Below are positions 1 to 64,000 of a stretch of DNA of 64,000 nucleotides, piece after piece (within the stretch, counting starts at the first letter, position 1; the number at the start of each line of letters is the position of its first letter). The stretch is from NCBI GenBank assembly GCA_019637395.1, contig JAHBVR010000017.1:124001-188000 (forward strand), written 5' to 3'. The position numbers were made by a program, and so were the translations under genes. The notes under the pieces are model-generated. The model saw only the letters and a list, made by a program, of their open reading frames with translations, was not told the origin of the DNA and did not search any database. The DNA is from Vulcanimicrobiota bacterium. Its GTDB lineage: Bacteria > Vulcanimicrobiota > Xenobia > Xenobiales > JADMJV01.

Positions 1-182
1 TGGGCCAACCAAGGGGAACCGGTGAAATAGCCGGGTCGGTGGCACCGGAAGCCAACCGAGTCGACGGTCAGGTCGTCGCGAACTTTGGGGATGGAGTGGC
101 CCAAACGGGCGGCTTCCTGAATTTCCTTGATAGCGCAAGGAGAGTCGGCCAACTTGCTGTTGCAACAAATCGCTCTGTCCAC
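1..182 (-). CDS. N-terminal fragment of an unrecognised protein, cut by window edge
   Basis: An open frame on the minus strand runs off the left edge. The likely start is GTG at 182, because an AGGGGAG Shine-Dalgarno lies at 188-194 with a 5-nt gap. It follows the stop of the secreted-protein gene by about 55 bp and may be cotranscribed with it. The visible 60 residues begin MDRAICC and include a charged helical stretch (IKEIQEAARLGHS) and a Cys/His/Pro/Gly-rich turn (FRCHRPGYFTG). I do not recognise the family. Coding status rests only on the open frame and the ribosome site. Confidence 0.4.
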   Translation of the reverse strand, partial: MDRAICCNSKLADSPCAIKEIQEAARLGHSIPKVRDDLTVDSVGFRCHRPGYFTGSPWLA

Positions 183-236
183 GGACACTCCCCTGCACCG
201 TTCAGCTTCTACCCGACGACCCGACTCTCTTTGGCA

Positions 237-746
237 TCAGGGGGCCGTCTTGGCGGGATAGAGCACCGTTTTGCTGGTGCCATTGCCGGTGGTGATGGTG
301 GTGGAGCCGCCCGCGTTGGGATCATATTGAGTGTTGCTGTCGAGGCTGTAGGTTTGCCCGGTTTTTTTGCTGGTAGCCGTGGCCGAGGTGGAACTCTGCC
401 CGCCTTGCCCGGCCTTCCAGGAACCGCTGCTGTCGAAGCTGCCGCTACTGTTCTGGCCGTTCCAACTGCCCTTGTTCTGATGGAAGCCGCCTTGCCTGGT
501 GATGACATTGGCTCCCTGGGATTGATAGGTTCCGCCTTTCGCTCCGGTGCCGGTATAAGTGCCGGCGCGGGCCGCGCCTTGACCAGGCACTACCACATGG
601 CCGCCCGTTCCCCGCAGCTGGCCGCCGTGGCTGCCGCTGAGCGAGCCGTTGTAGACGCGGCCATGGCCGCTGTGGGTGGTGCCGCTGGCCGAGGGGCGGG
701 CCTGGGCGGCCAGGCTGAGAGCAGCTACTAAAATCAGGTATTTCAT
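237..746 (-). CDS. Secreted low-complexity Gly/Ser/Thr-rich protein
   Basis: 169-residue protein with a clear signal peptide (MKYLILVAALSLAAQA, cleavage near residue 16), followed by a biased Gly/Ser/Thr/Gln sequence with short motifs such as SGSFDSSGSWKAGQGG. It has no membrane segment after the signal and no recognisable catalytic motif. ATG at 746 is preferred over the in-frame TTG at 755 because the GGGAG ribosome site sits about 10 nt before the ATG and only 2 nt before the TTG. It is divergent from the response-regulator operon starting at 914, so it could be an envelope or extracellular target of that system, but the sequence does not show this. Function unknown. Confidence 0.7.
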   Translation of the reverse strand: MKYLILVAALSLAAQARPSASGTTHSGHGRVYNGSLSGSHGGQLRGTGGHVVVPGQGAARAGTYTGTGAKGGTYQSQGANVITRQGGFHQNKGSWNGQNSSGSFDSSGSWKAGQGGQSSTSATATSKKTGQTYSLDSNTQYDPNAGGSTTITTGNGTSKTVLYPAKTAP

Positions 747-913
747 CGTTTTCAATCTCCCGTTCGTGTCGATAAAGTGAGCATAGTAGGGCCCTACGGA
801 GAGACTTTGGTGCTTTGCTCAGGAGCCTTCAAGAAAGTGTGAAGAAACTGTGAAGTTGGATCTTCCCCCTGGATTTTCCAGGTAGTGCGTGCTCAACGGT
901 GAACCTGACCGGC

Positions 914-1603
914 ATGGCTCAAGAGAAGATTCTGGTCATTGAAGATGAGCAAGATATTTCGCAGTTGATAAGAGCCTCGCTGGAACGGGAAAGCTACCAG
1001 GTGCAGGTGGCCGCCAGCGGACAGGCCGGGACCCAGCAATTGGAAGTCTTTCTGCCGGACCTGCTGGTGCTCGACCTGGGTCTGCCTGACACCGACGGCC
1101 TGACCCTCTGCCGCGAAGTGCGCCGCCACAATACCTTGCCGATTCTTATGGTCAGCGCTCGAGGCGACGATATCGACCGCATTATTGGCCTGGAGGTGGG
1201 GGCTGACGACTATCTGGCCAAACCTTTCAATCCCAAAGAATTGGTGGCCCGGGTGCGCGCGCTCCTGCGCCGCTCCGCCCTGGCGGCTACCGCCCAGGCC
1301 GGGGGAGATACCCTGCAAAGTGGAACGCTGCGGGTGCAGGTGCAATCCCGGCGGGCTTTTCTGGCTGGAGAAGAAGTCCATTTGACCCCGATTGAATTCT
1401 CGCTGCTGCGAAACTTCGTCCAGAATCCTGGCCAGGTTCTCTCCCGGCAGGAGCTGCTCAATCGCGTCTGGGGAGCCGATTTTTTCGGCGATGAGCGCAC
1501 GGTGGACGCGCACATCCGCAATTTGCGAGGAAAACTGCGCCAGCAGGAGGAGCATTTCGACCGCATTCAGGCCGTCTGGGGCGTGGGCTATCGCTTCGAT
1601 TAG
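914..1603 (+). CDS. OmpR/PhoB-type response regulator
   Basis: Cytoplasmic DNA-binding response regulator of 229 residues. The receiver domain (about 1-120) has the acidic pair in VIEDEQD, the phospho-acceptor Asp in LLVLDLGLPDTDG, the Ser of MVSARGDD and the Lys of LAKPFNP. A C-terminal winged-helix domain (about 130-228) carries the OmpR signature VDAHIRNLRGKL and ends VWGVGYRFD. ATG at 914 is chosen; GTG at 899 in the same frame would add five residues. An AGGAG site overlaps its stop codon and serves the next gene, so the regulator and two kinase-like genes form one operon. The effect of its DNA binding is unknown. Confidence 0.9.
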   Translation: MAQEKILVIEDEQDISQLIRASLERESYQVQVAASGQAGTQQLEVFLPDLLVLDLGLPDTDGLTLCREVRRHNTLPILMVSARGDDIDRIIGLEVGADDYLAKPFNPKELVARVRALLRRSALAATAQAGGDTLQSGTLRVQVQSRRAFLAGEEVHLTPIEFSLLRNFVQNPGQVLSRQELLNRVWGADFFGDERTVDAHIRNLRGKLRQQEEHFDRIQAVWGVGYRFD

Positions 1604-1610
1604 GAGACCG

Positions 1611-2822
1611 CTGCCGTTTCGCCGCCAGCTCTTCTGGCAGTTGGCCCGCATCTTCGCCCTGCTCATCGTGCTGGGCATCCCTTTGGTGCTGCTGACCTCC
1701 CCGCCGCCGGTGGTGGATTTTGTCAACCTGTGCCTGCATCGGGACGCTTACCGGGCCGCTCTGGGCCTGCCCCAACTACAGCCCTCCCCTTGCCGCATTT
1801 ATGTGGTGCGGAACGGAAGAGCGGACGGCGTTCCGCGCGGAGACTTCTCGCAATTGCCGATCGGGCAGACCCGGCAGATCCGCAAGTTCCCCCGCCTCTT
1901 CGGTTTGCGCTGGCCGGCCGGACCGGGCCGGGAGATCTGGGTCGAATCGCCGCTGCCGCGTGGCTATTACCAAATGTCGGGGTCCTATCTGGCTCGGCTG
2001 AGACTGGTGCTGAGCTTGCTGCTCTTTTACGTGCTCTTGCTCATCACCAGCACGCAGTTGGTGCGCCGCCTGCGCGGCCGCCTTCAGGAACTGCGGGAAC
2101 TGGCGCGGCGTCTGGCCGGGGGCCAGTTGCAGGCGGAAATGGAACGACAGGCCGGAGACTCGGCCGAATTCGATCACCTGCGCCAGCGCCTGCTGGCCAT
2201 GGCCGAGACGCTACGCCTGCGCCAGCAGGAAGAGCAGGAGCAACGCCGCCGGTTGGAGCAGGCCGGAGCGGAGCGCAATCGACGTCTGGCCGAAGTTTCC
2301 CACGACCTGCGCACCCCCCTGACCAGCATTTTGGGCTACGCGCAATTGTATCGCGAAGAGGGCCAGGGAGCACTGGAAACGATCGAAAAGGAAGGTCAGG
2401 CGCTGCTCCAACGAGTCGGCCAGTGGCTGGAATCATGCCGTCTGGAATCGGCTGTCCTGGACGTGCGCCTGGTGGCCGCCGATCTCCACGATTTGCTCGA
2501 AGAAGGTTTTCACCTGGCTCAGCAGCGCCAGCCCTTGCAGGCGGAAGTCGACTTACCGGCCAAAAGCCCCGTCGTTCAGGCGGATTTATTCCTCTTCCCC
2601 AGAGTGCTGGCCCATCTCTTGCAAGACTTGAATTGTGAAGAGATCCATCTCCAATTGGAGAGACCCCGCCTGCAGGTGGTGGGCCACCAACCACGTCCCC
2701 AGCGCGATCCTTCGCTGCTGAGCCTGGAGGGCTGCCGCCAGTTGTTAGCTCTTCATGGAATCGCTCTGGAACGAGGGCAGGACCGATTTGTCCTGACCTG
2801 GGAGGCTCCATGGAAGGTCTGA
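1611..2822 (+). CDS. Membrane histidine kinase with a degenerate ATPase domain
   Basis: Sensor kinase of about 403 residues. TM1 is near 10-30, a periplasmic domain spans about 31-128, TM2 is near 129-150 (LVLSLLLFYVLLLITS), then HAMP and a dimerisation helix with a canonical H-box, SHDLRTPLTSILGY (His about 231). The catalytic ATPase region lacks the N-box Asn, the DxGxG G1 box and the GxGxG G2 box, so ATP binding looks lost while the phospho-acceptor is kept. The only well-placed start is CTG at 1611, 4 nt after AGGAG at 1602-1606. No in-frame ATG or GTG fits; ATT 1599 or TTG 1641 are alternatives. It overlaps the next kinase gene by 13 bp. Confidence 0.8.
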   Translation: MPFRRQLFWQLARIFALLIVLGIPLVLLTSPPPVVDFVNLCLHRDAYRAALGLPQLQPSPCRIYVVRNGRADGVPRGDFSQLPIGQTRQIRKFPRLFGLRWPAGPGREIWVESPLPRGYYQMSGSYLARLRLVLSLLLFYVLLLITSTQLVRRLRGRLQELRELARRLAGGQLQAEMERQAGDSAEFDHLRQRLLAMAETLRLRQQEEQEQRRRLEQAGAERNRRLAEVSHDLRTPLTSILGYAQLYREEGQGALETIEKEGQALLQRVGQWLESCRLESAVLDVRLVAADLHDLLEEGFHLAQQRQPLQAEVDLPAKSPVVQADLFLFPRVLAHLLQDLNCEEIHLQLERPRLQVVGHQPRPQRDPSLLSLEGCRQLLALHGIALERGQDRFVLTWEAPWKV

Positions 2823-3898
2823 CCCGGCGTATCTTGCTTTGGAGCCTGGGCCTGTCCTTGCTGCTGGCCCTGGTCTTTCTCTGGTTGTGCCGGCTCGATC
2901 CAGGTCCCGGCCAACAGCTCTACGAAATTCGCCTGCAGACATATGAAGCGGCCCGTGCTCTGGGGCTGAATCCGCAACTCCCTCGGCACGAATTTGGGCG
3001 AGCCAATCTGCCGCCGTATCTGGGGCGTGGGCGCGGCGAATTGCTGCTCTGGTTGGCTCTGCTCGTCGGTTTGGGGGCCCTGGCGTCCTGGCGGGTAGCC
3101 CGTCCCATCGAGCAGGCCTTGGGTCACCTGGCTGAGGACTGTCAGCGCCTGGAACGCGGCCAGGCCTGGCAGGGAGGTGCCCAGGCGGGTCCTCTGGCCG
3201 GTATCAACCAGGACTTCGCTCTGATGCTGGCGGCTTTGGAACGACAACAGCAGGAACTGAATCAGGCCACCCGGGACGCCCAGCAGGCGCTATCCCTGCG
3301 CGAAAGCCTGTTAACCCGCTCCCATGCTGAGTTTCGCCAACCTCTGCAAGCCATGCTGGAGAGTCTGCGGGGCCAACCGGATCATCCCTATATCCAGACC
3401 ATTCGCCGTAATCTGCAAGTGCTGCTTCGGCTGGTCGACGATCTGGCCGCTCAGCAACCGGTTTTACGTTGGGAAACGGTGGATTTGCGTGAGTTCTTGC
3501 GGGAGACTTTGGAGGCGTTTCCTCAGCGTGTGCGCCTGCTTAGCGGGCCCGGTGTGAAACTTGAATTAGACCGGCTGCGTAGCGCTCAGGCTTTGCTCAA
3601 CCTGGTGGGCAACGCCCTCAAGTATTCTGAAAAAGAAGTCACCGTGAGCTGGGGAGAGGATTGGGTCGAGGTCCGTGATCAAGGACAGGGCATGGCGGCG
3701 GAAGACATTCCCGAATTGATGCGGGAGTTTCGCCAGCAAGAGCCGGGCCGTCAGGAAGGGGTGGGCCTGGGCCTGCACACGGCCCGACGCTGGATGGAGT
3801 TGCAGGGAGGCCAATTGCAGATCGAGTCTCAGCCCGGTCAGGGGACGCGGGCCCGACTGATCTTCTTCAAATCTTCACAATCCGCGCAACCCTCTTGA
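2810..3898 (+). CDS. Second membrane histidine kinase, with intact ATPase domain and divergent H-box
   Basis: 362 residues. TM1 is about 8-27, a short periplasmic loop follows, and TM2 is about 77-95. A coiled-coil segment precedes a divergent H-box, SHAEFRQPL (His 172), in place of SHELRTPL. The ATPase domain is complete: N-box NLVGNALKYS (Asn 267), G1 DQGQG (290-294) and G2 GVGLGL (317-322). It is thus the reciprocal of the preceding gene, which keeps a canonical H-box but has lost the ATPase motifs. The 13-bp overlap implies translational coupling. The two may form a heterodimer that phosphorylates the single response regulator; that is inference. Confidence 0.82.
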   Translation: MEGLTRRILLWSLGLSLLLALVFLWLCRLDPGPGQQLYEIRLQTYEAARALGLNPQLPRHEFGRANLPPYLGRGRGELLLWLALLVGLGALASWRVARPIEQALGHLAEDCQRLERGQAWQGGAQAGPLAGINQDFALMLAALERQQQELNQATRDAQQALSLRESLLTRSHAEFRQPLQAMLESLRGQPDHPYIQTIRRNLQVLLRLVDDLAAQQPVLRWETVDLREFLRETLEAFPQRVRLLSGPGVKLELDRLRSAQALLNLVGNALKYSEKEVTVSWGEDWVEVRDQGQGMAAEDIPELMREFRQQEPGRQEGVGLGLHTARRWMELQGGQLQIESQPGQGTRARLIFFKSSQSAQPS

Positions 3899-3937
3899 CC
3901 AAAACCGGCTAGGCTGGAAAGCGAAATGGAGGTTCCG

Positions 3938-4864
3938 ATGTTGCGTAGATGGATGATCGGATTGGGCCTGGCGGCCGGCAGTTTGGGTCTGGCCCGCGCC
4001 TTGCCTGGACCCGAAAAATTTTGGGAGCTGCGTCAGCGCACTCCCCATTTTGAAACCAAAGTGGGCCGCGCCCTGGTGAGCGTGGGGACCCAGAACCCCG
4101 GCCTGGCTGCCAGCCTGGCCCGTCACCTGCTGGAAGACCTGGGGGAGGAGCCGTTGCAGGCGCTGGGGGACGTCCATGCCGACCTGCAAGCCCGCTATCC
4201 GGGCTTCGACAAGGAGTTGGCCGGCTTGCTGGAGCAAGGGCGGCAGAAGCGCCGGCAATTTCGCCAAGGCTACCCACGCTTACGCAGCTGGTTCTTGGGT
4301 CGCCTGCAGGCCATGCCGGAGCCGCCGACTCGTCCAGGGGTTTATCTATCTCAGCATCACCCCAGACTGCTGGTCGGCCTGGCCTTGAGCGCCAGTCAGT
4401 TGGTGGATGAAAAGTATCCGGAACTACCAGCACGTTGGAGCGAGCAGAAAGGCCACCAGGGCTTCGCGCCCTTTTTGCTGGAGAACTACCCGGACTTTTT
4501 TTCCCAGTTCGTGCGCCGCCTGAGCACGGAGCAACGCCAGGAAATCCGGCAGGCGGCGCTGGGTTACCTGAAGGAGCGTGAAGCCTGGGCCTTACGCCAG
4601 CCGGCCGGTCGCGTGCAGGAAGGCTATGAAGATCTGCTGGAGCGATTCCCCGGTATCGCCGAGAGCTGGGGAGAAGCTCGAGTTCAGGCCTTCCAGGGCT
4701 GGCGAGAGAAGTTCCCCGAATTGCGTCAGGTGGTTATGGAGAGTCTGCGCAGCAAGCACCCGGACCTGCTCGAGAAAGCCCGCCACAGTGTGGATAAGCA
4801 CTTCCCCGAGTTGCGCGGCCAGCTCCACGAGGCCTGCCAGCGCGAACTGCTCTCCCCTCCGTGA
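3938..4864 (+). CDS. Exported alpha-helical repeat protein, unknown function
   Basis: 308 residues with an N-terminal signal sequence (MLRRWMIGLGLAAGSLGLARA). The ATG at 3938 is chosen over 3926 because GGAGGT at 3928-3933 is correctly spaced from it. The mature part is almost entirely amphipathic helix and shows a recurring [YFH]P-[DEG]-[LFI] motif: YPGF, YPRL, HPRL, YPEL, YPDF, FPGI, FPEL, HPDL, FPEL. This suggests tandem helical hairpins about 25-40 residues long. No Cys, no catalytic signature and no later membrane span are seen. It lies 39 bp after the kinase pair in the same direction and may be part of that operon. Confidence 0.7.
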   Translation: MLRRWMIGLGLAAGSLGLARALPGPEKFWELRQRTPHFETKVGRALVSVGTQNPGLAASLARHLLEDLGEEPLQALGDVHADLQARYPGFDKELAGLLEQGRQKRRQFRQGYPRLRSWFLGRLQAMPEPPTRPGVYLSQHHPRLLVGLALSASQLVDEKYPELPARWSEQKGHQGFAPFLLENYPDFFSQFVRRLSTEQRQEIRQAALGYLKEREAWALRQPAGRVQEGYEDLLERFPGIAESWGEARVQAFQGWREKFPELRQVVMESLRSKHPDLLEKARHSVDKHFPELRGQLHEACQRELLSPP

Positions 4865-4928
4865 TGGCTTCTCGAATGGCTTTGAGGGCGGCCCCGATGG
4901 CTGTCGAGAACCAGGCTCCCAGAATGAC

Positions 4929-6389
4929 CTATCCCAGGTGAGGAAGAAAGAGTTGGCGGAGGCGTTGGAAGGGTTGGATGTGGTCGGCATGGAGGCCGCG
5001 GGGGTGGCCATCGACTCCGTGGGTTTCGGCGAACCAGGCTTTGGACTTGGTGCGGTCGGCGGCGCTGGCGGCGGGTAGGGGATGGGCATGGAGGCGTTTC
5101 TCTTCGGGGGTGAAGGCATCGTTGTTGATAGGGAAGATGACTTCGGCGACCTGGATGCCGTGGCGTTCCAGTTGTTTGGCCAGGGCGCGGGCCAGAATCC
5201 AGCCGCCCACGTCGTAGTCGACGTAGGCCAGGATACGGATGGGCCCGTTGATTCGGCTTTTGAGGTCGGTAGCCATAAATTCGCTCATGAGGGCCGAGGG
5301 TTGGCCTGAGAGCAGGCGCAGGCTGACTCCAAATTCCTGGTGAAGGCGCATTCCCCACTCGGCGAATTCGCTTTTTTCGCAGACCACGAGCGTTTCCGGT
5401 CGAGTGGTCCCAAGCAGACGGTATTCCGGGTGGGGAGCCTGGAAGCCGAATTCGCGGAAGGTGAAGAGTTCGTTGTCCAGCACGAAGTGGCTGAAGATAC
5501 GGAAGGTCAAGTCATAAAGCCTTTCCGCCGGACGGGCACCGCGGCGGAGCACAGCCTCGGGTTCTTCCGGAGGATTCCATTCCAGTTCTGGTTCATCTAG
5601 AAAACCGGCGCGGTGCAGGGTGTCTTTCAGCCATTCGTACCAAAAGCCACGGTAGCTGTTTGACCATTCCCGAGTATCACCGGTCTGGATGTAGCGCAGA
5701 CGCTGGAAGATGAGGTGGGCGATAAGCTGGCGGGCTGAGGCGAAATTGCGGCGCAGGAAGTCGGCCGGGGCCTGGTGGAGGGGAAACGGCCATTCGCGCA
5801 ACTGGTAGTTTCCGTAAAGCGCTTCGCAACGGGGTTCCAGATGTACCAGGTTGGGGAGGCCCAGACGTTCGGGCAGGCCGTTGCCCAGGTCGGTGACGGT
5901 GTAGACCTGGCCGTTGTCGAGGAGGACCAGGGCGACGGGATGGCGGCGTTGGACACGGGCGATGCGGTTGCGATTGACGTAGAGGCCTTTCTTAAGCATG
6001 ACCAGCTCCGGCATGGTCTGGGCGGCCCGGGCGGCGGAGGTCGATTTCTCGATTCGGTCGCCTCGGTCGCTTTTCCAGACGCACTGCTTTTTATGGTCGC
6101 TTTGCAAGGCGTATATGTGCCGGTTTGGATCAGGCGGCTCGGGCACGGGCGCAAGATTAGCGGGAGGGAATTCGAATCCGGCCGGGTCCATTTGGTGATG
6201 TAGGTGCTGGGGAAGGACAAGGCCTTTCCCCAGCGGCAGCCAGGGCCCGGCCGGCGGCGGAGTGGGACGGTGCGCCACCGAGCCGTTGCGATGAACCGCG
6301 CGCCAGCGATTGCGAAATTCGGGCTGGAAACTGGCGATGTCAAATTCATTCCAAAAGACCAGACCCACGGCATCTTGCAGGACTACCAT
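4929..6389 (-). CDS. TOPRIM-domain protein (Spo11/Topo VI-A-like), second of a tandem pair
   Basis: 486 residues. The C-terminal third reads as a TOPRIM fold: an Asn/Glu-type strand LVVCEKSEF followed by LAYVDYDVGG, the DxD-x-x-G pattern of TOPRIM enzymes. Upstream, SYRGFWYEWL resembles the Arg...Tyr-Tyr region of the Topo VI-A/Spo11 winged helix, but that match is weak. The N-terminal 120 residues include a Pro-rich stretch. It is a paralogue of the gene at 6383-7726: N-termini (LQDAVGLVFW against FEDYNGLVIY), the RG[FY]WY motif, the DxD motif and the C-terminal RG..AD..P pattern all align. Its ATG overlaps the stop of that gene by 7 bp, so translation is probably coupled. A nuclease or DNA-nicking role is possible. 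JetABC (Wadjet) partners are absent. Confidence 0.65.
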   Translation of the reverse strand: MVVLQDAVGLVFWNEFDIASFQPEFRNRWRAVHRNGSVAHRPTPPPAGPWLPLGKGLVLPQHLHHQMDPAGFEFPPANLAPVPEPPDPNRHIYALQSDHKKQCVWKSDRGDRIEKSTSAARAAQTMPELVMLKKGLYVNRNRIARVQRRHPVALVLLDNGQVYTVTDLGNGLPERLGLPNLVHLEPRCEALYGNYQLREWPFPLHQAPADFLRRNFASARQLIAHLIFQRLRYIQTGDTREWSNSYRGFWYEWLKDTLHRAGFLDEPELEWNPPEEPEAVLRRGARPAERLYDLTFRIFSHFVLDNELFTFREFGFQAPHPEYRLLGTTRPETLVVCEKSEFAEWGMRLHQEFGVSLRLLSGQPSALMSEFMATDLKSRINGPIRILAYVDYDVGGWILARALAKQLERHGIQVAEVIFPINNDAFTPEEKRLHAHPLPAASAADRTKSKAWFAETHGVDGHPRGLHADHIQPFQRLRQLFLPHLG

Positions 6390-7726
6390 CCCATTTGCTC
6401 CAGTCTTTGCAGAATGCGATCCAGAGGTTTTAGCTTATCGGCACCGATGCCACGGACCCGACCGTTGATTCCGCCTCCCTTTTCCATCCAGCGGCGGGCC
6501 TGGGTCTTCAGAGCGGGAGTGCTGGCCGGGGCCGGATAGGAATGTAGAGAGATTTCCTTTTCGGTGAAACATTCGGGCGTGACCACGATATGGGGTCCCC
6601 GGACTACTTGAATTTCGTATCTTTGGAGCTGGGGGATGAAGGCCTCGGCCAGGTCCCGGCCGGCCGGATCCCAGTCGACAAAGGCGAGCAGAATGATCTG
6701 GTCGATTCCTTCCTGGTGGAGGGCGCGAGCCAGAAATTCCGCGTCGATCAGCTTGCTGGAGCCGCCGCTGATGAGAATGGTAAAACCGAAGCGGCGGTGG
6801 ATTTGCTCGGCGTAGTCGTTCAGGCAGCCTTTTTCGGTGAGCAGCACGACGTGGCTACCGAGCAGTCGTCTGCCGGGATCGTTGAAGTGCAGGTCCTGGA
6901 AGTTGAAGAGCCGGAGATCGAAGATGATGCGGTGAAGCATGAGGTGATAGGCCTCGCAGGCTTTGCTTTTGGAGTGGTAGCGCAGTTGGGGCTCGTGGAT
7001 GAATTCGGCGCGCATGAGGCAGCTCGAGACGGGATCATACCAGTAGCCTCTATGGTCGTGGCCGTAGTCCGGGTTAGGGAAGCGCACGGTTTGCAGAAAA
7101 AGGTTGCCCATCAGCGTTTCGGGCTGGGAGAACCAGGCGCGGAGCTGCTCGCCGTCGGTCTGGTTGAGCTCCTGAGGCCAGTCGCGCAACTGATATTGGT
7201 GAAAGCCGGGCATTTGGATGTCGGCGTGGCCGAGGCGACGGCGCAGTTGTCCGGCCAGGTAGCGGGAGAGTTGGGCGACCTGGCGGCCGTTGTCGAGGGT
7301 GAGGCGGTGGTTCAGGTCGAGGCGGCGCAAGCGGCTTTTGACGGCGTAGAGGTCGTCGTGGATGCGGATGAGAGCGGGGTCCTGGAGGGCTTGCTGGAAG
7401 TCGGCCGGCTGCAGGCCGTCGTCGCTGTGCCAGCCCTCGGGGGTGAGGATTTGTCTGGCATCGTGGGGTGGTGGTGGGGCTTCCGTGCCTTCGGGTTGAC
7501 CGGGATGGTGGAATCCGGCTGGGTCCCGGTTGTCCTGGAGGAGGCTGGGGCGGACCAGGGAGGGGCCTTGCCTGGCCCAGTGGCCGGGGTCGGGGAAGCC
7601 GACGCGGTGCAGGACCTGGCCGTCCTGAGTCACCCCGCGCACCAGGCCGTGAGTGAAGGGGGTGAGAGCGGCGATCTGGTGGGCCGGGTAGATGACCAGG
7701 CCGTTGTAGTCCTCAAAGGTCAGCAC
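6383..7726 (-). CDS. TOPRIM-domain protein (Spo11/Topo VI-A-like), first of a tandem pair
   Basis: 447 residues from a GTG at 7726. This start is chosen because the sequence from LTFEDYNGLVIYP aligns with the N-terminus of its paralogue, and a longer frame would run into the divergent ankyrin gene. TOPRIM-type motifs are VVLLTEKGCLND (acidic residue), then LISGGSSK and LLAFVDWDPAG (DxDPxG). HRGYWYDP matches RGFWYEW in the paralogue. Topo VI-A and Spo11 use a Tyr in a winged helix plus this kind of TOPRIM site; only the TOPRIM half is convincing here. The DxDP signature is better kept than in the second gene, so the pair may be an active/regulatory dimer. No ribosome site is obvious. Confidence 0.65.
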   Translation of the reverse strand: MLTFEDYNGLVIYPAHQIAALTPFTHGLVRGVTQDGQVLHRVGFPDPGHWARQGPSLVRPSLLQDNRDPAGFHHPGQPEGTEAPPPPHDARQILTPEGWHSDDGLQPADFQQALQDPALIRIHDDLYAVKSRLRRLDLNHRLTLDNGRQVAQLSRYLAGQLRRRLGHADIQMPGFHQYQLRDWPQELNQTDGEQLRAWFSQPETLMGNLFLQTVRFPNPDYGHDHRGYWYDPVSSCLMRAEFIHEPQLRYHSKSKACEAYHLMLHRIIFDLRLFNFQDLHFNDPGRRLLGSHVVLLTEKGCLNDYAEQIHRRFGFTILISGGSSKLIDAEFLARALHQEGIDQIILLAFVDWDPAGRDLAEAFIPQLQRYEIQVVRGPHIVVTPECFTEKEISLHSYPAPASTPALKTQARRWMEKGGGINGRVRGIGADKLKPLDRILQRLEQMGW

Positions 7727-7807
7727 CGATCGGGGCTTTGCCGTCGAGGGGAGTTTTCTTGCTGGGCGAAAATGGCTAACCGCCGGGCTGCGCGAAGCGG
7801 ACCCGCT

Positions 7808-8419
7808 ATGAAGACGATTTTTCAAGCGGCTCACGAAAATGACCTGGACGCTTTGCGGGAAGTGCTGGCTTCGGCCCGGGCGGTGGACCCGGAGACGGGT
7901 TGGACGGCGCTGCACTTCGCGGCCTCGCAGAACAGCGCTGCGGCGGCCGGATTGCTCTTGGAGGCGGGGGCTGCGCCGGACGCTCTGACTCCGGCCGGGG
8001 AGACGCCGCTGCACCTGGTGGCCGGGGCGGAGGTTGCCCGGGTGCTGCTGGCGGTCGCGGATGTGTCAACGCGCGATGGGGCGGCGAGGCGGACCTGGCG
8101 TGAGGGTTCTTTTACACTGTTTCAGGAGCTGGCGGTGCGCAGTGAGGTGTATTTGCGTTTGCGCGAGGCCTGGCTGGGACGATTGCTGGTGCGCGGGGTC
8201 TATCACGAGGAAGCCCGCGAGTTTCGGGTGATGAAGCTGGGCTGGAAGGACGCGCGTGAGCGGTGTTTGGCCTGGCAGTATGGCAAAGGCTGGCGTTGCT
8301 TTGAGGTGGCCGATTTGAGCGAGGTATCGCTGAGTGGGGAGGCGCCGGAGCTGGATCGGGCGGGCAAACCGCCGGTTTGTGTAGAGCTGTTGGATGAAGG
8401 TGCGCCGGCCTCGGTTTAG
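7808..8419 (+). CDS. Ankyrin-repeat protein
   Basis: 203 residues starting MKTIFQAAHENDLDALREVL. The first 100 residues contain three ankyrin repeats (GWTALHFAASQNSAAAAGLLLEAGA spans positions about 37-61; then TPAGETPLHLVAG). The C-terminal half is a compact non-repeat domain with aromatic residues (KDARERCLAWQYGKGWRCF) that I do not recognise. No signal peptide is seen. It is divergent from the TOPRIM pair with an 81-bp gap. Ankyrin repeats mediate protein-protein contact; the partner is unknown. Confidence 0.75.
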   Translation: MKTIFQAAHENDLDALREVLASARAVDPETGWTALHFAASQNSAAAAGLLLEAGAAPDALTPAGETPLHLVAGAEVARVLLAVADVSTRDGAARRTWREGSFTLFQELAVRSEVYLRLREAWLGRLLVRGVYHEEAREFRVMKLGWKDARERCLAWQYGKGWRCFEVADLSEVSLSGEAPELDRAGKPPVCVELLDEGAPASV

Positions 8420-8453
8420 GCTGCCGTTTGGAGGCCCCGCAGGTGGAGCAGTA

Positions 8454-8573
8454 CTCCTGACCCGAATTGCGATTTTGCTGGTGACCCAGGCTCGCGGTCG
8501 GGTCGCGCGACGGTCAACAGCGAACTGGTCTGGCTCTACTGGCAAATTGGTCACCGGCTGCGCACCGAATTCC
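8454..8573 (+). pseudogene. Truncated copy of the DUF1016 nuclease 5' end
   Basis: About 120 bp nearly identical to 12497-12614, the first codons of the DUF1016 (YhcG-type) gene. It encodes the same WLYWQIGHRLRTEF region, then diverges abruptly after GAATTCC. This copy also has two extra T's (CGATTTTGCTGG against GATTGCTGG), which break the frame. Together with 12497-12614 it forms a direct repeat bracketing the 4-kb accessory cassette. It is a remnant of duplication or recombination and not a gene. Confidence 0.75.
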
Positions 8574-8671
8574 GGGACCGATTCCTTCGCCAACAGCAGA
8601 AGTGTCAATCCGATGGAGAAGATTTTCGCTTGTTTGTTGTGGTGGCTGATAGCCGTCGTGAAAAATCGTTG

Positions 8672-9085
8672 ATGGACAATATGCCGGCGGAGATCGAGGC
8701 GAACACCGAAGTCATTCCTTCTCTTCCCCCGTCTGCAACTGAAGTGGTGGAGGCAGAGCGCAAAAGAGCCGCCCTGGCTGAATTCTCATCCAGCCGAAGA
8801 GCTCTGGTTCGGTTCTTCTTTTACACTGGGCAGGTAGCCGGCTCGCTACTCAATCTTGCCGATAATACATTCTCTGACTTCCCTGCCGAGCGTGCTCGGG
8901 AACTTCGCGAGGCGGTCAGTTCTCAGGACATTCTCGTCGGATTAGATCCCCAGGCCGATTGCGAACGATTGGGTATTGAAACTGGCGCGCGATTCATCGA
9001 GCTCATTCCGCCTTTCATGTCCCGCAAAGTCACCAAAGCCGGGCGCATCATTCGCTTCGACGATCTCTCCGCGCAGTTGGCATGA
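8672..9085 (+). CDS. Small helical protein, unknown
   Basis: 137 residues, mostly acidic helix, with a hydrophobic patch near the middle (LVRFFFYTGQVAGSLLNL) and no signal peptide. ATG at 8672 is used; ATG at 8681 is equally possible. The TGA overlaps the ATG of the next frame (ATGA at 9082-9085), the classic arrangement of a coupled two-gene module such as toxin-antitoxin or effector-immunity. No family recognised. It lies inside the cassette bracketed by the DUF1016 fragments. Confidence 0.5.
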   Translation: MDNMPAEIEANTEVIPSLPPSATEVVEAERKRAALAEFSSSRRALVRFFFYTGQVAGSLLNLADNTFSDFPAERARELREAVSSQDILVGLDPQADCERLGIETGARFIELIPPFMSRKVTKAGRIIRFDDLSAQLA

Positions 9086-9490
9086 CTGTAAATGCCAGTC
9101 AGCCACTCGGCGATCCCCAGAAGCTGGCCGACTACTGGGCCAAATCGCAGTGGACCAAATTCTCTTTACCAATATTATCGCTACGGGGTGGAACACAGCT
9201 ACGTGCGTTTGCGCTGGGGGTTTCGCGAGGAAACGGTCCGTGTCTCCTGGAACCTGGGTATGGAGTCCACCTTGTATGATCTACTCCGGGCCGCCATCGA
9301 TACCGAAAGTTGCGTGGAGGTCGTTCTTGGCGGGACGTCCGGCTTTGAAGACCGCTTTGCTCGTTCCACCCCTTTCTGGCCCACCGATATCGGGTTGGGG
9401 TGGGTTTCCGGGCGCTCTGCGAGAGCCTACGCTCCCTGCCGAGTCTCCTTTTCCGACATCACCGCCAACCGCTCCAAGCGCTATGTCTGA
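9082..9490 (+). pseudogene. Frameshifted gene of unknown function
   Basis: Translation starts at ATG 9082 (MTVNASQPLGDPQKLADYW) and stays sensible to KFSL. A single-base shift near 9162-9172 (ATTCTCTTTACCAA) then moves the coding signal into the next frame, which continues YRYGVEHSYVRLRWGF and runs to the stop at 9488-9490. The joined product would be about 135 residues, aromatic and beta-rich, and coupled by ATGA to the preceding gene. It may be a decayed gene, an assembly indel or a programmed shift; no slippery heptamer is evident. No homologue recognised. Confidence 0.5.
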
Positions 9491-9570
9491 CCCCCTGACC
9501 CCCCGTCCGTGAAAAGAAAAGAGAGCTTGAGGTAAACCCTGACAGGAGTGGACGGGGAGTTGGCACGGGC

Positions 9571-9888
9571 GTGGAGAATGCTCCAGGGATGGCTTCTGAT
9601 CTGGCGCTTGACCTGACTTCCGAGGATGTGCGTCCTTACTTCTTATGGTCCGAAGACCTGACCCTCGGACAACTCAGAGGGATCCTGGCCGGTGAACGGG
9701 GGGAATACTTACGCTGGGTTTATTCAGGACGAATCCTTAGAGAGGCTCGGATACAGGATGTGTGGAGCTTTTTTACACCGGAGTGGGTTGCCGGAAACTG
9801 GTTGAAGTTGGCTCCACATCTTGGGCGTAAACGTGGTTTCTGGGAGCACTGTCTACGCGTCTGGAAGGCTCATGGGCGACTCAGGTAA
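9571..9888 (+). CDS. DUF6922-like antitoxin partner of the AbiEii-type protein
   Basis: 105 residues from GTG 9571 (ATG 9589 is an alternative). The sequence has the pattern of small proteins found before AbiEii-type nucleotidyltransferases: RPYFLWSEDLTLGQLR, ILREARIQDVW and LGRKRGFWEHCLRVWKAHG. I place it near DUF6922 from memory, without a search. The 3' end overlaps the next gene by 17 bp, as expected for a co-translated antitoxin-toxin pair. Predicted to neutralise the downstream enzyme. Confidence 0.6.
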   Translation: MENAPGMASDLALDLTSEDVRPYFLWSEDLTLGQLRGILAGERGEYLRWVYSGRILREARIQDVWSFFTPEWVAGNWLKLAPHLGRKRGFWEHCLRVWKAHGRLR

Positions 9889-10534
9889 ACTCAGTCCTTT
9901 GCAACTAGACATCCTTCGAGTCTGGTTTGAACACAATGGGGATTTCTTCCTCACCGGAGGCGGTGCGTTATGTGGCTTCTATGGTTTGCCCCGCGCTACC
10001 AGTGATTTGGATCTGTTCACAGTGGTCGCCGATGCCTACTCTCGGGCTGGTGACCTCATCCACGATTGCTGCCAGATTTTGGGTCTGGAGTTCGAGGCAC
10101 TGGTGACCTCTCGGCATTTCCGAAGATACCGACTGCATCGGGGGGATGAGGTTACATTGGTAGATTTGGTCGAGGATTTAGCGCCTCAGGTTTTTCCGGA
10201 GAAGTCCCTGGTTGCCGGCAAGTTCAAGATTGATCCAGCCGAAGAGATTGCGGTCAATAAGGTCTGTGCCATTGTCAGTCGCAGTGAGCCTCGAGACTTC
10301 TATGACCTTTACTATTTGACGACGCAGGGCCAGGACCCTGATCTGGCTCTGCAACGAGCCAATCAGAAGGACGGAGGAGTTACCGCCGAGACCCTGGTGA
10401 TGATGTTGAGGGAAATCGACTGGGAACGCTTTCAGATTCCCGGCATAGATGTTGCTGACACTGCCCGCTTCTTTGTGTCGTGGCTCGAGCGCTTGACCTT
10501 GGGATTCTACCCCGGTGAGCCCCCACCTTATTGA
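9872..10534 (+). CDS. AbiEii-type nucleotidyltransferase (toxin-like)
   Basis: 220 residues with the nucleotidyltransferase signature GGGALCGFYGLPRATSDLDLF: the GG-x-A-L motif, then R-x-S-x-D-L-D with two metal-binding Asp. A later Lys-rich motif (VAVNK-like EIAVNKVCA) and the SRSEPRDFYDLYYL block are typical of the AbiEii/AbiGii family. Characterised members transfer nucleotides to tRNA or proteins and act in abortive infection. Overlap with the upstream gene supports a type IV-like toxin-antitoxin unit. The fold is clear; its target here is unknown. Confidence 0.8.
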   Translation: MGDSGKLSPLQLDILRVWFEHNGDFFLTGGGALCGFYGLPRATSDLDLFTVVADAYSRAGDLIHDCCQILGLEFEALVTSRHFRRYRLHRGDEVTLVDLVEDLAPQVFPEKSLVAGKFKIDPAEEIAVNKVCAIVSRSEPRDFYDLYYLTTQGQDPDLALQRANQKDGGVTAETLVMMLREIDWERFQIPGIDVADTARFFVSWLERLTLGFYPGEPPPY

Positions 10535-10729
10535 AGTCGTCGCCCCGCCTGCAACCCTATTTGACGACGTCACGGGGGGTCCGGCCGCGCTCCTGGCACC
10601 TGTAAAAATGCGATGCACAGGCGCCGCACCAGCTTGCCTTCCGGAAGGAGTATACGTCCAGGTTCCGGTTGGGAATGGCCACCTCTCCCCTTACAGGAAT
10701 GGGGCCTTCCTGAGGAGGAAGGTCAGGCC

Positions 10730-12358
10730 ATGTCTGGCTCGATTGTTTTACGTTGCACTCTGGTTGATTCGGAACCGGCGATCTGGCGCACGCTACAGCT
10801 TCCTGGCCGCTTCCCTCTCGGTCGGTTGCACAAAGCGCTACAGGTCGTTTTTGGATGGGAAGACTACCATCTTCATGAGTTCGAGATCGAGGGAATGGGC
10901 TACACTCATCCGGATCTTATCGAAGAGCCTTGGGAAGCTCATCAGGATGAGGCACAGGTTCGTGTAAGCGAATTGCCGGAGTGCAGTTACTACCGTTACG
11001 ACCCGGGAGATGGCTGGGAAGTTGAGTTGCGGGTCGTGAAGCGCTTGCCTGAGGAACTCCCGCCTTTGTTGCTGGAGGGAGAGCATCCGGGTCCTCCCGA
11101 GGACTGTGGCGGGATTTCGGGGCTTTACGAACTCAATGAGGTGTTGCGCAACCCCCAACACGACGAATACCAGGAAATGAAGGTCTGGGCCCGTCGCTAC
11201 CACCCTGACAAGTTTTCCCTGGAGAGTTTGCGCAAAGCCTGGAACCGGGCCTTTCCGCCTCCTAAAGCCAGGAGGGTGGTGGTTCCCGTCTCGCCTGCTC
11301 GGCCAGATTTCCCCCTCTGTGCTTATCCCCTCGAGAAATACCGGCTAGAAAAGCTGAGCATGCGGACGACGATGTTGGCCGCCCTGTTAGAGCGTGGCCG
11401 TCCCATGACACTGGAAGAGCTGGCCGAACGACTGCAGCAGGCCGGGGTATCCTTGCCAGGCGGGCTGGATACTTTGAAGCGAGCCTGGCGGCAAGATAAT
11501 ATTTTTTATCAGCGCCAGGATGGGCGTCTGGAAGTCTACCGGGAGCATCCCGAGATCTGGCGATACGAGTTCGACCTGTGCGAGGTTCTCGAGTTGGACG
11601 AGCCATCCTGGGCGACCACTCCTCTCCGCGCCGACGAGTTTGCCAATTTAACCAACGGGTTTAATCGAGCTGATTATTTGCTAGCCGGACTGGACTCCTT
11701 GGAGGATGGAGTCTTGTTGGCGGATTTCGAGGCGATCATGCGCGAGCGCGGCAAGAATTTCAAGATAACCCCTGTACTGGCTGTCCTGCCGGTCACCTTG
11801 AACCACGGAGCTATTAAAATCGAGCGTCAGCACACGATGCTTCAAGCTTTGCGTCTGAGGGTGCGCCGCCAGCGGGCACGGAGCGAGAGAATCCGAAGCT
11901 CGGTCCGAGCTGAACTGCCGGAACCCGGCCGGTTGGTCACCTGGGATGGCGATTGTCTGTGGGTGCGGAATCTGGCTGGTGGCCCCGATCAGACTCTGAA
12001 GAGAGAGGAGGGCCGGACCTTGCTGGCTGGAGCCGAAGTGGTCTATGCCCCCCATGTTCTCCAGCTTTATGACGTTTTGGATGTCGAAGCAAGACGGCAA
12101 ACTTATCGGTATGACCTGATGCCTCTAGAGTTTTCGGAAGGGACGCGCAACTACCCGCCCGGCGTCTCTTTCGAGAACTTCCTGGATTCGACCGTGGGCA
12201 AACGGGAATCGGTGCTCGACCGTCTGGAGGCTTACTGGCGGCACGGCTTCGAGCACGGTTTCGTTCTGCTGGGGCGCCAAAGGGTTCGTGTTTGGTGGAA
12301 TCCCGCCGCTGACCGATTTAATTGGATGCGCTCCCCGTTGCTGAAAGTGGAGATGTGA
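10730..12358 (+). CDS. Plasmid pRiA4b ORF-3-like protein with a C-terminal extension
   Basis: 542 residues. Residues about 1-165 match the pRiA4b ORF-3 fold: LRCTLVDSEPAIWRTLQLP, LHKALQVVFGWEDYHLHEF, YRYDPGDGWEVELRV and PPEDCGGISGLYEL. Residues about 200-290 include a possible winged helix (MTLEELAERLQQAGV). The last 250 residues are unrecognised. ATG 10730 follows an AGGAGG-rich stretch. Proteins with this fold are frequent on mobile elements and defence islands; biochemical function is not established. It fits the accessory character of the flanking toxin pair and DUF1016 gene. Confidence 0.75.
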   Translation: MSGSIVLRCTLVDSEPAIWRTLQLPGRFPLGRLHKALQVVFGWEDYHLHEFEIEGMGYTHPDLIEEPWEAHQDEAQVRVSELPECSYYRYDPGDGWEVELRVVKRLPEELPPLLLEGEHPGPPEDCGGISGLYELNEVLRNPQHDEYQEMKVWARRYHPDKFSLESLRKAWNRAFPPPKARRVVVPVSPARPDFPLCAYPLEKYRLEKLSMRTTMLAALLERGRPMTLEELAERLQQAGVSLPGGLDTLKRAWRQDNIFYQRQDGRLEVYREHPEIWRYEFDLCEVLELDEPSWATTPLRADEFANLTNGFNRADYLLAGLDSLEDGVLLADFEAIMRERGKNFKITPVLAVLPVTLNHGAIKIERQHTMLQALRLRVRRQRARSERIRSSVRAELPEPGRLVTWDGDCLWVRNLAGGPDQTLKREEGRTLLAGAEVVYAPHVLQLYDVLDVEARRQTYRYDLMPLEFSEGTRNYPPGVSFENFLDSTVGKRESVLDRLEAYWRHGFEHGFVLLGRQRVRVWWNPAADRFNWMRSPLLKVEM

Positions 12359-12514
12359 CTGCCGAATGGCAGCCGCTCATCTGCGGCCTGGAAGTGGTGC
12401 CCGACCACGGCGGCGAGGCGGTATGGCCCCCTAAGGGAGGACCGGAAGGCCGGGGAAGGAGCTGCGATGGCATTGATTCCCTCCGAATCGTCGGAGCTCC
12501 TGACCGAATTGTGA

Positions 12515-13477
12515 TTGCTGGTGATCCAGGCTCGCGGTCGGGTCGCGCAGACGGTCAACAGCGAACTGGTCTGGCTCTACTGGCAAATTGGTCACCGGTT
12601 GCGTACCGAATTCCTCAAGGAAGGCCGTGCGGAGTATGGCCAGGGGGTCGTCTCGCTGGTGTCGGAGTCCCTGACTGCGGAATTTGGCCGAGGTTTCGAG
12701 AGGCGGAACCTCTACAGAATGGCTCAGTTCGCCGAAGTGTTCCCCGACGCCACAATTGTGTCCGCACTGCGGACACAATTGAGCTGGACTCACCTGCGCG
12801 AGCTGATCGCCATCGAAGATCCGCTCAAGCGGCGATTCTATACGGAGCTCTGCTGCATAGAGCGCTGGAGTACCCGCACTCTCAAATCCAAAATGGACGG
12901 GATGCTTTTTGAGCGCACCGCCATTGCTCGGCGCCCGGCTTCGGTCATTGACGAAGCCCTGGCCGGGCTGGAGTCTCAGCAACCGGTCACGCCCGACCTG
13001 GTTTTCCGCGACCTATACATCCTGGATTTTCTGGGAATGCCGGCTGACTATAGTGAGTCGGAGCTGGAACAGTTTCTGCTGGAATTGGGGGTGGGATTCA
13101 CCTTCGTGACCCGCCAGAAACGGATGTCGATCGGCGCCGACGACTACTACCTGGATTTGCTGTTCTTTCACCGCTCCTTGAAAGCCCTGGTGGCGGTCGA
13201 GCTCAAGTTGGGTCGGTTCGACGCCCGCGACAAGGGACAGATGGAACTGTACCTGCGCTGGCTGAACAAGCACGAGCGGCAGCCCTGGGAGAATCCGCCG
13301 CTGGGATTGATTCTGTGCGCCGACAAGAATCTGGAACAGATTGAGCTACTCGAACTCAACGAGGGTTCGATTCGTGTTGCCACCTACTTGACCGAGTTGC
13401 CGCCTCGAGAGGTGCTCGAGAAAAAGCTGGTGGAAAGCATCGAGCACGCCCGCGCGCGAGCCCGGGGCAGGTCCTGA
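12515..13477 (+). CDS. DUF1016 (YhcG-type) PD-(D/E)XK nuclease, N-terminus interrupted
   Basis: Two-part protein. The N-terminal DUF1016 helical domain (TVNSELVWLYWQIGHRL, FERRNLYRMAQF, LSWTHLRELI) is followed by a PD-(D/E)XK nuclease fold with DLLFFHRSLKALVAVELKLG (Asp, then Glu-x-Lys) and KGQMELYLRWL. The natural start appears to be ATG 12467, but codon 16 is TGA (12512-12514). The damaged copy near 8470 has CGA here, so a C-to-T change is the simplest explanation. The frame re-opens at TTG 12515, giving 320 residues that lack about 16 N-terminal residues. Reinitiation is possible. The family is associated with restriction and mobile elements. Confidence 0.7.
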   Translation: MLVIQARGRVAQTVNSELVWLYWQIGHRLRTEFLKEGRAEYGQGVVSLVSESLTAEFGRGFERRNLYRMAQFAEVFPDATIVSALRTQLSWTHLRELIAIEDPLKRRFYTELCCIERWSTRTLKSKMDGMLFERTAIARRPASVIDEALAGLESQQPVTPDLVFRDLYILDFLGMPADYSESELEQFLLELGVGFTFVTRQKRMSIGADDYYLDLLFFHRSLKALVAVELKLGRFDARDKGQMELYLRWLNKHERQPWENPPLGLILCADKNLEQIELLELNEGSIRVATYLTELPPREVLEKKLVESIEHARARARGRS

Positions 13478-13480
13478 ATT

Positions 13481-13654
13481 TTGCCGGCTTCCAGCTCTGC
13501 TCAGCGCTCCTCGCACTTTGAACTGCTGCACGAGAGTATCCGCCACTGGATCTGGCAGCAGGGCTGGGACTGGGCGTTGCCGGAGGAGTTGCGGCTGGCG
13601 ACGTATCTGCCGTCAGCGTTGGATGTGGCGGGGGCGAGGGTGGTGCACCACTAA
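13481..13654 (+). pseudogene. Fragment resembling the N-terminus of a large DNA helicase
   Basis: A 57-codon frame starting 3 bp after the DUF1016 stop. Its middle, FELLHESIRHWIWQQGW, strongly resembles the opening motif of Lhr/DEAD-type helicases (phi-x-x-L-h-p-x-h-x-x-W-h-x-x-x-G-W). The expected downstream Q-motif and Walker A are absent; the sequence turns into LPEELRLATYLPSALDV and stops. It is best read as a remnant left by deletion. The helicase assignment is from the motif only. Confidence 0.35.
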
Positions 13655-13960
13655 AAATAGGGGGATTTGGGCTAAGACTGCTTTGAGTTTGTATCTGCTA
13701 AAATCGGGAGCATCTCTTGTTCTAATGGAAACCTCCGGCTCGGCCGGGGGCCGGGGACCCTTAAAGTTCGACTTTGTGGAAGTCCTGAGCGGCTCCAATA
13801 ATGATCGCTTTATCAACAAGCCTCCGGCTTTGCGGAGGTGCTATGACTCCCATTCTTCCGTCGATACTCCGAGGCCCGGCGCTTACGCAGAAGTTGCTCG
13901 AGGAGAAGCCGGCGCTGCAGCGAGGTGGTAGATAATTCAGGCGGTTCTTTTTTCAGATGC
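13655..13960. other. Intergenic stretch without a convincing gene
   Basis: 306 bp between the helicase fragment and the M48 gene. It holds a G/C hairpin at 13821-13838 (CCTCCG, 6-nt loop, CGGAGG). The right arm of this hairpin would be the Shine-Dalgarno of a 30-codon frame (13843-13935, beginning MTPILPSIL). That frame may be another gene-end remnant; I do not call it. Nothing else is seen. Confidence 0.4.
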
Positions 13961-15109
13961 TCAGTAGCCCTTCTGGCTCAGCAGTTCTTGCTGACGTGCA
14001 ATTCGCTCGCCGATAGGCGGGTGGCTTTTGCCACCTTCCAAAGCCTGGGCTCCGTAGTTTTTGTAATTGTGCGCCAGCAGCTTCTGGAGGGCGGTTAGTA
14101 AACCGTCCGCCCTGTAACCCGCCGCAATACAGTAGCCCAGGCCAACCGCATCGGCTTCTTTTTCGAAGGCGTGATTGAAAACGGTTTCGTGGTCGCGATA
14201 GGACTTGTTAAAGGCGTCTTGCCGATTTACCTGACGCATTTCTCCCCGGGCACGGTGCATTTCCCATTCATATTTTTCTTTGGCGTTCAGTGCACCGAGG
14301 CTGTTCGGGTTTTCTTCCTGCCTCATGGCTCGTTCATACTCGGCTTTCGCTCTGGCTGCGCGCTGTTGTGCCGCAACGGCATCTCTGTCGGCTTTGTCTT
14401 CACGTGCTATCTGCAGGCGCTGCTGCGGCAGGTGTTGCCGGGCTCCGTGGGCGATTTCGTGGCCCAGGATGCCTGCAATTTCATCCTTGGTAAGCTGGAG
14501 TTTCAGCAGTCCAGTCGTCACGAAGACTTTGCCTTCTCCCGGAGTCCAGGCATTTGGCTCGGATTTTTCAACGATAGTGAAGGTCCAGGGGGTGGGACGC
14601 TTGCATTGGACCGCCAATTCCTGGCCGATGGATTCTACCAGCGCTCGACTGGCGGAAATGTCGATGTGGGAGCCGCTGTTTTGAGTCTGAACCATTCCAG
14701 CAGTGCCGTTGTATTTGTGTTTGCCCCGAGAAAAATTTCTTGAGTTGCTCTTACGGCTGGAACGGGAGGGTGTCGTGGCTGGCGTGTTGTAGCTGTAGCC
14801 GGGAGGCGGGCCCTCCACGGCCAGCGACTGCGTTTTGTTGCAGTCGATGCTGCCGTCTTCGTTCAGCGTCATGCGGAAGCCCTGTTCCTCCAGGACCCTG
14901 GCCAGGTCGATTTCGTCAGGGCCGGTGCGGACGTGGAGCAGGTGGAGGGTCTGCTGGCGGAATACGTAAGGCTTGCCGTCTTTCCAGGTGGCCGTGACGA
15001 CCTCCCCGTTGATGCGGACCACAGTGTGCTGGCCGGGCCACTCAAACTCAGCCCAACTTACTCCGACCAGAGCCCCGACTAACAGGGAAATAAAAATTGC
15101 CTTTTTCAT
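13961..15109 (-). CDS. Exported M48-family zinc metallopeptidase
   Basis: 382 residues with a signal peptide (MKKAIFISLLVGALVGVSWA). An N-terminal beta region of about 120 residues precedes the M48 domain. The zinc site is HEIAH in AGILGHEIAHGARQH, with the third ligand Glu in FEKEADAVGLGYC. Between them lies a long charged helical insertion (RAARAKAEYERAMRQEE). The C-terminus has the expected SHPPIGERIARQ. ATG 15109 is chosen for the signal peptide and the GGAG upstream; GTG 15121 would add four residues. M48 proteins such as BepA and LoiP act in envelope quality control. A regulon palindrome lies 64 bp upstream. Confidence 0.88.
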   Translation of the reverse strand: MKKAIFISLLVGALVGVSWAEFEWPGQHTVVRINGEVVTATWKDGKPYVFRQQTLHLLHVRTGPDEIDLARVLEEQGFRMTLNEDGSIDCNKTQSLAVEGPPPGYSYNTPATTPSRSSRKSNSRNFSRGKHKYNGTAGMVQTQNSGSHIDISASRALVESIGQELAVQCKRPTPWTFTIVEKSEPNAWTPGEGKVFVTTGLLKLQLTKDEIAGILGHEIAHGARQHLPQQRLQIAREDKADRDAVAAQQRAARAKAEYERAMRQEENPNSLGALNAKEKYEWEMHRARGEMRQVNRQDAFNKSYRDHETVFNHAFEKEADAVGLGYCIAAGYRADGLLTALQKLLAHNYKNYGAQALEGGKSHPPIGERIARQQELLSQKGY

Positions 15110-15172
15110 CTTCCACTCCACAGTTCAATGTTTTGACACTCTTTCTTGCAGATCCTCAGTATAGTCACGGGC

Positions 15173-15189
15173 GCGACAAATTCTGTCGC
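15173..15189. promoter_or_regulatory. Regulon operator, site 1 (M48 gene)
   Basis: GCGACAAATTCTGTCGC, a perfect GCGACA-N5-TGTCGC palindrome whose arms extend to GCGCGACA/TGTCGCGC. It is 64 bp upstream of the M48 start, between that gene and the nucleotidyltransferase stop at 15214. One of seven copies of the same 17-bp motif in this window. Confidence 0.7.
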
Positions 15190-15213
15190 GCAACGAATTT
15201 CGAGCCATCCTGC

Positions 15214-15732
15214 TCATCGCCTGGAGTCCAGACGCTGGAGGGTGGCCCGGATTCGTTCCGCCTCCTCGAGGGGACCGATCAGGGACAGGATTTCGTCCTT
15301 CCGGACCAGCCCGTGGGCAAGCAGAATCTTCACGTAGTCGAGGTCTTTGGGGCGGCCGGCGGCGAGTTTGCTGATGGCGAGATCGACGACGGAAAGGCAC
15401 AGACCTGTTACCCCATGGGTATTTTCATTGCTTAGAGGCACCAGCCGGCCCTCCCAGCCGGGCGCAAGGCGGGCCGTTTCCGGGCCGACCCCATGGGCAA
15501 AGTAGCCGAACGTGTCGTGGAATGGAGAAAGCTCGCCGATGCTTCCGTCGATCAAAGCGGCTTTGGCCGGATTGGCCGCTGGATAAACATCCGCTTCCAA
15601 GGAGACCAGCAGTTCAGGAGGCGGATCAGCGTAGCTGCCCAGAATGGCCTGACTTCCGATCACGATGATTTCCCGTTCCGCCGAAATGGCTCCGGCGGCC
15701 CGGAGGATATGTTCCAGCTCAGCTCTGCGCAT
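15214..15732 (-). CDS. Nucleotidyltransferase-like protein (DUF6036 type), toxin candidate
   Basis: 172 residues. The N-terminal pattern VIGSQAILGSYADPPPELLVSLEADVY resembles the GS-x(n)-D-x-[DE] site of minimal nucleotidyltransferases, here with the second acidic position in LEADVY. The later block LSVVDLAISKLAAGRPKDLDYV matches the Lys-rich, charged C-terminal motif of DUF6036 proteins. The start overlaps the upstream small gene by 14 bp, as in a toxin-antitoxin pair. This is a second nucleotidyltransferase pair in the window, unrelated in partner sequence to that at 9571-10534. Confidence 0.7.
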   Translation of the reverse strand: MRRAELEHILRAAGAISAEREIIVIGSQAILGSYADPPPELLVSLEADVYPAANPAKAALIDGSIGELSPFHDTFGYFAHGVGPETARLAPGWEGRLVPLSNENTHGVTGLCLSVVDLAISKLAAGRPKDLDYVKILLAHGLVRKDEILSLIGPLEEAERIRATLQRLDSRR

Positions 15733-16030
15733 CGCGGTAGATGGCCCAGCGCTCGCGGGGTGTCAGGACGCCGGAGAAGGGGTTGTTTTGGCGAAGTTCG
15801 CGGCAGCGCGGGGATTCGTCGGTCAGGACCTGGCGAATTTCATTCCAATTTCCAGTCAGAATTTTTTCCCATTCCTCGAGATACGGGTTGGGGCGCTGAC
15901 TCAGCCATTGAGAACATCTTTGCCGGGCATGTGCGAGAGCGGCTCGGGTAGGATCGGCGTCAATCTTTTGCACGACAGCCCTGGCCAGGGCCAGGGAACG
16001 AAGCTCAAGAATTTCGTGATCGCTGCTCAC
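15719..16030 (-). CDS. Small antitoxin-like partner of the DUF6036 protein
   Basis: 103 residues from GTG 16030; TTG 16057 would add nine. The C-terminal pattern LRQNNPFSGVLTPRERWAIYR and the central PNPYLEEWEKIL are typical of small proteins encoded before DUF6036-type nucleotidyltransferases. It is mostly helical, with no DNA-binding motif evident. The 14-bp overlap with the following gene implies coupled translation. Predicted to restrain the downstream enzyme; the family name is not known to me. Confidence 0.6.
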   Translation of the reverse strand: MSSDHEILELRSLALARAVVQKIDADPTRAALAHARQRCSQWLSQRPNPYLEEWEKILTGNWNEIRQVLTDESPRCRELRQNNPFSGVLTPRERWAIYRDAQS

Positions 16031-16072
16031 TCCGGGAGACTTAGGTCCAGGCCTCAAGGACCCCTGCCGAGG

Positions 16073-17530
16073 TCAGGCCACCCGATCGAATTCGATGATC
16101 AGGTCATCGCCGGGCTGGCCGTCTTTGTTGCCATCCAGTGGTTGCCCGAAGGGGTCGCGGAGTAGCTGGCCGGAGGCGACGAACTTGTAGTGTCCCTTGG
16201 GCAGTTTGGCGAAGTTGAAGGTCAACTGGTTGGTGCCCAGACGCACTTCTTTGGGCGCCCCCGAGATGACGGCTTCTCCCTGCTCGTTGAAGACCTGAAA
16301 GGTCCGGGGGTCTTTGGCGCTGGCCGGATCCAGCACTTTATCAAAGCGCACCGTGAGATCCATGCATTGCCCGTTGGGGAAGGTCGAGGTGGTGACGCTC
16401 AGGGTGGGCGGGGCGACCGTCTCGGTCAGAGCCCGGCCGGCGTTCACGCGCCCGTAGCCCATCTCGTCTCCCTCGAGCCGACCCGAGGTGCCGGCGATCT
16501 GCGCCCAGCGCCGGGCGGCATTCCACTCGGGGTGGGCGCTCTGCACCAGCAGATCGACTCCCATCACCACCGGGCTGGCCATGCTGGTGCCGCTCAGGGC
16601 GCCTGCGCGTCCTCCCGGCAAGGTGGAGAGAATATCCGCGCCGGGGGCCGAGATGTCGATGCCGGCGCCATAGTTGGAAAACTCGCTGCGCTGATCGCGG
16701 GTGGCTTCGGCTGTGTCGGTCGAGGCCACCAGGATCAGATCGTCAAATTGCGATCGCTTCGGATTGCGCTTGCTGTCGTTGCCGGCCGAGTTGAAGAGCA
16801 GCACGTCCTGGTCGGCCAGCTCGCGATAGGTCGAGGCGATGGCTTTGTCGCCGAGGAAGGCGTCGATGTTGAAGCTGGTGTTGATGCTCTTGACGCCCGC
16901 CTGCAGGGCGTACAGGTAGGACTCCACCAGAATCGAGGAGCTAAAAGGCCGCTTTCCGCCCGCGATGCGCAGGTCCAGGCCTTTTGAGCCGGGAGCGACG
17001 CCGGAGAGGCCGCTCCCCGGCCGGGCACAGACGATGCCGTGAACGTGGGTGTGATGCGTTCCTTGCGGATCCCTCGGGTCTTTGTCTCCGTCGGAGAAGT
17101 CCCAGCCGCTCTTGTCGTCGACTTTGCCGTTGCCGTCATCGTCCACTCCGTTGCCGTCGATCTCGCCCGGGTTTTGCCAGGCGCTGCCGAGCAGTTGGGG
17201 ATGTTCGCAATCCGGGCCGGAATCCGTGATCGCGCCGGCGACCGCCGGATTGCCTCGGGTCACTGCCCAGGCGCGCCCGGCCTCGATGATGTCAAGGTGG
17301 ACCGGTTGCTCGGCATTCCCCTGGCGAGCTTTATCAAAAAGGTCGCCGGAATACTCGTAGTTGGGCATGAAGTCGGCGCGCGCCTCTTCCGCCTGGACCA
17401 GCAGAAAAGCGGTATGCTCGCTCCGGCCGAGCACTTTCTCGACCCGAACGTCCTGGGACAGGGCATTGGCCCGCCGGCTGTCAACCGCCACGATATAGCT
17501 GCCGGGAATGGGGCGGCGTTGGATTTCCAT
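16073..17530 (-). CDS. Subtilisin-like serine protease (S8)
   Basis: 485 residues. The triad is visible: Asp103 in ITDSG, His159 in THHTHVHGIV, Ser316 in GTSMASP, with the oxyanion Asn in FNSAGN. The usual HGTHVAG has become HHTHVHG, replacing a normally invariant Gly. A Ca-binding-like acidic segment (EIDGNGVDDDGNGKVDD) sits between Asp and His as in many bacterial subtilases. The C-terminal 110 residues form an Ig-like domain ending with an EF-like DGNKDGQPGDD. ATG 17530 gives no signal peptide, which is odd for this family; a longer start to 17710 would overlap the divergent gene. Confidence 0.85.
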   Translation of the reverse strand: MEIQRRPIPGSYIVAVDSRRANALSQDVRVEKVLGRSEHTAFLLVQAEEARADFMPNYEYSGDLFDKARQGNAEQPVHLDIIEAGRAWAVTRGNPAVAGAITDSGPDCEHPQLLGSAWQNPGEIDGNGVDDDGNGKVDDKSGWDFSDGDKDPRDPQGTHHTHVHGIVCARPGSGLSGVAPGSKGLDLRIAGGKRPFSSSILVESYLYALQAGVKSINTSFNIDAFLGDKAIASTYRELADQDVLLFNSAGNDSKRNPKRSQFDDLILVASTDTAEATRDQRSEFSNYGAGIDISAPGADILSTLPGGRAGALSGTSMASPVVMGVDLLVQSAHPEWNAARRWAQIAGTSGRLEGDEMGYGRVNAGRALTETVAPPTLSVTTSTFPNGQCMDLTVRFDKVLDPASAKDPRTFQVFNEQGEAVISGAPKEVRLGTNQLTFNFAKLPKGHYKFVASGQLLRDPFGQPLDGNKDGQPGDDLIIEFDRVA

Positions 17531-17627
17531 CCTACCCAGTATCCGGCCTGGCTGGAGGAGAAGGTAGGCCGGTCTTGTTACAAGACAGACAGATAGGATT
17601 CTCGTCTGCGGCAAGGAAATCCGATCC

Positions 17628-18464
17628 ATGCGCAAGTGGATTGGCGTATTGAGCCTGTTGCTCATGCTTGGGGCCGGGGCCACTCCGGCCCCACCCAGGC
17701 CGGGGCCCAATGCTTATGTGGCCGACTACGCCCATCTGCTGTCGTTCGAGCAGAAGGCGAATTTGATTCGTCTGGTTGGCGAGCAGAACGCCAGGTCGGA
17801 TGCGCATCTTTTTGTTGTTACCGTGGAGCGCCTCAAAGCCCGCGACGTGCAGGAGGCTGCCAAAGCCTGTTTTTCGGAATGGGAGTTGGGTGAGGCGGAC
17901 GTCCTGCTCTTTCTCAGCGCCAGCGAGCGCCAGGCCCGAATTCACCTGGGGGTCAACTGGTCGAGCCGGTGGGATATGGAGATGCGGCGCATTCTGCGCG
18001 ATGCCGTGGTGCCCGCTTGCGAACAGGGAGATTGTGGCCGCGCCCTGATGGATGGCTCCCAGCGCCTGCTGGCGGTGACCGGCGCGGGACCGAGCGCCTC
18101 GCTGCCGGCTCGAACCTGGCTGGAAAGCCTGGAGAACCTCGGAGCCACCGCCTCTTCCCGAACCGGGTTTTCCTGGCAGATGTGCCTGGTTTTTATGGGC
18201 GGAGGAGTGGTGTTGATCTTGTGCAGCTTGCTGCCCATCGGGACGGGCCCAAGGCTCTTCGCCGCCACCCTGGGTCTGGTTATGCTGGTTTCCTGCTATT
18301 CGGCTCAGGGAGTGCTGTCCGCCTTTTGGGTCGTGGGCGGCCTGGGCATCCTCTGGGTGGCCGGAAGCTTGATTCAAGCGGGTTACCAGGCCGGCGCACG
18401 CTTCAGCCAGCCGGACTCCTCAGTCAATGATTACGGATCACCTACGGAAAGCTGGTATTCTTAG
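17628..18464 (+). CDS. TPM-domain membrane protein
   Basis: 278 residues. A signal peptide (LSLLLMLGAGATPA) is followed by a TPM domain (about 25-150): YVADYAHLLSFEQKANLIRLV, HLFVVTVERLKARDVQEAAKACF, VLLFLSASERQARIHLG and the conserved acidic/Arg residues. Two or three membrane spans follow (MCLVFMGGGVVLILCSLL, FAATLGLVMLVSCY, VVGGLGILWVAG). AAGGA precedes the ATG. TPM proteins include phosphatases and photosystem repair factors; in bacteria most are envelope proteins of unknown role. It is divergent from the subtilase with a 97-bp shared promoter region. Confidence 0.8.
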   Translation: MRKWIGVLSLLLMLGAGATPAPPRPGPNAYVADYAHLLSFEQKANLIRLVGEQNARSDAHLFVVTVERLKARDVQEAAKACFSEWELGEADVLLFLSASERQARIHLGVNWSSRWDMEMRRILRDAVVPACEQGDCGRALMDGSQRLLAVTGAGPSASLPARTWLESLENLGATASSRTGFSWQMCLVFMGGGVVLILCSLLPIGTGPRLFAATLGLVMLVSCYSAQGVLSAFWVVGGLGILWVAGSLIQAGYQAGARFSQPDSSVNDYGSPTESWYS

Positions 18465-18616
18465 CCGTTTCGGCGGAGAGCTTTGCCCCTGGGCACGCTG
18501 CGCTGGCCCCCTTTTTGGCTGTCCACGTCGATGATCATGCAACGGGCCCTCCGTCTCCCCCCACAAGACAAGAGGAGCTGAGCGGCCGGCGCGTGGAAGG
18601 CGAGTGTGGAGTTTAG

Positions 18617-19936
18617 CTGAGTAGTCTGATCGAAGAGTTGAAGGATGAGGCGGTCTGGGACAGCACGGGGCGGTTCCAGGTGGATTTGCTGCGCCGCAGT
18701 CAGAAGATCTTTAAGCTCCAGGTCAATCAGCCCTATCTGCATCTGCTCAAGTTTCTTCAGGCGGGGGTCGCCGATGGAGCGGAGGAAATTTCCTTGCAAT
18801 GGGACGCAAGTTCCATCGGGCTGAAATTCCAGCCCCGGAATTTCAGCTGCCAATCCCTCCACGATTTATTGCATTCGGGAGCCATCGCCGATCGCGCCGT
18901 TCAGCACCTGGGCAATGCGGTGATGTTGGCCAGCGTGGCGGCGGGGCGGGGTTACCGGATCCGGCTCTGGGATGGCGAGCAGTTCCTTCTGGTCACTCCG
19001 GAGGGGATGTCGCTCAAGCCTTCGCAAGAGCCTCGGGCTTTTCATCTGGAGTTTGAGCGCCCGCTACAGCGATGGTGGAATTGGAAGGCCAGGCGGGCGG
19101 CGGATTTGCATTTGCACCAGTGCCTGCGCCAGCGCTTTCAATTTTGTCCCACTCCCATTTTCGGGAACGGTCAATTACTGAATCAGGGAATCCTGGATGT
19201 GGTGGCCTGGTTTCCCCAGCGCAAGCGGGCCAAACGGAGCTTGCTGGAGATTGCCATGCACGACTATGACTGGTTGTTGCACAGCCTGGAATTTGGCCCG
19301 GGACTGGCCTTTCAGCCACTGATCGGCCGGTATCAGACGGTCATGCCGGCCGAGGAGTTGCTGCCCTATCGTTTTGGCCAGAACACGGCCATTTTGGAAT
19401 GCCCGAGCAGCGTATATTCTAAGGAACTCACCCTGGGCGCCCGGTGCGACGACCCCTGGTTGGCGTTTCGAATGGGCGATTCAGACAGCGCTAACGATCC
19501 TGACAGAGTGTACATGCTCAAAGATGGAGCCGTGCATAATCTGCCCAAGTTGGCTACCGATTCGTTCCGAGGGTATCCCCATGCGCCTTTGAGTATCCGT
19601 CGCTTGAGCGCCCTTTCCATTCTGCCTGGGGAAGGCTGCGTGCTGGCGGGAGTGCAGGACGGCATGCTGCTCAATCCCGTCCCCCTTCCCGGTCCCCCGG
19701 GTGGCCTGGTGCTCACCTGCGCACCCGGGTGGCAGACCGACCTGGGCCAGCTGGAGCCCGTTCTGGACGACCATCTCAAGCATGAGCAAAGCCAGGTCGT
19801 CCAGCATTTGCGGGCCCTGCTGGCGCGGGTGCGCGGTTGGCTGGTGGATAAGGACTTGATGATTCCCGGCAAAGAGATTCCCAAGCAAGCCCGCCTGGAG
19901 TGGCAGAAGGCCGAGGGCCGGGCCGCCGGCGGCTGA
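18617..19936 (+). CDS. Unknown protein, paralogue of the gene at 53256-54596
   Basis: About 439 residues. Its N-terminus (DSTGRFQVDLLRRSQKIFKL, YLHLLKFLQAGVADGAEEISL) aligns with DSSGRFTISREKALEKLAAF and WVLKIVQAAVASSCTELDI in the second gene. The helix followed by a strand faintly recalls the N-terminal helix of GHKL ATPases, but no N-box or G-box is found. It has no signal peptide. The start is probably CTG 18617: GGAG at 18608-18611 sits 5 nt before it, an in-frame TAG precedes it, and the equivalent gene also has an extra N-terminal helix. TTG 18638 is the alternative. Function unknown. Confidence 0.6.
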   Translation: MSSLIEELKDEAVWDSTGRFQVDLLRRSQKIFKLQVNQPYLHLLKFLQAGVADGAEEISLQWDASSIGLKFQPRNFSCQSLHDLLHSGAIADRAVQHLGNAVMLASVAAGRGYRIRLWDGEQFLLVTPEGMSLKPSQEPRAFHLEFERPLQRWWNWKARRAADLHLHQCLRQRFQFCPTPIFGNGQLLNQGILDVVAWFPQRKRAKRSLLEIAMHDYDWLLHSLEFGPGLAFQPLIGRYQTVMPAEELLPYRFGQNTAILECPSSVYSKELTLGARCDDPWLAFRMGDSDSANDPDRVYMLKDGAVHNLPKLATDSFRGYPHAPLSIRRLSALSILPGEGCVLAGVQDGMLLNPVPLPGPPGGLVLTCAPGWQTDLGQLEPVLDDHLKHEQSQVVQHLRALLARVRGWLVDKDLMIPGKEIPKQARLEWQKAEGRAAGG

Positions 19937-20074
19937 CCCGATTCCAATGAGGCAGTAAGTCTGGTCACCGATTGCTTCGGCCTGGGCAGAGCTGAGGCAG
20001 GCCAGCAGAGGATAGAGCACCCGGTGCCGAGGACGCAGTTTGTGCCTGCCGCATCTTTGGGCGGCCTCCTCGGG

Positions 20075-20870
20075 TCAGGAATCGCCCTCGTAGAGAATTC
20101 GATCTATTTGTGTGAAGGCTTTGCGAATCTGGCCTAACTGCTTGCGAATATCCTGGGGATCGGGGGCGTCTTCCAGACTGCTGGCGGCCAACTGGGCCGA
20201 CCAGCGCAGCATGGCCAATGCGGGTGAATGGAGCGGTCGGGTTCCTCCGCCACGCAACTTCTCAGCCGCCTGTTGGATGGCTTGCACGGCTGGTCGATGA
20301 TCGGAGGTGGTCGGAGGAACTGGCCTGGCCGGCGCCGGGACGGGGTTGAAGGAAGTGAGAATCTGGCCGTGGCGGCGGGCGTAGGAGTATTCCTCATTCA
20401 AGTTTTTCCGGCTGCCGGAGCCGAAATGGATATTAAAGCGCAGCAAGATTCCATCGTAAGTAATCTTGTCCCCGATAGGTAGCAAAGTGGTCTCCACCAT
20501 GGTCGGCAGGGTCGCTCCATAGAGCAGATCTTCCACCGAGTCGTACCATCCCAGCACCTGGTAGTGCTTCTGGTACACCAGGATAGCCCCAGCCTTCAGG
20601 CATCGGACCACTATATAGCGCTGCCGCTGGAAACCTCTCCAGCTTTTCAACCTCCAAATCCTGGTCGCTCAGCCGATCCGGATTGGTCTGAATGTAGCTC
20701 TCCATTACTTCCGGCCGCTCGTACCATTGCACCCGGACCTTATTGCGAAGCTCGGTAGGAAAGTCTTTTAGCGTGATCCCCGACTTCAATCCCAGAAACT
20801 GGTCAGCATACAGGTCAAGACGGGTCAGCAGGTTGACGACTCGTTCGCTATCGGCAGCAGGCAGTAGCAT
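20075..20870 (-). pseudogene. Frameshifted gene of unknown family
   Basis: Reading starts at 20870 (MLLPAADSERVVNLLTRLD) and stays coherent to DQDLEVEKLERF. An extra C near 20632-20640 (GGTTTCCAGC) then moves the coding signal to the next frame, which continues QRQRYIVVRCLKAGAILVY and LLPIGDKITYDGILLRF and ends at 20075. The joined protein would be about 264 residues. The central part (NP..L, IVVR.LK, YVLGW, ITYDG) looks like a common uncharacterised family that I cannot name. It may be a real pseudogene or a one-base assembly error. Confidence 0.55.
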
Positions 20871-20954
20871 CTGGTGGCATTCTCAGTTTCCCTCTCGCTC
20901 GCCTTCCTGTCAGCCGGGAAACCAGGATCAAGCTTCTTCAGAGGAAGGAGCTCG

Positions 20955-22355
20955 TTAGCGTAGCGGCCTGAACTGGCCCAGGCCAAAATGCGCGCCATAG
21001 CCGAGCGAAATAGGGCCCGGAACAGGTTTGGCGAAGGTCAACCGAAGATTGTGAATCCCTGAGGTTGGCCTGGGCCGATTCTGTCGCTGCGTTTTGAACT
21101 CACGCAAAGAAATACCGTCGATAGACCGTTCGAGAATCTCCACTGACATCAACAGACCGGATGGTCCGGAATGATTGTCCAATTCCCTGCGTATCTGGTC
21201 TTCCAGGTTCTCTCGACCCGGCTTGAGGTGGCGAGTTTGAACATAGGGGGTTCGCGATTCCCACACCGTGGCTGCGCGAAAGGCCGCAAGGCTTCTCAGT
21301 CGAGATTGGTCGAGCAATTCAACGAATTGGACCTTGAATGAGCGCTGTTGCTCCCTGTGACGGCGGCCGATGGATTGGGTAAAGACCGGCATCGCCTGGC
21401 CCGGGAAGGCTGTGCCCTGGGGAATTTTGCGATACACGATAACTTCACCCAGATGGTTGAGATCTGAAGCCGGCAGCGGAAGAATGTAGGGATGAGCATG
21501 GCCGTTCAGCAGGCCGCTACCATCCTCGTGTTTTCCCGCAAATGCTTCCCATGTTGCAGTGTCTACTCTACCCTTCAGCAGGGACAGAAAATCGGCCCGT
21601 AAGCTCGCTGCGGCAAAAAGACCGTTTGCTCTCCTGGGCCGAACGGGCTTGAGGTAGCTATAGCGAATGGCCACGGGATTAAATTCCAACAGTCTCGACT
21701 TGACAGGAGTCTGAAAGCAGTCAAGCTGGCGATGATAAGTCAGCCAACGCGACCCCGGGGGAGAACTCCATCCTTCTTTTTGCAGGTGCCCGGTTTGAAC
21801 CGTCAATTGGGACCACGTCAGCCCGCTATCGGCTCCCAAAACACGAATAGATTCGCTTTCTTCGTTTTTAGATGTGATGGAGCAGTTGGTCGGAAGGGCC
21901 GATTCCTCGGATGAAGCAGTGAGCTCGGACCAGCTTTCAGCCCGCCCAAAATAGCTGACTCCCCGCAATAGCTCTTCTAGAAGGCGAAACTGAGTCTCTC
22001 CTAGCTCAAGATGAGGCCAACGAAATACGATGACATCCAGAGTCTCCGTCCCCGTTCGCACAAAGCCGTCGAATAGGAGCTGTTTGTCGTTGGGCTGGGC
22101 CTGCGGAAAATATTGCCTGGTGTGAGCGGCGCTGGCTGCAGGTAGATGAAATTCCGGAGGGCTGGAGAGAACGCGCACAAGGTCCAATACCTGCTCTAAG
22201 TCGAACTGGTCTGGATTGCGATAGTAGCTGGCCGCCAGCGCGCGCAGGAGCCTCCACGGAGAAGGTGGCCATTCCGGCTCACCTTCTCGAGGATGGCGGT
22301 CCCAGGGCGTAGCGTGATAACGCCCCGCCAGGAGACGAATGGAAATTTCCAGCAT
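20955..22355 (-). CDS. csb2: Csb2, Cas5-Cas6 fusion subunit of type I-G Cascade
   Basis: 466 residues. The N-terminus, LEISIRLLAGRYHATPWDRHPREGEPEWPPSPWRLLRAL, spans positions 2-40 and is diagnostic of the GSU0054/Csb2 family. The C-terminal part ends with the Gly-rich RAMP loop YGAHFGLGQFRPL. In type I-G systems this protein combines the Cas5 role (holding the crRNA 5' handle) with a Cas6-like role (cutting the repeat hairpin). It is the last gene of the cas3-cas8g-csb1-csb2 operon, 4 bp after csb1. The strong repeat stem and its compensatory variants in the array fit a structure-specific processing enzyme. Confidence 0.92.
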   Translation of the reverse strand: MLEISIRLLAGRYHATPWDRHPREGEPEWPPSPWRLLRALAASYYRNPDQFDLEQVLDLVRVLSSPPEFHLPAASAAHTRQYFPQAQPNDKQLLFDGFVRTGTETLDVIVFRWPHLELGETQFRLLEELLRGVSYFGRAESWSELTASSEESALPTNCSITSKNEESESIRVLGADSGLTWSQLTVQTGHLQKEGWSSPPGSRWLTYHRQLDCFQTPVKSRLLEFNPVAIRYSYLKPVRPRRANGLFAAASLRADFLSLLKGRVDTATWEAFAGKHEDGSGLLNGHAHPYILPLPASDLNHLGEVIVYRKIPQGTAFPGQAMPVFTQSIGRRHREQQRSFKVQFVELLDQSRLRSLAAFRAATVWESRTPYVQTRHLKPGRENLEDQIRRELDNHSGPSGLLMSVEILERSIDGISLREFKTQRQNRPRPTSGIHNLRLTFAKPVPGPISLGYGAHFGLGQFRPLR

Positions 22356-22359
22356 CCCT

Positions 22360-23289
22360 TTAGACTCGCGTTACAGCCGGGTCGGCAAAGTGGGCCTTAC
22401 AACCGGCTACGGTGGCGGCGAGTTCTTGGGCCAGGTCTTCCAGACCCGGAAGGGACCAGTCTTTCGGACGTCTCGCTCGAATGGCCCCCTGAGTTTTCGA
22501 TTCGTCTACTTCGAGGTCGCAGGCCGTCCGGAAGCGCAGCCCGGATTCGAGCACTGCTCGGATTTTGTAGAGAGCCAGTATCACAAGAAAGCGGTTGGCT
22601 TCCTCGGGCAAGCCATAGCTACGCAAGAGATGCAGGTCGAGGTTAAAAAATGCGGTGATCTCGGCTGCTGAATACTCGGTTCGAGAAAAGGGGATATGAC
22701 CCGTTCCCTTTTCCGCTTCCCCTTTGGCACTGATGCGATCAAGCTTTACCCCTCCGCTGGCCACCAAAGCCGCGTCTTTGGCTTCTACGAAGCTTGAAAG
22801 TAAACGAGGTAGGCGCAGCCGTCCATCTTCGAGCTGGGAAAGGAAGACGCCGTGGAGAATGCAGTTGGGATCGAGCCGTAGCAACTCCCGGGCAAAGGCC
22901 ACCACGTTTACCGGGCTGGTCCGGCTATATTGAATCTTGTCGCCTACGCTTTTGCGCAGAGAATCTGGAAAGTAGCCGGAATTGAGCCTGTGCGATTCCT
23001 CGATGGAGGAAGTCTCGTGGCCCGGAGCTGTCGTGACGATATAGGGAATTCCCTGGGCAGCGGAAATCAATTCCCGCTTGGCCGAATCCCAAATCGTCGC
23101 TTCAAGGCGATTGGCCATCGATTGAGCCGATTCCACCAAGACAGCCTCGCCGCTGCCCGGGACCCGATAGCTGGCGGCGCCCAGGTCGGGAAATCCGGTT
23201 GGTTGAAACCGTGTTCCCTGAACAGGTTTGAGTGGAACGTCTAGCAGCAGTCGCGATTCAGTTTTCATCCAGGAAAGATCAATGGACAT
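22360..23289 (-). CDS. csb1: Csb1, Cas7 backbone subunit of type I-G Cascade
   Basis: 309 residues of the GSU0053/Csb1 family. The recognisable N-terminal block (LKPVQGTRFQPTGFPDLGAA, ESAQSMANRLE) is followed by SIEESHRLNSGYF and the core LLRLDPNCILHGVFLSQ. The C-terminal half contains LRSYGLPEEANRFLVILALYKIRAVLESGLRFRTACDL (positions about 223-260). Cas7 proteins polymerise along the crRNA spacer. Its ATG overlaps the cas8g stop by 11 bp, supporting translation from one mRNA. Length and order match other type I-G operons. Confidence 0.92.
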   Translation of the reverse strand: MSIDLSWMKTESRLLLDVPLKPVQGTRFQPTGFPDLGAASYRVPGSGEAVLVESAQSMANRLEATIWDSAKRELISAAQGIPYIVTTAPGHETSSIEESHRLNSGYFPDSLRKSVGDKIQYSRTSPVNVVAFARELLRLDPNCILHGVFLSQLEDGRLRLPRLLSSFVEAKDAALVASGGVKLDRISAKGEAEKGTGHIPFSRTEYSAAEITAFFNLDLHLLRSYGLPEEANRFLVILALYKIRAVLESGLRFRTACDLEVDESKTQGAIRARRPKDWSLPGLEDLAQELAATVAGCKAHFADPAVTRV

Positions 23290-25435
23290 GAGCGTTCTCC
23301 TTTGAATTTTTATCGTCGGCTTTAGGGAAGGCCTGGTTGACCAGTCTCCTCCATAATTCTCTAGAAATCGGGATGGCCAAACTGGCAGCCAGCCTCGGCG
23401 GATCTAGCGAATTGTTGCGCCCTTTTAGTGCTGGTGGCCAGCTTTTGCCGATCAAGAAACGGTCACACTCCATCAGACCATCGGGCTGATTCGCTGCAAG
23501 CCGCTCCACGATGGTAGACGGAGCAAGCCAGTTGCTTGACTGCTCCGTCGTGCCATCCCTTGGCTCGTAAGGACTGAAGGCGACCTTTAGCTTGCAATAA
23601 TCAATGGGCAGCCGGTCGCTTCCTGTGATGGTGGCCTTGGGCAAATCCTGATTGGGCAGACGAACGAGCAGCAAACCGAGTAAATTGGCCTCGATCAGTG
23701 AATCATCCGTCCTCTCGTAGAGAAAATTCTCGATGTCCTCAGGGCGGACCAACGCGGAAGTTCGACTGCCAAACCTCCAGCGCTGCAGTGCCAGGCCGGT
23801 CAGACTGTTGCCGCAGTCCACAGGCTGGTAGATAAACCTGCGCTTTAGCAGTCTTGTAAGGTTCCCGGGTAAGCGATCCTTGCTCCAGATCGCGTTGCGA
23901 CTTTCATCCTGCCAGTTATTTTTAGTAATCGGCTCGATAAACTCGCGCACCTGCTGCAGTCCGCGAACCGCCATGGCCAGGCGAAGCTCGCTGGAATACC
24001 CCGGTGCCGGCCACCAGGCTTCGCTCAAGCGGGGGAGGGGAGCAACATAGAGCTCAGGGGTATTGCGTTGATGAAGCTTGGGCATTTTGCCCAGTTGGCG
24101 GTGAATCGACCCAAGCACTCGAAGAATGGGCATCAGGTCGTTACTGCCACTCCCGCGACAAAGTCCCAAAATAGTGTCGTCTAGTTGGCGAAAGAGACTG
24201 CGAACGGTTGCACCACCGTGCGCTTCGATTTTCCGGCGGTAGCGCCGTAGCCAGGGATCAAGTTCGTTTAGGAGGTCAACCGCTCGCCGATCGCCGCCCC
24301 CGCGAATTCGATAGCGCCCAGCTGGAGTGGCGAAATAGCTCTTGCCATTGCGTACCAGAAAGGTGTAGCGCTCAAAAGCTTGGAATCCGCGCTCTACGCC
24401 CAGGCTGGCAACGGCCCTGGCGAAGTCTACCCCGTTGGCCGCCTGGCGCCCACCGACTTGGGCCCTGCCTTCAGCGAAGACCGCCTTAAGTTCCAACCAG
24501 GAAATCGGGGCACCCCAGGTTGGTAACCACATTTCGCAGCGCGCCTTATCGGCTTCGTTACTGGAGATGGCTGAATGACCGCCCATGCTAGGGTCGACAG
24601 TGAATGGCAGACTGAAGCCTTGACTGTCATCGCCCAAGCGCCGAGTCGCGGCTGCGGAAAAAACCATTGAGCCTTCAAGAGCCAACACAAAGTCCCAGGG
24701 GTTCACGTTGGGGTTGCCGTCAAAGCCTGAAGTCGTGTTCGGTCCACCAGCAGAGCCTGGCGCGTACTGGCCAATTGCCGTTTTTTCCAGCCCTTTGCAG
24801 CTTTCGTCGAAAAGTGCCTGTCGGATGAGGATTTCCACTCGGCCGCGCTGCTTGGAGGAACATAGAAGGAGCTCGACCAGATTCTGGGCGTAATTGCTGG
24901 ACAGATCGAGTCTTCCGTCGTTTCCTCCTGTGCCGAGCAGCGGGACCATTTCCAAGCGATCCTCGTCGCCAATCACGCAAGCTGCGTCCAGCCATTCCAA
25001 GGCTTCGGGGCTGGTCAAGTTGCTCCGCAGAGCGCGCATCAACCGGGGTTTAGCAATCTTGGGTTCGGGTTTGTCTCTTAGTCCCAGGTGCTCTAGCTCT
25101 TTGCGACATTCCTGAAGTGTCTTACGATAGGCCTCAAATCGTGGAGTTTCCTCGGCGGCAATCCGCTCAAGAGCTTTCTTGGCGGACTTGTCGTTGGGGA
25201 AGTAGCCGCTGCCTCCATTCCAAGGCGAAGTGATTGGAGTGGGCTGATATTCGTTCAGTAGCCAATCCGAGAGCTGTTCCTTGGACAAGTTTGTGGTCAA
25301 AATGGCCAGATCATCCCGCCAGGAAAGCATAGCCTTGGGATCCTTTTGCTTCGTCACCAATCGAAAAACACCCAGTGCCTTCAAGTATGAGGCTAGAGGC
25401 CGAACCCGGCAGCCGCCCAACTCCAGTTCATTCAT
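23279..25435 (-). CDS. csx17: Cas8g (Csx17), large subunit of type I-G Cascade
   Basis: 718 residues. The opening LGGCRVRPLASYLKALGVFRLV is the Csx17 signature. Other family-like blocks are SPWNGGSGYFPND, LLGTGGNDGRLDLSSNYAQNL, and the region around GFDGNPNVNPWDFVLALEGS. Large subunits recognise the PAM and stabilise the R-loop. ATG 25435 overlaps the cas3 stop as ATGA. Its place between cas3 and csb1 and its length are normal for type I-G. Confidence 0.92.
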   Translation of the reverse strand: MNELELGGCRVRPLASYLKALGVFRLVTKQKDPKAMLSWRDDLAILTTNLSKEQLSDWLLNEYQPTPITSPWNGGSGYFPNDKSAKKALERIAAEETPRFEAYRKTLQECRKELEHLGLRDKPEPKIAKPRLMRALRSNLTSPEALEWLDAACVIGDEDRLEMVPLLGTGGNDGRLDLSSNYAQNLVELLLCSSKQRGRVEILIRQALFDESCKGLEKTAIGQYAPGSAGGPNTTSGFDGNPNVNPWDFVLALEGSMVFSAAATRRLGDDSQGFSLPFTVDPSMGGHSAISSNEADKARCEMWLPTWGAPISWLELKAVFAEGRAQVGGRQAANGVDFARAVASLGVERGFQAFERYTFLVRNGKSYFATPAGRYRIRGGGDRRAVDLLNELDPWLRRYRRKIEAHGGATVRSLFRQLDDTILGLCRGSGSNDLMPILRVLGSIHRQLGKMPKLHQRNTPELYVAPLPRLSEAWWPAPGYSSELRLAMAVRGLQQVREFIEPITKNNWQDESRNAIWSKDRLPGNLTRLLKRRFIYQPVDCGNSLTGLALQRWRFGSRTSALVRPEDIENFLYERTDDSLIEANLLGLLLVRLPNQDLPKATITGSDRLPIDYCKLKVAFSPYEPRDGTTEQSSNWLAPSTIVERLAANQPDGLMECDRFLIGKSWPPALKGRNNSLDPPRLAASLAIPISRELWRRLVNQAFPKADDKNSKENAHVH

Positions 25436-27768
25436 ACGGCCACCACTTGTTTCTGTTGGCTCTCCGCCTTACTGGCTCGCACGTCAGCACTGCGAATGAG
25501 AGATTCTAAGAAGCCCAGTCGGAAAACGCCATAGTCTGGATTCTCCACCAGGCCATAGAGCGTTCTGACCCAACTCAGGCGGTGGCCGAGCCCCAAGACC
25601 TCCAGGTCCAGCGTGGTCTCGGCGATAGACAGGCCACCCCAGGTGACCGCTGGTAGCTGGTCCCCCGTCTTTACTCCCCGAATAGTGTGGCCTTTGGAAT
25701 GCTCGACTTGCAATTGTTCTTGTGGAATGGGGCGTACTGAGAATCGAATTTTCCCGTGGTGGACTGCTACCAGGAAAACAACCAGCGGATTGACCCCAGT
25801 CTGGAGTGCGGCCAGAGCGCTAGCGAATTCGTGTCTGAACCCTTTCCGGTAATGTTTTCCACCCATCTTACTCTTGCCTAAAAGCGGAAGCGGCTTCAAA
25901 TCGCCTGCCGGCAAACGATACATCGTCCCTTGGAAAACATCGTGTGCCTTGCCGTAGTCATGCCAAAGACAGGCCAGTAGCAGGGAGTCATTGGGTAGCT
26001 CCAGGGATTGCAGGCTGGCGAGCAATGCTTGCATTTCTCGGTGGACATTGAGGGTATGCTCTTCGAGCGTGAGGTCGTAGCCGCCCAGACGATCAGAATC
26101 GTAGCCTTTGGCGCGGTCAGGTTTAGCTACAGGCTGGACGTTACCTTTGTATTCCTTACCGAATCCGAGGTCGCAGTCGTAACCGCCGGAGCTGGCCTTC
26201 AGGAGGTACAGTTGACCGGCCTTCAAGCGATTACGGTCCACGGTTTCCCAGAGTTCTTCACCATAGTTCCAACGAAAGGCCTGACGGTCACCCCCCAGAA
26301 ACGTCCTCAAGTCCGAAAGCGGCACATTACAAAGTTCCTCGCGAAGCGGCAGGCCTTCGGTATTCGTCCAGCCTTCGTCGCAGCGCCTCCAGAAAACTTG
26401 GGCATCCCGAGTATTGGGCTCGCGAATGTAGCGGCTGATATCGATGTCCTCGCCGGCTAAATCGCTGGTTGTCTCAAAAAGCTCTCGTAGGTCCTTATGT
26501 CGTAACACCACGTCGCTGTCTGACTCATCGCCAAACCCATTGATCTGTCGTAGACAAGCTGGAGAAGCGTCAGGAATCGTGTGTATTATAGAGGCACAGG
26601 CCTCCAGTTGTTCTTGGTCATAGGGAAGTAGAGCATCTTTCAAGTCGATCCAGAAGGCTAAACCCCCTTCGGGCTCTTGACCGTCCCGATTGCATCGCCC
26701 CAACCTCTGGACCATCGAGGAAAAAGGACATAGTTCGCTGATCAGCAGCCTGGCCGACAGGTCGACTCCGGCCTCCACTACCTGGGTTGAAACAATCACA
26801 GCTCCACCAGAACCTGGATTCTTCTGAAGTTCGGTTAGAGCGGCTTCCTTGGCTGCCCGCTCGGGAGGACGGAACCTGGAGTGGAGGAGTAGCAGGGCGG
26901 GCGCTTCCGGTTTTCCTTTCAGGTGTTTCTGCAGAGCGCGATAGACCTCCACTGCTCTGTCTACCTGATTGACGATGATGAGACTCAGCGAGTCGGCGGA
27001 ATGATGCCCAAGGGCAAACTCTGCCACGCGCTTGGAATAGTCTTTTTTGGTCTCCTTGTTGAGCTCAAATGGTGCTTTTTGCAGGCTTTTGGGGGCGTTC
27101 ATTCGACGAGCCAATGAGGAATAGCTCAGATCTGCGGCGGACAATTCCTGAAGAGTTGAAGGTGCTGACCGATCAACGGTGGCCAGCCAATCCGGTTCTA
27201 GTGTGGCGCTCATCCACAGAGTCCGGGTGCTTCCGTAAACCTGTTCTCGTTCGCGGAAGGCCTGAAGCTGGACCGAAGTCGCTCGAGCCACGCCCATAAT
27301 TTGCACCTCGTCAAAAACCCACTGAGCATCGTTGTGCAAAAGCCCGAAGGGAACTGACCATCGATACCGGCTCATAGCGTAGCCCCGGTTCAAAGCGCGG
27401 GATAGCAGCATGTCCTGGGTTCCTACCAGGATGGCTGGCTCGGCCGGCGCCAGTTCCCACTCTTCCTCCAGCACGCCTCCCATCAGTTCGTAGACCTTGT
27501 AGCGCTCTGAAAGACCAAGTTTCTTGACCCAGCCCCGGGCATTGTCCACCGTCTGTTTGACCAGAACTCGCATTGGTAGACAAAAGACCAGACGAGTCGC
27601 CCCGGATTTTCTATGCTCGCGCGAGTAAAGCCAGGAGAGAATCACCGCAGCGGTCTTCCCCGCACCGGTAGGTACTCGCAGCACCTCAGGCCAATCCTCT
27701 GCAAGCCGTTGCTGGTAAGGATACGGCGGATGCCCGGTGGCAGACTGAAAAAATTGGGAATAGTTCAA
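25432..27768 (-). CDS. cas3: Cas3 helicase with C-terminal HD nuclease (type I-G)
   Basis: 778 residues from TTG 27768. The DExH helicase comes first: YPYQQRLAEDW, Walker A VPTGAGKT (about 32-39), DEVQ box in WVFDEVQIMG, motif III MSATL, and motif VI QRLGRCNRDG. The HD nuclease is C-terminal (about 570-760): EEHTLNVH, WHDYGKAHDVF and VAVHHGK. This helicase-then-HD order is typical of type I-G. An upstream frame to 27915 exists, but GGAGG at 27774-27778 sits 5 nt before the TTG, and the extra residues come from a perfect hairpin and a regulatory palindrome, so they are not coding. First gene of the effector operon. Confidence 0.92.
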   Translation of the reverse strand: MNYSQFFQSATGHPPYPYQQRLAEDWPEVLRVPTGAGKTAAVILSWLYSREHRKSGATRLVFCLPMRVLVKQTVDNARGWVKKLGLSERYKVYELMGGVLEEEWELAPAEPAILVGTQDMLLSRALNRGYAMSRYRWSVPFGLLHNDAQWVFDEVQIMGVARATSVQLQAFREREQVYGSTRTLWMSATLEPDWLATVDRSAPSTLQELSAADLSYSSLARRMNAPKSLQKAPFELNKETKKDYSKRVAEFALGHHSADSLSLIIVNQVDRAVEVYRALQKHLKGKPEAPALLLLHSRFRPPERAAKEAALTELQKNPGSGGAVIVSTQVVEAGVDLSARLLISELCPFSSMVQRLGRCNRDGQEPEGGLAFWIDLKDALLPYDQEQLEACASIIHTIPDASPACLRQINGFGDESDSDVVLRHKDLRELFETTSDLAGEDIDISRYIREPNTRDAQVFWRRCDEGWTNTEGLPLREELCNVPLSDLRTFLGGDRQAFRWNYGEELWETVDRNRLKAGQLYLLKASSGGYDCDLGFGKEYKGNVQPVAKPDRAKGYDSDRLGGYDLTLEEHTLNVHREMQALLASLQSLELPNDSLLLACLWHDYGKAHDVFQGTMYRLPAGDLKPLPLLGKSKMGGKHYRKGFRHEFASALAALQTGVNPLVVFLVAVHHGKIRFSVRPIPQEQLQVEHSKGHTIRGVKTGDQLPAVTWGGLSIAETTLDLEVLGLGHRLSWVRTLYGLVENPDYGVFRLGFLESLIRSADVRASKAESQQKQVVAV

Positions 27769-27773
27769 AACGT

Positions 27774-27778
27774 CCTCC
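27774..27778 (-). promoter_or_regulatory. Ribosome binding site that decides the cas3 start
   Basis: GGAGG read on the minus strand, 5 nt before TTG 27768. addA starts the same way (GGAGGAG then TTG 36525). It rules against the longer cas3 frame that begins at 27915. Confidence 0.75.
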
Positions 27779-27860
27779 GCTGAGCCTGCGATTTCGCACG
27801 GCTGAGAAGCTGTTCCTTCATCCACCGGAACAACTCTTGCAACCAATTTAGCCGCTGACC

Positions 27861-27877
27861 GCGACAAAAACGGTCGC
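27861..27877. promoter_or_regulatory. Regulon operator, site 7 (cas effector operon)
   Basis: GCGACAAAAACGGTCGC, matching GCGACA-N5-TGTCGC with one mismatch. It is 93 bp upstream of the cas3 TTG. It overlaps the base of the hairpin at 27876-27921 by two bases, and on the minus strand its centre is the T-run that follows that hairpin. Confidence 0.65.
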
Positions 27878-27921
27878 AGCCGTGGGTGGTGGGAAGAAAT
27901 CTTCCCACCACCCACGGCTGC
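27876..27921 (-). terminator. Perfect 22-bp hairpin upstream of cas3, terminator-like
   Basis: Arms 27876-27897 and 27900-27921 are exact reverse complements separated by AA. The stem is GC-rich with a Gly-codon-like GGGTGGTGGG core. On the minus strand it is followed after five bases by TTTTT, inside operator site 7. It could end transcripts coming from the small gene or the pseudo-repeat upstream, or act as an attenuator for the cas operon. A role as a palindromic insertion relic is not excluded. Confidence 0.5.
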
Positions 27922-27973
27922 AAAAGTGGACCGGAGTTGGACAAAGAACTCGTTCTAAGCCCACCTATGCACA

Positions 27974-27998
27974 GCTTCAATTGGGCCGGCCCACAAAC
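27974..27998 (-). repeat. Degenerate CRISPR repeat upstream of cas3
   Basis: On the minus strand this reads GTTTGTGGGCCGGC then CCAATTGAAGC. The last 14 bases (27974-27987) are identical to the 3' end of the distal repeats of the array, and the rest matches the loop and right stem with a few differences and one gap. A second weak match to the repeat 5' end (CCGGTCCACTTT, from 27934 downward) begins exactly 39 nt later; array spacers are 35-40 nt. The arrangement is pseudo-repeat, pseudo-spacer, partial pseudo-repeat, in the same direction as cas3. Confidence 0.6.
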
Positions 27999-28031
27999 TT
28001 TAGCGTGAGTTGCTCGCTCGTAAGCTTGAAA

Positions 28032-28427
28032 TTACGCTGACTTTCGCGTCTTCAGGGCGTCAAGTCTCGATGAAAACGACTTGGAAAACCTGTTCCAGTC
28101 ACGTAAAGGAATCTCGGTTGTATTTGTAGTTTTTCCGGATTGATCGACGAAGGTAAGGACGGGATCAGAGCCGCTTCGACTGCGCATAATATGGACGGTC
28201 TTGCCACCACGTGAACGTCTCCCCAGGATAGAGGCCGGCGATGCGTTGAGGTCGCTTTCTTGAAGCCATTGGTTAAAGCTGGCACGGGTAAACGAAGCGA
28301 ATACCGTCGCTCTGCCAGATTGATGCACAGCTCTAAGCCAGACAGTTTCGTTGACTTCCGCGATTTCTAAGAAAAATGGACGACCAGAAGAGATGCCTCT
28401 GCCGGCCAGGGTGGTTGTTTTGCTCAT
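28032..28427 (-). CDS. Small unknown protein upstream of the cas operon
   Basis: 131 residues from ATG 28427, with AAGGGA 8-10 nt upstream. The N-terminus is Thr/Gly-rich; the middle has WLRAVHQSGRATVFASFTRASF and a basic Ser/Arg patch (ILGRRSRGGKT); the C-terminus is basic (RLDALKTRKSA). The composition suggests nucleic-acid binding, but no family is recognised. It is the last gene before the effector operon in the same direction, 263 bp ahead of cas3, with the pseudo-repeat and hairpin between. It is not a standard type I-G gene. Confidence 0.6.
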   Translation of the reverse strand: MSKTTTLAGRGISSGRPFFLEIAEVNETVWLRAVHQSGRATVFASFTRASFNQWLQESDLNASPASILGRRSRGGKTVHIMRSRSGSDPVLTFVDQSGKTTNTTEIPLRDWNRFSKSFSSRLDALKTRKSA

Positions 28428-28679
28428 AATTGTTCCCTTCAAGAGGAGTTTGCTCTCAGGGTAGAACTAAAACGTTATAGAGGTTCAAGCCATACCTTGA
28501 ATCCGGGTCACGACTTTGCAGAGTCAGTGGCCCTTTTTGCTTTTAATATATTATCATGATTTGTCAAGCCAAGTGAAGCCAACCTATACACAGAACGTTG
28601 TTGGCTAAAAGAAGTCCAATTCCCTGTTACGGCTTTGTCTTCCGGAGGGCTTCCCAATGATGAGTCAGAACGAGGGCCA

Positions 28680-29756
28680 ATGCTCAATAGCCTGCAGCTC
28701 AAGGGCTTTCGCTCCATCCACTCCCTCGGGTTGGAGTTGCGGCCCTTGAATATCTTAATCGGCGCCAACGGGGCCGGCAAAAGCAATCTGATCGCTTTCT
28801 TCAAGCTGCTCAACGAAATGACAGCCGGGCGCCTTCAGGAGCACATCGCTCGCACGGGGCGGGCTCGCTCGCTGCTTTACCGTGGACCTCAGGTAACTCC
28901 ACAACTGGAGTTCCGACTGGCCTTTTCGGACGATCAAGCTGAGAGTGAGTATCACGCCAGGCTCTTACACGCCTCAGGTGATACGCTGGTCTTTGCTCAG
29001 GAAACGCTGGCTCTTCAAGGGGCTGGGCGCCCGCGTAAAGATGTCGAACTGGGAGCAGGCCATCTGGAGAGCGCGCTCAGCGCGAAACAGGGCCCTGAGA
29101 AGGGTTTTCGCAGCCTGCTTTCCCAGTGCCGAGTCTACCACTTCCATGATACCAGTGACACGGCGGCGATGCGGGGGTTTTGTTATGTTCACGATAGGTG
29201 GCCACTCATGCCACAGGCGCAGAACCTGGCCGCCTTCCTATATGGTTTGCGCGAGAGCCAGTTCGACTACTATGCTCGAATTCTCACGACCATTCAGTTA
29301 GTGGCGCCGTTTCTAGAAGACTTTGTGCTTGAGCCTCAGGCAAACGACATCATCCTGAACTGGCGAGAGCGTGGTTCAGATTTGCTTATGGGTCCGCATC
29401 AGTTGTCTGATGGAAGCTTGCGAGCCATTGCGCTGATTGCGCTTCTGCTGCAACCGGAGGATAAGCTGCCCAAGATGATTGTGGTGGACGAGCCCGAGTT
29501 GGGACTGCATCCCTATGCCTTGGAAGTGATTGCTTCCTTGTTCGACAAGGCTTCGGTCCACACCCAGATACTGCTCAGTACGCAGTCGAGCAATTTCTTG
29601 GACCACTTTGAGGCGGAAGATGTGATTGTCGCAGAGCGCAATGGAGACGGTTCCCGCTTTCATCGACTGGACCTGGAGCAACTGGAAGCCTGGCTGGAAG
29701 GTTACAGCCTCGGCGAAGTCTGGCAGAAAAATCTCATCGGCGGAGGGCCGCAGTAA
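28680..29756 (+). CDS. AAA-family (OLD/AbiL-like) ATPase
   Basis: 358 residues with an ABC/SMC-like ATPase layout: LQLKGFRSI, Walker A IGANGAGKSN, a helical middle region, a signature-like LSDGSLRAIALIALL, Walker B MIVVDEPELGLHP, and the switch region LSTQSSNFLDHF. Such ATPases pair with TOPRIM or RloB-like proteins in anti-phage modules (OLD, PARIS, AbiL). The next gene follows after 2 bp and is DUF4276, which supports a two-gene defence unit. ATG 28680 starts at the conserved MLNSLQLKGFRSI; a longer frame to 28635 lacks similarity. Confidence 0.85.
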   Translation: MLNSLQLKGFRSIHSLGLELRPLNILIGANGAGKSNLIAFFKLLNEMTAGRLQEHIARTGRARSLLYRGPQVTPQLEFRLAFSDDQAESEYHARLLHASGDTLVFAQETLALQGAGRPRKDVELGAGHLESALSAKQGPEKGFRSLLSQCRVYHFHDTSDTAAMRGFCYVHDRWPLMPQAQNLAAFLYGLRESQFDYYARILTTIQLVAPFLEDFVLEPQANDIILNWRERGSDLLMGPHQLSDGSLRAIALIALLLQPEDKLPKMIVVDEPELGLHPYALEVIASLFDKASVHTQILLSTQSSNFLDHFEAEDVIVAERNGDGSRFHRLDLEQLEAWLEGYSLGEVWQKNLIGGGPQ

Positions 29757-29758
29757 GA

Positions 29759-30442
29759 ATGCCGAGACTCTATGTCTTTGCCGAGGGCCAGACAGAACAA
29801 ACCTTTGCTAACCTTGTTCTGAGGGACCACCTGGCCTCTTTCGGCGTTTACCTTCAGCCTGCTGTTTTAATTGCCCACGCCCGCAAGAAGGGCAAGACCC
29901 ACCGCGGTGGAGGGCGACGCTACCAGCCACTCCGCAAAGACGTGGAAACCTTCCTTCGCCAAGAGAAATCTAACGACGTATTTTTCACCACCATGATTGA
30001 CCTCTATGCCCTTTACTCCGACTTCCCTGGCCAGCAGGAAGCCGCCAAACTGAGCCACCTGCCCTACGAGCGGGTGAAGTTTCTTGAGAGCGCCTTTCAT
30101 CAGGATTTGGGAGGAGATCCAAGGCTCATCCCTCACCTGCAGTTGCATGAATTCGAGGCTTGCCTTTATTGCAAACCCGAAGCCTTCGTTGGCTTTTATC
30201 CAGGCACGACAAGAGAAGTGGGCGAGATCCGGGCAATTGCGGAGGCTTACGATAGTCCGGAACTCATCAACGACGGCCAGCATACAGCCCCCAGTAAACG
30301 GATTGCCCAGCACTTCCCCGACTATCTGAAGGCGAAGTCAGTTGTTGGCCCGGCGTTGGCGGCTCAAATCGGCCTTTCTTGCATCCGGGAGCGCTGCCCT
30401 CACTTTGATTTGTGGTTGACGCGGTTGGAGACATTGGTGTGA
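29759..30442 (+). CDS. DUF4276 (RloB/AbiLii-like) protein, partner of the AAA ATPase
   Basis: 227 residues. The start LYVFAEGQTEQTF has the conserved Glu of DUF4276. Further family marks are FFTTMIDLYALYSDFPG (Asp), LIPHLQLHEFEACLY (paired acidic residues) and TAPSKRI. The pattern resembles a TOPRIM-like metal site, so a nuclease activity is plausible but unproven. It is 2 bp downstream of the ATPase. In known systems the ATPase senses infection and the partner is the effector. The pair sits between the two halves of the CRISPR locus. Confidence 0.82.
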   Translation: MPRLYVFAEGQTEQTFANLVLRDHLASFGVYLQPAVLIAHARKKGKTHRGGGRRYQPLRKDVETFLRQEKSNDVFFTTMIDLYALYSDFPGQQEAAKLSHLPYERVKFLESAFHQDLGGDPRLIPHLQLHEFEACLYCKPEAFVGFYPGTTREVGEIRAIAEAYDSPELINDGQHTAPSKRIAQHFPDYLKAKSVVGPALAAQIGLSCIRERCPHFDLWLTRLETLV

Positions 30443-30446
30443 GCGG

Positions 30447-30758
30447 TCACTGGGTGGCGGCGGTCACCACGCCGTATTCGGCGGTGGTCGTCTGGCTGGC
30501 GACTGATTTTCCGTCTTTGCTGATGTCCACGCCCAGGGTCCCGGCGGCCTGCTTCTTTTGAAAGCTGACGCTGACCAGCGTGCCGCTCTCGGAGTAGGAG
30601 GTGGGGGCGGTGCCTTCCACGCTGCGCTGTTCCGATTTGCCGTCGCGGATGACCATAATGGAGCCGGAGAAGGGGCCGGAGCCGGTGACGTTAATGGTGA
30701 AGCTGCTGTTGCCGGCGCAACCGGCCAGGAGCACGAGAATAGCCAGGATTTTTTTCAT
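30447..30758 (-). CDS. Small lipoprotein with beta-rich domain
   Basis: 103 residues. The signal MKKILAILVLLAGC is a textbook lipobox (LLAG-Cys). The mature part is Ser/Thr/Gly-rich with alternating hydrophobic residues (SGSIMVIRDGKSEQRSVEG), suggesting a beta-sandwich, and has no catalytic motif. It is convergent with DUF4276, and the two stop codons are separated by only a few bases. A regulon palindrome lies 46 bp upstream of its start, the only clue to function. Confidence 0.75.
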   Translation of the reverse strand: MKKILAILVLLAGCAGNSSFTINVTGSGPFSGSIMVIRDGKSEQRSVEGTAPTSYSESGTLVSVSFQKKQAAGTLGVDISKDGKSVASQTTTAEYGVVTAATQ

Positions 30759-30803
30759 GGTGAGGTGTCCTTTCGAGTGACTTTCCCCATGATAGCGGGC
30801 GGC

Positions 30804-30820
30804 GCGACAAAAATTGACGC
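30804..30820. promoter_or_regulatory. Regulon operator, site 2 (lipoprotein gene)
   Basis: GCGACAAAAATTGACGC, one mismatch from GCGACA-N5-TGTCGC; flanking bases extend the symmetry to GGCGCG...CGCGCC. It is 46 bp upstream of the lipoprotein ATG. Confidence 0.6.
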
Positions 30821-30907
30821 GCCGCGTTTGACTTTCGCATTGGGGACACTTTGAGGCTATCTTTGCCCTCGGACTTGGGGAGCGGAGAAGCAGGTAGACG
30901 GCCAGGC

Positions 30908-31512
30908 CTACTCCTGTAAGGTGCGGAGATACTTTGGGGTGATGCTCCAGCGGAAGACTTCGTAGAGGCGACTTTGAAAATCGCGGAGCAGTTCGGCGAT
31001 CCGGGCCGGATCGGCCGGGCGGGTGGCCAGGCTGAAGATATCCGCGTCCAGGAAGTATTGCTGAGGGTTTTCGCGCAGCAGGCTGTGACGCAGGTCTAAG
31101 GTCCAATCGGAATACTCCGCCAGCATCGATTGGACGCATTCCTCTGGCTGGGCAAACTGGGTGGGTCCAGGGAAGCGAAGTCGCGTCTCTCCTTCGGGTG
31201 TTGGAACTGGTTCACATAACGTGCTCCAACTCGGTGCAAATCGGTTAACTGGAGGGTCTCCACGGCGACCGCGAGGATCTTGCCGAAGGTATCGGCCAGG
31301 GACTCTACGACGGCCACACTGTGCTGTTGTGCTCTCACAAAGAGAAAGTCCCGGCCTACCGAAACGGTGACCGGGAGGTCGAGTTCGCCCGAGACCCCTT
31401 GTTTCAGGCGCCGGAGGAAATCGTTGATTTCCCGGTCGCGGTCGGCAAAACGCACGCCGAGCGTGGCCAGAATCAGGGGAATGGTGTTGAACTCAACCGG
31501 CCGGCGCTTCAC
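30908..31512 (-). pseudogene. Frameshifted TIGR04255-like gene
   Basis: Begins at GTG 31512 (VKRRPVEFNTIPLILATLGVRF), includes VETLQLTDLHRVGARYVNQFQHP and loses frame near 31165-31180 in a run of CCCACCC. The coding signal then continues in another frame: FAQPEECVQSMLAEYSDW, ending VFRWSITPKYLRTLQE at 30908. The joined protein would be about 200 residues and resembles the TIGR04255 family. It may be decay or an indel error. The start overlaps the stop of the preceding degraded regulator gene as GTGA. Confidence 0.55.
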
Positions 31513-31838
31513 CGCAGAGCCAGTTCTCTGCTCTGATCGCTTTGTTCCGCTCCTGTGCGCACATTGGGTTGGGTGGCTTTGGGCTGGGGCTGAACGGCCA
31601 GCGAATAGAGCCGACCGCGCCCGTCCGATCCCATTCGCCCGGGTAGCTGAATGACCGACCCCTTCAAGACCAGCTCTTTCAGAGCCCGGCTCACCTGGGA
31701 TCGGTCTCTATGCAGCCGGTCAGCCAGTTCACCGGATCACGTGGGCCCCAGCGCCAGTTGATCGAGAAGTTCTTCGGCCAGAGTGAGACCGACCTGACTC
31801 GGTGATGGACGGAGTTGGCCAAACTTTGGAGCTGGCAT
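31509..31838 (-). pseudogene. Winged-helix regulator gene with an internal stop
   Basis: ATG 31838 opens a 110-codon frame with a single TGA at 31737-31739. Around the stop the product reads LTLAEELLDQLALGPT, then SGELADRLHRDRSQVSRALK and ELVLKGSVIQLPGR: a winged helix-turn-helix with the recognition helix near SQVSRALK. The stop falls just before the HTH. The 3' end overlaps the TIGR04255-like pseudogene by 4 bp, so this was probably a regulator-effector pair now inactivated. Readthrough or a sequencing error are alternatives. Confidence 0.5.
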
Positions 31839-32054
31839 GGCAGGTGGCCGGCGATGCGATCCAGCCATTTGCATTGGGGGTCCAGCCAGGGGCGGCTGCA
31901 GCGCTCATCAAGGATTAGCAATTCGGGGGTGTGGGGAGTGGCCCTGCCGATTCCGGACAGATCGATTGAACTCGCTGGCCGGGCCCCACGCCAGGGGTGC
32001 CCGTCCGGGGCCGAGGCTTTGCCTCGCCTGGAGGCGGGCAAGACCCAAACCTTG

Positions 32055-32519
32055 TCAGCGGTGGTGGCGGAAATTCCAGGGGGGGATGGGGCTGGGGTCG
32101 TGCCAGAGGCCGCGGTGTTGTCGTTGGGCTTCGCGTTGGAGGGGCATCCAGTAGGCGGGGTCGCGGCAGTAGCGGGTGAAGACCCAGGCGTGGCCGTTGC
32201 GGACCTGGAGGGCGTTGACGTTGGTGCCGTCGGGGAGGTAGAGCTGGGCCAGGGTGCGCTGGTAGCGGTCCTGGCCGAGGTCGAGCATCTGGAGCTGGCT
32301 GCCGGGGGGGATTAGTTGGCGCAGGGCCTGGCGGGAGCGGTTGCCGAAGGCCTGTTTCTTCTCGGGGGCGTCGATGCTGTCGAGGCGGACTCGCCGGACA
32401 CCCTCCGAGGTTTTCAGGTTGACGGTATCGCCGTCGGTGACGGAGAGGACTCGGGCGGGACACAGGGGTTGAGCCTGCAGGGAGGTGTGCAGGCAGCACA
32501 GGAACAGTAGCCGGCGCAT
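32055..32519 (-). CDS. Exported thermonuclease-fold (SNase) protein
   Basis: 154 residues with a signal peptide (MRRLLFLCCLHTSLQA). The SNase OB-fold carries the catalytic layout: VTDGDTVNL (Asp), VRLDSIDAPEK (Asp-Ala-Pro-Glu), DRYQRTLAQLYL (Arg) and NALQVRNGHAWVF. Staphylococcal nuclease cuts DNA and RNA with Ca. Its ATG is one base after the stop of the WYL gene (TGAAATG), so they are cotranscribed. An exported nuclease in an operon with AddAB and a CRISPR-linked regulator suggests scavenging or destruction of incoming DNA in the periplasm; that is inference. Confidence 0.85.
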   Translation of the reverse strand: MRRLLFLCCLHTSLQAQPLCPARVLSVTDGDTVNLKTSEGVRRVRLDSIDAPEKKQAFGNRSRQALRQLIPPGSQLQMLDLGQDRYQRTLAQLYLPDGTNVNALQVRNGHAWVFTRYCRDPAYWMPLQREAQRQHRGLWHDPSPIPPWNFRHHR

Positions 32520-32520
32520 T

Positions 32521-33456
32521 TCAGGCCAGCCAGGCGGCGGCACGGGCCCGCAGTTTTTCCAGGGCGATTTCCGGGCCGACCAGGCGGCAGTTGGTGAGGC
32601 CGAGGAGCCAGCCGATCAGGGCGTCCAGATCGCGGACCTCCAGGTGGAAATCGCTGTCCTGGAGTTGCTGGCTGGGGTGGACGGGGTTTTCCCGCAGCCA
32701 CAGAGCCAGGGCGGGAGATACCTGGCAGTGCACCCGGGTGGGCTGGCCGCCACCGAGATCCCATTTGTGAAAGTGGGGATCGGCTTTGCGTTCGCTGGTG
32801 GGGATTTCGAAGCGCTCGTTGAGCACCTGCAAGTCGTTGATGCGGTCGGGGCGGAAATTGCGGATTTCCTTTTTCTGGCAGTCCAGGCCGCGCACGTACC
32901 AGCGGTCCTGGAAGAACATCTGCCAGGGTTCGATCAGGCGCCATTGGGGCTCGAGGGCGTCGCGGTTGCGGTAGAAGATGCGCAGGCGGTATTTCTCCAC
33001 CAGCGCTTTGCTCAGCGATTCCATGGTGGCGGGAGAAACCGACCAGCCGAACTGAGCCGAGAGCATCTGGGGGAGTTCATTTTTGGCGCGCCGTTCCTGG
33101 CCGTTGATGACCGCATAGTTGAGCTTGTCCCAGCCTCTGCGGGCGATCGAGCCCAGGCCTGAGGCGTCGCCCAGGGCCACCGTCATGGTCAGGGCCAGCG
33201 TTTCCTCCAGATCGAGCAGCGAGGCCGCCTGGCGCTGGCCGGCCATCCAGTAGCGCGGAATTCTTTCGATGTCTCTACTCGACTCGATGGGATAGTTATA
33301 GGTTCGCAGTTGCTCCAGGTCGCGCTGAATGTTGCGCTTGTCGGTCTCGAGTTCGCCCGCCAGTTGGGCCACGGTGAGTCCGCTGGTGGTTTGCAAGCGC
33401 GAGAGCAAGCGCACCAGGCGTTGGAATTTGGATTGGGGGTCTTCTTTTTTCTTCAT
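32521..33456 (-). CDS. WYL-domain transcriptional regulator
   Basis: 311 residues. An N-terminal winged HTH (about 8-60, LTVAQLAGELETDKRNIQRDLEQL) is followed by a WYL ligand-sensing domain (about 150-215) with the eponymous RWYVRGLD (185-192) and RNFRPDRI, then a WCX-like C-terminus. WYL regulators such as BrxR/CapW repress defence systems, and others act in DNA-damage response; the domain may sense single-stranded nucleic acid. The gene is followed by SNase and preceded by addA (48-bp gap). A regulon palindrome sits 25 bp before its ATG, suggesting autoregulation. It is the obvious candidate to bind all seven palindromes. Confidence 0.9.
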   Translation of the reverse strand: MKKKEDPQSKFQRLVRLLSRLQTTSGLTVAQLAGELETDKRNIQRDLEQLRTYNYPIESSRDIERIPRYWMAGQRQAASLLDLEETLALTMTVALGDASGLGSIARRGWDKLNYAVINGQERRAKNELPQMLSAQFGWSVSPATMESLSKALVEKYRLRIFYRNRDALEPQWRLIEPWQMFFQDRWYVRGLDCQKKEIRNFRPDRINDLQVLNERFEIPTSERKADPHFHKWDLGGGQPTRVHCQVSPALALWLRENPVHPSQQLQDSDFHLEVRDLDALIGWLLGLTNCRLVGPEIALEKLRARAAAWLA

Positions 33457-33480
33457 GGTGTCTCCACAATACTGGTGAGT

Positions 33481-33497
33481 GCGACCATTTTTGTCGT
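33481..33497. promoter_or_regulatory. Regulon operator, site 3 (WYL gene)
   Basis: GCGACCATTTTTGTCGT, two mismatches from GCGACA-N5-TGTCGC. It lies between the addA stop and the WYL ATG, 25 bp upstream of the latter. It is the weakest of the seven sites, as often seen for an autoregulatory operator. Confidence 0.55.
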
Positions 33498-33504
33498 TTG
33501 ATTT

Positions 33505-36500
33505 TCAAAGCGTCCCATAGGCTCCTTCGCGCACGCCAAAGATGCCGGCGGAACGGACGGACTCGCCGGTGATGGTGTTCCAGCTGTGGGCGTATTCGCC
33601 GATTTGTTGGGAGTAAGCGACCAGCAGTTCGTGGAGGCGTTTGCGGTCGGTTTTGTAGTCGATCAGGTCCCAGCCGTCTGGCTGGCTCAGCAGCAGGTCG
33701 ATGATTCCGAGGATGAGGTGATCGTCCTGGCGGCGGCCAAAAGGGATTTCCACCAGCCGTTGGCGCGCCTGGCGTACGCAAGACCAGAATTCCGTGGCCT
33801 GCACGCGCTCGATGACATCGAGCGCCGCTTCCAGGAAGGGGGCGAGCTGGGGAGTTTCCAGGCTGAACCAGCGAGCCAACTGGTGCAATTGGTCGCGGCT
33901 GCAGTCCGGATGCCGCGCCGTATACTCGAGCAGGCGGTGAATCAGGTCGCCCCAGTCTCTGCCCTGCCCTTCGGAAGCATCGAGTGGCAGCGTGCTGCGG
34001 AAGCCGGAGGTTTTATTGTTGGTGGTCACCGCGCTGCGTTTCCAACTGGCCTGGCGGCAGTGTTCGCGAGCCGCCCTCCGGGTATCCCTGGCGGCCTGGA
34101 AATCGCCGGCTTCCATTTCCGGCCAGACCCGCCGGTATTTGTCGGAGGGCGGAGGGATTTGCAGCTCGGGGCATTCGGACAGAAAAGGCGCCAATGGGAG
34201 CCAGGGGCAGTTGGCGGCACCGTGGCTGCCGCTCCAGCCGCTCACCACCAGCATTTCCCGGGCTCTGGTGGTGGCTACGTAGAGCAGTCGCAGGCGCTCG
34301 GCGCTCAGGTAAGCCAGCTCCTGTTCCGCCAGTTGGTGCCAGCCGGGAGGGTGAGCCAGCAGCTTGCGGTAGCGCCGCAGGCAGAAGACGCCCGCACCCT
34401 CGGGAGTCAGGGCGTGATCTACTTGTAGGGGTAGCCCCTGAGCGGGAGCGGCCAGGAAAACCACTTTGGCCTCCAGTCCCTTGGCTTTGTGAAGATTCAT
34501 GATGCGCACCGCGTCGCGCTGTCCGCTGTGCAGGTTGCGCGGTTGAATTTGATCGGCTTCCAGCAATTCGACTACTCCTTGCAGCAGGGTGAGTCCGGCT
34601 TCTCCGCGTTCCGTCAGCTCGTCGGCAATCGCCTCCAGTTCGTCGTAACCGTCGAGCCAGGTCAGTCCCAGTTCGGCCATCACCAGATGGGCGGCGGCGC
34701 CGGGGGACAGGGAGCGGATTCTCGCCGAGAGATTCTCTAAAATCGCCAGCGAAGGCATCAGCTCTTCGGCGCCGGTTTCTCCGAGCCCCAGGCGGAGCTC
34801 TCCTCCCGCCTGGCGGTGCAGAAAAAGTTCCGTGTCGCTGTGGCCGAAGAACTTTCCGCGCAGCACGCTGGTCAGCGCTATCGAATCTCCCGGATGGGCC
34901 AGGCTGCGCAGCAGGGCCAGAAAGGAGCGCCCGTGGGCTTCCAGGGGTCTGGGCTCGCCGCTGGAGCGATAGGGGATTCCCAGCTCCTGTAAGGCCTTTT
35001 GATAGATGGCCAGTTCGCCGATGCGACTGGTGAGAATGAGAAAGTCTCCCGGGGTGTAGGGGCTGGCGGAAATGAAGGCGGCCAGTTGCCTGGCTTCGAG
35101 GGCGGGGAGCTCGGTGTGGCGCTGGCTGTCCAGAGTGAGCCGGTAGATGGCGGGGCTGGTGGCGCAGCCGTGGCCAGGGGTCAAGGGGGCGAAGGGAGCC
35201 TGCTCCTGACTGGCCCGAGCGGGGAGGAGTTCGGCGAAGACACGATTCACCCAGGCGCAGATGGAGGCATTGGATCGGAACGAGGTCGTCAATTCCAGCA
35301 CTGCGCCCATCGATTGGCGCACCCGGTAATACATTCGCATATCCGCGCGGCGGAAGCGATAGATGGATTGTTTGGGGTCGCCGACCAGAAACAAGCTGGC
35401 CGGCCGTGGCCGTCCCTCCAGCCAGTTTGATAGAGAGCTGGAGTCAGCCGCCAGCCTCAGGAAGATCTCTGCCTGCAGTGGATCGGTATCCTGGAATTCG
35501 TCGACGTAGAGATGCTGGAAGCGTTCTTGCAGTCGCTCGACCACCTCGGGATGATTTCTCAGCAAGCGCGCGCATTTTCGCAGGAGGTCTTGAAAATTGC
35601 TCAGGCCCAGCTGGCGACGTTCTTCCTGGCAAGCCTGGCGAACGCGCAACAGGAAAGGCAGGCATTGAGCGTAGAGGTGGGCGCGCCAGCCGGCCAGGGC
35701 GGGGGCGACGACGGTGGAGCGAAATTCGTCGACCAGGGGTGTCACTGCCTCCAGAGCTGCATTCTGCAGTGCGCGCTTCTCTCCCCAGTAGCGCTTGACG
35801 GGTTTGGGGTTGGTTTCCCAGTCCGAAAGCAGTTTGATCAGGTCCCGGGCGCTTTCTCGAGAGCTCAGGCGGACTTGCTGCAGCAAGCGTTGCCCTAAAA
35901 GCAGCAGCTTGCAGGTCGGCTCCCCTGCGCAGGCGGGAAGTTGCGGTTGCAAAAGCGCGCTGAAATTTTCCACCGCGCGCCAGATGGTTTCCGAGCAGGG
36001 GCGTTCCGCCGGCGGCTGCAGGTAGTCCAGGTCGCTCTGCTCGGAGAGCCCGTAGAGGGCGGGCAGAAGCTCCAGCCAGCTGGCGCCGTACTCGGCCAGC
36101 AGCCGAACCAGGCGGCGCCCCTCGGCGTCCTCCAGGTGACTGCGCAGCACCCGGCGCTGCAGGGTTTCATCTTCTCGTTGCTCGATTTCTCGGAAAGCCG
36201 GAGAGATGCCCGACTGGACCGGGTATTCTCGCAGCAACTGGCCGCAGAAAGAATGGACGGTGCCGACAAACATTTCGGGGAAGCGGGCCAGAGCGGGGGA
36301 AGCTGACTTTTCCAGTTCGAGACGGAGCCGGGCGCTCAGTTCGGCAGCGGCTTTGCGCGTGAACGTCACGGCCGCGATTCGCTCGATGGGGTAGCGCCCC
36401 CGGGTTACTCCGGCCACGAGGCGCGCGACCAGGCAGTGAGTCTTTCCCGATCCGGCCGAGGCTTCGACCAGAAAATTGCTCTCCAAATCGGTGACGATTC

Positions 36501-36525
36501 GGCGTCTGGCCTCGGCGTCGTTCAA
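33505..36525 (-). CDS. addA: AddA-like helicase-nuclease
   Basis: 1006 residues. The UvrD-type SF1A helicase has Walker A ASAGSGKT (22-29), AAVTFTRKAAAEL (motif Ia), LYVDEFQDTDPLQ (motif II), FLVGDPKQSIYRFR (motif III), TSFRSN (motif IV) and LLYVATTRAREM (motif VI). A C-terminal PD-(D/E)XK nuclease follows: GDLIHRLLEY (His), LGIIDLLL (Asp) and DLIDYKTDRK (Asp-x-Lys). AddAB resects double-strand ends and, like RecBCD, can supply fragments for spacer capture. TTG 36525 is used, after GGAGGAG; it overlaps the addB stop (TTGA). Confidence 0.88.
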   Translation of the reverse strand: MNDAEARRRIVTDLESNFLVEASAGSGKTHCLVARLVAGVTRGRYPIERIAAVTFTRKAAAELSARLRLELEKSASPALARFPEMFVGTVHSFCGQLLREYPVQSGISPAFREIEQREDETLQRRVLRSHLEDAEGRRLVRLLAEYGASWLELLPALYGLSEQSDLDYLQPPAERPCSETIWRAVENFSALLQPQLPACAGEPTCKLLLLGQRLLQQVRLSSRESARDLIKLLSDWETNPKPVKRYWGEKRALQNAALEAVTPLVDEFRSTVVAPALAGWRAHLYAQCLPFLLRVRQACQEERRQLGLSNFQDLLRKCARLLRNHPEVVERLQERFQHLYVDEFQDTDPLQAEIFLRLAADSSSLSNWLEGRPRPASLFLVGDPKQSIYRFRRADMRMYYRVRQSMGAVLELTTSFRSNASICAWVNRVFAELLPARASQEQAPFAPLTPGHGCATSPAIYRLTLDSQRHTELPALEARQLAAFISASPYTPGDFLILTSRIGELAIYQKALQELGIPYRSSGEPRPLEAHGRSFLALLRSLAHPGDSIALTSVLRGKFFGHSDTELFLHRQAGGELRLGLGETGAEELMPSLAILENLSARIRSLSPGAAAHLVMAELGLTWLDGYDELEAIADELTERGEAGLTLLQGVVELLEADQIQPRNLHSGQRDAVRIMNLHKAKGLEAKVVFLAAPAQGLPLQVDHALTPEGAGVFCLRRYRKLLAHPPGWHQLAEQELAYLSAERLRLLYVATTRAREMLVVSGWSGSHGAANCPWLPLAPFLSECPELQIPPPSDKYRRVWPEMEAGDFQAARDTRRAAREHCRQASWKRSAVTTNNKTSGFRSTLPLDASEGQGRDWGDLIHRLLEYTARHPDCSRDQLHQLARWFSLETPQLAPFLEAALDVIERVQATEFWSCVRQARQRLVEIPFGRRQDDHLILGIIDLLLSQPDGWDLIDYKTDRKRLHELLVAYSQQIGEYAHSWNTITGESVRSAGIFGVREGAYGTL

Positions 36526-39368
36526 AACTCCTCCAACAGTTGAAGGCGGCTCTTCAGTATGGCGTTGCCGGGATTCTCCAGCTTGCGCAGGGAGCGCGAG
36601 TCGGTATGTCCTTCGCAGATCGATTGGTAATCGCAGAAGGTGCAGTCTTTTTCGCGGCTTTCCGTCTGGAGAAAGGCTCCGCTTTGCAGCGGCGCCAGCA
36701 CTCCTCGCATCACTCTCTGTAAAGCGGCGCGGTCCGGCCTGTCAAAGTGGACCCAGCGTTGGGCGGCGTTCGGCCGTACGAAGTAGTACGAACTCTGCAC
36801 CACCGGTCCGACCAGCTTTTCCACCACCATTGCGTAGAGGGCGTGTTGCAGCAGTCGGCCCCGGTCGTAAATCGTGTTGGGGGAGATACGCAGGCTCCTG
36901 CCGGTTTTGTAGTCGACCACTCCATAGCCGCCCGGTAGCCGGTCCACGCGGTCGATGCGTCCGGACAGGGCGAAGGAGGTGCCATCCGGCCAGATGAGCT
37001 CTACCGGCTCCGAGGAGGCGAGTGGCTCCAGCGGTTCCTCGCCCATCCCGAAGGGCAATTCCAGAGCCACCGGTGAGCGCTCGGGATGTTCCAGTTCCAG
37101 GCTGAGGAAATATTCTAGATCTTTGAGGAGCTCTTCCGCCTCACTGGCCTCCACGGCCGCCGAAAGAGCGGGCCTGAGCGGTCGCAATTGATCGAGACGT
37201 TGCTTCAGCAGTTCAGCCAGGAGCTGGCGGTCCTCCATTTCGAGCGGCTTTCTACCTTGCCCGCGCAACTGGCGATGGTAATCCGCCAGAATATCGTGAA
37301 TGACGATTCCCCGCAGAGATGGATCCAGCCATACGTCCAGGTCCGGCAAACCGGGGGCGCCGCGCGGTAAATCAAGGCAGACTTCCAAAAAAATCTGAAA
37401 AGGACAACCGGCCAGAGAGGCCAGCTGGCTGACCGAGACCGGCAGCCGGGTCTGTCTCGGGTCAAAGAGGCCGGCCGCCTCCGGCACGAAACCATCGAAG
37501 GAGGTGAAATTGTCGCTGGCTCGCGCTGCTTCAGCGGCTGTCCCCTGGACCAGGCGCGGGTAGAATTTCTGGAGAGCGTGAGGGGTCAGTTTGGGCTGAA
37601 GAGCGCTTCTGGCATGGGCGCCAAGCCAATCCTGGAGCTCCTTGAAATTGGTGAGAGCGGGGTGATGCCGGCGCGCGCATTCGAAGAAGATCCAGGAGGG
37701 AATCTGCTCACTTTCACCGCCTCGGTCGCGCAGCGAATAGGAAAGCGTCAGTTGCCCGGCGGCCGTTTCCAGGCGCTCGTCCAATTGAAAGCGGATGAAT
37801 TCCGGCAGATCCCGGGAAAGCCTGAGAGCGGGGTGCAGAGCAGCCCGTTCCTGGTCGTCGAGAACGCAGTTTTCGGCCTGCGTGGTCAGCCAGCGACCTT
37901 CTTCGAGGCCGATGAGAAAGAGGTGCTGCCGCCCGGACAGGCCTAAATTGGCGGGCCGGGTTACATGCAGGTGGCCGGGGCGGGGGCGGCTGGAATTGCA
38001 GATCAGGCTATGCAGTTGCTGGCGCACTTGATGAATGGCCCGGTCCAACGGCCACCAGGCGCCGGGCAGGGTCTTCAAGTCCTCGAGCGCCGTCAGAATG
38101 GCCTGGCAGGTCACTGCTTCGCCGGCGTTGCGGGAGGCGAAATCCCGTTTCAAGAGTTTCTGCAGTCCGCTCAGCCAGGCCTTGACCGGAACCTCGCCTT
38201 GCGGGTTGGGGGCGGGCCACTCTCGCCACCAGCTTTCCAGGCCGGCCGCCAGAGCCAGGCAGTGTTCCGCCGATTCCTGTTCGCCCCGTTGCCGGTAGAC
38301 TTCTTGCAGGGTTTGCAGTCGCTGCGCATAGCTCTCGCGACCCCAGTCGATACGGGCCGACTGGAGCAGGCGGGCGGAGGTATAACGGTTGGGCGGCAGG
38401 CGGATGAGATCAGACAGAAGCAGCTCGCGTAGATGGTAGGCGGTGTGGCCGTGTTCCACCCAGGTAAGCAGGCCGTTTAAGGCCTGCCCGGCGCGGTTGC
38501 ACCGGGCAGGCAGGCCAGCCTCGAAAGTGTAGGGGAAATCCGCCGCCTGGAGCCGTTCCTGAATGAGGGGAGCCTCTTCCGGTAGCGCGCAGATCTCGAC
38601 CTGGTCCAGCGGGATCGCCCCCTCTTCGAGGCGCCGCAGGATTTCGTCGATTTCCTGGGGGCGCCGCGGCGCGCAGAAAAATTGGGGAGCTTTTCCTTTT
38701 GCGGCGATAGGTTTGCGCGGCGGCCAGAAGGCGGGAGGAGTGCGGTCGGTCGCTTCCGGGAGCCAGTGAAGGCCCGGCAGGCGCTCAATCAGGGCCTGTT
38801 CTAAAGGGGCCCAGCAGCAATAGGGGTAGGGGAGGATGATGTCTTGCTCTTCCACTTGTGGGTAGCTCAGTTCGGCGGCCAGAATGTCGGCCCGGTCCGC
38901 CCATTTTTGGCTGGCAAGGTGTTCTTCGTAGGCCAGAAACAGGCGAGTCAATTCGTTGATTTTGGAGCTTCTGGGAAGAATGTCCAGGTGCCGGGCCCGG
39001 AGTCCGGCCAGGCGGAATTCGCTCAGGGTCTCCCAGAGAATTTGGGCCATTCCCGGTTGCAGGATAAGTGGACGAAAGTGGCTTTCGCCTTCGTCGGGAA
39101 GGTCGACCAACAGATTTTGCAGCAGGCCGGGGCCCAGGGCGTCCGGGCATGGGTAGATTCCGCGCGACAGGAGGCCGGGCGCACTGGCTTCCAGGGCCAG
39201 TTGGAAGGGGGTGGTGAAACGTAAATTCACCCAATTGCAACCCTCGTGAAGCAGCCTTTCTCCCAGGGTCCAGCCGATGGCGGGCGAGGGCAGGATGATC
39301 CATTTGGCGGTCAACGGCTGCTCCCGGCACAGGCGTTTCAGTTGCTCTACGAATGGGTCAGCCACCAC
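36522..39368 (-). CDS. addB: AddB-like nuclease subunit with iron-sulfur cysteines
   Basis: 948 residues. The C-terminal nuclease domain contains LAGCPFQIFLEVC, GIVIHDILADYH, LSGRIDRVDRLPGGYGVVDYKTG and the triplet C909-x2-C912-x5-C918 (DCTFCDYQSIC). The spacing matches the 4Fe-4S staple of AddB. The N-terminal half is helicase-like but lacks a Walker A; LPSPAIGWTLGERLL stands where AddB has G-x-GKT, so this subunit is probably not an ATPase. It is the first gene of addB-addA-WYL-SNase and is divergent from cas4-1, sharing a 125-bp region with two regulon palindromes. Confidence 0.85.
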   Translation of the reverse strand: MVADPFVEQLKRLCREQPLTAKWIILPSPAIGWTLGERLLHEGCNWVNLRFTTPFQLALEASAPGLLSRGIYPCPDALGPGLLQNLLVDLPDEGESHFRPLILQPGMAQILWETLSEFRLAGLRARHLDILPRSSKINELTRLFLAYEEHLASQKWADRADILAAELSYPQVEEQDIILPYPYCCWAPLEQALIERLPGLHWLPEATDRTPPAFWPPRKPIAAKGKAPQFFCAPRRPQEIDEILRRLEEGAIPLDQVEICALPEEAPLIQERLQAADFPYTFEAGLPARCNRAGQALNGLLTWVEHGHTAYHLRELLLSDLIRLPPNRYTSARLLQSARIDWGRESYAQRLQTLQEVYRQRGEQESAEHCLALAAGLESWWREWPAPNPQGEVPVKAWLSGLQKLLKRDFASRNAGEAVTCQAILTALEDLKTLPGAWWPLDRAIHQVRQQLHSLICNSSRPRPGHLHVTRPANLGLSGRQHLFLIGLEEGRWLTTQAENCVLDDQERAALHPALRLSRDLPEFIRFQLDERLETAAGQLTLSYSLRDRGGESEQIPSWIFFECARRHHPALTNFKELQDWLGAHARSALQPKLTPHALQKFYPRLVQGTAAEAARASDNFTSFDGFVPEAAGLFDPRQTRLPVSVSQLASLAGCPFQIFLEVCLDLPRGAPGLPDLDVWLDPSLRGIVIHDILADYHRQLRGQGRKPLEMEDRQLLAELLKQRLDQLRPLRPALSAAVEASEAEELLKDLEYFLSLELEHPERSPVALELPFGMGEEPLEPLASSEPVELIWPDGTSFALSGRIDRVDRLPGGYGVVDYKTGRSLRISPNTIYDRGRLLQHALYAMVVEKLVGPVVQSSYYFVRPNAAQRWVHFDRPDRAALQRVMRGVLAPLQSGAFLQTESREKDCTFCDYQSICEGHTDSRSLRKLENPGNAILKSRLQLLEEF

Positions 39369-39410
39369 CGGAAATTCGCAAGCGAGAATTGGCGTCCTGC
39401 CATGTCTGGC

Positions 39411-39427
39411 GCGACAATCTTTGTCGC
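39411..39427. promoter_or_regulatory. Regulon operator, site 4 (addB / cas4-1)
   Basis: GCGACAATCTTTGTCGC, a perfect match whose arms extend to GCGCGACAA/TTGTCGCGC. It lies 43 bp upstream of addB and 67 bp upstream of cas4-1 in their shared promoter region. Confidence 0.7.
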
Positions 39428-39448
39428 GCTGAAGGATAGACTGAGTTC

Positions 39449-39465
39449 GCGACCAGTTTTGTCGC
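39449..39465. promoter_or_regulatory. Regulon operator, site 5 (addB / cas4-1)
   Basis: GCGACCAGTTTTGTCGC, one mismatch. It is 38 bp from site 4 start to start, and 29 bp upstream of the cas4-1 GTG. Two copies in one divergent promoter region allow cooperative binding or separate control of the two directions. Confidence 0.65.
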
Positions 39466-39493
39466 GCAAATCTCTTTTGGATGGGAGGGACCT

Positions 39494-41149
39494 GTGATCC
39501 AACTTGAACTTGAATCCATTCCGGCGCGGATCGTCAATCAGTACACTTATTGTCCGCGCCTGGCCTATCTGGAATGGGTCCAGAAGGAATGGGCCGATAA
39601 TCTTTATACCCAAGAAGGCTCTTGGGCCCACCGGGTGGTCGATGCGGGCAACGGAAAGATTCCCGACTCCGAAGAGCCGGTTCGCACCCGCTCTCTGGAA
39701 CTGGCTGCTCCGCGCCTGGGCCTGGTCGGTAAATTGGACATGGTGGAGCTGGGTCGAGGCGAGGCGGAACCGGTTGAGTATAAGCGCGGGCGGCGGCCGA
39801 AAAGCGGGGAAGTGGCTGAAGACTGGGATCTTATGCAGCTGGCGGCGCAGGCCCTGCTCTTGCGCGAGAACGGCTGGAAATGTGAGCGAGGGTTCTTCTA
39901 TTTCTGTGAAAGCCGGGAAAAAGTTTCCGTAGAATTGGACGACCAGTTGCTGGCCCGGGTGGAGGAAACCCTGGCCGAGATGCGGACTCGTTTTGAGCAG
40001 CCCCTCGCCCCGGAGCCGCTGGTGGCCAGCCAGAAGTGCGGCGGATGTTCGCTGGTGGGAATTTGCCTTCCGGATGAAACCTGGCGCTTAAAGCAGGGAG
40101 CTAAGCCTGATAAGACCCGCCGCTTGCTGGCTCCCAAAGACGACGCTCTGCCCCTTTATCTGACCACCAACGGGCTGAGCGTGGGAATCAACGGGGAGCT
40201 GCTGGAGATTCGCGAGAAAGGCAAAGCGATCGACCACAAGCGCTTTCTGGATATTTCCCATCTCTGCTTGATGGGTAATATTCAGGTCTCCACCCAGGCG
40301 GTGCGGCACCTGTCGGCGCAGGGCATTCCGATTTGCTATTTTAGCTATGGAGGCTGGTTCAGCGCGATGACTCAGGGGATGAGCCATCGCAACGTGGAGC
40401 TGCGGCGGGCGCAATACCGGGCCGCCTTTGACCCGGTCGCCTGTCTTGGATTGGCCCGGCGCTTTGTTTCCACCAAGATTCGCAATGGGCGCACTTTTCT
40501 GCGGCGGAATAATCGCAGCTTTCCCGACTCCGGCCTGAAAGAGCTGAAACGGCTGGCCCTGGCGGCCGAAAGGGCGGAAAATTTGCCCACTTTGTTGGGA
40601 TTGGAAGGAATGGCGGCGCGCATTTACTTTCAGGCTCTGCCGGGAGCGGTGAAGAACCGTGCTTTTTTGGAAGGGGGAGGGTTCGACAGCGGAGCCCGCA
40701 ATCGCCGCCCTCCCAAGGATCCGATGAACGCGCTACTGTCGCTGGCCTACTCTCTGCTGACCAAGGAGATGAGCGTGATCAGCCACGCCATTGGCTTCGA
40801 TCCTTTTCAGGGCTTCTATCACCAGTCTCGTTACGGCAAGCCGGCGCTGGCGCTGGACGTGATGGAGGAATTCCGCGTACTGATCGCCGACTCGGTAGTG
40901 CTGAGCGTGATTAACAACCAGATGGTCACGCTCTCGGATTTCGACTGTTACCAGCACGGGGTGGTGCTGAACCAGGCCGGACGCCGGGCGCTGATCGGAG
41001 CCTTCGAGAAGCGGATGGAGGAAAAGGTCACCCATCCCTGGTTTGATTATCGGCTCACCTATCGGCGCATCCTCTATGTGCAACTCCGCCTGCTGGCCCG
41101 TTACCTGTGCGGAGAGATCGCCGAGTTCCCGCCCTTTGTGACCCGATGA
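39494..41149 (+). CDS. cas4-cas1: Cas4-Cas1 fusion (spacer acquisition)
   Basis: 551 residues. The Cas4 part (about 1-200) has four cysteines, C20 and C182-x2-C185-x5-C191, for an iron-sulfur cluster, and nuclease residues in LVGKLDMVEL and PVEYKRGR. The Cas1 part (about 215-551) has Glu371 in LGLEGMAARIYF, His443 in FYHQSRYGKP and Asp455 in LALDVMEEF. Such fusions are typical of type I-G; Cas4 trims and selects PAM-containing prespacers and Cas1 integrates them. GTG 39494 follows GGGAGG by 5 nt. It overlaps cas2 by 4 bp (ATGA). Confidence 0.95.
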   Translation: MIQLELESIPARIVNQYTYCPRLAYLEWVQKEWADNLYTQEGSWAHRVVDAGNGKIPDSEEPVRTRSLELAAPRLGLVGKLDMVELGRGEAEPVEYKRGRRPKSGEVAEDWDLMQLAAQALLLRENGWKCERGFFYFCESREKVSVELDDQLLARVEETLAEMRTRFEQPLAPEPLVASQKCGGCSLVGICLPDETWRLKQGAKPDKTRRLLAPKDDALPLYLTTNGLSVGINGELLEIREKGKAIDHKRFLDISHLCLMGNIQVSTQAVRHLSAQGIPICYFSYGGWFSAMTQGMSHRNVELRRAQYRAAFDPVACLGLARRFVSTKIRNGRTFLRRNNRSFPDSGLKELKRLALAAERAENLPTLLGLEGMAARIYFQALPGAVKNRAFLEGGGFDSGARNRRPPKDPMNALLSLAYSLLTKEMSVISHAIGFDPFQGFYHQSRYGKPALALDVMEEFRVLIADSVVLSVINNQMVTLSDFDCYQHGVVLNQAGRRALIGAFEKRMEEKVTHPWFDYRLTYRRILYVQLRLLARYLCGEIAEFPPFVTR

Positions 41150-41433
41150 GACGCGATTTCATCGTGACTTACGATGTTTCGAACGATAAGCGGTTGCGCC
41201 TGGTCTTCAAGGCCATGCTGGGTTTCGGGGAACATATACAGTTCTCGGTGTTCCGCTGCGCCCTGAGCAAAATGGAGCGGCAGAAGATGATCGAAAAACT
41301 GACCGGACTGATCCACCAGCGGGAAGATCAGGTGCTCATTATCGAACTAGGCACCCTGCCCGAACGCAGATCGCGCATCCGGCCTCTCGGCAGGGCCTAC
41401 CGGCCCTGTGATCCGGGAGCCCAGGTGTTCTGA
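41146..41433 (+). CDS. cas2: Cas2
   Basis: 95 residues beginning MRRDFIVTYDVSNDKRLRLV, with the ferredoxin-like fold and the conserved Asp of YDVSNDKR. It continues FGEHIQFSVFRCALS and ends after EDQVLIIELGTLPERR and YRPCDPGAQVF. Cas2 dimers bridge two Cas1 dimers for spacer integration. ATG 41146 overlaps the cas4-1 stop. It is the last gene before the terminator, leader and array. Confidence 0.95.
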   Translation: MRRDFIVTYDVSNDKRLRLVFKAMLGFGEHIQFSVFRCALSKMERQKMIEKLTGLIHQREDQVLIIELGTLPERRSRIRPLGRAYRPCDPGAQVF

Positions 41434-41463
41434 TTCTTTGGCAATTGAATTTGTCTCTACCTT

Positions 41464-41521
41464 CGCGAGCGCGCAGGTCATGGCCCTGACCCCTGGGCGC
41501 GCTCGCGGGGGTTTCTTTTTC
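41464..41521 (+). terminator. Intrinsic terminator after cas2
   Basis: Perfect 11-bp arms CGCGAGCGCGC (41464-41474) and GCGCGCTCGCG (41497-41507). The interior can pair further (GGTCA/TGACC). GGGGTTTCTTTTT follows. It separates the cas4-1-cas2 transcript from the array leader, so the array needs its own promoter. Confidence 0.7.
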
Positions 41522-41643
41522 AGGGGTTGCGAGCGGGCTTCTGAGGGGGATTCAAGTTTCGGGGGGTTGGTGGGGGAGGTGAAGTGACCCGCTCGCAGAA
41601 TGCCCTCAGGATGCCGGAGCCACCGTGCTTTGCGAGGGGGGCG
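41522..41643 (+). promoter_or_regulatory. CRISPR leader with interleaved inverted repeats
   Basis: 122 bp between the terminator and the first repeat; it is G-rich, unlike AT-rich leaders. Two inverted repeats interleave: TGCGAGCGGG (41528-41537) with CCCGCTCGCA (41588-41597), and CTGAGGG (41541-41547) with CCCTCAG (41603-41609). The partners are 60 and 62 bp apart. Leader polarity is inferred from adjacency to cas2, the degenerate repeats at the far end and the ATTGAAGT/C repeat 3' end. No clear -10/-35 is seen. Confidence 0.6.
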
Positions 41644-44600
41644 CCGATCCGCGGTTTCTGACCGCGGCCCAATTGAAGTGACACTGATTCTCATCTTCGT
41701 CTCCCAATGGACCCCAGCCGATCCGCGGTTTCTGACCGCGGCCCAATTGAAGTAGGATATGGACCTTTTCGATCAGCGGGTCGCCGTCGGGCCGATCCGC
41801 GGTTTCTGACCGCGGCCCAATTGAAGTGGAGAGCTGGCTTTGCTATGCGGCCAATATTTCGCACCCGATCCGCGGTTTCTGACCGCGGCCCAATTGAAGT
41901 CCGAGACACCGCCCAAAGAATCGTTGACCTCCTGCGCCGATCCGCGGTTTCTGACCGCGGCCCAATTGAAGTCTCCGCGGATAGGGGAGTGGTGATGGCC
42001 AACTTGTGGCCGATCCGCGGTTTCTGACCGCGGCCCAATTGAAGTTTCTTCGGTCAACGCCCTGCCGGTCGGGGTGACCAGCCGATCCGCGGTTTCTGAC
42101 CGCGGCCCAATTGAAGTCAAGACGCCATCAAGATCGCGGGAAAGATGTGCCCGACCGATCCGCGGTTTCTGACCGCGGCCCAATTGAAGTTCAAGACCTT
42201 CGGTTACCAGGCGATTTCTGACGAAGCCGATCCGCGGTTTCTGACCGCGGCCCAATTGAAGTCAGTCTCGACCTGGCGCCCGGCCGGCCACCAGGTGGGC
42301 GTCCGATCCGCGGTTTCTGACCGCGGCCCAATTGAAGTCGAAGGCGCCTGCCCAGGCCCGGCGGTTGCGCCGGTTGCCGATCCGCGGTTTCTGACCGCGG
42401 CCCAATTGAAGTCTGGCAGTTGTGTCCGGGGCGCTGACGGGGTTGTTACCCGATCCGCGGTTTCTGACCGCGGCCCAATTGAAGTCCGAGCCTTTGCGTC
42501 GAAGGAGTAGCCTCCGGCGGTCTCCGATCCGCGGTTTCTGACCGCGGCCCAATTGAAGTGACGTATCCAACAAGCCGTACGATGAGGTGCGCCAGCCGAT
42601 CCGCGGTTTCTGACCGCGGCCCAATTGAAGTAAGGTCATTCACGGGCAGAAGTATACGACCAGTGCCGCCGATCCGCGGTTTCTGACCGCGGCCCAATTG
42701 AAGTAACGCTCAATACCAGCAGCGCCCAGTGCCCAAAGAAGCCGATCCGCGGTTTCTGACCGCGGCCCAATTGAAGTACCTCAACCGTGACATGCTTGCC
42801 GGCGTTGAAGCTGCCGATCCGCGGTTTCTGACCGCGGCCCAATTGAAGTAAAAACTCTTCCTCGGTCCACGATTGCGCCTGGAAGTCCGATCCGCGGTTT
42901 CTGACCGCGGCCCAATTGAAGTAATAACTGCCCCACAGTTTCCACATATATGAGGGAACCGATCCGCGGTTTCTGACCGCGGCCCAATTGAAGTTTGCGC
43001 GCAAAACCAACCTGCCCCAGAAGACGATCACCGATCCGCGGTTTCTGACCGCGGCCCAATTGAAGTCACCATTCCCGCCCATTTCTCCTCACTCAGATGG
43101 ATACCGATCCGCGGTTTCTGACCGCGGCCCAATTGAAGTTTCCAGGGACTGCCGAAGCGGGGGAAGATACTCGGCCAGCCGATCCGCGGTTTCTGACCGC
43201 GGCCCAATTGAAGTTAGCTCATCTGAGCCCGGGCCTCGGTGCGCCCGTTACCGATCCGCGGTTTCTGACCGCGGCCCAATTGAAGTAAGGAGATCAAAAA
43301 GCTCTACGGCGCGGCCTGGGATGCCGATCCGCGGTTTCTGACCGCGGCCCAATTGAAGTAGAGCTATTTTATTGCTGACGTGGCTGGGAAGGCGACCGAT
43401 CCGCGGTTTCTGACCGCGGCCCAATTGAAGTATCGAAATGTTTGTTCCGGCTTTAATTCTCGCGGCACCGATCCGCGGTTTCTGACCGCGGCCCAATTGA
43501 AGTTTGCTTTGCTTCCAGGTTGGGGCTCTGTGCTTTCCCGCCGATCCGCGGTTTCTGACCGCGGCCCAATTGAAGTATCAAGGGTGCCGCTCTCTGTCTC
43601 GCTGAAGCCGACCGCCGATCCGCGGTTTCTGACCGCGGCCCAATTGAAGTCTCATGGAGGACAGGAGGTTTGCAATGCCGTCGAGCCCCGATCCGCGGTT
43701 TCTGACCGCGGCCCAATTGAAGTTAGCCCTTTGGCAGAACCTCCCTCCAGGCCTTGCCTGCCGATCCGCGGTTTCTGACCGCGGCCCAATTGAAGTGAAA
43801 AAGCACAGCGTATCAAGTATGGCCTCGACCAGCCGATCCGCGGTTTCTGACCGCGGCCCAATTGAAGTACCGTTTTTGTGTCGAAGGAGTAGCCTCCGGC
43901 GGTCTCCCGATCCGCGGTTTCTGACCGCGGCCCAATTGAAGTACGGAGTCTGATAACAGTCTTGGATTTGCTTGGTCCGACCGATCCGCGGTTTCTGACC
44001 GCGGCCCAATTGAAGTAAACGGACAGTTCCCCGACAGGCCGAGGGTCCAAGCCGATCCGCGGTTTCTGACCGCGGCCCAATTGAAGTCACAAATACACAA
44101 GCGTAACAGCCCCTGCATCACTAACCGATCCGCGGTTTCTGACCGCGGCCCAATTGAAGTTAGTATGGCTTTTTTCGTTTTTACCGATCAAAAACCCCGA
44201 TCCGCGGTTTCTGACCGCGGCCCAATTGAAGTCCTATAGAGGGGGGTTATGATCTTTTTCGATTCCGCTTCCGATCCGCGGTTTCTGACCGCGGCCCAAT
44301 TGAAGTGACTGGATGGGAGGGAGATACCGATCCACCTGCGAGGCCGATCCGCGGTTTCTGACCGCGGCCCAATTGAAGTTAATTCGAATTACAGCGAACA
44401 CCAAGATAAGCAATTCAGTCCAGCGCGGCGGAGGACCTTCCGATCCGCGGTTTCTGACCGCGGCCCAATTGAAGCATCACCATGAAGCAGAGTTGCACGT
44501 CGGCTTGGTCCCGCCGATCCGCGGTTTCTGACCGCGGCCCAATTGAAGCAACGTCGCTGACGGGAGCGGACTCCGGCATTGCCTCACCGATCCGCGGTTT

Positions 44601-44915
44601 CTGACCGCGGCCCAATTGAAGCGCCAATTGATCGTGCAGTTGGCTGCCCCCACCGAGGCCGATCCGCGGTTTCTGACCGCGGCCCAATTGAAGCCGCGTG
44701 ACGCCCACCGAGGCCACCTTCGGCAGCAAACTCCGATCCGCACTTTCTGAGTGCGGCCCAATTGAAGCCGGGAGACCCTGGCTATACGTCCATCACCCTG
44801 GTAGGCCGATCCGCACTTTCTGAGTGCGGCCCAATTGAAGCCGCTGTGTCAAATCCGCTATGGGTCCGGCCGTACGCCGCCGATCCGCACTTTCTGAGTG
44901 CGGCCTAATTGAAGC
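41644..44915 (+). CRISPR. Type I-G CRISPR array, 45 repeats and 44 spacers
   Basis: The repeat is 36 bp: CCGATCCGCGGTTTCTGA then CCGCGGCCCAATTGAAGT. It folds as a 7-bp stem CCGCGGT/ACCGCGG with loop TTCTG. Repeats 1-38 (41644 to 44379) end in T. Repeats 39-45 (from 44440) end in C. The last three (44733, 44806, 44880) carry stem CCGCACT/AGTGCGG with both arms changed together, and repeat 45 has one more C-to-T change. Spacers are 35-40 nt, except spacer 38 (44380-44439), which is 60 nt. Two spacers (42486-42523, 43869-43906) share 26 identical bases. The distal end is the older end. Confidence 0.98.
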
Positions 44916-45027
44916 GGCTTTTCTCCTCGGTCTACTGGTCAATCTGCACAGGGGAGATCAGGCTCACTTACCCTTTGGCTAGGCCATACCAATTTGGCGG
45001 GTGGGATCTCTCGATAAGAGGCGACGC

Positions 45028-46248
45028 CTAGCCAATCTCGACGCGAACGCGGGTCACGATCTCCGAGATGACGTGTTCAACCACGGCCGTCTCGGGATGG
45101 CGAACCATGACATAGCCTTCGCCGTCGTGGTGGTTGGCCCGGATCTGCCCGAGGTAGGGCAGATCGGTCTCCACCACCAGCGAGCCGAACTCGTGGAGCA
45201 CCTCATCCAGGCCGTGAACGTTCACCACCTCGCCGGTGCCGATGCCGCGGAAGAAAGCCGTCCCCACGGCGTATTTCCGCTCGCGCGGGGGCGTGAACTG
45301 GTTCAGCACCATCAAGCGAATCCAGCCATCATACATATCGTAGTCATTGGCCCAGTTCAGGGACGTGAAAATCCGGGAGCCCGGCGGGCGAGCGCCTACT
45401 TCGCCCACGGCCACCCGCCCGTCGGGGCGGCGAAACCATTCCATGTGGCTGATATTGCTCCCCATACCGAGCGCACGCAGGGCCTGCTCGCCAACCCGAC
45501 GGATATCATCATACTCAGGGACGTCGATTTCCCTGGGCGTGAGGATGCGCCACTGCATCCAGGGGTTGCGCAAGACCTCCAGGGGGCTGGGCAGATAGCG
45601 CGTGATGGAATGCCAGACAGCCTTGCCGTCCACCGAGATGGTGTCGAGCGTGTACTCGTCGCCCTGCACGAATTCTTCGAGCTGAAGCGGGTTGTATTCA
45701 CCCGGGGGATTGCTCTCGAGCACTTCCTCAAAATTGTCCTCGTCATCGCACTGATGGATCTCGCGGGCTCCAACCCCGGCCACCGGTTTGATTACCAGCG
45801 GGTAGCCGACCCGGGCGGCAAAGTCGCGGGCGTCGTCCATAGTCTCGACCGTGCGATGCTGGGCGCACGGCACCCCGGCCTCGGCCAGGCGGGTCTTCAT
45901 CACGCCCTTGTCGCGGAAATTCAGCAGAGTGCCCGGGGACATTCCGGGGATGTCAAGGTAATCACGCGCCTGTGCCACCGACATCTGAATCAGCTCGTAT
46001 TCGGTAAGCATCCGATGAATGGGCCCAAGATGGTGCGACAGTCCCCGGGCCGCCCACACCAACTCCTCCGGGTCGAGGAGGTCGCTCACGCGCCAGTAGC
46101 CGGACAGCGAGCCACGGACCCCCGGCGGCAGTTGATCGTCTTCGAGCGTGCTGATCAGTCCAACCCGGACCCCCTCGATTCGGGAGAGCCGGTCCAAAAA
46201 TAGGTAGACGTCCTTACGGAGAAACGGGGAGACATAGACAACGAGCAT
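45028..46248 (-). CDS. ATP-grasp ligase
   Basis: 406 residues with an ATP-grasp fold: lid/ATP-binding YPLVIKPVAGVGAREI, the hinge LQLEEFVQGDEYTLDTIS, and metal-binding FRRPDGRVAVGEVGARPPGSR. The N-terminal 110 residues form a pre-ATP-grasp domain starting MLVVYVSPFLRKDVYLF. The ATG is placed there because AAAGGG lies 6 nt upstream; a frame to 46323 exists but is less likely. Members ligate a carboxylate to an amine or thiol with ATP. The substrate cannot be read from sequence. It is a stand-alone gene between the array end and a lipoprotein gene. Confidence 0.85.
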   Translation of the reverse strand: MLVVYVSPFLRKDVYLFLDRLSRIEGVRVGLISTLEDDQLPPGVRGSLSGYWRVSDLLDPEELVWAARGLSHHLGPIHRMLTEYELIQMSVAQARDYLDIPGMSPGTLLNFRDKGVMKTRLAEAGVPCAQHRTVETMDDARDFAARVGYPLVIKPVAGVGAREIHQCDDEDNFEEVLESNPPGEYNPLQLEEFVQGDEYTLDTISVDGKAVWHSITRYLPSPLEVLRNPWMQWRILTPREIDVPEYDDIRRVGEQALRALGMGSNISHMEWFRRPDGRVAVGEVGARPPGSRIFTSLNWANDYDMYDGWIRLMVLNQFTPPRERKYAVGTAFFRGIGTGEVVNVHGLDEVLHEFGSLVVETDLPYLGQIRANHHDGEGYVMVRHPETAVVEHVISEIVTRVRVEIG

Positions 46249-46332
46249 GCTTGGCCCTTTCTCCTTCAGGCGCGGTGTCCTCGGCGCCGCTTCAAAAAGC
46301 TGAGCCGGTTGCATCGGGACCAACCCGTCACC

Positions 46333-47598
46333 CTAGAGCCCGGTTACACCCACACTACTGATCGCGCCGCCCATAGTGAACCAGATGTTCCCATCGGGTC
46401 CCGCTGCCACCCGGGTGATCCAGGCGGGCGGCTCTTCGCCGGCGGGGTAGACGGCGAAATCCGAGAAGACACCCTGAGGAGTCATTCGAACCATTCGTCC
46501 CTCAAAGTCCGCGATCCACAGATTGCCATCCGCCCCAACGGTGATATCGGAAGGATAGATAAAGCGGCCGCTGGTCCAGCTGAATTCGGTGATATTGCCG
46601 GTCGGAGTGACGCGGGCGATGCGCTGCAGTTCCGTCACCCACATGTTACCATCCGGTCCCAGACAGATATACCCTGGGCCCGAATTTGCGATGGGAAAAG
46701 GTAAGGTGACCTGGTTGCTGCCGTCGGGAGCGACGTGGCTGACTGAGTTGGAGGAGGGGAATCCATGAGTCACCCAGAGATTTCCGTCGGGTCCGGCGGC
46801 GATTCCGGTCGGGTCAGGATTTGTCGGCATTTCGCGGAGCGTTCCTGAAGTAGTGATACGTCCGAGCTTGGCCGCGCCAGACTCAGTGAACCACAGAGCG
46901 CCGTCGGGACCGACGCAGATGTCAATGGGTTGAGAATCGGAGGTCGGAATCGAGAACTCGGTCACCACTCCGGAGGGCGTTACCCGCCCCACCTTATTCT
47001 CTTGCCTCTCGCAGAACCACAGATTGCCGTCTGGCCCCAGGCACATCCTGGTAGGGGTGCCGCTCAGGCCCTCCTGAAATCGCGTGAAAGTGCCGGTGGC
47101 AATTTCGATTCGGACTAAGGTCGCCGGATACTCAGAATACCAGACTGTGCCGTTGGCACCGCCCTGGATAGCTGGTGGCTGTCCTTGGACCCGTACCTGA
47201 GAATCAAAACGTTGATAGGTCCCCAGCGGAGGCTTTACCAGCACCGTGGCGGCGATGCTTTGACCGGCAGCAGTGGCGGTGATGGAGGCCACTTTCGGTG
47301 GAATCAAGGTGCTGACCAGGCCGGCCGTGACCACCCCCGAGGCGTTGACTGAAGCCACAGCGGCATCAGAACTATCCCAGCCAACAGAAGCTGGAGTCTC
47401 TGTTCCCAGTTGAACGCTGAGCTGCCGGCTTTCTCCCGATCGGAGAACGAACGTGTCTGGAGAAATCGAAAGCAAGGAAGTTGTGGGAGCGGGGGCCGGC
47501 CCTCCGCTCAGCAGAGGCTGAATAGTGCTGGTCCCCTGGCCACCACCACAGCCCGCGCTTATCAGAGCCACAAGGAATCCCACTAGAATCTTTCGCAT
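46333..47598 (-). CDS. Lipoprotein with Ig-like (BIG2) domain and vgb-like beta-propeller
   Basis: 421 residues. Lipobox signal MRKILVGFLVALISAGC; a Pro/Ser linker; a BIG2-type domain (about 45-120: SISPDTFVLRSGESRQLSV, VASVNASGVVTAG); then a six- or seven-bladed propeller with repeated GPDGNLWF/VTE motifs (GPDGNLWFCE, GPDGALWFTES, GPDGNLWVTH, GADGNLWIAD, GPDGNIWFT), as in virginiamycin B lyase-like proteins. The catalytic His and Glu of true Vgb are not evident, so a binding role is more likely. Surface-exposed. Start at ATG 47598 for the signal peptide. Confidence 0.85.
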   Translation of the reverse strand: MRKILVGFLVALISAGCGGGQGTSTIQPLLSGGPAPAPTTSLLSISPDTFVLRSGESRQLSVQLGTETPASVGWDSSDAAVASVNASGVVTAGLVSTLIPPKVASITATAAGQSIAATVLVKPPLGTYQRFDSQVRVQGQPPAIQGGANGTVWYSEYPATLVRIEIATGTFTRFQEGLSGTPTRMCLGPDGNLWFCERQENKVGRVTPSGVVTEFSIPTSDSQPIDICVGPDGALWFTESGAAKLGRITTSGTLREMPTNPDPTGIAAGPDGNLWVTHGFPSSNSVSHVAPDGSNQVTLPFPIANSGPGYICLGPDGNMWVTELQRIARVTPTGNITEFSWTSGRFIYPSDITVGADGNLWIADFEGRMVRMTPQGVFSDFAVYPAGEEPPAWITRVAAGPDGNIWFTMGGAISSVGVTGL

Positions 47599-47653
47599 CG
47601 GCTTATTCTGATCCAATTCTTTCGTGCGGTCTTGAATTCGTTGCTGCCGTCCG

Positions 47654-47667
47654 GGCCCAATTAAAGT
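47654..47667 (+). repeat. Isolated 3' half of a CRISPR-like repeat
   Basis: GGCCCAATTAAAGT matches the last 14 bases of the array repeat with one difference; the 5' part of the repeat is not recognisable. It is 2.7 kb beyond the array and immediately beside the 120-bp inverted-repeat segment. It could be an array relic or chance. Confidence 0.35.
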
Positions 47668-47668
47668 T

Positions 47669-47788
47669 GCTTGACCCCGGATAGGGCGACCCGCGCGGGT
47701 CATGAGGAGATTCCTACCGAGGCTAAAATTTGTCTTTCAGGTGCATAGTCAGGCCGTTTGCCCAGCCGTCGAAATAGTGGGGTCAAGC
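47669..47788. mobile_element. 120-bp segment with 10-bp terminal inverted repeats (MITE-like)
   Basis: Ends GCTTGACCCC (47669-47678) and GGGGTCAAGC (47779-47788) are exact inverted repeats. Inside is the perfect palindrome GACCCGCGCGGGTC. There is no coding capacity of its own, although the right end enters the 3' end of the gene at 47783-48139. No clear target duplication. It could be a miniature element remnant or a two-sided terminator. Confidence 0.35.
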
Positions 47789-48139
47789 GTCAGAGTTCTT
47801 GTTCAGCCTGTCACCGACCGCCGCCCCCACTCCGAGGCCGAGCACCGCTCCACTGGCTCCACCGATCTGGGTCACCATAGCTGTTCCGCCGGCCATTCCC
47901 GCGCCACCAGCAGCCAGGGAGCCGCCACCCAGCCAGGCCAGGCCAGCGGATGAGGCAGCCGCTCCGTGGAGAGTCCCTCCGGCTACTCCAAAGCCGGCGG
48001 CTGACAGCAGTGCCCCTACTATGGGAGCGGCTGCCGCCGCGCAACTGGCGCCGACGTCCATGGTGATCAAGCCCAGGGTGCAGATAGCCAGCCCTTTGAT
48101 CAGGGATGGTTGGATTGCGTACCAATTGGCGAATTTCAT
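47783..48139 (-). CDS. Gly/Ala-rich hydrophobic small protein, partner of the EcsC-like gene
   Basis: 118 residues. The N-terminal third has a hydrophobic helix (GLAICTLGLITMDVGASC). The rest is a chain of small-residue segments, GALLSAAGFGVAGGTLHG, AWLGGGSLAAGGAGMAGGT and GAVLGLGVGAAVGDRLN, typical of glycine-zipper membrane insertion. ATG 48139 overlaps the EcsC-like stop by 4 bp, so the two are translationally coupled and probably act together at a membrane. Part of the palindrome-controlled unit through its neighbour. Confidence 0.65.
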   Translation of the reverse strand: MKFANWYAIQPSLIKGLAICTLGLITMDVGASCAAAAAPIVGALLSAAGFGVAGGTLHGAAASSAGLAWLGGGSLAAGGAGMAGGTAMVTQIGGASGAVLGLGVGAAVGDRLNKNSDA

Positions 48140-48849
48140 TTCACGGCCACTCCTTGCTCTACTTCAGCTTCCAGATTGGTTAGTTCGATAAGCACATCTT
48201 CCAGAACCTGCCGCCCCAGATTATTCATCAACCGCTTGTTTACATACATGTTTACCCCTGAGCCTACCAGAGGCATAGCAGCCAGCAGGCCTTTCTGGGT
48301 GAAAACCATTCCTAGTTTTCGAAAGAAAGCTTTAATCGCGGCCAGCAGGGAGCCAGTAATATATTTGCGGGTCAGGCGACGGCCCACTCTGGAGGCGCCT
48401 TGTCCGGCCGCTTTTCCAGCCAGCGCGCTACCGCCTCCCAGGACCTCCATGATTCTTAACTTCACAGAATCATCCCGCAGGTCGTGGCCGTAGATGATAT
48501 AAATTCGTTGAGCCATTTGAATGGAGAGCTTGGCGGCAAAGAGAATATCTACTGTCGTCCCCCCTGCGAATCCCGCCGGGCCTAAAAAATCGCCCAGCCC
48601 GGTGACGAAGCCGGAGCGACCGCTCCAGCGTGAGGCATATTTGATGGCCATCAGCGCCAGTGCTTGGGCCTGAGCATCTGGGTGCTTTCTGCGTTTCTGC
48701 TCGACCCAAGTTTCCACTTGCTCGATGTCTTCGGATAGCTGGCGCATTACATAGGTCGCGGCCTTTTCTAAGGCTCCGGCTTGGAGGCATTGGTGTCCGG
48801 AATCCGGTTCTTCCGTCTCGGTGCCGCAGTCTGGACAGATATAGGCCAT
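48136..48849 (-). CDS. EcsC-family protein with N-terminal zinc ribbon
   Basis: 237 residues. The N-terminus MAYICPDCGTETEEPDSGHQC has a Cys-x2-Cys...His-x-Cys ribbon. The body matches EcsC proteins: ALALMAIKYASRWSGRSGFVTGLG, GGTTVDILFAAKLSIQMAQRIYIIYGHDL, and a C-terminal MPLVGSGVNMYVNKRLMNNLG. EcsC proteins are membrane-associated and of unknown biochemical role. A regulon palindrome lies 76 bp upstream. ATG 48849 is chosen at the zinc ribbon. It is coupled to the Gly-rich protein downstream. Confidence 0.78.
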   Translation of the reverse strand: MAYICPDCGTETEEPDSGHQCLQAGALEKAATYVMRQLSEDIEQVETWVEQKRRKHPDAQAQALALMAIKYASRWSGRSGFVTGLGDFLGPAGFAGGTTVDILFAAKLSIQMAQRIYIIYGHDLRDDSVKLRIMEVLGGGSALAGKAAGQGASRVGRRLTRKYITGSLLAAIKAFFRKLGMVFTQKGLLAAMPLVGSGVNMYVNKRLMNNLGRQVLEDVLIELTNLEAEVEQGVAVK

Positions 48850-48924
48850 GCAATCCTCCCAAGAACCAGCCACTTTCGCGAGTCAAAACTCAAGCCCCTT
48901 CCCGGCTCCAGGATACCCGGTGGT

Positions 48925-48941
48925 GCGACAATTTCTGTCGC
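48925..48941. promoter_or_regulatory. Regulon operator, site 6 (EcsC-like gene)
   Basis: GCGACAATTTCTGTCGC, a perfect match to GCGACA-N5-TGTCGC, 76 bp upstream of the EcsC-like ATG. The remaining 258 bp up to the divergent TPR gene (49200) show no gene or other clear signal. Confidence 0.7.
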
Positions 48942-49199
48942 GCTGGCTGGCCCGATTTGGAAGTTCGATTTTTCCGCCATCAATTTTGTGGCAGGGGAGG
49001 TGGTAGTCTCCGGTGCGAGTTTGATGTTGGGTCCGGCGGCGGAGTTTGAGTGGCCGACCTCCTTTGCGCGGATGCGGCTGATTTCCGGCGCCATTGGCGA
49101 GCGAATCAAGCCTTACGGGAGATTTCGAGTCGTTAGGGAGGCTAGCCTCGGGCGTTGCCGTTTGGTGGGAATTTAGATTTCTTCAGAGAAGCCTGGCCG

Positions 49200-49910
49200 A
49201 TGTGGAAGATTTTGATTATCTGGCTGTTACTTGGAATTGCCAGCTTCGCTCGGGATGCGGATGCTGCTGATGTTTATTTCGCAAAGAAAGATTTTCCGAG
49301 CGCGCTGCGAGAATATCGTTTGTTGCTCAGAAATGGCTCGACGGTTCCGCTCTGGCTTTACAATGCCGGCTTTTCGGCTAACCGAACGGGTGATTACAAG
49401 GAAGCTCGGGATTACTTTCTCCGCTATCGCAAGGCGATGCCTGAGGACGCTCCGGTTTTGGGGGAGCTCATTCGCGCCTACCAGGGAACGGGGGATGAAG
49501 CCGCCGCGGAGGTCTGTATCAAGGAATACCGAGAGCTTTGGAAGCGCGGTCAACTGACGTTTTTACCGGAGAAGGATACTTTCACTCGTTTCGTCACGAA
49601 CGTTGGGGAATATACGGTCTATGCTTTTGAATTCTTTGCCCCGGATACCGCCAGGCGCGACCATATTTGGGATTTTGTTGTCCGCAAACCGAACGCGGAG
49701 GAGCATTACGCGATGTTTTACGTGATGCAAGACGGGCAGGCGTGGTTCCTGGACGTCCGCTCCGCCGGTGGCCGCCGCACACTGACCACCTTCGACTACC
49801 GTCCCGGGTTTTCAGAAAGCCTGGACCTCGTCCAGTTGACCCTCAAGGGGGGCCGTCCACCCATGGCCAAGCTCAAGGACGGTAAGGTCGTCCCTCGCGA
49901 GCAGCATTAG
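49200..49910 (+). CDS. Exported TPR protein
   Basis: 236 residues with a signal peptide (MWKILIIWLLLGIASFARDADA). Residues about 22-115 form two to three TPR units (ADVYFAKKDFPSALREYRLLL, ANRTGDYKEARDYFLRYRKAM, GTGDEAAAEVCIKEYRELW). The C-terminal half is a beta-rich domain with YTVYAFEFFAPD, AMFYVMQDGQAWFLDVRS and LTTFDYRPGFSE, which I do not recognise. ATG 49200 starts the signal peptide; an upstream in-frame start at 49155 is less likely. Probably a periplasmic scaffold. Confidence 0.7.
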   Translation: MWKILIIWLLLGIASFARDADAADVYFAKKDFPSALREYRLLLRNGSTVPLWLYNAGFSANRTGDYKEARDYFLRYRKAMPEDAPVLGELIRAYQGTGDEAAAEVCIKEYRELWKRGQLTFLPEKDTFTRFVTNVGEYTVYAFEFFAPDTARRDHIWDFVVRKPNAEEHYAMFYVMQDGQAWFLDVRSAGGRRTLTTFDYRPGFSESLDLVQLTLKGGRPPMAKLKDGKVVPREQH

Positions 49911-49936
49911 TTGGCAGCAGAACTCAACGTGTTGTT

Positions 49937-50393
49937 TTACAGCTTGGGGAAGGCTTTGCGCAGTTCCCCTTCGCTCCACGGCTCTCCCTGGCCGTGGCGT
50001 TTGCGCACGGCGGCCACCTGGTCGGTGCTCACGGGGCGGCCGAGTTGCCCCAGGAGCTACGGACGTAGGTGAGGATTTCGGCGATCTGGTCGTCTTTGAG
50101 GGTGTCGCGGTGGGAGGGCATGGAGCCGGAGTAGTTCATTCCGGCTACTTTGAAGGCGCCTTGAACGCCGCGCAGGACGACGGCGATGGGCACTTCGGGA
50201 GCCCCGTTGACCCATTCGGAGCCGGCCAGCGGAGGGAAGGTGCCGGGAACACCCATCCCGGAGGCCTGGTGGCAAGCGGCGCAAGTGCTTTCAAAGGCCG
50301 CCTGGCCGGGTTTGAGGCCAGCGGGGCTTGCGGAGGGGGTGGAGGAGCGGCTGAGCAGCCGGCCAGGAAAAGATAAGCAATTACCTTTCGCAT
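49937..50393 (-). pseudogene. Cytochrome c lipoprotein gene with two frameshifts
   Basis: ATG 50393 opens a lipobox signal (MRKVIAYLFLAGC) and a Pro-rich linker. The frame is lost in the C-run near 50340; adding one C restores AGLKPGQAAFESTCAACHQ with the haem motif CAACH. The body (FPPLAGSEWVNG, MNYSGSMPSHRDTLKDDQIAEILTYVRSSWGN) includes the Met ligand. Near 50028 another one-base shift in GCCCCG ends it early, whereas the next frame continues VSTDQVAAVRKRHG to 49937, as in normal cytochromes. Two indels in C-runs suggest sequencing error or recent decay. Confidence 0.7.
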
Positions 50394-50494
50394 GCCAGAA
50401 GTTTAGGACCCCGACGAGCGAGTTGGCCATCGACAGTTCCGCTTAGGGGAAATCCCGGAGTTACAAACGGTCACTACCGGGGCATACTCACAGC

Positions 50495-51517
50495 ATGATT
50501 TTCCTGGGCATCCTGGTGCCGACGCTGGCCTCGGCTCTTTTCGAGCTGGCCCTGTGGATTTTCATCCAACCCCGTCCCCAACCGCTGGAAGTCTTCGGGC
50601 GCATCTTTCTGATGCTGATCGCCAGCAGCATTTTCACTACTCTGATGGGTGCCCTGCAGCGCCGCGATCAGCGCCAGCGCCGCAAGTTCCGTGACCTTTT
50701 CGTCAACGCCAGCGACGCCATCTTGATTGTGGATGAGGGTAACCTGGTCCAGGAAATGAATCCCCGGGCCGAAAAGCTGCTCGGCTATCCGACCCCGGTG
50801 CCGCTCTACCGGCTCGGTCAGCTCGATCTGGGCCAGCCTTTGTCCGAGACCAGTGTGCGCCGGCTGGACGGCAGCACGCTGCCGGTGGCCGTCAGCGTCT
50901 CGCGGCTGCAGAACGAGACTATGTTGCGCCTCTCCGACCTGACCGAGCTGCGGGCCGATCAGGCGCGCCGGCTGGCCTGGCGGGCTCTGGAGGTGCAGGA
51001 AGAGGAGCGGCGCCGCTTGGCTCGGGAGTTGCACGACGGCATTGCTCAGGGTCTTTATTCGTTGCGCCTGGTGAGCAATCAGGGGCAGCCTATTGAAGAG
51101 TTGCTGACGGGTTTGATGGAAGAGGTCGACCAGTTGGCCAAGAGTCTGTGGCCGCCGGTGCTGGAGCGGCTGGGTCTGGGCATGGCATTGCAGACGGTAC
51201 TGGGCAAGGTGGCCCGGGTGGAGTGCGAGAACATCCGCTTGGAACCGGTTCGGGAAGCCGCGCTCTTTCGTATCGCCCAGGAGGCGGTGAGCAACGCGCT
51301 GCGCCACGGTCAGGCGCAACATGTGAAAATTCGGCTGTTCCAGCCAGGAGAGGAGATCCACTTGCTGATTCAGGATGATGGTAAAGGTTTCAACCCCCAG
51401 GTCGAATCGCAAGGTCTGGGGTTGCTCAGCATGCGCGAACGGGCCCAGCTGGCCCAGGGACGCCTCGGGATTCAAAGCTCACCCCGGGGCACCACCGTCG
51501 AGGTCATTCTCAAGTGA
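50495..51517 (+). CDS. NarL-type histidine kinase with PAS domain
   Basis: 340 residues. Two N-terminal membrane spans (about 2-24 and 34-53); PAS domain (about 65-150: LFVNASDAILIVDEGNLVQEMNPRAEKLLGY); HisKA_3 box RRLARELHDGIAQGLYSL; and a HATPase with ALFRIAQEAVSNALRHG (N-box), IQDDGKGF (G1) and GLGLLSMRERA (G2). All motifs are intact. ATG 50495 comes first. It overlaps the response regulator gene by 4 bp (GTGA). The PAS domain suggests cytoplasmic sensing of a cofactor or redox state. Confidence 0.9.
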   Translation: MIFLGILVPTLASALFELALWIFIQPRPQPLEVFGRIFLMLIASSIFTTLMGALQRRDQRQRRKFRDLFVNASDAILIVDEGNLVQEMNPRAEKLLGYPTPVPLYRLGQLDLGQPLSETSVRRLDGSTLPVAVSVSRLQNETMLRLSDLTELRADQARRLAWRALEVQEEERRRLARELHDGIAQGLYSLRLVSNQGQPIEELLTGLMEEVDQLAKSLWPPVLERLGLGMALQTVLGKVARVECENIRLEPVREAALFRIAQEAVSNALRHGQAQHVKIRLFQPGEEIHLLIQDDGKGFNPQVESQGLGLLSMRERAQLAQGRLGIQSSPRGTTVEVILK

Positions 51518-52089
51518 GCGGGCGCATCGTCATCGCGGAGGATCACCACGTGGTGCGCACCGGCCTCAAGCTGCTGCTGCAGAGCCGGGGCTATGGCGTG
51601 GTGGGCGAGGCCGCCAACGGGGATGTGGCCATCCATCTGGTGCAAGAACTGCAGCCTGACTTGTTGTTGCTGGATCTGGCCATGCCGGGCGGACCCGATG
51701 GTCTGCAGGTGACCGCTCAACTGCGTCAGAGCGGTTTCAGCACACCGATTGTGGTCATCAGCATGTATGACGAGGACGCCCTCAAGGAAGCGGCTCTCAA
51801 GGCGGGGGCCAATGCCTTTGTGCTGAAACAGGCGCCGGAAACCGAGTTGTTGGAGGTTATTGCTGGTTGTCTGCCCAGTCAGGCCAGCCCCACCCTGACG
51901 GCCCGCGAGAATGAGATTTTGCGCTGGCTGGCCGAGGGCTACGGCAATAAAGATATCGCCATCCGGCTCAGTATCAGCGTCAAGACGGTGGAAACCCACC
52001 GGGCCCATCTTTTCCTCAAGCTGGGCCTGCAGAGCCGCGCCGACCTGGTGCGCTATGCTGTTTCCCAGGGCTTTTTTCAGCCCGGTTAG
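51514..52089 (+). CDS. NarL/FixJ-type response regulator
   Basis: 191 residues. Receiver domain with VIAEDHHVVR, the phospho-Asp in LLLLDLAMPGGPDG, VISMYDE and FVLKQAPETEL (Lys). C-terminal LuxR HTH: LTARENEILRWLAEGYGNKDIAIRLSI and KTVETHRAHLFLKLGL. GTG 51514 is coupled to the kinase. Its last codons (VSQGFFQPG) and stop are duplicated 1.15 kb downstream, next to the gene at 53256. Confidence 0.92.
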   Translation: MSGRIVIAEDHHVVRTGLKLLLQSRGYGVVGEAANGDVAIHLVQELQPDLLLLDLAMPGGPDGLQVTAQLRQSGFSTPIVVISMYDEDALKEAALKAGANAFVLKQAPETELLEVIAGCLPSQASPTLTARENEILRWLAEGYGNKDIAIRLSISVKTVETHRAHLFLKLGLQSRADLVRYAVSQGFFQPG

Positions 52090-52095
52090 AAGCTG
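52055..52095 (+). repeat. 41-bp direct repeat, left copy (response-regulator 3' end)
   Basis: Positions 52055-52095 match 53210-53250 at 39 of 41 bases. This copy is the real 3' end of the regulator, including its TAG. The intervening 1.1 kb holds the SMI1/KNR4 gene. Confidence 0.85.
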
Positions 52096-52111
52096 CCGGG
52101 CAGGTCCCGCA

Positions 52112-53170
52112 TTATGGACCCTTTCTGGTATCAAGCAACGGCATGGACAGGATCATTTCTGTCTTGAGGGCGGGAAGCTGCTGGAGGCTCGGCCACTTTG
52201 GGATGCTTAACAGCTTCTCCAAAATGGCCTGCATGGCATTGTCGAGGACGGCACCTGCGGCACCGAGGCGCTCGAGGGCGGGGGCGGCATTGGCTCCCAG
52301 AGCCTGAGCCTGAGTATAGAAGGTCAGAGCCAGTCCTAAATTGCCTTCGTCTTCGGCGGACCTTCCCACCATGGCCAGACGTTGAATCACTGCCCCGCGG
52401 TGTTGTTCTGCCAGCCAGGGACCCAGGTCGACCAGCAGGTGGGCGTAGTGGAGCAGACCGCGCTCGGCCAGGACCTGGCCCAGAGGCCCGCCTTCACTTT
52501 TCAGTTCGGGAACTAAGTAGGAAGCTGCATCACGGAAGTAGTGCAAATAGCATTGGAGCGAGGCAAGCTGGACGCCCAGGGAAGTATCCCCGGGCGCTTG
52601 ATAATTTTGACATCCGGCCAGCACTTCGTGATAGACCTGAAGGGCTTGGGAGGCCGGCAGCGTCCAGGCCTGCACGATCCTCAGCCACATGCGTGCCCCT
52701 TCGCTGCCGTCACGTTGTTTTCGCTGCCGCTCTTGCTCCGCTTTTTGTTCTTCCTCTTCCGTCATCCACCCGTGGGAATAGCGAAGGTCCTCGAAGTAGC
52801 TATCGAGAGTGTAGTTGCCTCCACCGGGCAGGCACCCCTCCTCGGACAGGGGCCCCTCGCACAGGATGGGTTCTCCGTTGCAGACTTCATCATGGTAGGC
52901 AATGCAAACTTCATTTGGCCAGTCGAGCCGGATGAAGTAAAGGTCGGCATTCACCTCCCCGATCACAAAGCAGTTCTCCGGCCAATCCTGCCCCCAATAT
53001 CCGTTGACCCGCACATCAAGATTCTTCGTGATGATCTCACCGGGGTCGTCTATGAGGTATTCGGTGCTGTTGTAAGGAACGAAGGGATTGGCCAAAACCA
53101 GCTCTTTGTAGGCGATGGGTAACTGAATCCCCAACTCCTTTTCAATCTTCAAAAGGTCCTTGGCGTCCAC
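52112..53170 (-). CDS. SMI1/KNR4 (SUKH) family protein with helical C-terminal domain
   Basis: 352 residues from GTG 53170. The SUKH fold spans about 1-130: LLKIEKELGIQLPIAYKELVLANP, EYLIDDPGEI, FVIGEVNADLYFIRLDWPNEVCIAYH. A basic/Glu-rich linker follows, then about 200 residues of helical repeats with TPR-like character (AEDEGNLGLALTFYTQAQALGANA). SUKH proteins often act as immunity proteins against polymorphic toxins. No toxin is adjacent. It is in the opposite direction to both neighbours and flanked by 41-bp direct repeats, so it looks inserted. Confidence 0.8.
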   Translation of the reverse strand: MDAKDLLKIEKELGIQLPIAYKELVLANPFVPYNSTEYLIDDPGEIITKNLDVRVNGYWGQDWPENCFVIGEVNADLYFIRLDWPNEVCIAYHDEVCNGEPILCEGPLSEEGCLPGGGNYTLDSYFEDLRYSHGWMTEEEEQKAEQERQRKQRDGSEGARMWLRIVQAWTLPASQALQVYHEVLAGCQNYQAPGDTSLGVQLASLQCYLHYFRDAASYLVPELKSEGGPLGQVLAERGLLHYAHLLVDLGPWLAEQHRGAVIQRLAMVGRSAEDEGNLGLALTFYTQAQALGANAAPALERLGAAGAVLDNAMQAILEKLLSIPKWPSLQQLPALKTEMILSMPLLDTRKGP

Positions 53171-53209
53171 GCCCCAGGTTTCTATAACGTCTTCGCCAGC
53201 CCTCTACAC

Positions 53210-53250
53210 ATGCCGTTTCCCAGGGCTTTCTTCAGCCCGGTTAGAAGCTG
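53210..53250 (+). repeat. 41-bp direct repeat, right copy
   Basis: Duplicate of the response-regulator 3' end (52055-52095), with two mismatches and ending just before ATG 53256. It restores the ancestral junction between the regulator and the next plus-strand gene. Confidence 0.85.
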
Positions 53251-53255
53251 GCTGG

Positions 53256-54596
53256 ATGGGTCAAAGCTCGGAACTCGAGGATCTGCTGCGGGCCGAAGTC
53301 GGTGAGGGAGTCAAAGACTCCAGCGGCCGTTTCACTATTTCCCGGGAGAAAGCATTGGAAAAGCTGGCCGCCTTCCGGCTGGCTTCCGAGACCGCCTGGG
53401 TGTTGAAAATCGTGCAGGCGGCCGTCGCCTCGTCGTGCACCGAGCTGGACATTCGTCAGACCAGCACCGGCACCGAATTTCATTTCAGCGGAGAGACCGG
53501 CTGGACGCTGGCCCAGGTGGAGGCCGAGTTCTATCAGGTGGAGGCCGTTTCGGAAACTTCTCTGGAGCATCTCAAGCAGGGGCTGTGGAGCGTTTCCCTC
53601 AACGGCATGCGGCCGTTCTCTATGGTCGCCCCGGACTGGCCGGAAGCTTTGCTGTGGACCGGCGACAAGATGCTGCGCAAGCCCGTCAAGCCGGTGTCCC
53701 GGATGGTGCTGACGATTTCTCACCGCTCCATGGTGGAGGGCCGCCGTTTTTCTTTGATTCCGGATTTCGAGGCGGCCTCGCGCAACGCCGAAATCGCCAG
53801 GGAGCTGGCCGAGCAGGCTTTTGTGTGCAGCAAGCCGCTGCGCCTGGACAATCGCCGTCTGGATTCGCTGCAATTGTGCCCGCGCCACGGTCTGTCGAGT
53901 TCGTCGTATCCGGTGCAACTGGGTTTTTTAAGGGGCGATTTGCCGGCGCTGGGGCTGCCGCCAGCCACGGTGGGCGGTTTCACCGCGCCCAAAGAAGTCG
54001 ATCCGAGTATGCGCAAGCTGCTCCACCCCGAGGTTACGATCCCGCAACGGCTGGCGCTGGCCTGCATGGTGACGGCTCATCTGCGCAAAGTGGCCCGAGA
54101 CAAGGCGCTGGTTTGGAAGGCTTACGAGGAAGAGTGCCTCATTTACTGGGTGCGCGACGGAGTGGTGGTCGATCGCACTCGGCCCCGGCTGGTTTCAGCC
54201 GGTTGCTGTTCGCTGGCCTTGTTTGCTTCGGCCGAGGGGTTGAGCGCTGACGCCGGCGGCTTTGTTTTGCAGAAGAACGAGGCTTTTCGCCAGCGCGAGG
54301 AAGAGGTTTGCCGGTTGGGGGCCAGCTTTCTGGGCGAAGTGCGGCTCAACATGACCTCGGTGGTCGAGGACGCTCGCCGCAACGCGCGCTTGCTGGGCGG
54401 GCTGATCGCCGTGGGCGGCCTTGGTTATAGCTTCTTTTCCATTGTCCACGGAGCCGCCATCACGGTGATGGGAGTCTACAAGGCGGTTACCGCCGGCGGC
54501 GATGAAATCCAGATTTCGGCCCAGGTGGATGCCGGCATGCGCGGCCTGCAGCGGGATTGGGCCACTCATTACGCTCAAGCCGGGCGTGACCTGTAG
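53256..54596 (+). CDS. Unknown protein, paralogue of the gene at 18617-19936
   Basis: 446 residues. The N-terminal 70 residues align with the other paralogue (VKDSSGRFTISREKALEKLA, WVLKIVQAAVASSCTELDI). The central region has RMVLTISHRSMVEGRRFSLIP and the C-terminus has a single hydrophobic span (LLGGLIAVGGLGYSFFSIVHGAAITVMGVY), suggesting membrane association. GHKL-like ATPase ancestry is a speculation from the opening helix only; nucleotide-binding boxes are missing. ATG 53256 follows the duplicated regulator end. It abuts the lipase gene (TAG then GTG), so the two form an operon. Confidence 0.6.
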   Translation: MGQSSELEDLLRAEVGEGVKDSSGRFTISREKALEKLAAFRLASETAWVLKIVQAAVASSCTELDIRQTSTGTEFHFSGETGWTLAQVEAEFYQVEAVSETSLEHLKQGLWSVSLNGMRPFSMVAPDWPEALLWTGDKMLRKPVKPVSRMVLTISHRSMVEGRRFSLIPDFEAASRNAEIARELAEQAFVCSKPLRLDNRRLDSLQLCPRHGLSSSSYPVQLGFLRGDLPALGLPPATVGGFTAPKEVDPSMRKLLHPEVTIPQRLALACMVTAHLRKVARDKALVWKAYEEECLIYWVRDGVVVDRTRPRLVSAGCCSLALFASAEGLSADAGGFVLQKNEAFRQREEEVCRLGASFLGEVRLNMTSVVEDARRNARLLGGLIAVGGLGYSFFSIVHGAAITVMGVYKAVTAGGDEIQISAQVDAGMRGLQRDWATHYAQAGRDL

Positions 54597-55724
54597 GTGC
54601 TTCTTCACCAATACGACGAATTGGGCCGGGATCTGGCCGAACAAAAGCCGGTTTCCACGGCTCGCCCCTGGCATAGCCAGGAGCAGCCGCCCGAGGATTT
54701 GCTGCGGCGCTTTCGGCCCGATAAGAGTCCGGACCGTCCGCTGGTGCTGGTGGGCGGCTTTGGAGCAAACGCGCTGTATGTGTCGGAGCAGCAGAACGAT
54801 CGGATCTACAAGGGGCGACAGGCCTGGCCCCCGTTTCATATCGATCCGCTCAGCGGCGATTGGGATTTGCATCCGCTGGATGAGGTCAACCTGCCCAATC
54901 TTTTGCCGGGACCTTATCTGCCGGCTCAATACGAGCCTTTGCTGCTCTTTCTGGAAGAGGAAATGGGCTACCGGCTGAATCAGGATTTGTTTGCTTTCCC
55001 CTATCGTTGGACCGAATCTACCCGGGTAAGCGGGCGCCGCCTGGCGGGGTTTTTAAAAGAATTGGGCCCGGTCGATGTGATCGCGCATTCCTTGGGAGGA
55101 TTGGTGGCGCGTTCGGCGGGCCTGTTTTATGGAGCCCAGATCGAGCGATTGGCCCTGCTGACCTGTCCTTTCTTTGGTTCGGGCAAGGCTTTTTTTGATT
55201 TGCACCCGGCGCTGACGGTGCAATTGGTGGATAATTTGCTTTTCAATCATCTGATCGAGCGTTTTCTACCGGGGGACGTGGAGCTGACCGAGTCTTTTCA
55301 AAAAATGGATAGTGTTTATGAATTACTGCCCGACGCCAATGGTTTCGCTCGCGGTCTCTCGCCGCTGCTGGTGAAAACCTCGTTGCGGCTCAAAGCCACG
55401 CCCGCCCCAACCTGGCAGGAGGCCTACGCCGACATTCCCAATCCCGAACGCGTGGCCCGGGCCATGCACTACAAGGCCGAGCTGGGATTGGCTATTCCGG
55501 GGAAGGAATATTTGATTCTTTATTCACCCGATCACCCCACGGTGGGCCGGGTGGACCAAACCTTCGGGATCTTTGGCCTGCCCTATGCCTTGGGTGGAGG
55601 CGACGGCACGGTGCCGGCGGCCAGCGCGGTGGGGCCGGGTCCGGCCATTCCCGTGCCCGGCCGCCACCTGGCGGTAGCCAACCACCGGCTCAGTCTTTTC
55701 TGGCTCTCACGCTTTCTCGCCTGA
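54597..55724 (+). CDS. LCAT/PGAP1-like alpha/beta hydrolase (lipase)
   Basis: 375 residues. Oxyanion-region [10 protein letters not shown]; nucleophile elbow AHSLGG (Ser165) in [27 protein letters not shown] near the acid/His end; final His in [13 protein letters not shown]. The pattern fits lecithin-cholesterol acyltransferase-like lipases. No signal peptide is visible, so it probably acts inside, perhaps with its membrane-anchored neighbour at 53256. GTG 54597 immediately follows the upstream stop. It converges on phosphoketolase with an 18-bp overlap. Confidence 0.8.
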
Positions 55725-58076
55725 AGGCCATTTCCAGTTGCGCACTTCGGGCAGATCGTCCCCGTGCTCCCGAGTGTAATGTTTGTGCTCGGTGAGCTTG
55801 TTCTGCAGCCACTGTTTGACGTAGGCGCCGCGGGAACGCAGTTGGGGCACGCGGTCGATGACGTCTTTGGCCAGGCTATAGCGGTCCAGCTGGTTCATCA
55901 CCACCATGTCGAAGGGTGTGGTGGTGGTGCCTTCCTCTTTGTAGCCACGCACGTGGAAGTTTTCGTGGTTGGTGCGCCGGTAGGTGAGGCGGTGAATGAG
56001 CCAGGGGTAACCGTGATAAGCAAATACCACCGGCTTGTTTTCGGTGAAGAGGGAGTCGAAGTCACGGTCGCTGAGGCCGTGCGGATGCTCGCCTTCGGAC
56101 TGCAGTTTCATGAGGTTGACCACGTTGACGACGCGGATTTTCAGGTCGGGAAAGTGGCCGCGCAGCAGATCGACGGCGGCCAGGGTTTCCAGAGTGGGGA
56201 TGTCGCCGGCGCAGGCCATGACCACGTCGGGCTCCTGGCCCCGGTCGTTGCTGGCCCATTCCCAGATGCTGACGCCGTTGGTGCAGTGGAGCACGGCTTC
56301 TTCCATGCTGAGATACTGCAGGGCCGGTTGTTTGCCGGCCACGATGACGTTGACGTAGTTACGGCTGCGCAGCACATGGTCGGCCACGGCCAATAAGCAA
56401 TTCCCGTCCGGCGGCAGATAGACGCGGATGACTTCGGGCTTTTTATTGACCACGTGGTCGATGAAACCGGGGTCCTGATGGCTGAAGCCGTTGTGGTCCT
56501 GGCGCCAGACGTGCGAGGTGAGCAGATAGTTGAGCGAGGCAATGGGGCGGCGCCACTCGATTTCGCGGGTGGTTTTGAGCCATTTGGCATGCTGGTTGAA
56601 CATGGAGTCGACCAGGTGGATGAAAGCTTCGTAGCAGGAGAAAAAGCCGTGGCGGCCGGTGAGCAGGTAGCCTTCCAGCCAGCCCTGGCAGGTGTGTTCA
56701 CTGAGGATCTCCAGCACGCGGCCGTCGTGGGCCAGGTGCCCGCCCTGTTCGTCTTCGGGCAGGCGCTCTTCCATCCAGCAGCGTTCGGTCGCCTGAAAGA
56801 GGCCGTCGAGCCGGTTGGAGGCGGTTTCGTCGGGACCGACCACGCGGAAGTTTTTGGCGTTGGCTCTCATGACTTCGGCCAGGAAGTTGCCCAGCAGACG
56901 GGTGGATTCGGCATTTTCTCGGCCGGGGTGTTTGACCTCCACGCCAAACTGGCGAAAATCGGGGAGCCTCAGGGCTTTGAGGAGGATACCCCCGTTGGCA
57001 TGGGGGTTGGCTCCCATGCGGCGGGGGCCGGTGGGGGCCAGTTCGGCCAGGTTCTTGTTCAAGGCGCCGTTTTCATCGAAGAGCTCTTCGGGCTGGTAGC
57101 TTTTCAGCCATTGTTCCAGCAGCTTGACGTGGTCGGGAGACATTTTCGAGAAGGGCACCTGGTGGGAACGCCAACTACCTTCGGTTTTTTGTCCATCCAC
57201 TTCGGCCGGACCGGTCCAGCCTTTGGGGCTGCGCAAGACCAGCATAGGCCAGGTGGGGCGGGTGGTTCCGTCGCTTTTGCGGATGGCGGCAATTTCGTCG
57301 AAGATTTGCTCAAGCGCCTGGGCCATTTTCTGGTGCATTTCCTGGGGGTCGCTGCCCTCGACATAGTAGGGTTTGTGTCCGTAGCCTCTGAGCAGGGCGT
57401 CGAGCTCCTCGTGAGGGATGCGGGCCAGCACGGTGGGATTGGCGATTTTATAACCGTTGAGGTGGAGGATGGGCAGAACCACACCATCGGTCTGGGGGTT
57501 GAGGAATTTGTTGGAGTGCCAGGAGGCGGCCAGGGGGCCGGTTTCAGCTTCGCCGTCGCCGATGACGCAGGCCACCACCAGGTCGGGATTGTCGAAGGCG
57601 GCTCCGTAGGCGTGGGAGAGGGCGTAGCCGAGTTCGCCGCCTTCGTGGATGGAACCGGGGGTTTCGGGGGCGACGTGGCTGGGGATGCCGCCGGGGAAGG
57701 AGAACTGTTTGAAAAGGCGCTTCATACCGGCGGCATCTTGCGAGATGTTGGGGTAGACTTCGCTGTAGGTGCCTTCCAGGTAGGTATTGGCTACCAGTCC
57801 GGGGCCGCCATGGCCGGGTCCGGCCACGTAGATGACGTCCAGATCGCGCTGGCGGATGAGCCGGTTGAGGTGGACGTAAATGAAGTTAAGGCCGGGGGTG
57901 GTGCCCCAGTGGCCGAGCAGGCGCGGCTTGATATGTTTGAGCTCGAGGGGCTGCTTGAGCAGCGGGTTGTCGAGCAGGTAGATCTGCCCTACCGAGAGAT
58001 AGTTGGCGGCTCGCCAGTAGGCGTGGATGTGTTCGAGTTCTTGGGCTGAAAGCACCGGCTTTTCGGCAGTCTGCAT
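55707..58076 (-). CDS. xfp: Phosphoketolase (D-xylulose 5-phosphate / fructose 6-phosphate)
   Basis: 789 residues, the normal length. ThDP enzyme motifs: [39 protein letters not shown], and ThDP/Mg site [19 protein letters not shown]. Further family marks are [19 protein letters not shown] and [10 protein letters not shown]. It splits xylulose 5-phosphate (or fructose 6-phosphate) with phosphate to acetyl phosphate plus an aldose phosphate, giving a carbon-saving route to acetyl-CoA. Monocistronic; acetate kinase or phosphotransacetylase is not in the window. High confidence. Confidence 0.97.
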
Positions 58077-58178
58077 CGTAGACTAGGCTCCTTTTTTGAA
58101 TTCCCTTGCCTGGCCCGGGCAAAATTCCTGGCGCGGTTGTCGGGGTGGGTACTGTTGGTGCAGAACATTTTCTGCCTG

Positions 58179-58522
58179 CGCGGAGGTCTGGTGGCGGAGA
58201 GTCCGCCGGGGTTGGTCCGCGGCGGGCGGTTTGGCGGCGTTTTCAGGGTGGCGCGGAGTTCTGGTGGCGGAGAGTCCGCCGGGGTTGATCCGCGGCGGGC
58301 GGTTTGGCGGCGTTTTCAGGGGGCGCGGAGGTCTGGTGGCGGAGAGTCCGCCGGGGTTGATCCGCGGCGGGCGGTTTGGCGGCGTTTTCAGGGGGCGCGG
58401 AGTTCTGGTGGCGGAGAGTCCGCCCGGGGGTGATCCGCGGCGGGCGGTTTGGCGGCATTTTCAGGGGGGCGCGGAGGTCTGGTGGCGGAGAGTCCGCCGG
58501 GCTGGTCCGCGGCGGGCGGGCG
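58179..58522. repeat. 72-bp tandem repeat, about 4.8 units, between xfp and prsW
   Basis: Units start CGCGGAG[GT]TCTGGTGGCGG and end GGCGTTTTCAGGGGG, with few differences between copies. Each contains a hairpin GGCGGA-GAG-TCCGCC and a GC-rich CCGCGGCGGG. The unit is a multiple of three, so frames stay open on both strands, but the translations are low-complexity and lack a start with a ribosome site. It lies upstream of xfp (103 bp from its start) and downstream of prsW. The rest of 58077-58550 shows nothing else. Confidence 0.85.
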
Positions 58523-58550
58523 TCTACTTGCTCGGGTGCGCAGCCGTATT

Positions 58551-59633
58551 TCAGGCTATCTGGCTGCGCAGTTGGTGAAGCCGGGTCCGCAGCTCTTGTT
58601 CTTGCTCGGGTTCGGCGGCGAAACCGCGGGCGGTGCGCTGGCGCAGGAAGGCCAGCTCCGAGGCGACCTGCAGGTATTGTTCGGAGCGCAGCCAGCCAAG
58701 CGGTCCTTTTTTGAAGAGACGACCGATGGAGTAGCCGATGCGCCCCCACACCGAGGAGACCGAACGCAGTTCCTGCGGGGGCAGCTCGTGGGCCAGGTGG
58801 TGGCGCAGGAGCCGTCCCTCGCGGGCCAGGGCGAAGGCCAGAATGATGGCCACGCACAGGGCGGCCGGCAGCATGATCAGCAGGTAGCTGACCAACCAGG
58901 CCTGGATGTGAATGGTGGCGCTCAGGTTCCAGGTGGCGTGCAGGGCCATGGCCGCCATGAGCCCCAGCGGGGGAGCCAGCAGCTTTACATACCAGCGGTC
59001 GCTCTGGGCGGCCCAGCCCAGCCCGATGCCGGTCATGCTTGTGAAAAGCGGATGAGAGTAGGGCGAGAGCATGCCGCGCAGCACGAAGACGGCCCCGGCT
59101 GCGTCGCCGCCCGCTTTGAGGGCGGAGCCGTAATACTGGATGTTCTCGGTCATGGCAAAGCCGAGGGCGACCATGGTGGCGTAGACGACGCCGTCCACGA
59201 TGCCGTCGAATTCCTTGCGCTTGAAGAAGAAGAGCAGCAAGAGACAGAGCCCTTTGGTGCTTTCCTCCACCAGCGGAGCGCTCAGGATGCCGCCCAGGGC
59301 GCTGGCGGCGGCGGCGTCGTGCGTGGCTTCCAAGAACATGGAAGAGTTGAGCGTGTTGAGGATGTAGCTGGCAAAGACGGCCAGGCCGGCTCCCCACAGG
59401 AAAGCGGCCAGCAGCAGGTGCGGCGGTTCCGGCTCGTAGCGGTCGATCCACAGAGCCAGTCCGACGTAAAGCGGCACCGGCAGGCAGGCCATGATGATGC
59501 CTACCACCAGCCCGTCGGCGCCCACGCTGGCTCCGATGAGCAGCAGGGTCAGCATGCCGGCCAGTAGCGCCAGCAACGCGAAACAGCCCAGGCAGCATCC
59601 GGAAGCGCCCCGATTGGGTTTTTTGTCGGCCAT
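58551..59633 (-). CDS. prsW: PrsW-family intramembrane metalloprotease
   Basis: 360 residues with about eight membrane spans. Family motifs: VPLYVGLALWIDRYEPEPP, APLVEESTKGLCL (paired Glu), VALGFAMTENIQYY (Glu-Asn), SHPLFTSMTGIGLG (His), and ALHATWNLS (His). PrsW proteases perform site-1 or related cleavage of anti-sigma factors. A short basic, Cys-containing N-terminus (GCCLGC) precedes TM1. The C-terminal 80 residues are cytoplasmic and charged. Divergent from the ATP-grasp operon by 44 bp. Confidence 0.9.
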   Translation of the reverse strand: MADKKPNRGASGCCLGCFALLALLAGMLTLLLIGASVGADGLVVGIIMACLPVPLYVGLALWIDRYEPEPPHLLLAAFLWGAGLAVFASYILNTLNSSMFLEATHDAAAASALGGILSAPLVEESTKGLCLLLLFFFKRKEFDGIVDGVVYATMVALGFAMTENIQYYGSALKAGGDAAGAVFVLRGMLSPYSHPLFTSMTGIGLGWAAQSDRWYVKLLAPPLGLMAAMALHATWNLSATIHIQAWLVSYLLIMLPAALCVAIILAFALAREGRLLRHHLAHELPPQELRSVSSVWGRIGYSIGRLFKKGPLGWLRSEQYLQVASELAFLRQRTARGFAAEPEQEQELRTRLHQLRSQIA

Positions 59634-59677
59634 AAGGCCGGGGGTTTCGACCCGCGGGGCGCGAATCTTGCTGGCTG

Positions 59678-60658
59678 ATGCGATGGGGAGAAGCCATTCG
59701 GCTGGGAAGACTGCCTCCCGCCTTGGGAGCTTATCAAAGCGCTCTGGAGGCGCGGCCGCTGCTGATCGCGCGCCCCTGGGTCGAGCGCTGGCTGCGGGTG
59801 CAAAAGCTGCTTTTGCGGGGCCTGCAGGCTTTGCTGGTGCGGCCCGAGACGGCCGAGTTCCTGGGGGTAGCGCCGCTTTGGGACGAGCGGCCGCTGCGGC
59901 TGGGCTGCCTGCGCCCCGATTTCATCGTCTCCGCCGATGGCACGATGCGCATTTGCGAGATCAACGGGCGCTTTGCCGTCAACGGCTTTCTGTGCACAGC
60001 TTACCTGCGGGACATGTTCGGTGAGGATGGCTCGTCGATTCGCCGGGCGCTGGCGCTGCCGCCGGGAAGCTGCATCGTGAAAGGGCGGGAGCCGGGTTGG
60101 GATATTCACCAACTGAGCGCCGAGTGGGGGGCTCCTATAGTCGATCACTGGGGGTCGGCCTCGGAGGTGGTGCTGGAACTGCATCAGGATGAGTTGACTG
60201 GAGCGCCGCCCATGCCTTATTGGAACGACCTGCGCACTCAGCTGCTGGGGCACGATAAGCGTTTGCTGCAGTGGTTGGGGGACGCTTCGAGGATGGAGCG
60301 CTGGTTGGGGGCGGAGGCCCGGGAACTGGCCGCGGCCATCGTGCCCACCTGTTCGGTCTCTTCCTTTGTGGACGATGGTTCGGGGGAGTGGGTGTTGAAG
60401 CCCAACCGTTCGGGCAAGGGCGACGGTATTGTCTTTGCTCGGGATGGCGGAGATTGGCGGGCTGCGCTGGCGGCGGCGCCCCCCGAATGGGTGGTGCAGC
60501 GCCATGTGGAGAGTCTGATTTGGGACGGGGAGAGGCTGGTGGGCACGCTGCTGTCGCGCGATCAGCGGTCGCTGGGGCTGGGGATCTTCCGATCGGCTCC
60601 GGGCCGGGTGGTCAATGTTTCCGGTGGAGGGCGGGTGATTTTTCCTAAGTATGCTTGA
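59678..60658 (+). CDS. ATP-grasp-like enzyme, first gene of a biosynthetic operon
   Basis: 326 residues. The layout recalls glutathionylspermidine-synthase-like ATP-grasp proteins: LRPDFIVSADGTMRICEINGRFAVNG (positions about 78-103), then GEWVLKPNRSGKGDGIVFARDG (ATP-binding Lys and Gly-rich loop) and EWVVQRHVES. There is no signal peptide. ATG 59678 starts it. It overlaps the next gene by 8 bp. With the following adenylase and dioxygenase it probably makes or modifies a small amide or peptide. The product is unknown. Confidence 0.75.
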   Translation: MRWGEAIRLGRLPPALGAYQSALEARPLLIARPWVERWLRVQKLLLRGLQALLVRPETAEFLGVAPLWDERPLRLGCLRPDFIVSADGTMRICEINGRFAVNGFLCTAYLRDMFGEDGSSIRRALALPPGSCIVKGREPGWDIHQLSAEWGAPIVDHWGSASEVVLELHQDELTGAPPMPYWNDLRTQLLGHDKRLLQWLGDASRMERWLGAEARELAAAIVPTCSVSSFVDDGSGEWVLKPNRSGKGDGIVFARDGGDWRAALAAAPPEWVVQRHVESLIWDGERLVGTLLSRDQRSLGLGIFRSAPGRVVNVSGGGRVIFPKYA

Positions 60659-61766
60659 GGAAGTGTATACACGGGCCCGTGAGCATCCGTGGTATCGGGA
60701 CCGATTCTTGAGCGACGGCTCGTTGCCGGTGTTGAGCAAGGCCGAGCTTTATGAGATGTTGCAAGGTCGCGAGCGCGATCCGTTTTTTGCGCTGGACACG
60801 TATTGGAGCCCCTCGGGGGGCAGTGGGGCCACCGCCCCGCTTTATTTCCCCACCGCGGTGGCCGAGAATTTAGAGCAGCGCGCTGTCTTTTCCGAGTGGT
60901 TGCGGCGAGAGGGAATTTTGGGCCCGGCCACGGTGGCTTTGAGCTTGTTTTCCAGTCGCACCATGTACCGTTCCGGCGAAATCTTCGTGGATTATGTGCA
61001 GCGCTGCGGGGGCACGGTGCTGCCCGCCGGCTATCAGGCGCGCGATGCCGATGTCCGCGAGTTGCACCAGCGCTTTGGTCCGAACACCTTGATGGGCAGT
61101 CCGGGGCGGTTGGTGCAGCTGGCTCACGCTTATGAGTTGCCCTTTGAACGGGTGCTTTATGCCAGCGAGTTCTTGACTCCGGGCGCGCAGGCGCTTTTAC
61201 AGGCCCGGCTGGGGGTTGCCTGGTGGTCGAGCGTGATGGGCTCGGCCGAAGGTGGAGTGTGGGGATTTTCGCGCTTTCAGGATGCTCTGGATGTGTTCTG
61301 GGCACCGCGTTCTCTGGTGCTTTTGGAGATCGAGGAGGCGGATGAGGAAGGCTTCGGGCGGGTGATCGTGAGCAATTGCGTGCGCCGCCGCCATCCTTTG
61401 TTGCGTTACGATTCCGGCGATCGGGGACGCTTGCTGCCGGGCTTTTGTGACGAGGTGGTGGGGTTGCAACTGGCCGGGAGGCACGGGCGTTCTTTTCAAT
61501 TTTCGTGCCAGTATTACGACTTGTCCGAGTTTGCTTCGGTGCTGAGAGAGGCGGCCGCTTTCCAGTTTGTGCTGCGTTTTGAGCAGCGCGACTGGCTGAC
61601 GCTGCGCCTGGTGGGCGGAGATCCGGACCGGGCGTTGGCCGAGTTGCGGCGCATCGTGCGCTTCAATCCGTTGGCCAACCGGGTCGAGGTGGAGCTATGC
61701 GAGCCGGGTGATTTGCGGCGGGTGGAGCATTCGGGCAAGATTCTGCCGATTGTGGATTTGCGATGA
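60651..61766 (+). CDS. PaaK-like adenylate-forming enzyme
   Basis: 371 residues, similar in layout to phenylacetate-CoA ligase. N-terminal HPWYRDRF and LPVLSKAELYEML; the phosphate-binding loop YWSPSGGSGATAPLYF; the adenine/ribose region VMGSAEGGVWGFSR and LLRYDSGDRGRLLPG (conserved Asp); and a reduced C-terminal domain (FEQRDWLTLRLVGG). Such enzymes activate a carboxylate as acyl-AMP for transfer to CoA or a carrier. It is somewhat short (PaaK is about 430), so thioester formation is uncertain. Overlaps both neighbours: a true operon. Confidence 0.8.
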   Translation: MLEEVYTRAREHPWYRDRFLSDGSLPVLSKAELYEMLQGRERDPFFALDTYWSPSGGSGATAPLYFPTAVAENLEQRAVFSEWLRREGILGPATVALSLFSSRTMYRSGEIFVDYVQRCGGTVLPAGYQARDADVRELHQRFGPNTLMGSPGRLVQLAHAYELPFERVLYASEFLTPGAQALLQARLGVAWWSSVMGSAEGGVWGFSRFQDALDVFWAPRSLVLLEIEEADEEGFGRVIVSNCVRRRHPLLRYDSGDRGRLLPGFCDEVVGLQLAGRHGRSFQFSCQYYDLSEFASVLREAAAFQFVLRFEQRDWLTLRLVGGDPDRALAELRRIVRFNPLANRVEVELCEPGDLRRVEHSGKILPIVDLR

Positions 61767-62731
61767 ATTGTTTCGAGTTGCTGCAGCACGAGGGTGTGGC
61801 GGTGGTGCCCGGACCGGCCCGCTCGGCTGAGGAGGGGCGGGCCTGGTTGACCTCGCTGGTGGAGGGTTGGGGAAGTTTGCACGGGCATGACGCTGCCGGA
61901 CGATTGGTGTGGGATGTTCGGGTCGAACCAGGGGGGCAGGCGCGCTCTCAGCGGATGGACGAGTTTTCTTTGCATACCGACGCCAGTTTCGAGGATCCGC
62001 CGCCGCGTTATGTGGGGTTGCTGGTGATTCGCCGCGATGCTCTGGGCGGTGGCCAGAGTCAGTGGGTGTCTTGCGCGGAGGTGCTGGGGCGGGTTTCCGC
62101 CCGCTGCCGGGCTGATTTGCGCAAGCTTCGTTGGCTGCGGGTGCCCGCGGAGTTTTGCAAGGGGGAAGAGAGGGTGCGGGGGCCGTTGCTCTGCGGTCAG
62201 GATTTGATGAGGTATCGGCGTGAGGTGCTAGATTCGGATATTCCCGAGTTTTCCGCGGCTTTGCAAGGGGAGCGCACTTCTTTGGATCTGGCCGAGGGCA
62301 CGCTGCTGCTGTTGGATAACTGGCGTTTTTTTCATGGGCGGACGGCCATTTTGGATAATTCCCGGCATTTGTTGCGGGTGCGTTTTTTCGGTCCCGAAGT
62401 GCCGGTGATTTTTGGCGATGTGGGGCAGTGGCGGCGCGGCTTATCGTTGTTCGAAGCGGGTGAATTTTGGGAGGCTCACGAGGCCTGGGAAGAACTCTGG
62501 CAGATTTCCCATAAGCTATCGTGCGCGGGCCTGGTGTTGCGCGGCTTGATTCAGGCGGCGGCGGCCTGTTTGAAGAGCCGGCGCGGAGAGGAGCGGGGAG
62601 TGCGGATCTTGGCGGCGCGGGCGGCCCGGACTTTACGCTCGGCTTCTTGCGACAGGTGGAATGGAGTGGACTTGTCGCGTTTGTGCCCGCAACTGGATGA
62701 GCTGCGGGTGGGACAGCGGTTGTGGCTATGA
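61763..62731 (+). CDS. Fe(II)/2-oxoglutarate dioxygenase (TauD-like) fused to DUF309
   Basis: 322 residues. Residues about 1-215 form a double-stranded beta-helix dioxygenase: FSLHTDASFEDPPPRYVGL gives His71 and Asp73; the distal ligand is His191 in NWRFFHGRTAI; a 2-oxoglutarate Arg is likely in HLLRVRFFG. Residues about 224-310 are a DUF309 domain: GLSLFEAGEFWEAHEAWEELW and LVLRGLIQAAAACLK. I do not recall this fusion as standard. The ATG is coupled to the adenylase stop (ATGA), so hydroxylation or desaturation of the activated product is plausible. Confidence 0.8.
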   Translation: MNCFELLQHEGVAVVPGPARSAEEGRAWLTSLVEGWGSLHGHDAAGRLVWDVRVEPGGQARSQRMDEFSLHTDASFEDPPPRYVGLLVIRRDALGGGQSQWVSCAEVLGRVSARCRADLRKLRWLRVPAEFCKGEERVRGPLLCGQDLMRYRREVLDSDIPEFSAALQGERTSLDLAEGTLLLLDNWRFFHGRTAILDNSRHLLRVRFFGPEVPVIFGDVGQWRRGLSLFEAGEFWEAHEAWEELWQISHKLSCAGLVLRGLIQAAAACLKSRRGEERGVRILAARAARTLRSASCDRWNGVDLSRLCPQLDELRVGQRLWL

Positions 62732-63250
62732 TTGCGATTCGCGGAAAATGCCTCGGGGTTTTTTGACCCATGGTTCGAGATTGGCCCAGTCCAGCCGGTC
62801 CTCCGTGCTCAGTTTAGCGATTTTGGCGCCCAGGTCGGTGCTGATCAGGCTGAGCCAGGGCAGTTTGTCGAGGCGGTCGATGTCGAGGCGGTCGGCGTCC
62901 CAGCAAGTGCCGATGGTGGGATCGTCGCTGGTCAAGCCGCTTTCGTGACCGGCGCAGGCTAAGTAAAGCAACTGCATCTGCTCCTGGCTGAGTTCATCGG
63001 CGCAGAACTGGCGGGCCCGGTCGGCGGCGCGCTGGCCGTGGCCGAGGTCTTTTTCTTCATTGTAGCGCTGGCTGTCGTGGAAGAGGGCGAATCTTCGCAC
63101 CACTTCGAGATCGGCTTCGGTGTAGACGGCCAGCAGCCGCCCGATCTTGTCCACCCGCCGCCAGTGGCGGGCCCCGTGCAGGCCGTTGAGCGGCAGTCCG
63201 TAGTCATCGAAGAGTTCCGCCTCCAGTTGGGCGAATTCAGCGTCGGTCAC
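62726..63250 (-). CDS. HD-domain phosphohydrolase-like protein
   Basis: 174 residues from GTG 63250. HD motifs: LHGARHWRRV (His), RRFALFHDSQR (His-Asp), ACAGHESG (His) and WDADRLDIDRL (Asp). They are in the order of the HD superfamily of metal-dependent phosphohydrolases. The substrate is unknown. The start overlaps the rhomboid stop (GTGA), making an operon; the stop overlaps the convergent dioxygenase gene by 6 bp. Confidence 0.8.
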   Translation of the reverse strand: MTDAEFAQLEAELFDDYGLPLNGLHGARHWRRVDKIGRLLAVYTEADLEVVRRFALFHDSQRYNEEKDLGHGQRAADRARQFCADELSQEQMQLLYLACAGHESGLTSDDPTIGTCWDADRLDIDRLDKLPWLSLISTDLGAKIAKLSTEDRLDWANLEPWVKKPRGIFRESQS

Positions 63251-64000
63251 AGATCGGCTGTTTGGGGAGCGAGGTCTTGGGGCCTGCTCATAAGGACGAA
63301 GAGAAAGCCGCTGCAAGCCCCCCACATGTGAGCCACCCCACCCAGTTGGGGGAATTCCTGGTCGATCACCACCTGCACCCCAAAGATAAGCAATAATAGC
63401 AAAAGCTGATGGTTGTTGGGATAGCGCAGCAGCAGGGCCAGGCGCGCGCCGAACAGGGCCATGATGGCGCCCGAGGCGCCGACCAGGTGAGCCTGGGGAG
63501 TGATGAAGAGCTGGGCCAGGCCGGCCACCGCGCCCGCCAGGAAGTAGAGCCAGAGGAAGCGTTTGGGGTAGAGCAGTTCGACCAGCGGGGAGAGGCCGGC
63601 CAGGGCCACCATGTTGAGGGCCAGATGGGTCAGGTTGTAATGGGCGAACAGGCTGGTGAGGAGGCCCAGGGGCAGAGTGCTTTGGGCCAGGTAAAAGTGG
63701 GCTGGTTTGAGGAGGTAGGCCAGCACGGTGAGCAGGATCAGGGCCAGAGCCTGGGGGCCCAGGCGGGCGTTGGCCATCTGGTGGTTATGGTCGAGTTTTT
63801 GGAAATGGTGATGCAGTTGTTCGAGCGTGCGAGCATCAATGTCGGCCGTCAGGCTGGCCAGGTTCTGGCGGTCTTCCTCGATGTAGAGCCGGAAATCGTC
63901 GGGGGCTGTCAGCAGGGCTTCTTCCCAGAGGCTCTCGGCGGCCTCCAGGTTGCCCGCCCGGCCCTGGCAGAGAGCGCGGGCGTGCAGTTTGCTGTGTTCG
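63247..64000 (-). CDS. TPR-rhomboid membrane protease, N-terminus beyond the window
   Basis: The rhomboid core (63247-63777, 176 residues) has about six spans: HYNLTHLALNMVAL, GASGAI with the nucleophile Ser, and GGVAHMWGACSG with the catalytic His. The frame is open without a stop from the internal ATG 63777 to the window edge. The extra 74 residues read as helical TPR-like sequence (ARALCQGRAGNLEAAESLW, DARTLEQLHHHFQKL). The real protein is therefore longer than the rhomboid core, with a soluble TPR domain ahead of it. Rhomboids cleave membrane segments of substrate proteins. Confidence 0.85.
   Translation of the reverse strand, partial: EHSKLHARALCQGRAGNLEAAESLWEEALLTAPDDFRLYIEEDRQNLASLTADIDARTLEQLHHHFQKLDHNHQMANARLGPQALALILLTVLAYLLKPAHFYLAQSTLPLGLLTSLFAHYNLTHLALNMVALAGLSPLVELLYPKRFLWLYFLAGAVAGLAQLFITPQAHLVGASGAIMALFGARLALLLRYPNNHQLLLLLLIFGVQVVIDQEFPQLGGVAHMWGACSGFLFVLMSRPQDLAPQTADL

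Follow-up and report, generated by a model that had tools for sequence, protein, structure and literature searches.

INTRODUCTION

Spacers that are partly complementary to the promoters of cas or cargo genes, along with crRNA-like elements, mini-arrays and standalone repeats, were reportedly surveyed by Shmakov et al. in 2023, and Liu et al. are said to have described CreR in types I-B, I-E and V-A in the same year. CreR are cas-regulating RNAs derived from mini-CRISPRs (reviewed in PMC12737573). CreTA/CreA modules are found in haloarchaeal type I-B and Acinetobacter type I-F systems (PMC8501985, PMC10097628). The psiR1 repeat of creA keeps the 5' handle and psiR2 keeps the hairpin, and forms of creA with one repeat are also known (PMC8501985). 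In CrePA, a KilA-N protein toxin is repressed by Cascade-CreA (PMC12737573). The PAM of type I-G systems is TTN, and type I-G Csb2 yields an 8-nt crRNA 5' handle (PMC9638904).

To our knowledge, such guide-like RNAs are known for types I-B, I-E, I-F and V-A, and a type I-G case is undescribed. The two main surveys (Shmakov 2023, Liu 2023) aside, no type I-G guide-like regulatory RNA is mentioned in the literature that we compared. Here we analyze a candidate for such an RNA in a type I-G locus.

RESULTS

The type I-G locus and its array

The DNA analyzed was a 64-kb stretch (the window) of a 7.66-Mb genome. Profile assignments identified a complete type I-G CRISPR-Cas system. The minus strand contains cas3g, encoding the helicase-nuclease (25432–27816, start approximate; TIGR02621, 701 bits), csx17/cas8g (23279–25435; TIGR04113), csb1/cas7g (22360–23289; TIGR02570) and csb2, a cas5-cas6 fusion encoding the crRNA handle maker (20955–22355; TIGR02165). 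The cas4g-cas1g fusion (39494–41149; NF049935) and the CRISPR array from which the canonical repeat CCGATCCGCGGTTTCTGACCGCGGCCCAATTGAAGY was taken (41641–44930) are on the plus strand. Isolate SZAS-1, assigned to the same genus, is the closest relative to share this locus.

Leader-distal repeats at the 3' end of the array (44720–44930) have the stem CCGCAC...GTGCGG instead of CCGCGG...CCGCGG; as both arms are altered jointly, the hairpin is preserved. A single spacer of nearly 60 nt, the others being about 35–38 nt, is present at 44349–44440, near the GAAGC to GAAGT repeat switch. Two spacers, those behind the repeats at 42455 and 43838, have the sequence GTCGAAGGAGTAGCCTCCGGCGGT in common, which suggests that they derive from overlapping stretches of one target, or of related ones, acquired at different times. 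Elsewhere in the window, short palindromes of the form GGCGCGACAA...TTGTCGCGC lie between genes at 15170, 30801, 39408 and 39446, with a related sequence after a hairpin at 27876; these could constitute a small dispersed element.

A degenerate repeat and guide upstream of cas3

The first-pass annotation of this DNA had noted a degenerate repeat with a spacer-length tail on the minus strand upstream of cas3, at 27935–27998. Our analysis resolved exactly this segment into a degenerate CRISPR repeat, psiR1 (27974–27998, minus strand), and a 39-nt guide, psiS (TGTGCATAGGTGGGCTTAGAACGAGTTCTTTGTCCAACT; 27935–27973, minus strand). Aligned with the array repeat GTTTCTGACCGCGGCCCAATTGAAGC, psiR1 (GTTTGTGGGC-CGGCCCAATTGAAGC, 27998–27974) requires one gap and matches in 22 of 26 columns, with 15 exact bases at its 3' end. 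Its last 8 nt, ATTGAAGC (27981–27974), are the type I-G crRNA 5' handle, and psiS starts immediately thereafter. As the annotation also stated, psiR1 shares its GAAGC end with the oldest array repeats: GAAGT terminates the first 38 repeats and GAAGC the leader-distal ones. The genome contains seven copies of the 14-mer GGCCCAATTGAAGC: six belong to the array and the seventh is in psiR1, on the cas3 strand. The reversed pattern, used as a control, has 0 occurrences. psiR1 was also the top repeat-like site in the window outside the array, with a local score of 34. The runner-up scored 31; because this background is so close, repeat similarity by itself is inconclusive, and we dropped it as the sole proof of psiR1. 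Position, strand and target raise psiR1 clearly above chance. The psiR1 hairpin is only 4 bp, so cleavage by Csb2 is not assured.

A possible second repeat, psiR2 (CCGGTCCACTTTTGCAGCCGTGGG compared with CCGATCCGCGGTTTCTGACCGCGG), follows the guide at 27911–27934 on the minus strand, and its 3' part overlaps the hairpin described below. This candidate is weak. It has 14 of 24 ungapped matches (27934–27911), with a chance of about 0.02 after allowing 15 offsets, and a gapped comparison with shuffles did not reach significance (735 of 2000).

The guide matches a site at the operon promoter

The first 17 nt of psiS, TGTGCATAGGTGGGCTT, match the site TGTGTATAGGTTGGCTT (28592–28576, minus strand) at 15 of 17 positions, with mismatches at positions 5 and 12. 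The site lies about 600 bp upstream of the guide, over the −35 region of the operon promoter and directly behind TTC (28593–28595, minus strand), which by its sequence fits the type I-G PAM TTN (PMC9638904). The −35 element of the promoter-like site, TTGGCT-16-TATATT (28545–28572, minus strand), is within the protospacer; a full protospacer of 36 nt would span 28592–28557 and cover this predicted −35. Beyond the first 17 nt, the match of psiS was no better than chance. The target is the sole exact site for TTN plus the guide pattern in the 7.66-Mb genome, and sites with 2–3 mismatches were at background, as judged with a reversed control pattern. Of the promoters that the first-pass annotation had put forward as targets of a partly matched guide, the putative cas promoter has a genome-unique match, and the promoter at 39.4 kb has none. 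A scan found no promoter-like site between the guide and cas3. Only the minus strand showed promoter-like hexamers around the target. From the gene order, we infer that the minus-strand promoter at the target is the promoter of cas3 itself.

The region between the targeted promoter and cas3

The first gene behind the targeted promoter has an ATG start and encodes an orphan 131-aa protein (28032–28427, minus strand). SZAS-1 encodes a 43% identical homolog at the same location. The protein has no Pfam, PADLOC, PHROG or PDB family, and database comparison assigned it neither to KilA-N nor to any toxin family. A third candidate homolog (G044, L082) was rejected; the similarity is weak and apparently out-of-frame over a ribose-phosphate pyrophosphokinase-like gene. 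The 5' leader of the 131-aa gene (28428–28536, minus strand) contains three hairpins, the last of which pairs with the Shine-Dalgarno sequence. The same three hairpins are found in SZAS-1 (positions 5286–5394 of its locus, L011), and this conserved leader appears by itself to be a structured regulatory element.

A perfect hairpin of 21 bp, followed shortly by TTTTT, separates the guide from cas3 (27876–27921, minus strand) and was a terminator-like match in our scan. It is the only perfect hairpin of at least 15 bp in the 64 kb (energy −50.5, z −10.6). Searches of Rfam gave only below-threshold chance matches, mostly of microRNA models on the hairpin. Equivalent long and perfect hairpins lie between guide and cas3 in SZAS-1 and in one further locus described below (L015). 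In SZAS-1 the guide region (L011 5780–5870) also contains a terminator-like stem and then nine T residues, as if the second repeat had been turned into a terminator. The 21-bp hairpin is likely to be a 3' end or a site of RNA processing or attenuation. Given the hairpin and the T-run, transcription from the putatively repressed promoter may not reach the cas genes.

Recurrence in other type I-G loci

About 30 other type I-G loci were examined for a handle-like motif upstream of cas3 and then, separately, for a PAM-flanked site matching the sequence that comes after the motif. Five loci had both the handle motif and a match to their own promoter: L011 (SZAS-1), L015 (Roseomonas genomospecies 6), and L042, L045 and L046 from other genomes of the window's phylum. 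Guide-target pairs were scored at 15 positions (1–5, 7–11 and 13–17) behind TTN, with positions 6 and 12 ignored. In the six loci, the window included, the guide scored 13–15 of 15 against a TTN site 5' of its own operon. Shuffled guides typically scored 8–9 of 15, and 0 to 2 of 20000 shuffles per guide were as good as the real one. Against the promoters of other loci the guides reached only 7–10 of 15, except in the sister pair L045/L046, which cross-matched. Among the 633 TTGAA[G/A] motifs in all fetched loci, scores of at least 13 occurred only at these places and at two spurious weak ones. Guide sequences vary from locus to locus, but each has a TTN-flanked match at the promoter of its own locus.

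In type I complexes, the bases at positions 6 and 12 are flipped out of the crRNA-DNA duplex. These positions were mismatched in 11 of 12 cases (p ~1e-7 to 1e-9 versus even decay of a duplication), an excess that is partly due to selection because the scoring skipped them. A plain duplication would have decayed outside positions 6 and 12 as well.

Two arrangements were apparent. In L042, L045 and L046 the promoter, guide gene and cas3 are in direct succession with no intervening gene, an order typical of a simple autorepressor. The window, SZAS-1 and L015 instead have a small gene separating the targeted promoter from the guide; in L015 this slot is occupied by a different, 52-aa ORF. The target is direct relative to the guide and covers the −35 in the window and L015, and it is inverted, with the PAM adjoining the −35, in the other four loci. 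The SZAS-1 target (L011 5206–5241) and the predicted start of a divergent gene for a 573-aa helicase-like protein overlap, and repression there might act both ways. The partial second repeat proposed by the first-pass annotation, weak in the window, is unmistakable in L042, L045 and L046, where psiR2 has kept the hairpin and lost the handle and psiR1 keeps the handle.

Conservation in relatives was only partial: five other type I-G loci have self-consistent guide-target pairs, and most do not. About 25 of 31 loci are without the element upstream of cas3, indicating that it is not a universal part of type I-G systems. An unbiased scan for guide-target pairs in the remaining type I-G loci found no convincing pair upstream of cas3. 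The handle-like motif of L058, for which no target was found, serves as a negative control. The carriers fall in three separate clades of the Cas3 tree, implying that the arrangement was gained several times or often lost. One type I-G locus was found in a plasmid (Embleya) and none in viral contigs.

DISCUSSION

Our analysis supports the CreR/CreA-type reading of this element. The combination of a target at the operon promoter with recurrence, using different guides, in five other type I-G loci suggests that psiR1-psiS encodes a CreR/CreA-like RNA acting as a repressor of its own type I-G operon; we assign this reading a probability of about 0.75. An interaction between guide and promoter, which is common to this reading and to one in which a cargo gene is controlled, is very probable. 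As the guide matches the control region of its own cluster, the immune complex probably uses psiS to lower expression of its own genes and not to cut invaders. A CreR-like RNA is also the simplest reading for both layouts.

We infer transcription, processing, binding and repression, as well as the reading of cas3 from this promoter, and propose the following mechanism. Transcription of psiR1-psiS would start at the promoter near 28560 and proceed along the minus strand, taking in the 131-aa gene and at least part of the cas3-csx17-csb1-csb2 operon. Cleavage of psiR1 by Csb2 would leave ATTGAAGC as the handle, and the RNA would start ATTGAAGC-TGTGC, with ATTGAAGCTGTGCATAGG as its processed 5' end. 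The Csx17-Csb1-Csb2 complex would take up this RNA, and the first 17 nt of its guide, except positions 5 and 12, would pair with the TTC-flanked site over the −35 of the same promoter. The resulting partial R-loop would block RNA polymerase, so that the operon represses itself, and the pairing would be too limited to license Cas3. Repression would end once the complex is drawn away by array crRNAs or anti-CRISPRs.

The small gene between promoter and guide in three loci makes control of a protein, as in CrePA, the main rival explanation. The guide would then serve to silence the 131-aa gene or its structured leader RNA, a toxic or dormancy-inducing product would be released upon loss or inhibition of the complex, and cas3 would have its own promoter or be expressed by readthrough only. 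The targeted promoter does read the 131-aa gene first, with the same placement in SZAS-1 and the 52-aa ORF in L015, and a strong hairpin parts the guide from cas3 in all three of these loci, the SZAS-1 guide region itself being a terminator-like stem plus nine T residues. Moreover, protein-toxin CrePA and CreTA are already known (PMC12737573). However, the 131-aa protein has no toxin family or other known domain, and L042, L045 and L046 lack a gene between promoter and guide, indicating that the device does not depend on a cargo gene. We consider this explanation possible but unlikely. It is similarly doubtful that the 131-aa protein belongs to a novel class of CRISPR-repressed effectors, silenced by the type I-G complex; equally tentative is its release on inactivation of the complex (e.g. 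by an anti-CRISPR) through a leader that masks the ribosome site. In that case the L015 ORF would fill the same slot as a second cargo, unrelated to the first.

The remaining explanations are far less probable. The divergent AAA ATPase and DUF4276 genes (28635–30442, plus strand) match the HEC-01 candidate defence pair according to PADLOC, and the target is 40–80 bp from the divergent start, so the guide might control this pair if its promoter shares the intergenic region. This is highly unlikely, as the divergent neighbors vary (a 573-aa helicase-like ORF in SZAS-1) while the guide-cas3 unit is constant, and the promoter-like hexamers are on the minus strand only. The poor psiR2 and the handle of the old-repeat type would suit a decayed, functionless repeat-spacer unit, the dead array remnant that the first-pass annotation expected in the absence of a transcript, of a partial target and of the element in relatives with the same operon. 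Instead, the self target exceeds chance: a unique match flanked by a type I-G PAM lies at the operon promoter, and the same logic recurs with different guides in other loci, making a remnant very improbable indeed. Least credible is an ordinary local duplication of no regulatory meaning; guide and target are direct repeats in the window and L015, but they are inverted in L011, L042, L045 and L046, the mismatches are concentrated at positions 6 and 12, and handle and PAM are present in every case.

The predicted autorepressor shares several features with described systems. As with CreR, a degenerate repeat and guide reside within the cas locus, outside the co-resident array, and the guide has limited complementarity to the putative cas operon promoter behind a PAM, from which autorepression is predicted. 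The window element differs from CreR in being type I-G, in its 17-nt match in three blocks of five and in the small gene between promoter and guide. Two degenerate repeats flank the spacer in CreR, a trait that is clear in L042, L045 and L046 and weak (about 0.02) in the window. Similarities to CreTA/CreA include the division of handle and hairpin between psiR1 and psiR2 (clear in the same three loci), the TTC PAM with pairing at positions 1–5 and 7–11, the location upstream of the cas operon, as in H. hubeiense, and the order promoter-gene-guide. In the window, the position of CreT behind the targeted promoter is taken by the structured leader and the 131-aa ORF; unlike in CreTA, the intervening gene encodes this protein and not a known tRNA-sequestering mini-ORF. 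The protein gene behind a putatively repressed promoter is reminiscent of CrePA, except that its product has no KilA-N or other known domain. The standalone repeat and partly promoter-complementary spacer also resemble elements that Shmakov et al. 2023 reportedly surveyed.

A CreR/CreA-like RNA at this locus would mean that CRISPR systems of type I-G, the type I subtype studied least, also control themselves through guides, and that they do so in separate lineages. Matching in three blocks of five implies that the type I-G complex, too, skips every sixth base. A simple scan for the handle, TTN and positions 1–5, 7–11 and 13–17 detects such candidate RNAs with almost no false matches, and the loci with a gene between promoter and guide may offer a route to proteins whose expression reports CRISPR health.

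What the first reader, a model, noticed from the sequence alone, without database searches (positions are those of the whole stretch)
32055..41433. AddAB-WYL-thermonuclease operon back-to-back with cas4-1/cas2: a DNA-capture neighbourhood
addB-addA-WYL-SNase are read away from cas4-1-cas2 across a shared 125-bp promoter with two identical-type operators. RecBCD and AddAB are known to feed spacer acquisition, and Cas4 selects prespacers. Physical and regulatory linkage suggests a dedicated AddAB for prespacer supply, plus an exported nuclease for incoming DNA.
Basis: partly seen in the sequence, partly recalled or inferred. Interest (0 to 1): 0.72.

Follow-up and report, generated by a model that had tools for sequence, protein, structure and literature searches.

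The report
DNA-damage-type switch controls CRISPR and AddAB
In an uncultured bacterium (Eremiobacterota), the genes that capture pieces of viral DNA for CRISPR memory share a promoter with a DNA-end-chewing machine, AddAB, and both carry the signature of a switch that in other bacteria is turned on by single-stranded DNA, so immune memory may be made when broken DNA appears.

Summary
addB-addA-WYL-SNase is read away from a type I-G cas4/1-cas2 across 125 bp with two palindromes. In two of three other I-G-bearing genomes of the genus the order is addB-addA-WYL-cas4/1-cas2; none of 79 I-G loci from other phyla has AddAB beside it. The palindrome, GCGACA-N5-TGTCGC, is not private to this promoter. 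It also precedes cas3 (two genomes), the WYL gene and others of its clade, SNase homologues elsewhere, and addB of G002, G004 and G006. In 25 of 35 copies a -10 hexamer starts exactly 9-10 bp after it (1 expected, P about 1e-31), and 5 of the genome's 9 such promoters lie in this window. Core (CGAC-N7-GTCG) and position over the -35 match Caulobacter DriD, a WYL activator switched on by ssDNA; DriD and PafBC are also the nearest structural relatives of the window's WYL protein. Best reading: a DriD/PafBC-like, ssDNA- or damage-inducible regulon, separate from SOS, that switches on CRISPR adaptation, interference, AddAB and an exported nuclease together. That AddAB supplies prespacers is plausible but unshown. 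It is the only AddAB found in this genome; G002 and G004 have a second, unlinked pair.

The parts
39411..39427 (+). Operator GCGACAATCTTTGTCGC; with the -10 TAGACT at 39437-39442 it reads towards cas4/1
39437..39442 (+). -10 hexamer TAGACT, 9 bp after the operator, rightward (cas4/1) promoter
39449..39465 (-). Operator GCGACCAGTTTTGTCGC; with the -10 TATCCT at 39433-39438 it reads towards addB. The two promoters interlock, each start point falling in or near the other's operator
39433..39438 (-). -10 hexamer TATCCT, 10 bp after the operator, leftward (addB) promoter
36522..39368 (-). AddB-type protein, 948 aa, PD-(D/E)XK nuclease; four Cys of a presumed Fe-S site (C655, C909, C912, C918) and nuclease D806, D819, K821 invariant in five copies
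33505..36525 (-). AddA-type protein, 1006 aa, UvrD helicase plus C-terminal PD-(D/E)XK nuclease; Walker A G25/G27/K28/T29 and nuclease D943, D956, K958 invariant in five copies
33481..33497 (-). Operator (2 mismatches) with -10 TATTGT at 33466-33471, directly upstream of the WYL gene: predicted autoregulation
32521..33456 (-). WYL regulator (HTH_11, WYL, WCX), DriD/PafBC-like
32055..32543 (-). Staphylococcal-nuclease-type thermonuclease with an N-terminal signal-peptide-like stretch
39494..41149 (+). Cas4g/Cas1g fusion of type I-G
41107..41433 (+). Cas2
41643..44915 (+). CRISPR array, about 45 repeats
27861..27877 (-). Operator (1 mismatch) with -10 TAAATT at 27845-27850, promoter of the cas3-cas8g-cas7g-cas5g operon
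25432..27765 (-). Cas3g; true start near 27765 because TIGR02621 begins at residue 51 of the ORF 25432-27915
23279..25435 (-). Cas8g/Csx17
22360..23289 (-). Cas7g/Csb1
20955..22355 (-). Cas5g/Csb2
48925..48941 (-). Operator (exact) with -10 TATCCT at 48910-48915, upstream of an EcsC-family gene 48136-48873
15173..15189 (-). Operator (exact) with -10 TATACT at 15158-15163, upstream of an M48-family protease gene 13961-15121

Best explanation
The locus is part of a regulon driven by a DriD/PafBC-like WYL transcription activator. A palindrome GCGACA-N5-TGTCGC takes the place of the -35 element, 9-10 bp before the -10. The WYL protein (clade A in the window; clade B beside cas4/1 in G002, G003 and G004), bound to ssDNA from broken or invading DNA, would occupy it and recruit RNA polymerase. 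In the window it would switch on together cas4/1-cas2 (capture), cas3-cas8-cas7-cas5 (interference), addBA (end resection), its own gene and, in the same operon, an exported SNase. AddAB degrading DNA from free ends would yield both the inducing ssDNA and fragments for Cas4/1-Cas2, a positive loop. Shown: gene content, operator and -10 geometry, recurrence in relatives, family of the regulator. Inferred: that this WYL protein binds the site, that it activates, that ssDNA is the ligand, and that AddAB products become spacers.
For: Palindrome to -10 spacing: 25 of 35 unique sites (<=1 mismatch) have TAnnnT at offset 9 or 10 against 0.96 expected, P 1e-31. The genome-wide pattern operator+N9-10+TAnnnT gives 9, 8 and 6 hits in G000, G002 and G004 against 0, 1 and 0 for the reversed control, and 5 of the 9 in G000 lie in this window, P 5e-9. 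The core CGAC-N7-GTCG and the fixed place over the -35 match DriD, consensus ATACGAC(X)7GTCGTAT (PMC12340889). The WYL profile hits PafBC (7.5e-26) and DriD (1e-6) along the HTH-WYL stretch but BrxR and CapW only in the WYL domain. Foldseek ranks DriD first and PafBC second. PafB residues shown to bind ssDNA (R181, Y196, R208; PMC11804915) line up with R173, Y187 and an R/K in this family (mapping by eye). All four clade-A WYL genes have a site (0-2 mismatches) just upstream, chance about 0.4% each. Operators recur upstream of cas3 in G002 (exact), of addB in G002, G004 and G006, of cas4/1 in G002 (variants in G003, G004), and of SNase homologues in G002 and G004. lexA promoters lack it.
Against: No expression or binding data. 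G004 (7 exact sites) and G001 (2) have no clade-A WYL gene in the assembly, so the binder could be clade B or another WYL protein. G003 has clade A (62%) but no exact site. Some WYL proteins of defence loci repress (BrxR, Sll7009; PMC9122601). The AlphaFold model of the WYL protein is weak (pLDDT 64, pTM 0.34). No selective link of AddAB to type I-G exists outside this genus.
Confidence: 0.62

Rival explanations
1. Dedicated prespacer supplier: this AddAB exists to make substrates for Cas4/1-Cas2, and shared regulation serves that alone.
For: addBA-WYL-cas4/1-cas2 is one operon in G002 and G004, which have a second AddAB pair elsewhere. AddAB assists acquisition in III-A and RecBCD in some type I systems (PMC9048733), and AddAB associates statistically with several CRISPR subtypes (PMC6452273).
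Against: The operator also drives interference genes and non-CRISPR genes. In the window's genome no other AddAB was found. G003 has WYL-cas4/1-cas2 without adjacent AddAB.
Confidence: 0.4
2. AddAB here is an ordinary double-strand-break repair enzyme within a damage regulon; its closeness to cas genes is incidental to defence-island clustering.
For: It is the only AddAB found in G000. The DriD regulon holds repair genes such as recJ. G006 addB carries the operator although no cas gene is seen on its short contig.
Against: AddB of this kind is patchy: no full match in G001 or G005, and related copies sit in BREX operons in G002 and G003. Three of four I-G loci of the genus carry it.
Confidence: 0.3
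3. AddAB is an anti-phage effector of its own (exonuclease on phage ends), used by BREX and CRISPR loci alike.
For: The nearest relatives (49-52%) of the window's AddAB follow PglZ-BrxD-BrxHI in BREX-like operons.
Against: BREX-linked copies show no operator and form a separate branch from the CRISPR-linked ones, root unresolved.
Confidence: 0.25
4. The palindrome is a repressor operator over the -35, as for BrxR, CapW or Sll7009; infection relieves repression.
For: A site over the -35 would also block polymerase. WYL repressors guard defence loci (PMC9122601).
Against: Sequence and fold place this WYL nearer the activators DriD and PafBC. Exact spacing to the -10 with the palindrome in place of a -35 is what an activator that replaces sigma contacts would need.
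Confidence: 0.25

Closest known systems
DriD regulon of Caulobacter (WYL activator, SOS-independent damage response)
   Same: CGAC-N7-GTCG core, site over the -35 at fixed distance from the -10, WYL/WCX regulator, nuclease targets (PMC12340889)
   Different: Outer bases differ (GCGACA...TGTCGC against ATACGAC...GTCGTAT); targets here include CRISPR, AddAB and other defence genes
PafBC of mycobacteria
   Same: WYL activator switched on by ssDNA, best sequence match in the PDB
   Different: PafBC is a heterodimer acting at a -26 motif; here the site is a palindrome, implying a homodimer
WYL regulators of defence loci (BrxR, CapW, Sll7009)
   Same: WYL gene next to defence genes
   Different: Those described act as repressors of their locus; here a multi-locus activator pattern
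Type I-G CRISPR-Cas
   Same: cas3-cas8g-cas7g-cas5g, cas4/1 fusion, cas2, array
   Different: AddAB and a WYL gene adjoin cas4/1; control by the palindrome
AddAB helicase-nuclease
   Same: AddA helicase-nuclease and AddB nuclease with Fe-S Cys
   Different: Far below NCBIfam equivalog cut-offs; patchy, defence-linked; no Walker A motif seen in AddB

Membership tests
Type I-G CRISPR-Cas | Cas4g/Cas1g fusion above cut-off | tested here: met
   NF049935, 704.7 bits, cut-off 560
Type I-G CRISPR-Cas | Cas3g, Cas8g, Cas7g and Csb2 above cut-off | tested here: met
AddAB | AddA with UvrD helicase and PD-(D/E)XK; AddB with PD-(D/E)XK; adjacent genes | tested here: met
AddAB | NCBIfam AddA and AddB equivalog cut-offs | tested here: not met
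   AddA 227 against 861 bits, AddB 52 against 904 bits: AddAB-like, not the curated equivalog
AddAB | Resection and Chi recognition activity | not testable with these tools
   needs biochemistry
DriD/PafBC-type WYL activators | HTH + WYL + WCX architecture | tested here: met
DriD/PafBC-type WYL activators | CGAC-N7-GTCG site at a fixed distance upstream of the -10 | tested here: met
DriD/PafBC-type WYL activators | ssDNA-groove Arg and Tyr of the WYL domain | tested here: met
   R173, Y187 invariant in A4; R/K at the R208 place
DriD/PafBC-type WYL activators | ssDNA-dependent activation of transcription | not testable with these tools
   needs in vitro transcription
LexA/SOS regulon | Same box upstream of lexA | tested here: not met
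   no GCGACA palindrome in the lexA promoters of six genomes
BREX (for the AddAB relatives in L055 and L056) | PglZ, BrxD and BrxHI upstream of addBA | tested here: met
   PglX methyltransferase not looked for

The most novel reading that the evidence does not exclude
An immune-dedicated, SOS-independent damage response: an ssDNA-sensing WYL activator turns on CRISPR spacer capture, CRISPR interference and a CRISPR-linked AddAB together, so that free DNA ends both trigger and feed immunisation.
Probability: 0.35. Interest if true: 0.87.

Novelty: new variant of a known kind. Interest (0 to 1): 0.7.

Why it matters
How cells time spacer acquisition, and why free DNA ends are preferred, is an open question. 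Here regulation, end resection and integration are written into one locus with an operator that predicts inducibility by ssDNA or DNA damage, testable in a reporter strain. It also extends the DriD/PafBC type of damage response to CRISPR adaptation, and shows that AddAB-like enzymes sit with defence systems (CRISPR I-G and BREX). In the open-access library searched I noticed no report of either link, judging by listed titles and abstract openings.

Tried and rejected
A first scan with a 6-bp spacer (GCGACA-N6-TGTCGC) gave 23 hits against 21 in the control and was the wrong spacing. SOS/LexA box: rejected, lexA promoters lack it. Private operator of this promoter only: rejected. Independent capture of AddAB by two I-G loci: not decided, the trees leave the root open and one origin is not excluded. 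Variant GTGACA-N5-TGTCAC as G003's own regulon: 3 hits, inconclusive. AddB in viral contigs: none; plasmids: one distant Salinibacter AddAB with a WYL gene 3.3 kb upstream but no DriD-like promoter. The AlphaFold model of the WYL protein is too weak for structural detail.
Full report
What is there. Nearby are the type I-G effector operon cas3-cas8g-cas7g-cas5g and an array of about 45 repeats. The host is Candidatus Eremiobacterota: one close relative's contig carries that name.

Is AddAB a housekeeping gene here? Searching 15 genomes of the order with this AddB gave matches in five only; two well-covered relatives (G001, G005) have none. In G000 the UvrD-family proteins are PcrA, a UvrD-PD-(D/E)XK fusion, this AddA, a 749-aa protein and weak hits, so no RecBCD and no second AddAB was found. 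G001, G002, G004 and G005 have a divergent AddAB-like pair (about 25-30% identity over the matched parts) in other surroundings without a predicted promoter of this kind. G002 and G004 therefore have two.

Is the linkage conserved? In G002 and G004 the order is addB-addA-WYL-cas4/1-cas2, all in one direction. In G003 a WYL gene precedes cas4/1 without addAB. Among 149 Eremiobacterota genomes 17 have an I-G cas4/1 above cut-off, and no AddAB match was found in the loci fetched outside the genus, several of which are cut short by contig ends. Of 79 I-G loci from other phyla, none has AddAB; several have a WYL gene near cas3. So the AddAB link is a trait of this genus, while a WYL neighbour of I-G is widespread. 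The window's AddAB is 49-52% identical to copies that follow PglZ-BrxD-BrxHI in BREX-like operons of G003 and G002, and 40-42% to the CRISPR-linked copies of G002 and G004; the trees do not fix the root.

The operator. The two palindromes fit GCGACA-N5-TGTCGC. In the 64-kb window 10 sites with at most two mismatches occur against 3.2 expected. Genome-wide there are six exact sites in G000, nine in G002, seven in G004, two in G001 and none in G003 or G005; the reversed control gives 0, 0, 0, 0, 1 and 4 in the same order. The flanks were not chosen by promoter content: in 25 of 35 unique sites a TAnnnT hexamer begins exactly 9 or 10 bp after the palindrome, 0.96 expected, P about 1e-31. Operator and -10 together give nine promoters in G000, five of them in this window (P 5e-9). 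In the shared 125 bp the left palindrome serves cas4/1 (-10 TAGACT, 39437-39442) and the right one addB (-10 TATCCT, 39433-39438). The two promoters interlock and each would start in or near the other's operator, so they may compete.

What else carries it. cas3 in the window and, exact, in G002; addB in G002, G004 and G006, the last of another family with -10 TAGACT at offset 10; cas4/1 in G002, with variants GTGAC-N7-GTCAC in G003 and a half-kept site in G004; all four clade-A WYL genes, including one beside another CRISPR type in G002; SNase homologues of G002 and G004, 61-64% identical, away from CRISPR; M78 peptidases, a NurA-like gene, a TerB gene resembling part of Shango, DEAD/ResIII helicases, and an AAA-subtilase pair. 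This looks like a defence and DNA-processing regulon.

The regulator. The WYL protein has HTH_11, WYL and WCX domains. Its profile finds PafBC (7.5e-26) and DriD (1e-6) along the HTH-WYL stretch, BrxR and CapW only in the WYL part; Foldseek ranks DriD first and PafBC second, though the model is weak. DriD binds ATACGAC-N7-GTCGTAT over the -35 at a fixed distance from the -10 and is switched on by ssDNA; its own promoter is bidirectional (PMC12340889). PafBC is likewise switched on by ssDNA, and the Arg and Tyr residues needed are kept here (PMC11804915). Both clades of WYL share R41, R45, D46 and L47 in the presumed recognition helix, so both may read the same core. The binder is inferred, not shown: G004 and G001 have sites without a clade-A gene. 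The lexA promoters of six genomes lack the palindrome.

Function. AddA and AddB keep helicase, nuclease and Fe-S residues, so they are probably active. RecBCD is needed for acquisition in some type I systems and AddAB enhances it in S. epidermidis III-A (PMC9048733). The SNase begins with a hydrophobic stretch and AxA-like site by inspection, so export is likely. I conclude that AddAB and CRISPR are co-regulated parts of an ssDNA- or damage-inducible WYL regulon (0.62). That AddAB's main job is to feed Cas4/1-Cas2 I put at 0.4.

Noticed in passing
L055:2867-14973 (G003) and L056:351-12541 (G002): AddB-AddA directly follow PglZ-BrxD-BrxHI, a BREX-like operon with an AddAB tail; a decayed AddAB remnant is in L060. 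No report of this was noticed in the open-access library.
   Followed up: partly
window 44715-44915: The three distal repeats of the array carry compensatory changes in the repeat stem (GCGGTTTCTGACCGC becomes GCACTTTCTGAGTGC).
   Followed up: no
window 42498-42530 and 43880-43912: Two spacers share about 28 nt but differ at their 5' end, as if taken from related protospacers.
   Followed up: no
window 28635-30442: AAA ATPase plus DUF4276 pair, strong match to the candidate defence system HEC-01, between the two cas operons.
   Followed up: partly
G000 C2, L041:7365-10313: UvrD helicase fused to a PD-(D/E)XK-like region (982 aa); similar UvrD hits of about 1000 aa occur in G001, G002 and G003: a possible housekeeping end-processing enzyme.
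   Followed up: partly
L040:4159-7680: AAA ATPase plus subtilase pair preceded by the operator and -10.
   Followed up: partly
L188:1437-10079 (G002 C137): A clade-A WYL gene with its own operator heads a different CRISPR-Cas locus.
   Followed up: partly
L311 (Salinibacter ruber plasmid pSR116): A WYL gene lies 3.3 kb upstream of an AddAB-like pair on a plasmid.
   Followed up: partly

Follow-up and report, generated by a model that had tools for sequence, protein, structure and literature searches.

A compensated stem switch within one type I-G CRISPR array and a likely CreR-like element upstream of cas3

Introduction

The window (the whole stretch of 64,000 nucleotides analysed here) contains a CRISPR array in which the last three repeats carry a hairpin stem different from that of all the others and still fully paired. 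How did two versions of one hairpin come to lie in a single array, and is it the RNA hairpin that is kept by selection? A first-pass annotation of this DNA had described a switch in the last three repeats from CCGCGGT/ACCGCGG to CCGCACT/AGTGCGG, and our analysis bears this out: the coordinates and the two compensated pairs were right. The locus belongs to type I-G, described as the least well understood of the type I subtypes (PMC9638904).

A type I-G locus with three blocks of repeats

All six proteins expected of a type I-G system were matched by PADLOC in the window (Table 1). The effector genes cas3-csx17-csb1-csb2 occupy 20955-27915 on the minus strand, and cas4-cas1, cas2 and the array lie at 39494-44915 on the plus strand. 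The true start of cas3 is probably near 27765-27780, judging from homologues, most of which align from about residue 50 onward. Pfam gave no match for Csb2 or Csx17, and the Csb2 profile PF09609 found nothing in the window's own genome and equally nothing in control genomes; the Csb2 assignment is that of PADLOC, PF09609 being silent in the controls too. Two further groups of genes adjoin these modules. Divergent from the cas3 operon, with a common upstream region, is a gene pair on the plus strand (28635-30442) encoding an AAA ATPase and a DUF4276 protein (PADLOC HEC-01A/HEC-01B), and between the effector and adaptation modules the minus strand (32521-39368) encodes a WYL-domain regulator and two large ORFs that by eye are helicase/nuclease-like.

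Table 1 Features of the type I-G locus and its surroundings (positions in the window).
Feature	Position	Strand	Basis or remark
csb2 (Cas5-Cas6 fusion, Cas56g), expected repeat-cutting enzyme	20955..22355	-	PADLOC PDLC01778 3e-105
csb1 (Cas7g)	22360..23289	-	Pfam and PADLOC
csx17 (Cas8g)	23279..25435	-	PADLOC
cas3 (Cas3g)	25432..27915	-	PADLOC and homologue alignment
20-bp hairpin then T-run, where a second repeat is expected	27875..27922	-	
Pseudo-spacer after psi-R1	27938..27973	-	36 nt, length by analogy
psi-R1, ectopic 3' half-repeat upstream of cas3	27974..27989	-	ends in GGCCCAATTGAAGC (27974-27987)
131-aa ORF, between the putative cas3 promoter and cas3	28032..28427	-	no PADLOC family; no Pfam match above cut-off
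Site partly matching the pseudo-spacer	28561..28595	-	15 of first 20 bases (at 28592); TTC PAM
cas4-cas1 fusion (Cas1g)	39494..41149	+	PADLOC PDLC01747 1.4e-169; Pfam
cas2 (Cas2g)	41146..41433	+	PADLOC 1.3e-24; Pfam
Leader, cas2 to repeat 1	41434..41643	+	position only
Repeats 1-38	41644..44379	+	probably newer stem, terminal T; all letter-identical
Spacer 38, at the T/C boundary	44380..44439	+	60 nt; other 43 spacers 35-40 nt
Repeats 39-42	44440..44694	+	probably newer CCGCGGT stem, terminal C; otherwise as repeats 1-38
Repeat 43	44733..44768	+	most likely older CCGCACT/AGTGCGG stem, terminal C
Repeat 44	44806..44841	+	most likely older CCGCACT/AGTGCGG stem, terminal C
Repeat 45, last	44880..44915	+	most likely older stem, terminal C, additional C27T

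The array comprises 45 repeats of 36 nt (41644-44915). Repeats 43-45 differ from repeats 1-38 at positions 10, 11, 19 and 20 (GG...CC to AC...GT) and at position 36. The four stem changes fall in pairs 5 and 6 counted from the base of the stem, where 10:20 passes from G-C to A-U and 11:19 from G-C to C-G with pairing kept, and both pairs 1 and 2, nearest the cut, and the CCCA-ATTGAAG part are the same before and after the switch. Both forms fit the I-G plan of a 36-nt repeat with a 7-bp CC...GG stem and a 12-nt 3' part that ends in an 8-nt handle, and they fold to the same hairpin (-13.6 kcal/mol for the form of repeats 1-38 and -12.1 kcal/mol for the variant form). By our own arithmetic, four random substitutions would give two compensated stem pairs with a chance of about 4e-5 (21 of 58,905 placements within 36 nt hit two of the seven pairs on both sides, multiplied by 1/9 for complementarity).

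The loop and flanks had been taken as constant, which is true of the loop and the 5' flank; the last base, however, is T in repeats 1-38 and C in repeats 39-45. Since this base changes at a different place from the stem, the array consists of three blocks rather than two. Apart from four bases of the stem, and from the additional C27T of repeat 45, repeats 39-42 and repeats 43-45 are identical. We found no intermediate repeats in the array, and the 42/43 boundary is abrupt.

Within the array, spacers 12 (42486-42523) and 31 (43869-43906) have a 26-nt stretch in common and different first parts, as if they had been acquired from two related mobile elements; part of the common stretch had no exact match in viral_contigs. 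Some 2.7 kb past the array, the plus strand carries GGCCCAATTAAAGT (47654-47667), which agrees with the repeat end at 13 of 14 bases and may be a chance match; we set this degenerate half-repeat aside as a candidate for an old array end.

We searched for the CCGCACT form elsewhere, as the first-pass annotation had proposed. In the window's own genome, the variant repeat was found (with up to 3 mismatches) only in its three known copies, and a stem-tolerant pattern run against 198 genomes returned only the 45 repeats of the window. Exact patterns, which demanded an exact TTTCTGA and an exact 3' part, detected no CCGCACT-type repeat in genome_contigs or viral_contigs. The absence of this form from all collections searched neither proves nor refutes the reading that it was meant to check. 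Further matches to GGCCCAATTGAAG were present in C19 of the window's own genome, C600 of G002 and C73 of G004.

Covariation among type I-G relatives

We found relatives of the system with the Cas4-Cas1 protein, for which 18 of 149 genomes from the phylum (the window's own genome counted) gave matches; matches from a plasmid search with the same protein were all below 60% identity and were left unused. Arrays were recognised by our own script in 80 genome_contigs loci and 14 fetched larger stretches, yielding 66 I-G loci including the window, with 68 arrays and 1659 repeats; several of the 80 loci and 4 of the 14 stretches, their arrays unrecognised, stand outside the 66. The 68 arrays derive from 69 calls, the second call in L056 being the same array twice, and L085 and L056 carry masked bases.

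The repeats are built alike: after a brief 5' flank comes a 7-bp CC...GG stem enclosing a loop of some 5-6 nt, and then a 3' part of 12 nt, CCCCATTGAAGC for instance; one repeat of the set departs from the CC/GG stem ends, with CT/AG. Standard pairs fill 459 of the 462 stem cells in the 66 distinct consensuses (449 Watson-Crick, 10 G-U, 3 neither), or 99.4% compared with 74.1% (maximum 77.7%) when the letters of the 3' arm are shuffled within columns, relatedness being uncorrected in this comparison. Pair 1 is C-G in 66 of 66 consensuses and pair 2 in 65 of 66. Pairs 3-7 each occur in three or four Watson-Crick types, and it is here that the switch in the window falls. G-U accounts for 10 of the 13 cells that are not Watson-Crick (8 of 11 when the three L127 arrays are counted once), and its dominance among these exceptions hints at pairing at the level of RNA.

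Only the window, 1 of 66 loci, showed a switch on both sides of the stem within one array. Other clean variants within arrays were one-sided, giving a G-U pair in L056 (two repeats) and L090 (one repeat) and a broken stem in one repeat each of L071, L082 and L141; variants in L080, L107 and L121 were left out, as their mismatches in the 5' flank suggest that the repeat is truncated or shifted. Stem variants that recur within an array stay paired (three repeats in the window, two in L056), although the numbers are small. In L127, two-sided differences were also found from one array of the locus to another (stems ATGTCT/AGACGT and ATTTCT/AGAAGT), and in L126, L110, L085 and L060 they set the array repeats apart from ectopic second repeats.

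The first-pass annotation had taken the switch as strong evidence that the RNA hairpin is selected. Taken alone, the single switch would also fit a templated copy or constraint on a DNA palindrome; selection on the hairpin is nevertheless supported, mainly by the comparison of 66 loci. This principle is already known for CRISPR repeats. Kunin et al. 2007 (PMC1896005) and CRISPRmap (PMC3783184) likewise describe compensated stem substitutions and G-U pairs, read as evidence of an RNA hairpin. In the portions of these two sources available to us the compensation is between arrays or organisms, whereas here two pairs are compensated within one array, which makes the fully compensated switch a rare and clean case.

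Candidate repeat processing by Csb2

In another type I-G system, Csb2 binds the repeat hairpin and cuts 4 nt downstream of it, leaving an 8-nt handle (PMC9638904). The repeats of the window match that layout, with 36 nt, a 7-bp stem, four bases (CCCA) and then the 8-nt ATTGAAGC/T handle. The study concerns another system's repeat, and two stem versions in one array are not the subject of the text available from it. This in-vitro work, together with the recognisable I-G genes of the window, supports Csb2 as the repeat-cutting enzyme here. Its C-terminal His456 is kept in 37 of 38 aligned sequences and occupies roughly the position of the catalytic His503 published for the other system, its putative counterpart by position. 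Both repeat forms are likely to be cut by Csb2.

Origin of the stem switch

Integration in type I-G is leader-directed in other systems (PMC10504553), and among the 68 arrays of our set the last repeat is deviant in 18 and the first repeat in 4. On these two grounds, repeats 43-45, being leader-distal, are most likely the oldest. C is the majority last base in nearly all relatives' arrays, including those of two genus relatives whose arrays were read, so that C would be ancestral and T derived. We rejected an inversion of the hairpin, as the loop is unchanged.

We consider it probable that the array is a record of three successive forms of its own repeat and that the stem switched by a compensated change that was copied forward. 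New units would arise at the leader end by copying of the first repeat, and the last three repeats would thus retain the oldest form. Two adjacent stem pairs would have been swapped for other complementary pairs in the line of descent of today's first repeat; the last base would have changed from C to T later, and each change would have been copied into all newer units. The stem sequence would be free to vary while pairing stayed fixed, as the repeat RNA must form the 7-bp hairpin bound by Csb2. The three blocks, the kept pairing, the covariation across the family and its fixed and free positions are observed; we infer in this account the copying order, the cleavage of both forms by Csb2 and the fate of intermediate units, which would have been lost or never made. 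Because intermediates are absent and the G-C to C-G exchange has no wobble path, a stepwise change needs either a transient broken pair or lost units.

This abrupt boundary would also be expected if the last three units, or all units on the leader side of them, had come by recombination through near-identical repeats from a related strain's sister array; the stem would then have diverged elsewhere than in the present array. Two-sided differences between arrays of one locus do exist, as in L127. However, blocks 39-42 and 43-45 agree exactly in terminal C, loop and 5' flank, stems and loops differ in genus relatives whose Cas4-Cas1 is 64% identical, and a donor array was not found in the window's own genome or in the collections searched. 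The near-identity of the two blocks, set against the divergence of the genus relatives, is easier to reconcile with change in a single lineage than with an older array of foreign origin, and we regard recombination as the unlikely course, albeit one that deserves some weight. The hint of a replaced or recombined older array in the first-pass annotation therefore stands with regard to age, repeats 43-45 being older by position; a foreign replacement is unneeded, as they have the terminal C, loop and flanks in common with repeats 39-42.

Constraint might alternatively act on a DNA palindrome used in integration by Cas1-Cas2 rather than on an RNA hairpin. Inverted repeats play a part in integration in other subtypes. 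The stems are 97% Watson-Crick (449/462), and the switch preserves a palindrome equally well. We nonetheless consider this reading improbable, given the prevalence of G-U among the exceptions (10/13, or 8/11 with the L127 arrays counted once) and the published binding and cleavage of the hairpin by Csb2 of another I-G system (PMC9638904).

A one-step change, in which one arm of the hairpin templated the other in a single-stranded repeat during integration or gap filling, would yield compensation without selection. It would account for two adjacent bases altered in each arm with no intermediate and for the pair that has no wobble path, but no second case occurred among the other arrays of the 66 loci and the status of G-U as the commonest exception to Watson-Crick pairing would be left unexplained, which makes it a distinctly improbable course. 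Finally, an assembly or sequencing artefact can be dismissed, since the same four changes are found in three units with different spacers, which excludes a read error, on a contig of 200 kb in a genome that is 97.9% complete.

The reading that we favour, successive forms of one repeat copied forward, has a parallel in the CRISPRDetect paper (PMC4869251), where variants of distal units are copied into a run of repeats. The decay described in the available part of that paper is leader-distal, whereas the distal variant of the window is undecayed and its stem fully paired.

Spacer 38 and the terminal base

The unusually long spacer 38 sits between repeats 38 and 39, precisely where the terminal base switches, a coincidence with a chance of 1 in 44. 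In the whole set, 1577 of 1591 spacers are 33-43 nt long, and masked bases occur in the loci of several other exceptions. We recognised no repeat remnant in spacer 38 (local alignment was no better than with shuffles), and a piece of it had no exact match in viral_contigs.

Spacer 38 may be the product of an off-register integration or consist of fused spacers, and it is possible that such an integration caused the switch from C to T. A spacer-side cut one base inside the repeat would give the new leader-proximal repeat a last base from the incoming DNA, which would then be passed on. With type I-G Cas4/1 in vitro, only 60-70% of spacer-side integrations of a processed prespacer were at the correct site (PMC10504553). 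In L063, L069 and L096, the last base likewise changes block by block, being C, G or T, and C is the oldest of these. In L048 the newest 15 units (repeats 1-15) are shifted by about 3 nt, with a new end GAC and spacers ending in GTC, an apparent change of integration register that was copied forward. Boundary spacers in L063, L069, L096 and L048 were not clearly abnormal.

A candidate CreR-like element upstream of cas3

The search for further repeat copies in the genome turned up the half-repeat psi-R1 (Table 1). The pseudo-spacer that follows it partly matches a site overlapping predicted promoters at 28577-28550 and 28572-28545; the designation of this site as the cas3 promoter rests on consensus hexamers. 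The match of the window's pseudo-spacer ranks 1 of 1080 start positions. Of 39 loci, 8 have such a half-repeat, with up to 2 mismatches, in the 500 nt upstream of cas3, compared with 12 of 1118 control windows; the other 31 have none. In 9 of 12 elements, the true start ranks 1 or 2 among 658-1080 starts (with ties in L092 and L126), a proportion that is not a frequency among I-G loci, as the 12 were chosen by a match to the repeat tail (that of G003 by position, with 3 mismatches). The pseudo-spacers of L107, L096 and L108 had no convincing target (ranks 26, 307 and 528). The PAM beside the matched sites of such elements is TTN.

In the genus relative G003, a homologue of the 131-aa ORF with 43% identity lies upstream of cas3, and the order is that of the window, namely the ORF, a diverged half-repeat, a promoter-region site (rank 2) and a hairpin, with different letters in both guide and target. 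A paired second repeat follows 38-40 nt on in L136, L137, L126, L060, L085 and L110; the arrangement of two flanking diverged repeats is absent in the window and G003, which have a long hairpin instead.

CreR cas-regulating RNAs are reportedly the subject of work by Liu et al. in 2023. The element of the window is likely to be a CreR-like guide in type I-G. It resembles CreR as described in PMC12737573 and PMC13131331 in having a diverged repeat adjoining cas genes and a guide that partly matches a cas promoter. It differs in subtype, CreR being known from types I-B, I-E and V-A in the available part of a 2026 review (PMC13131331), and in the hairpin that replaces the second repeat. The part of the literature that we searched contained no report of CreR or of ectopic repeats in type I-G.

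A promoter upstream of the 131-aa ORF and cas3 would drive a transcript carrying the lone diverged repeat, the pseudo-spacer and a terminator-like hairpin. Csb2 would free the guide from this transcript, and the guide would return the I-G effector to its own promoter; guide and target would have changed together in the genus relative. We lean, somewhat cautiously, towards a wider reading in which type I-G controls itself by a CreR-like guide, the array hairpin drifts by compensated pairs and one off-register integration, that of spacer 38, reset the terminal base of all later repeats.

Discussion

Our analysis suggests that leader-distal repeats can keep ancestral repeat forms and do not just decay. 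The array would also serve as a natural experiment, offering two hairpins of the same shape and different sequence presumably to one Csb2, and would thereby separate shape from sequence in recognition. If the proposed role of the element upstream of cas3 is true, RNA-guided autoregulation extends to type I-G.
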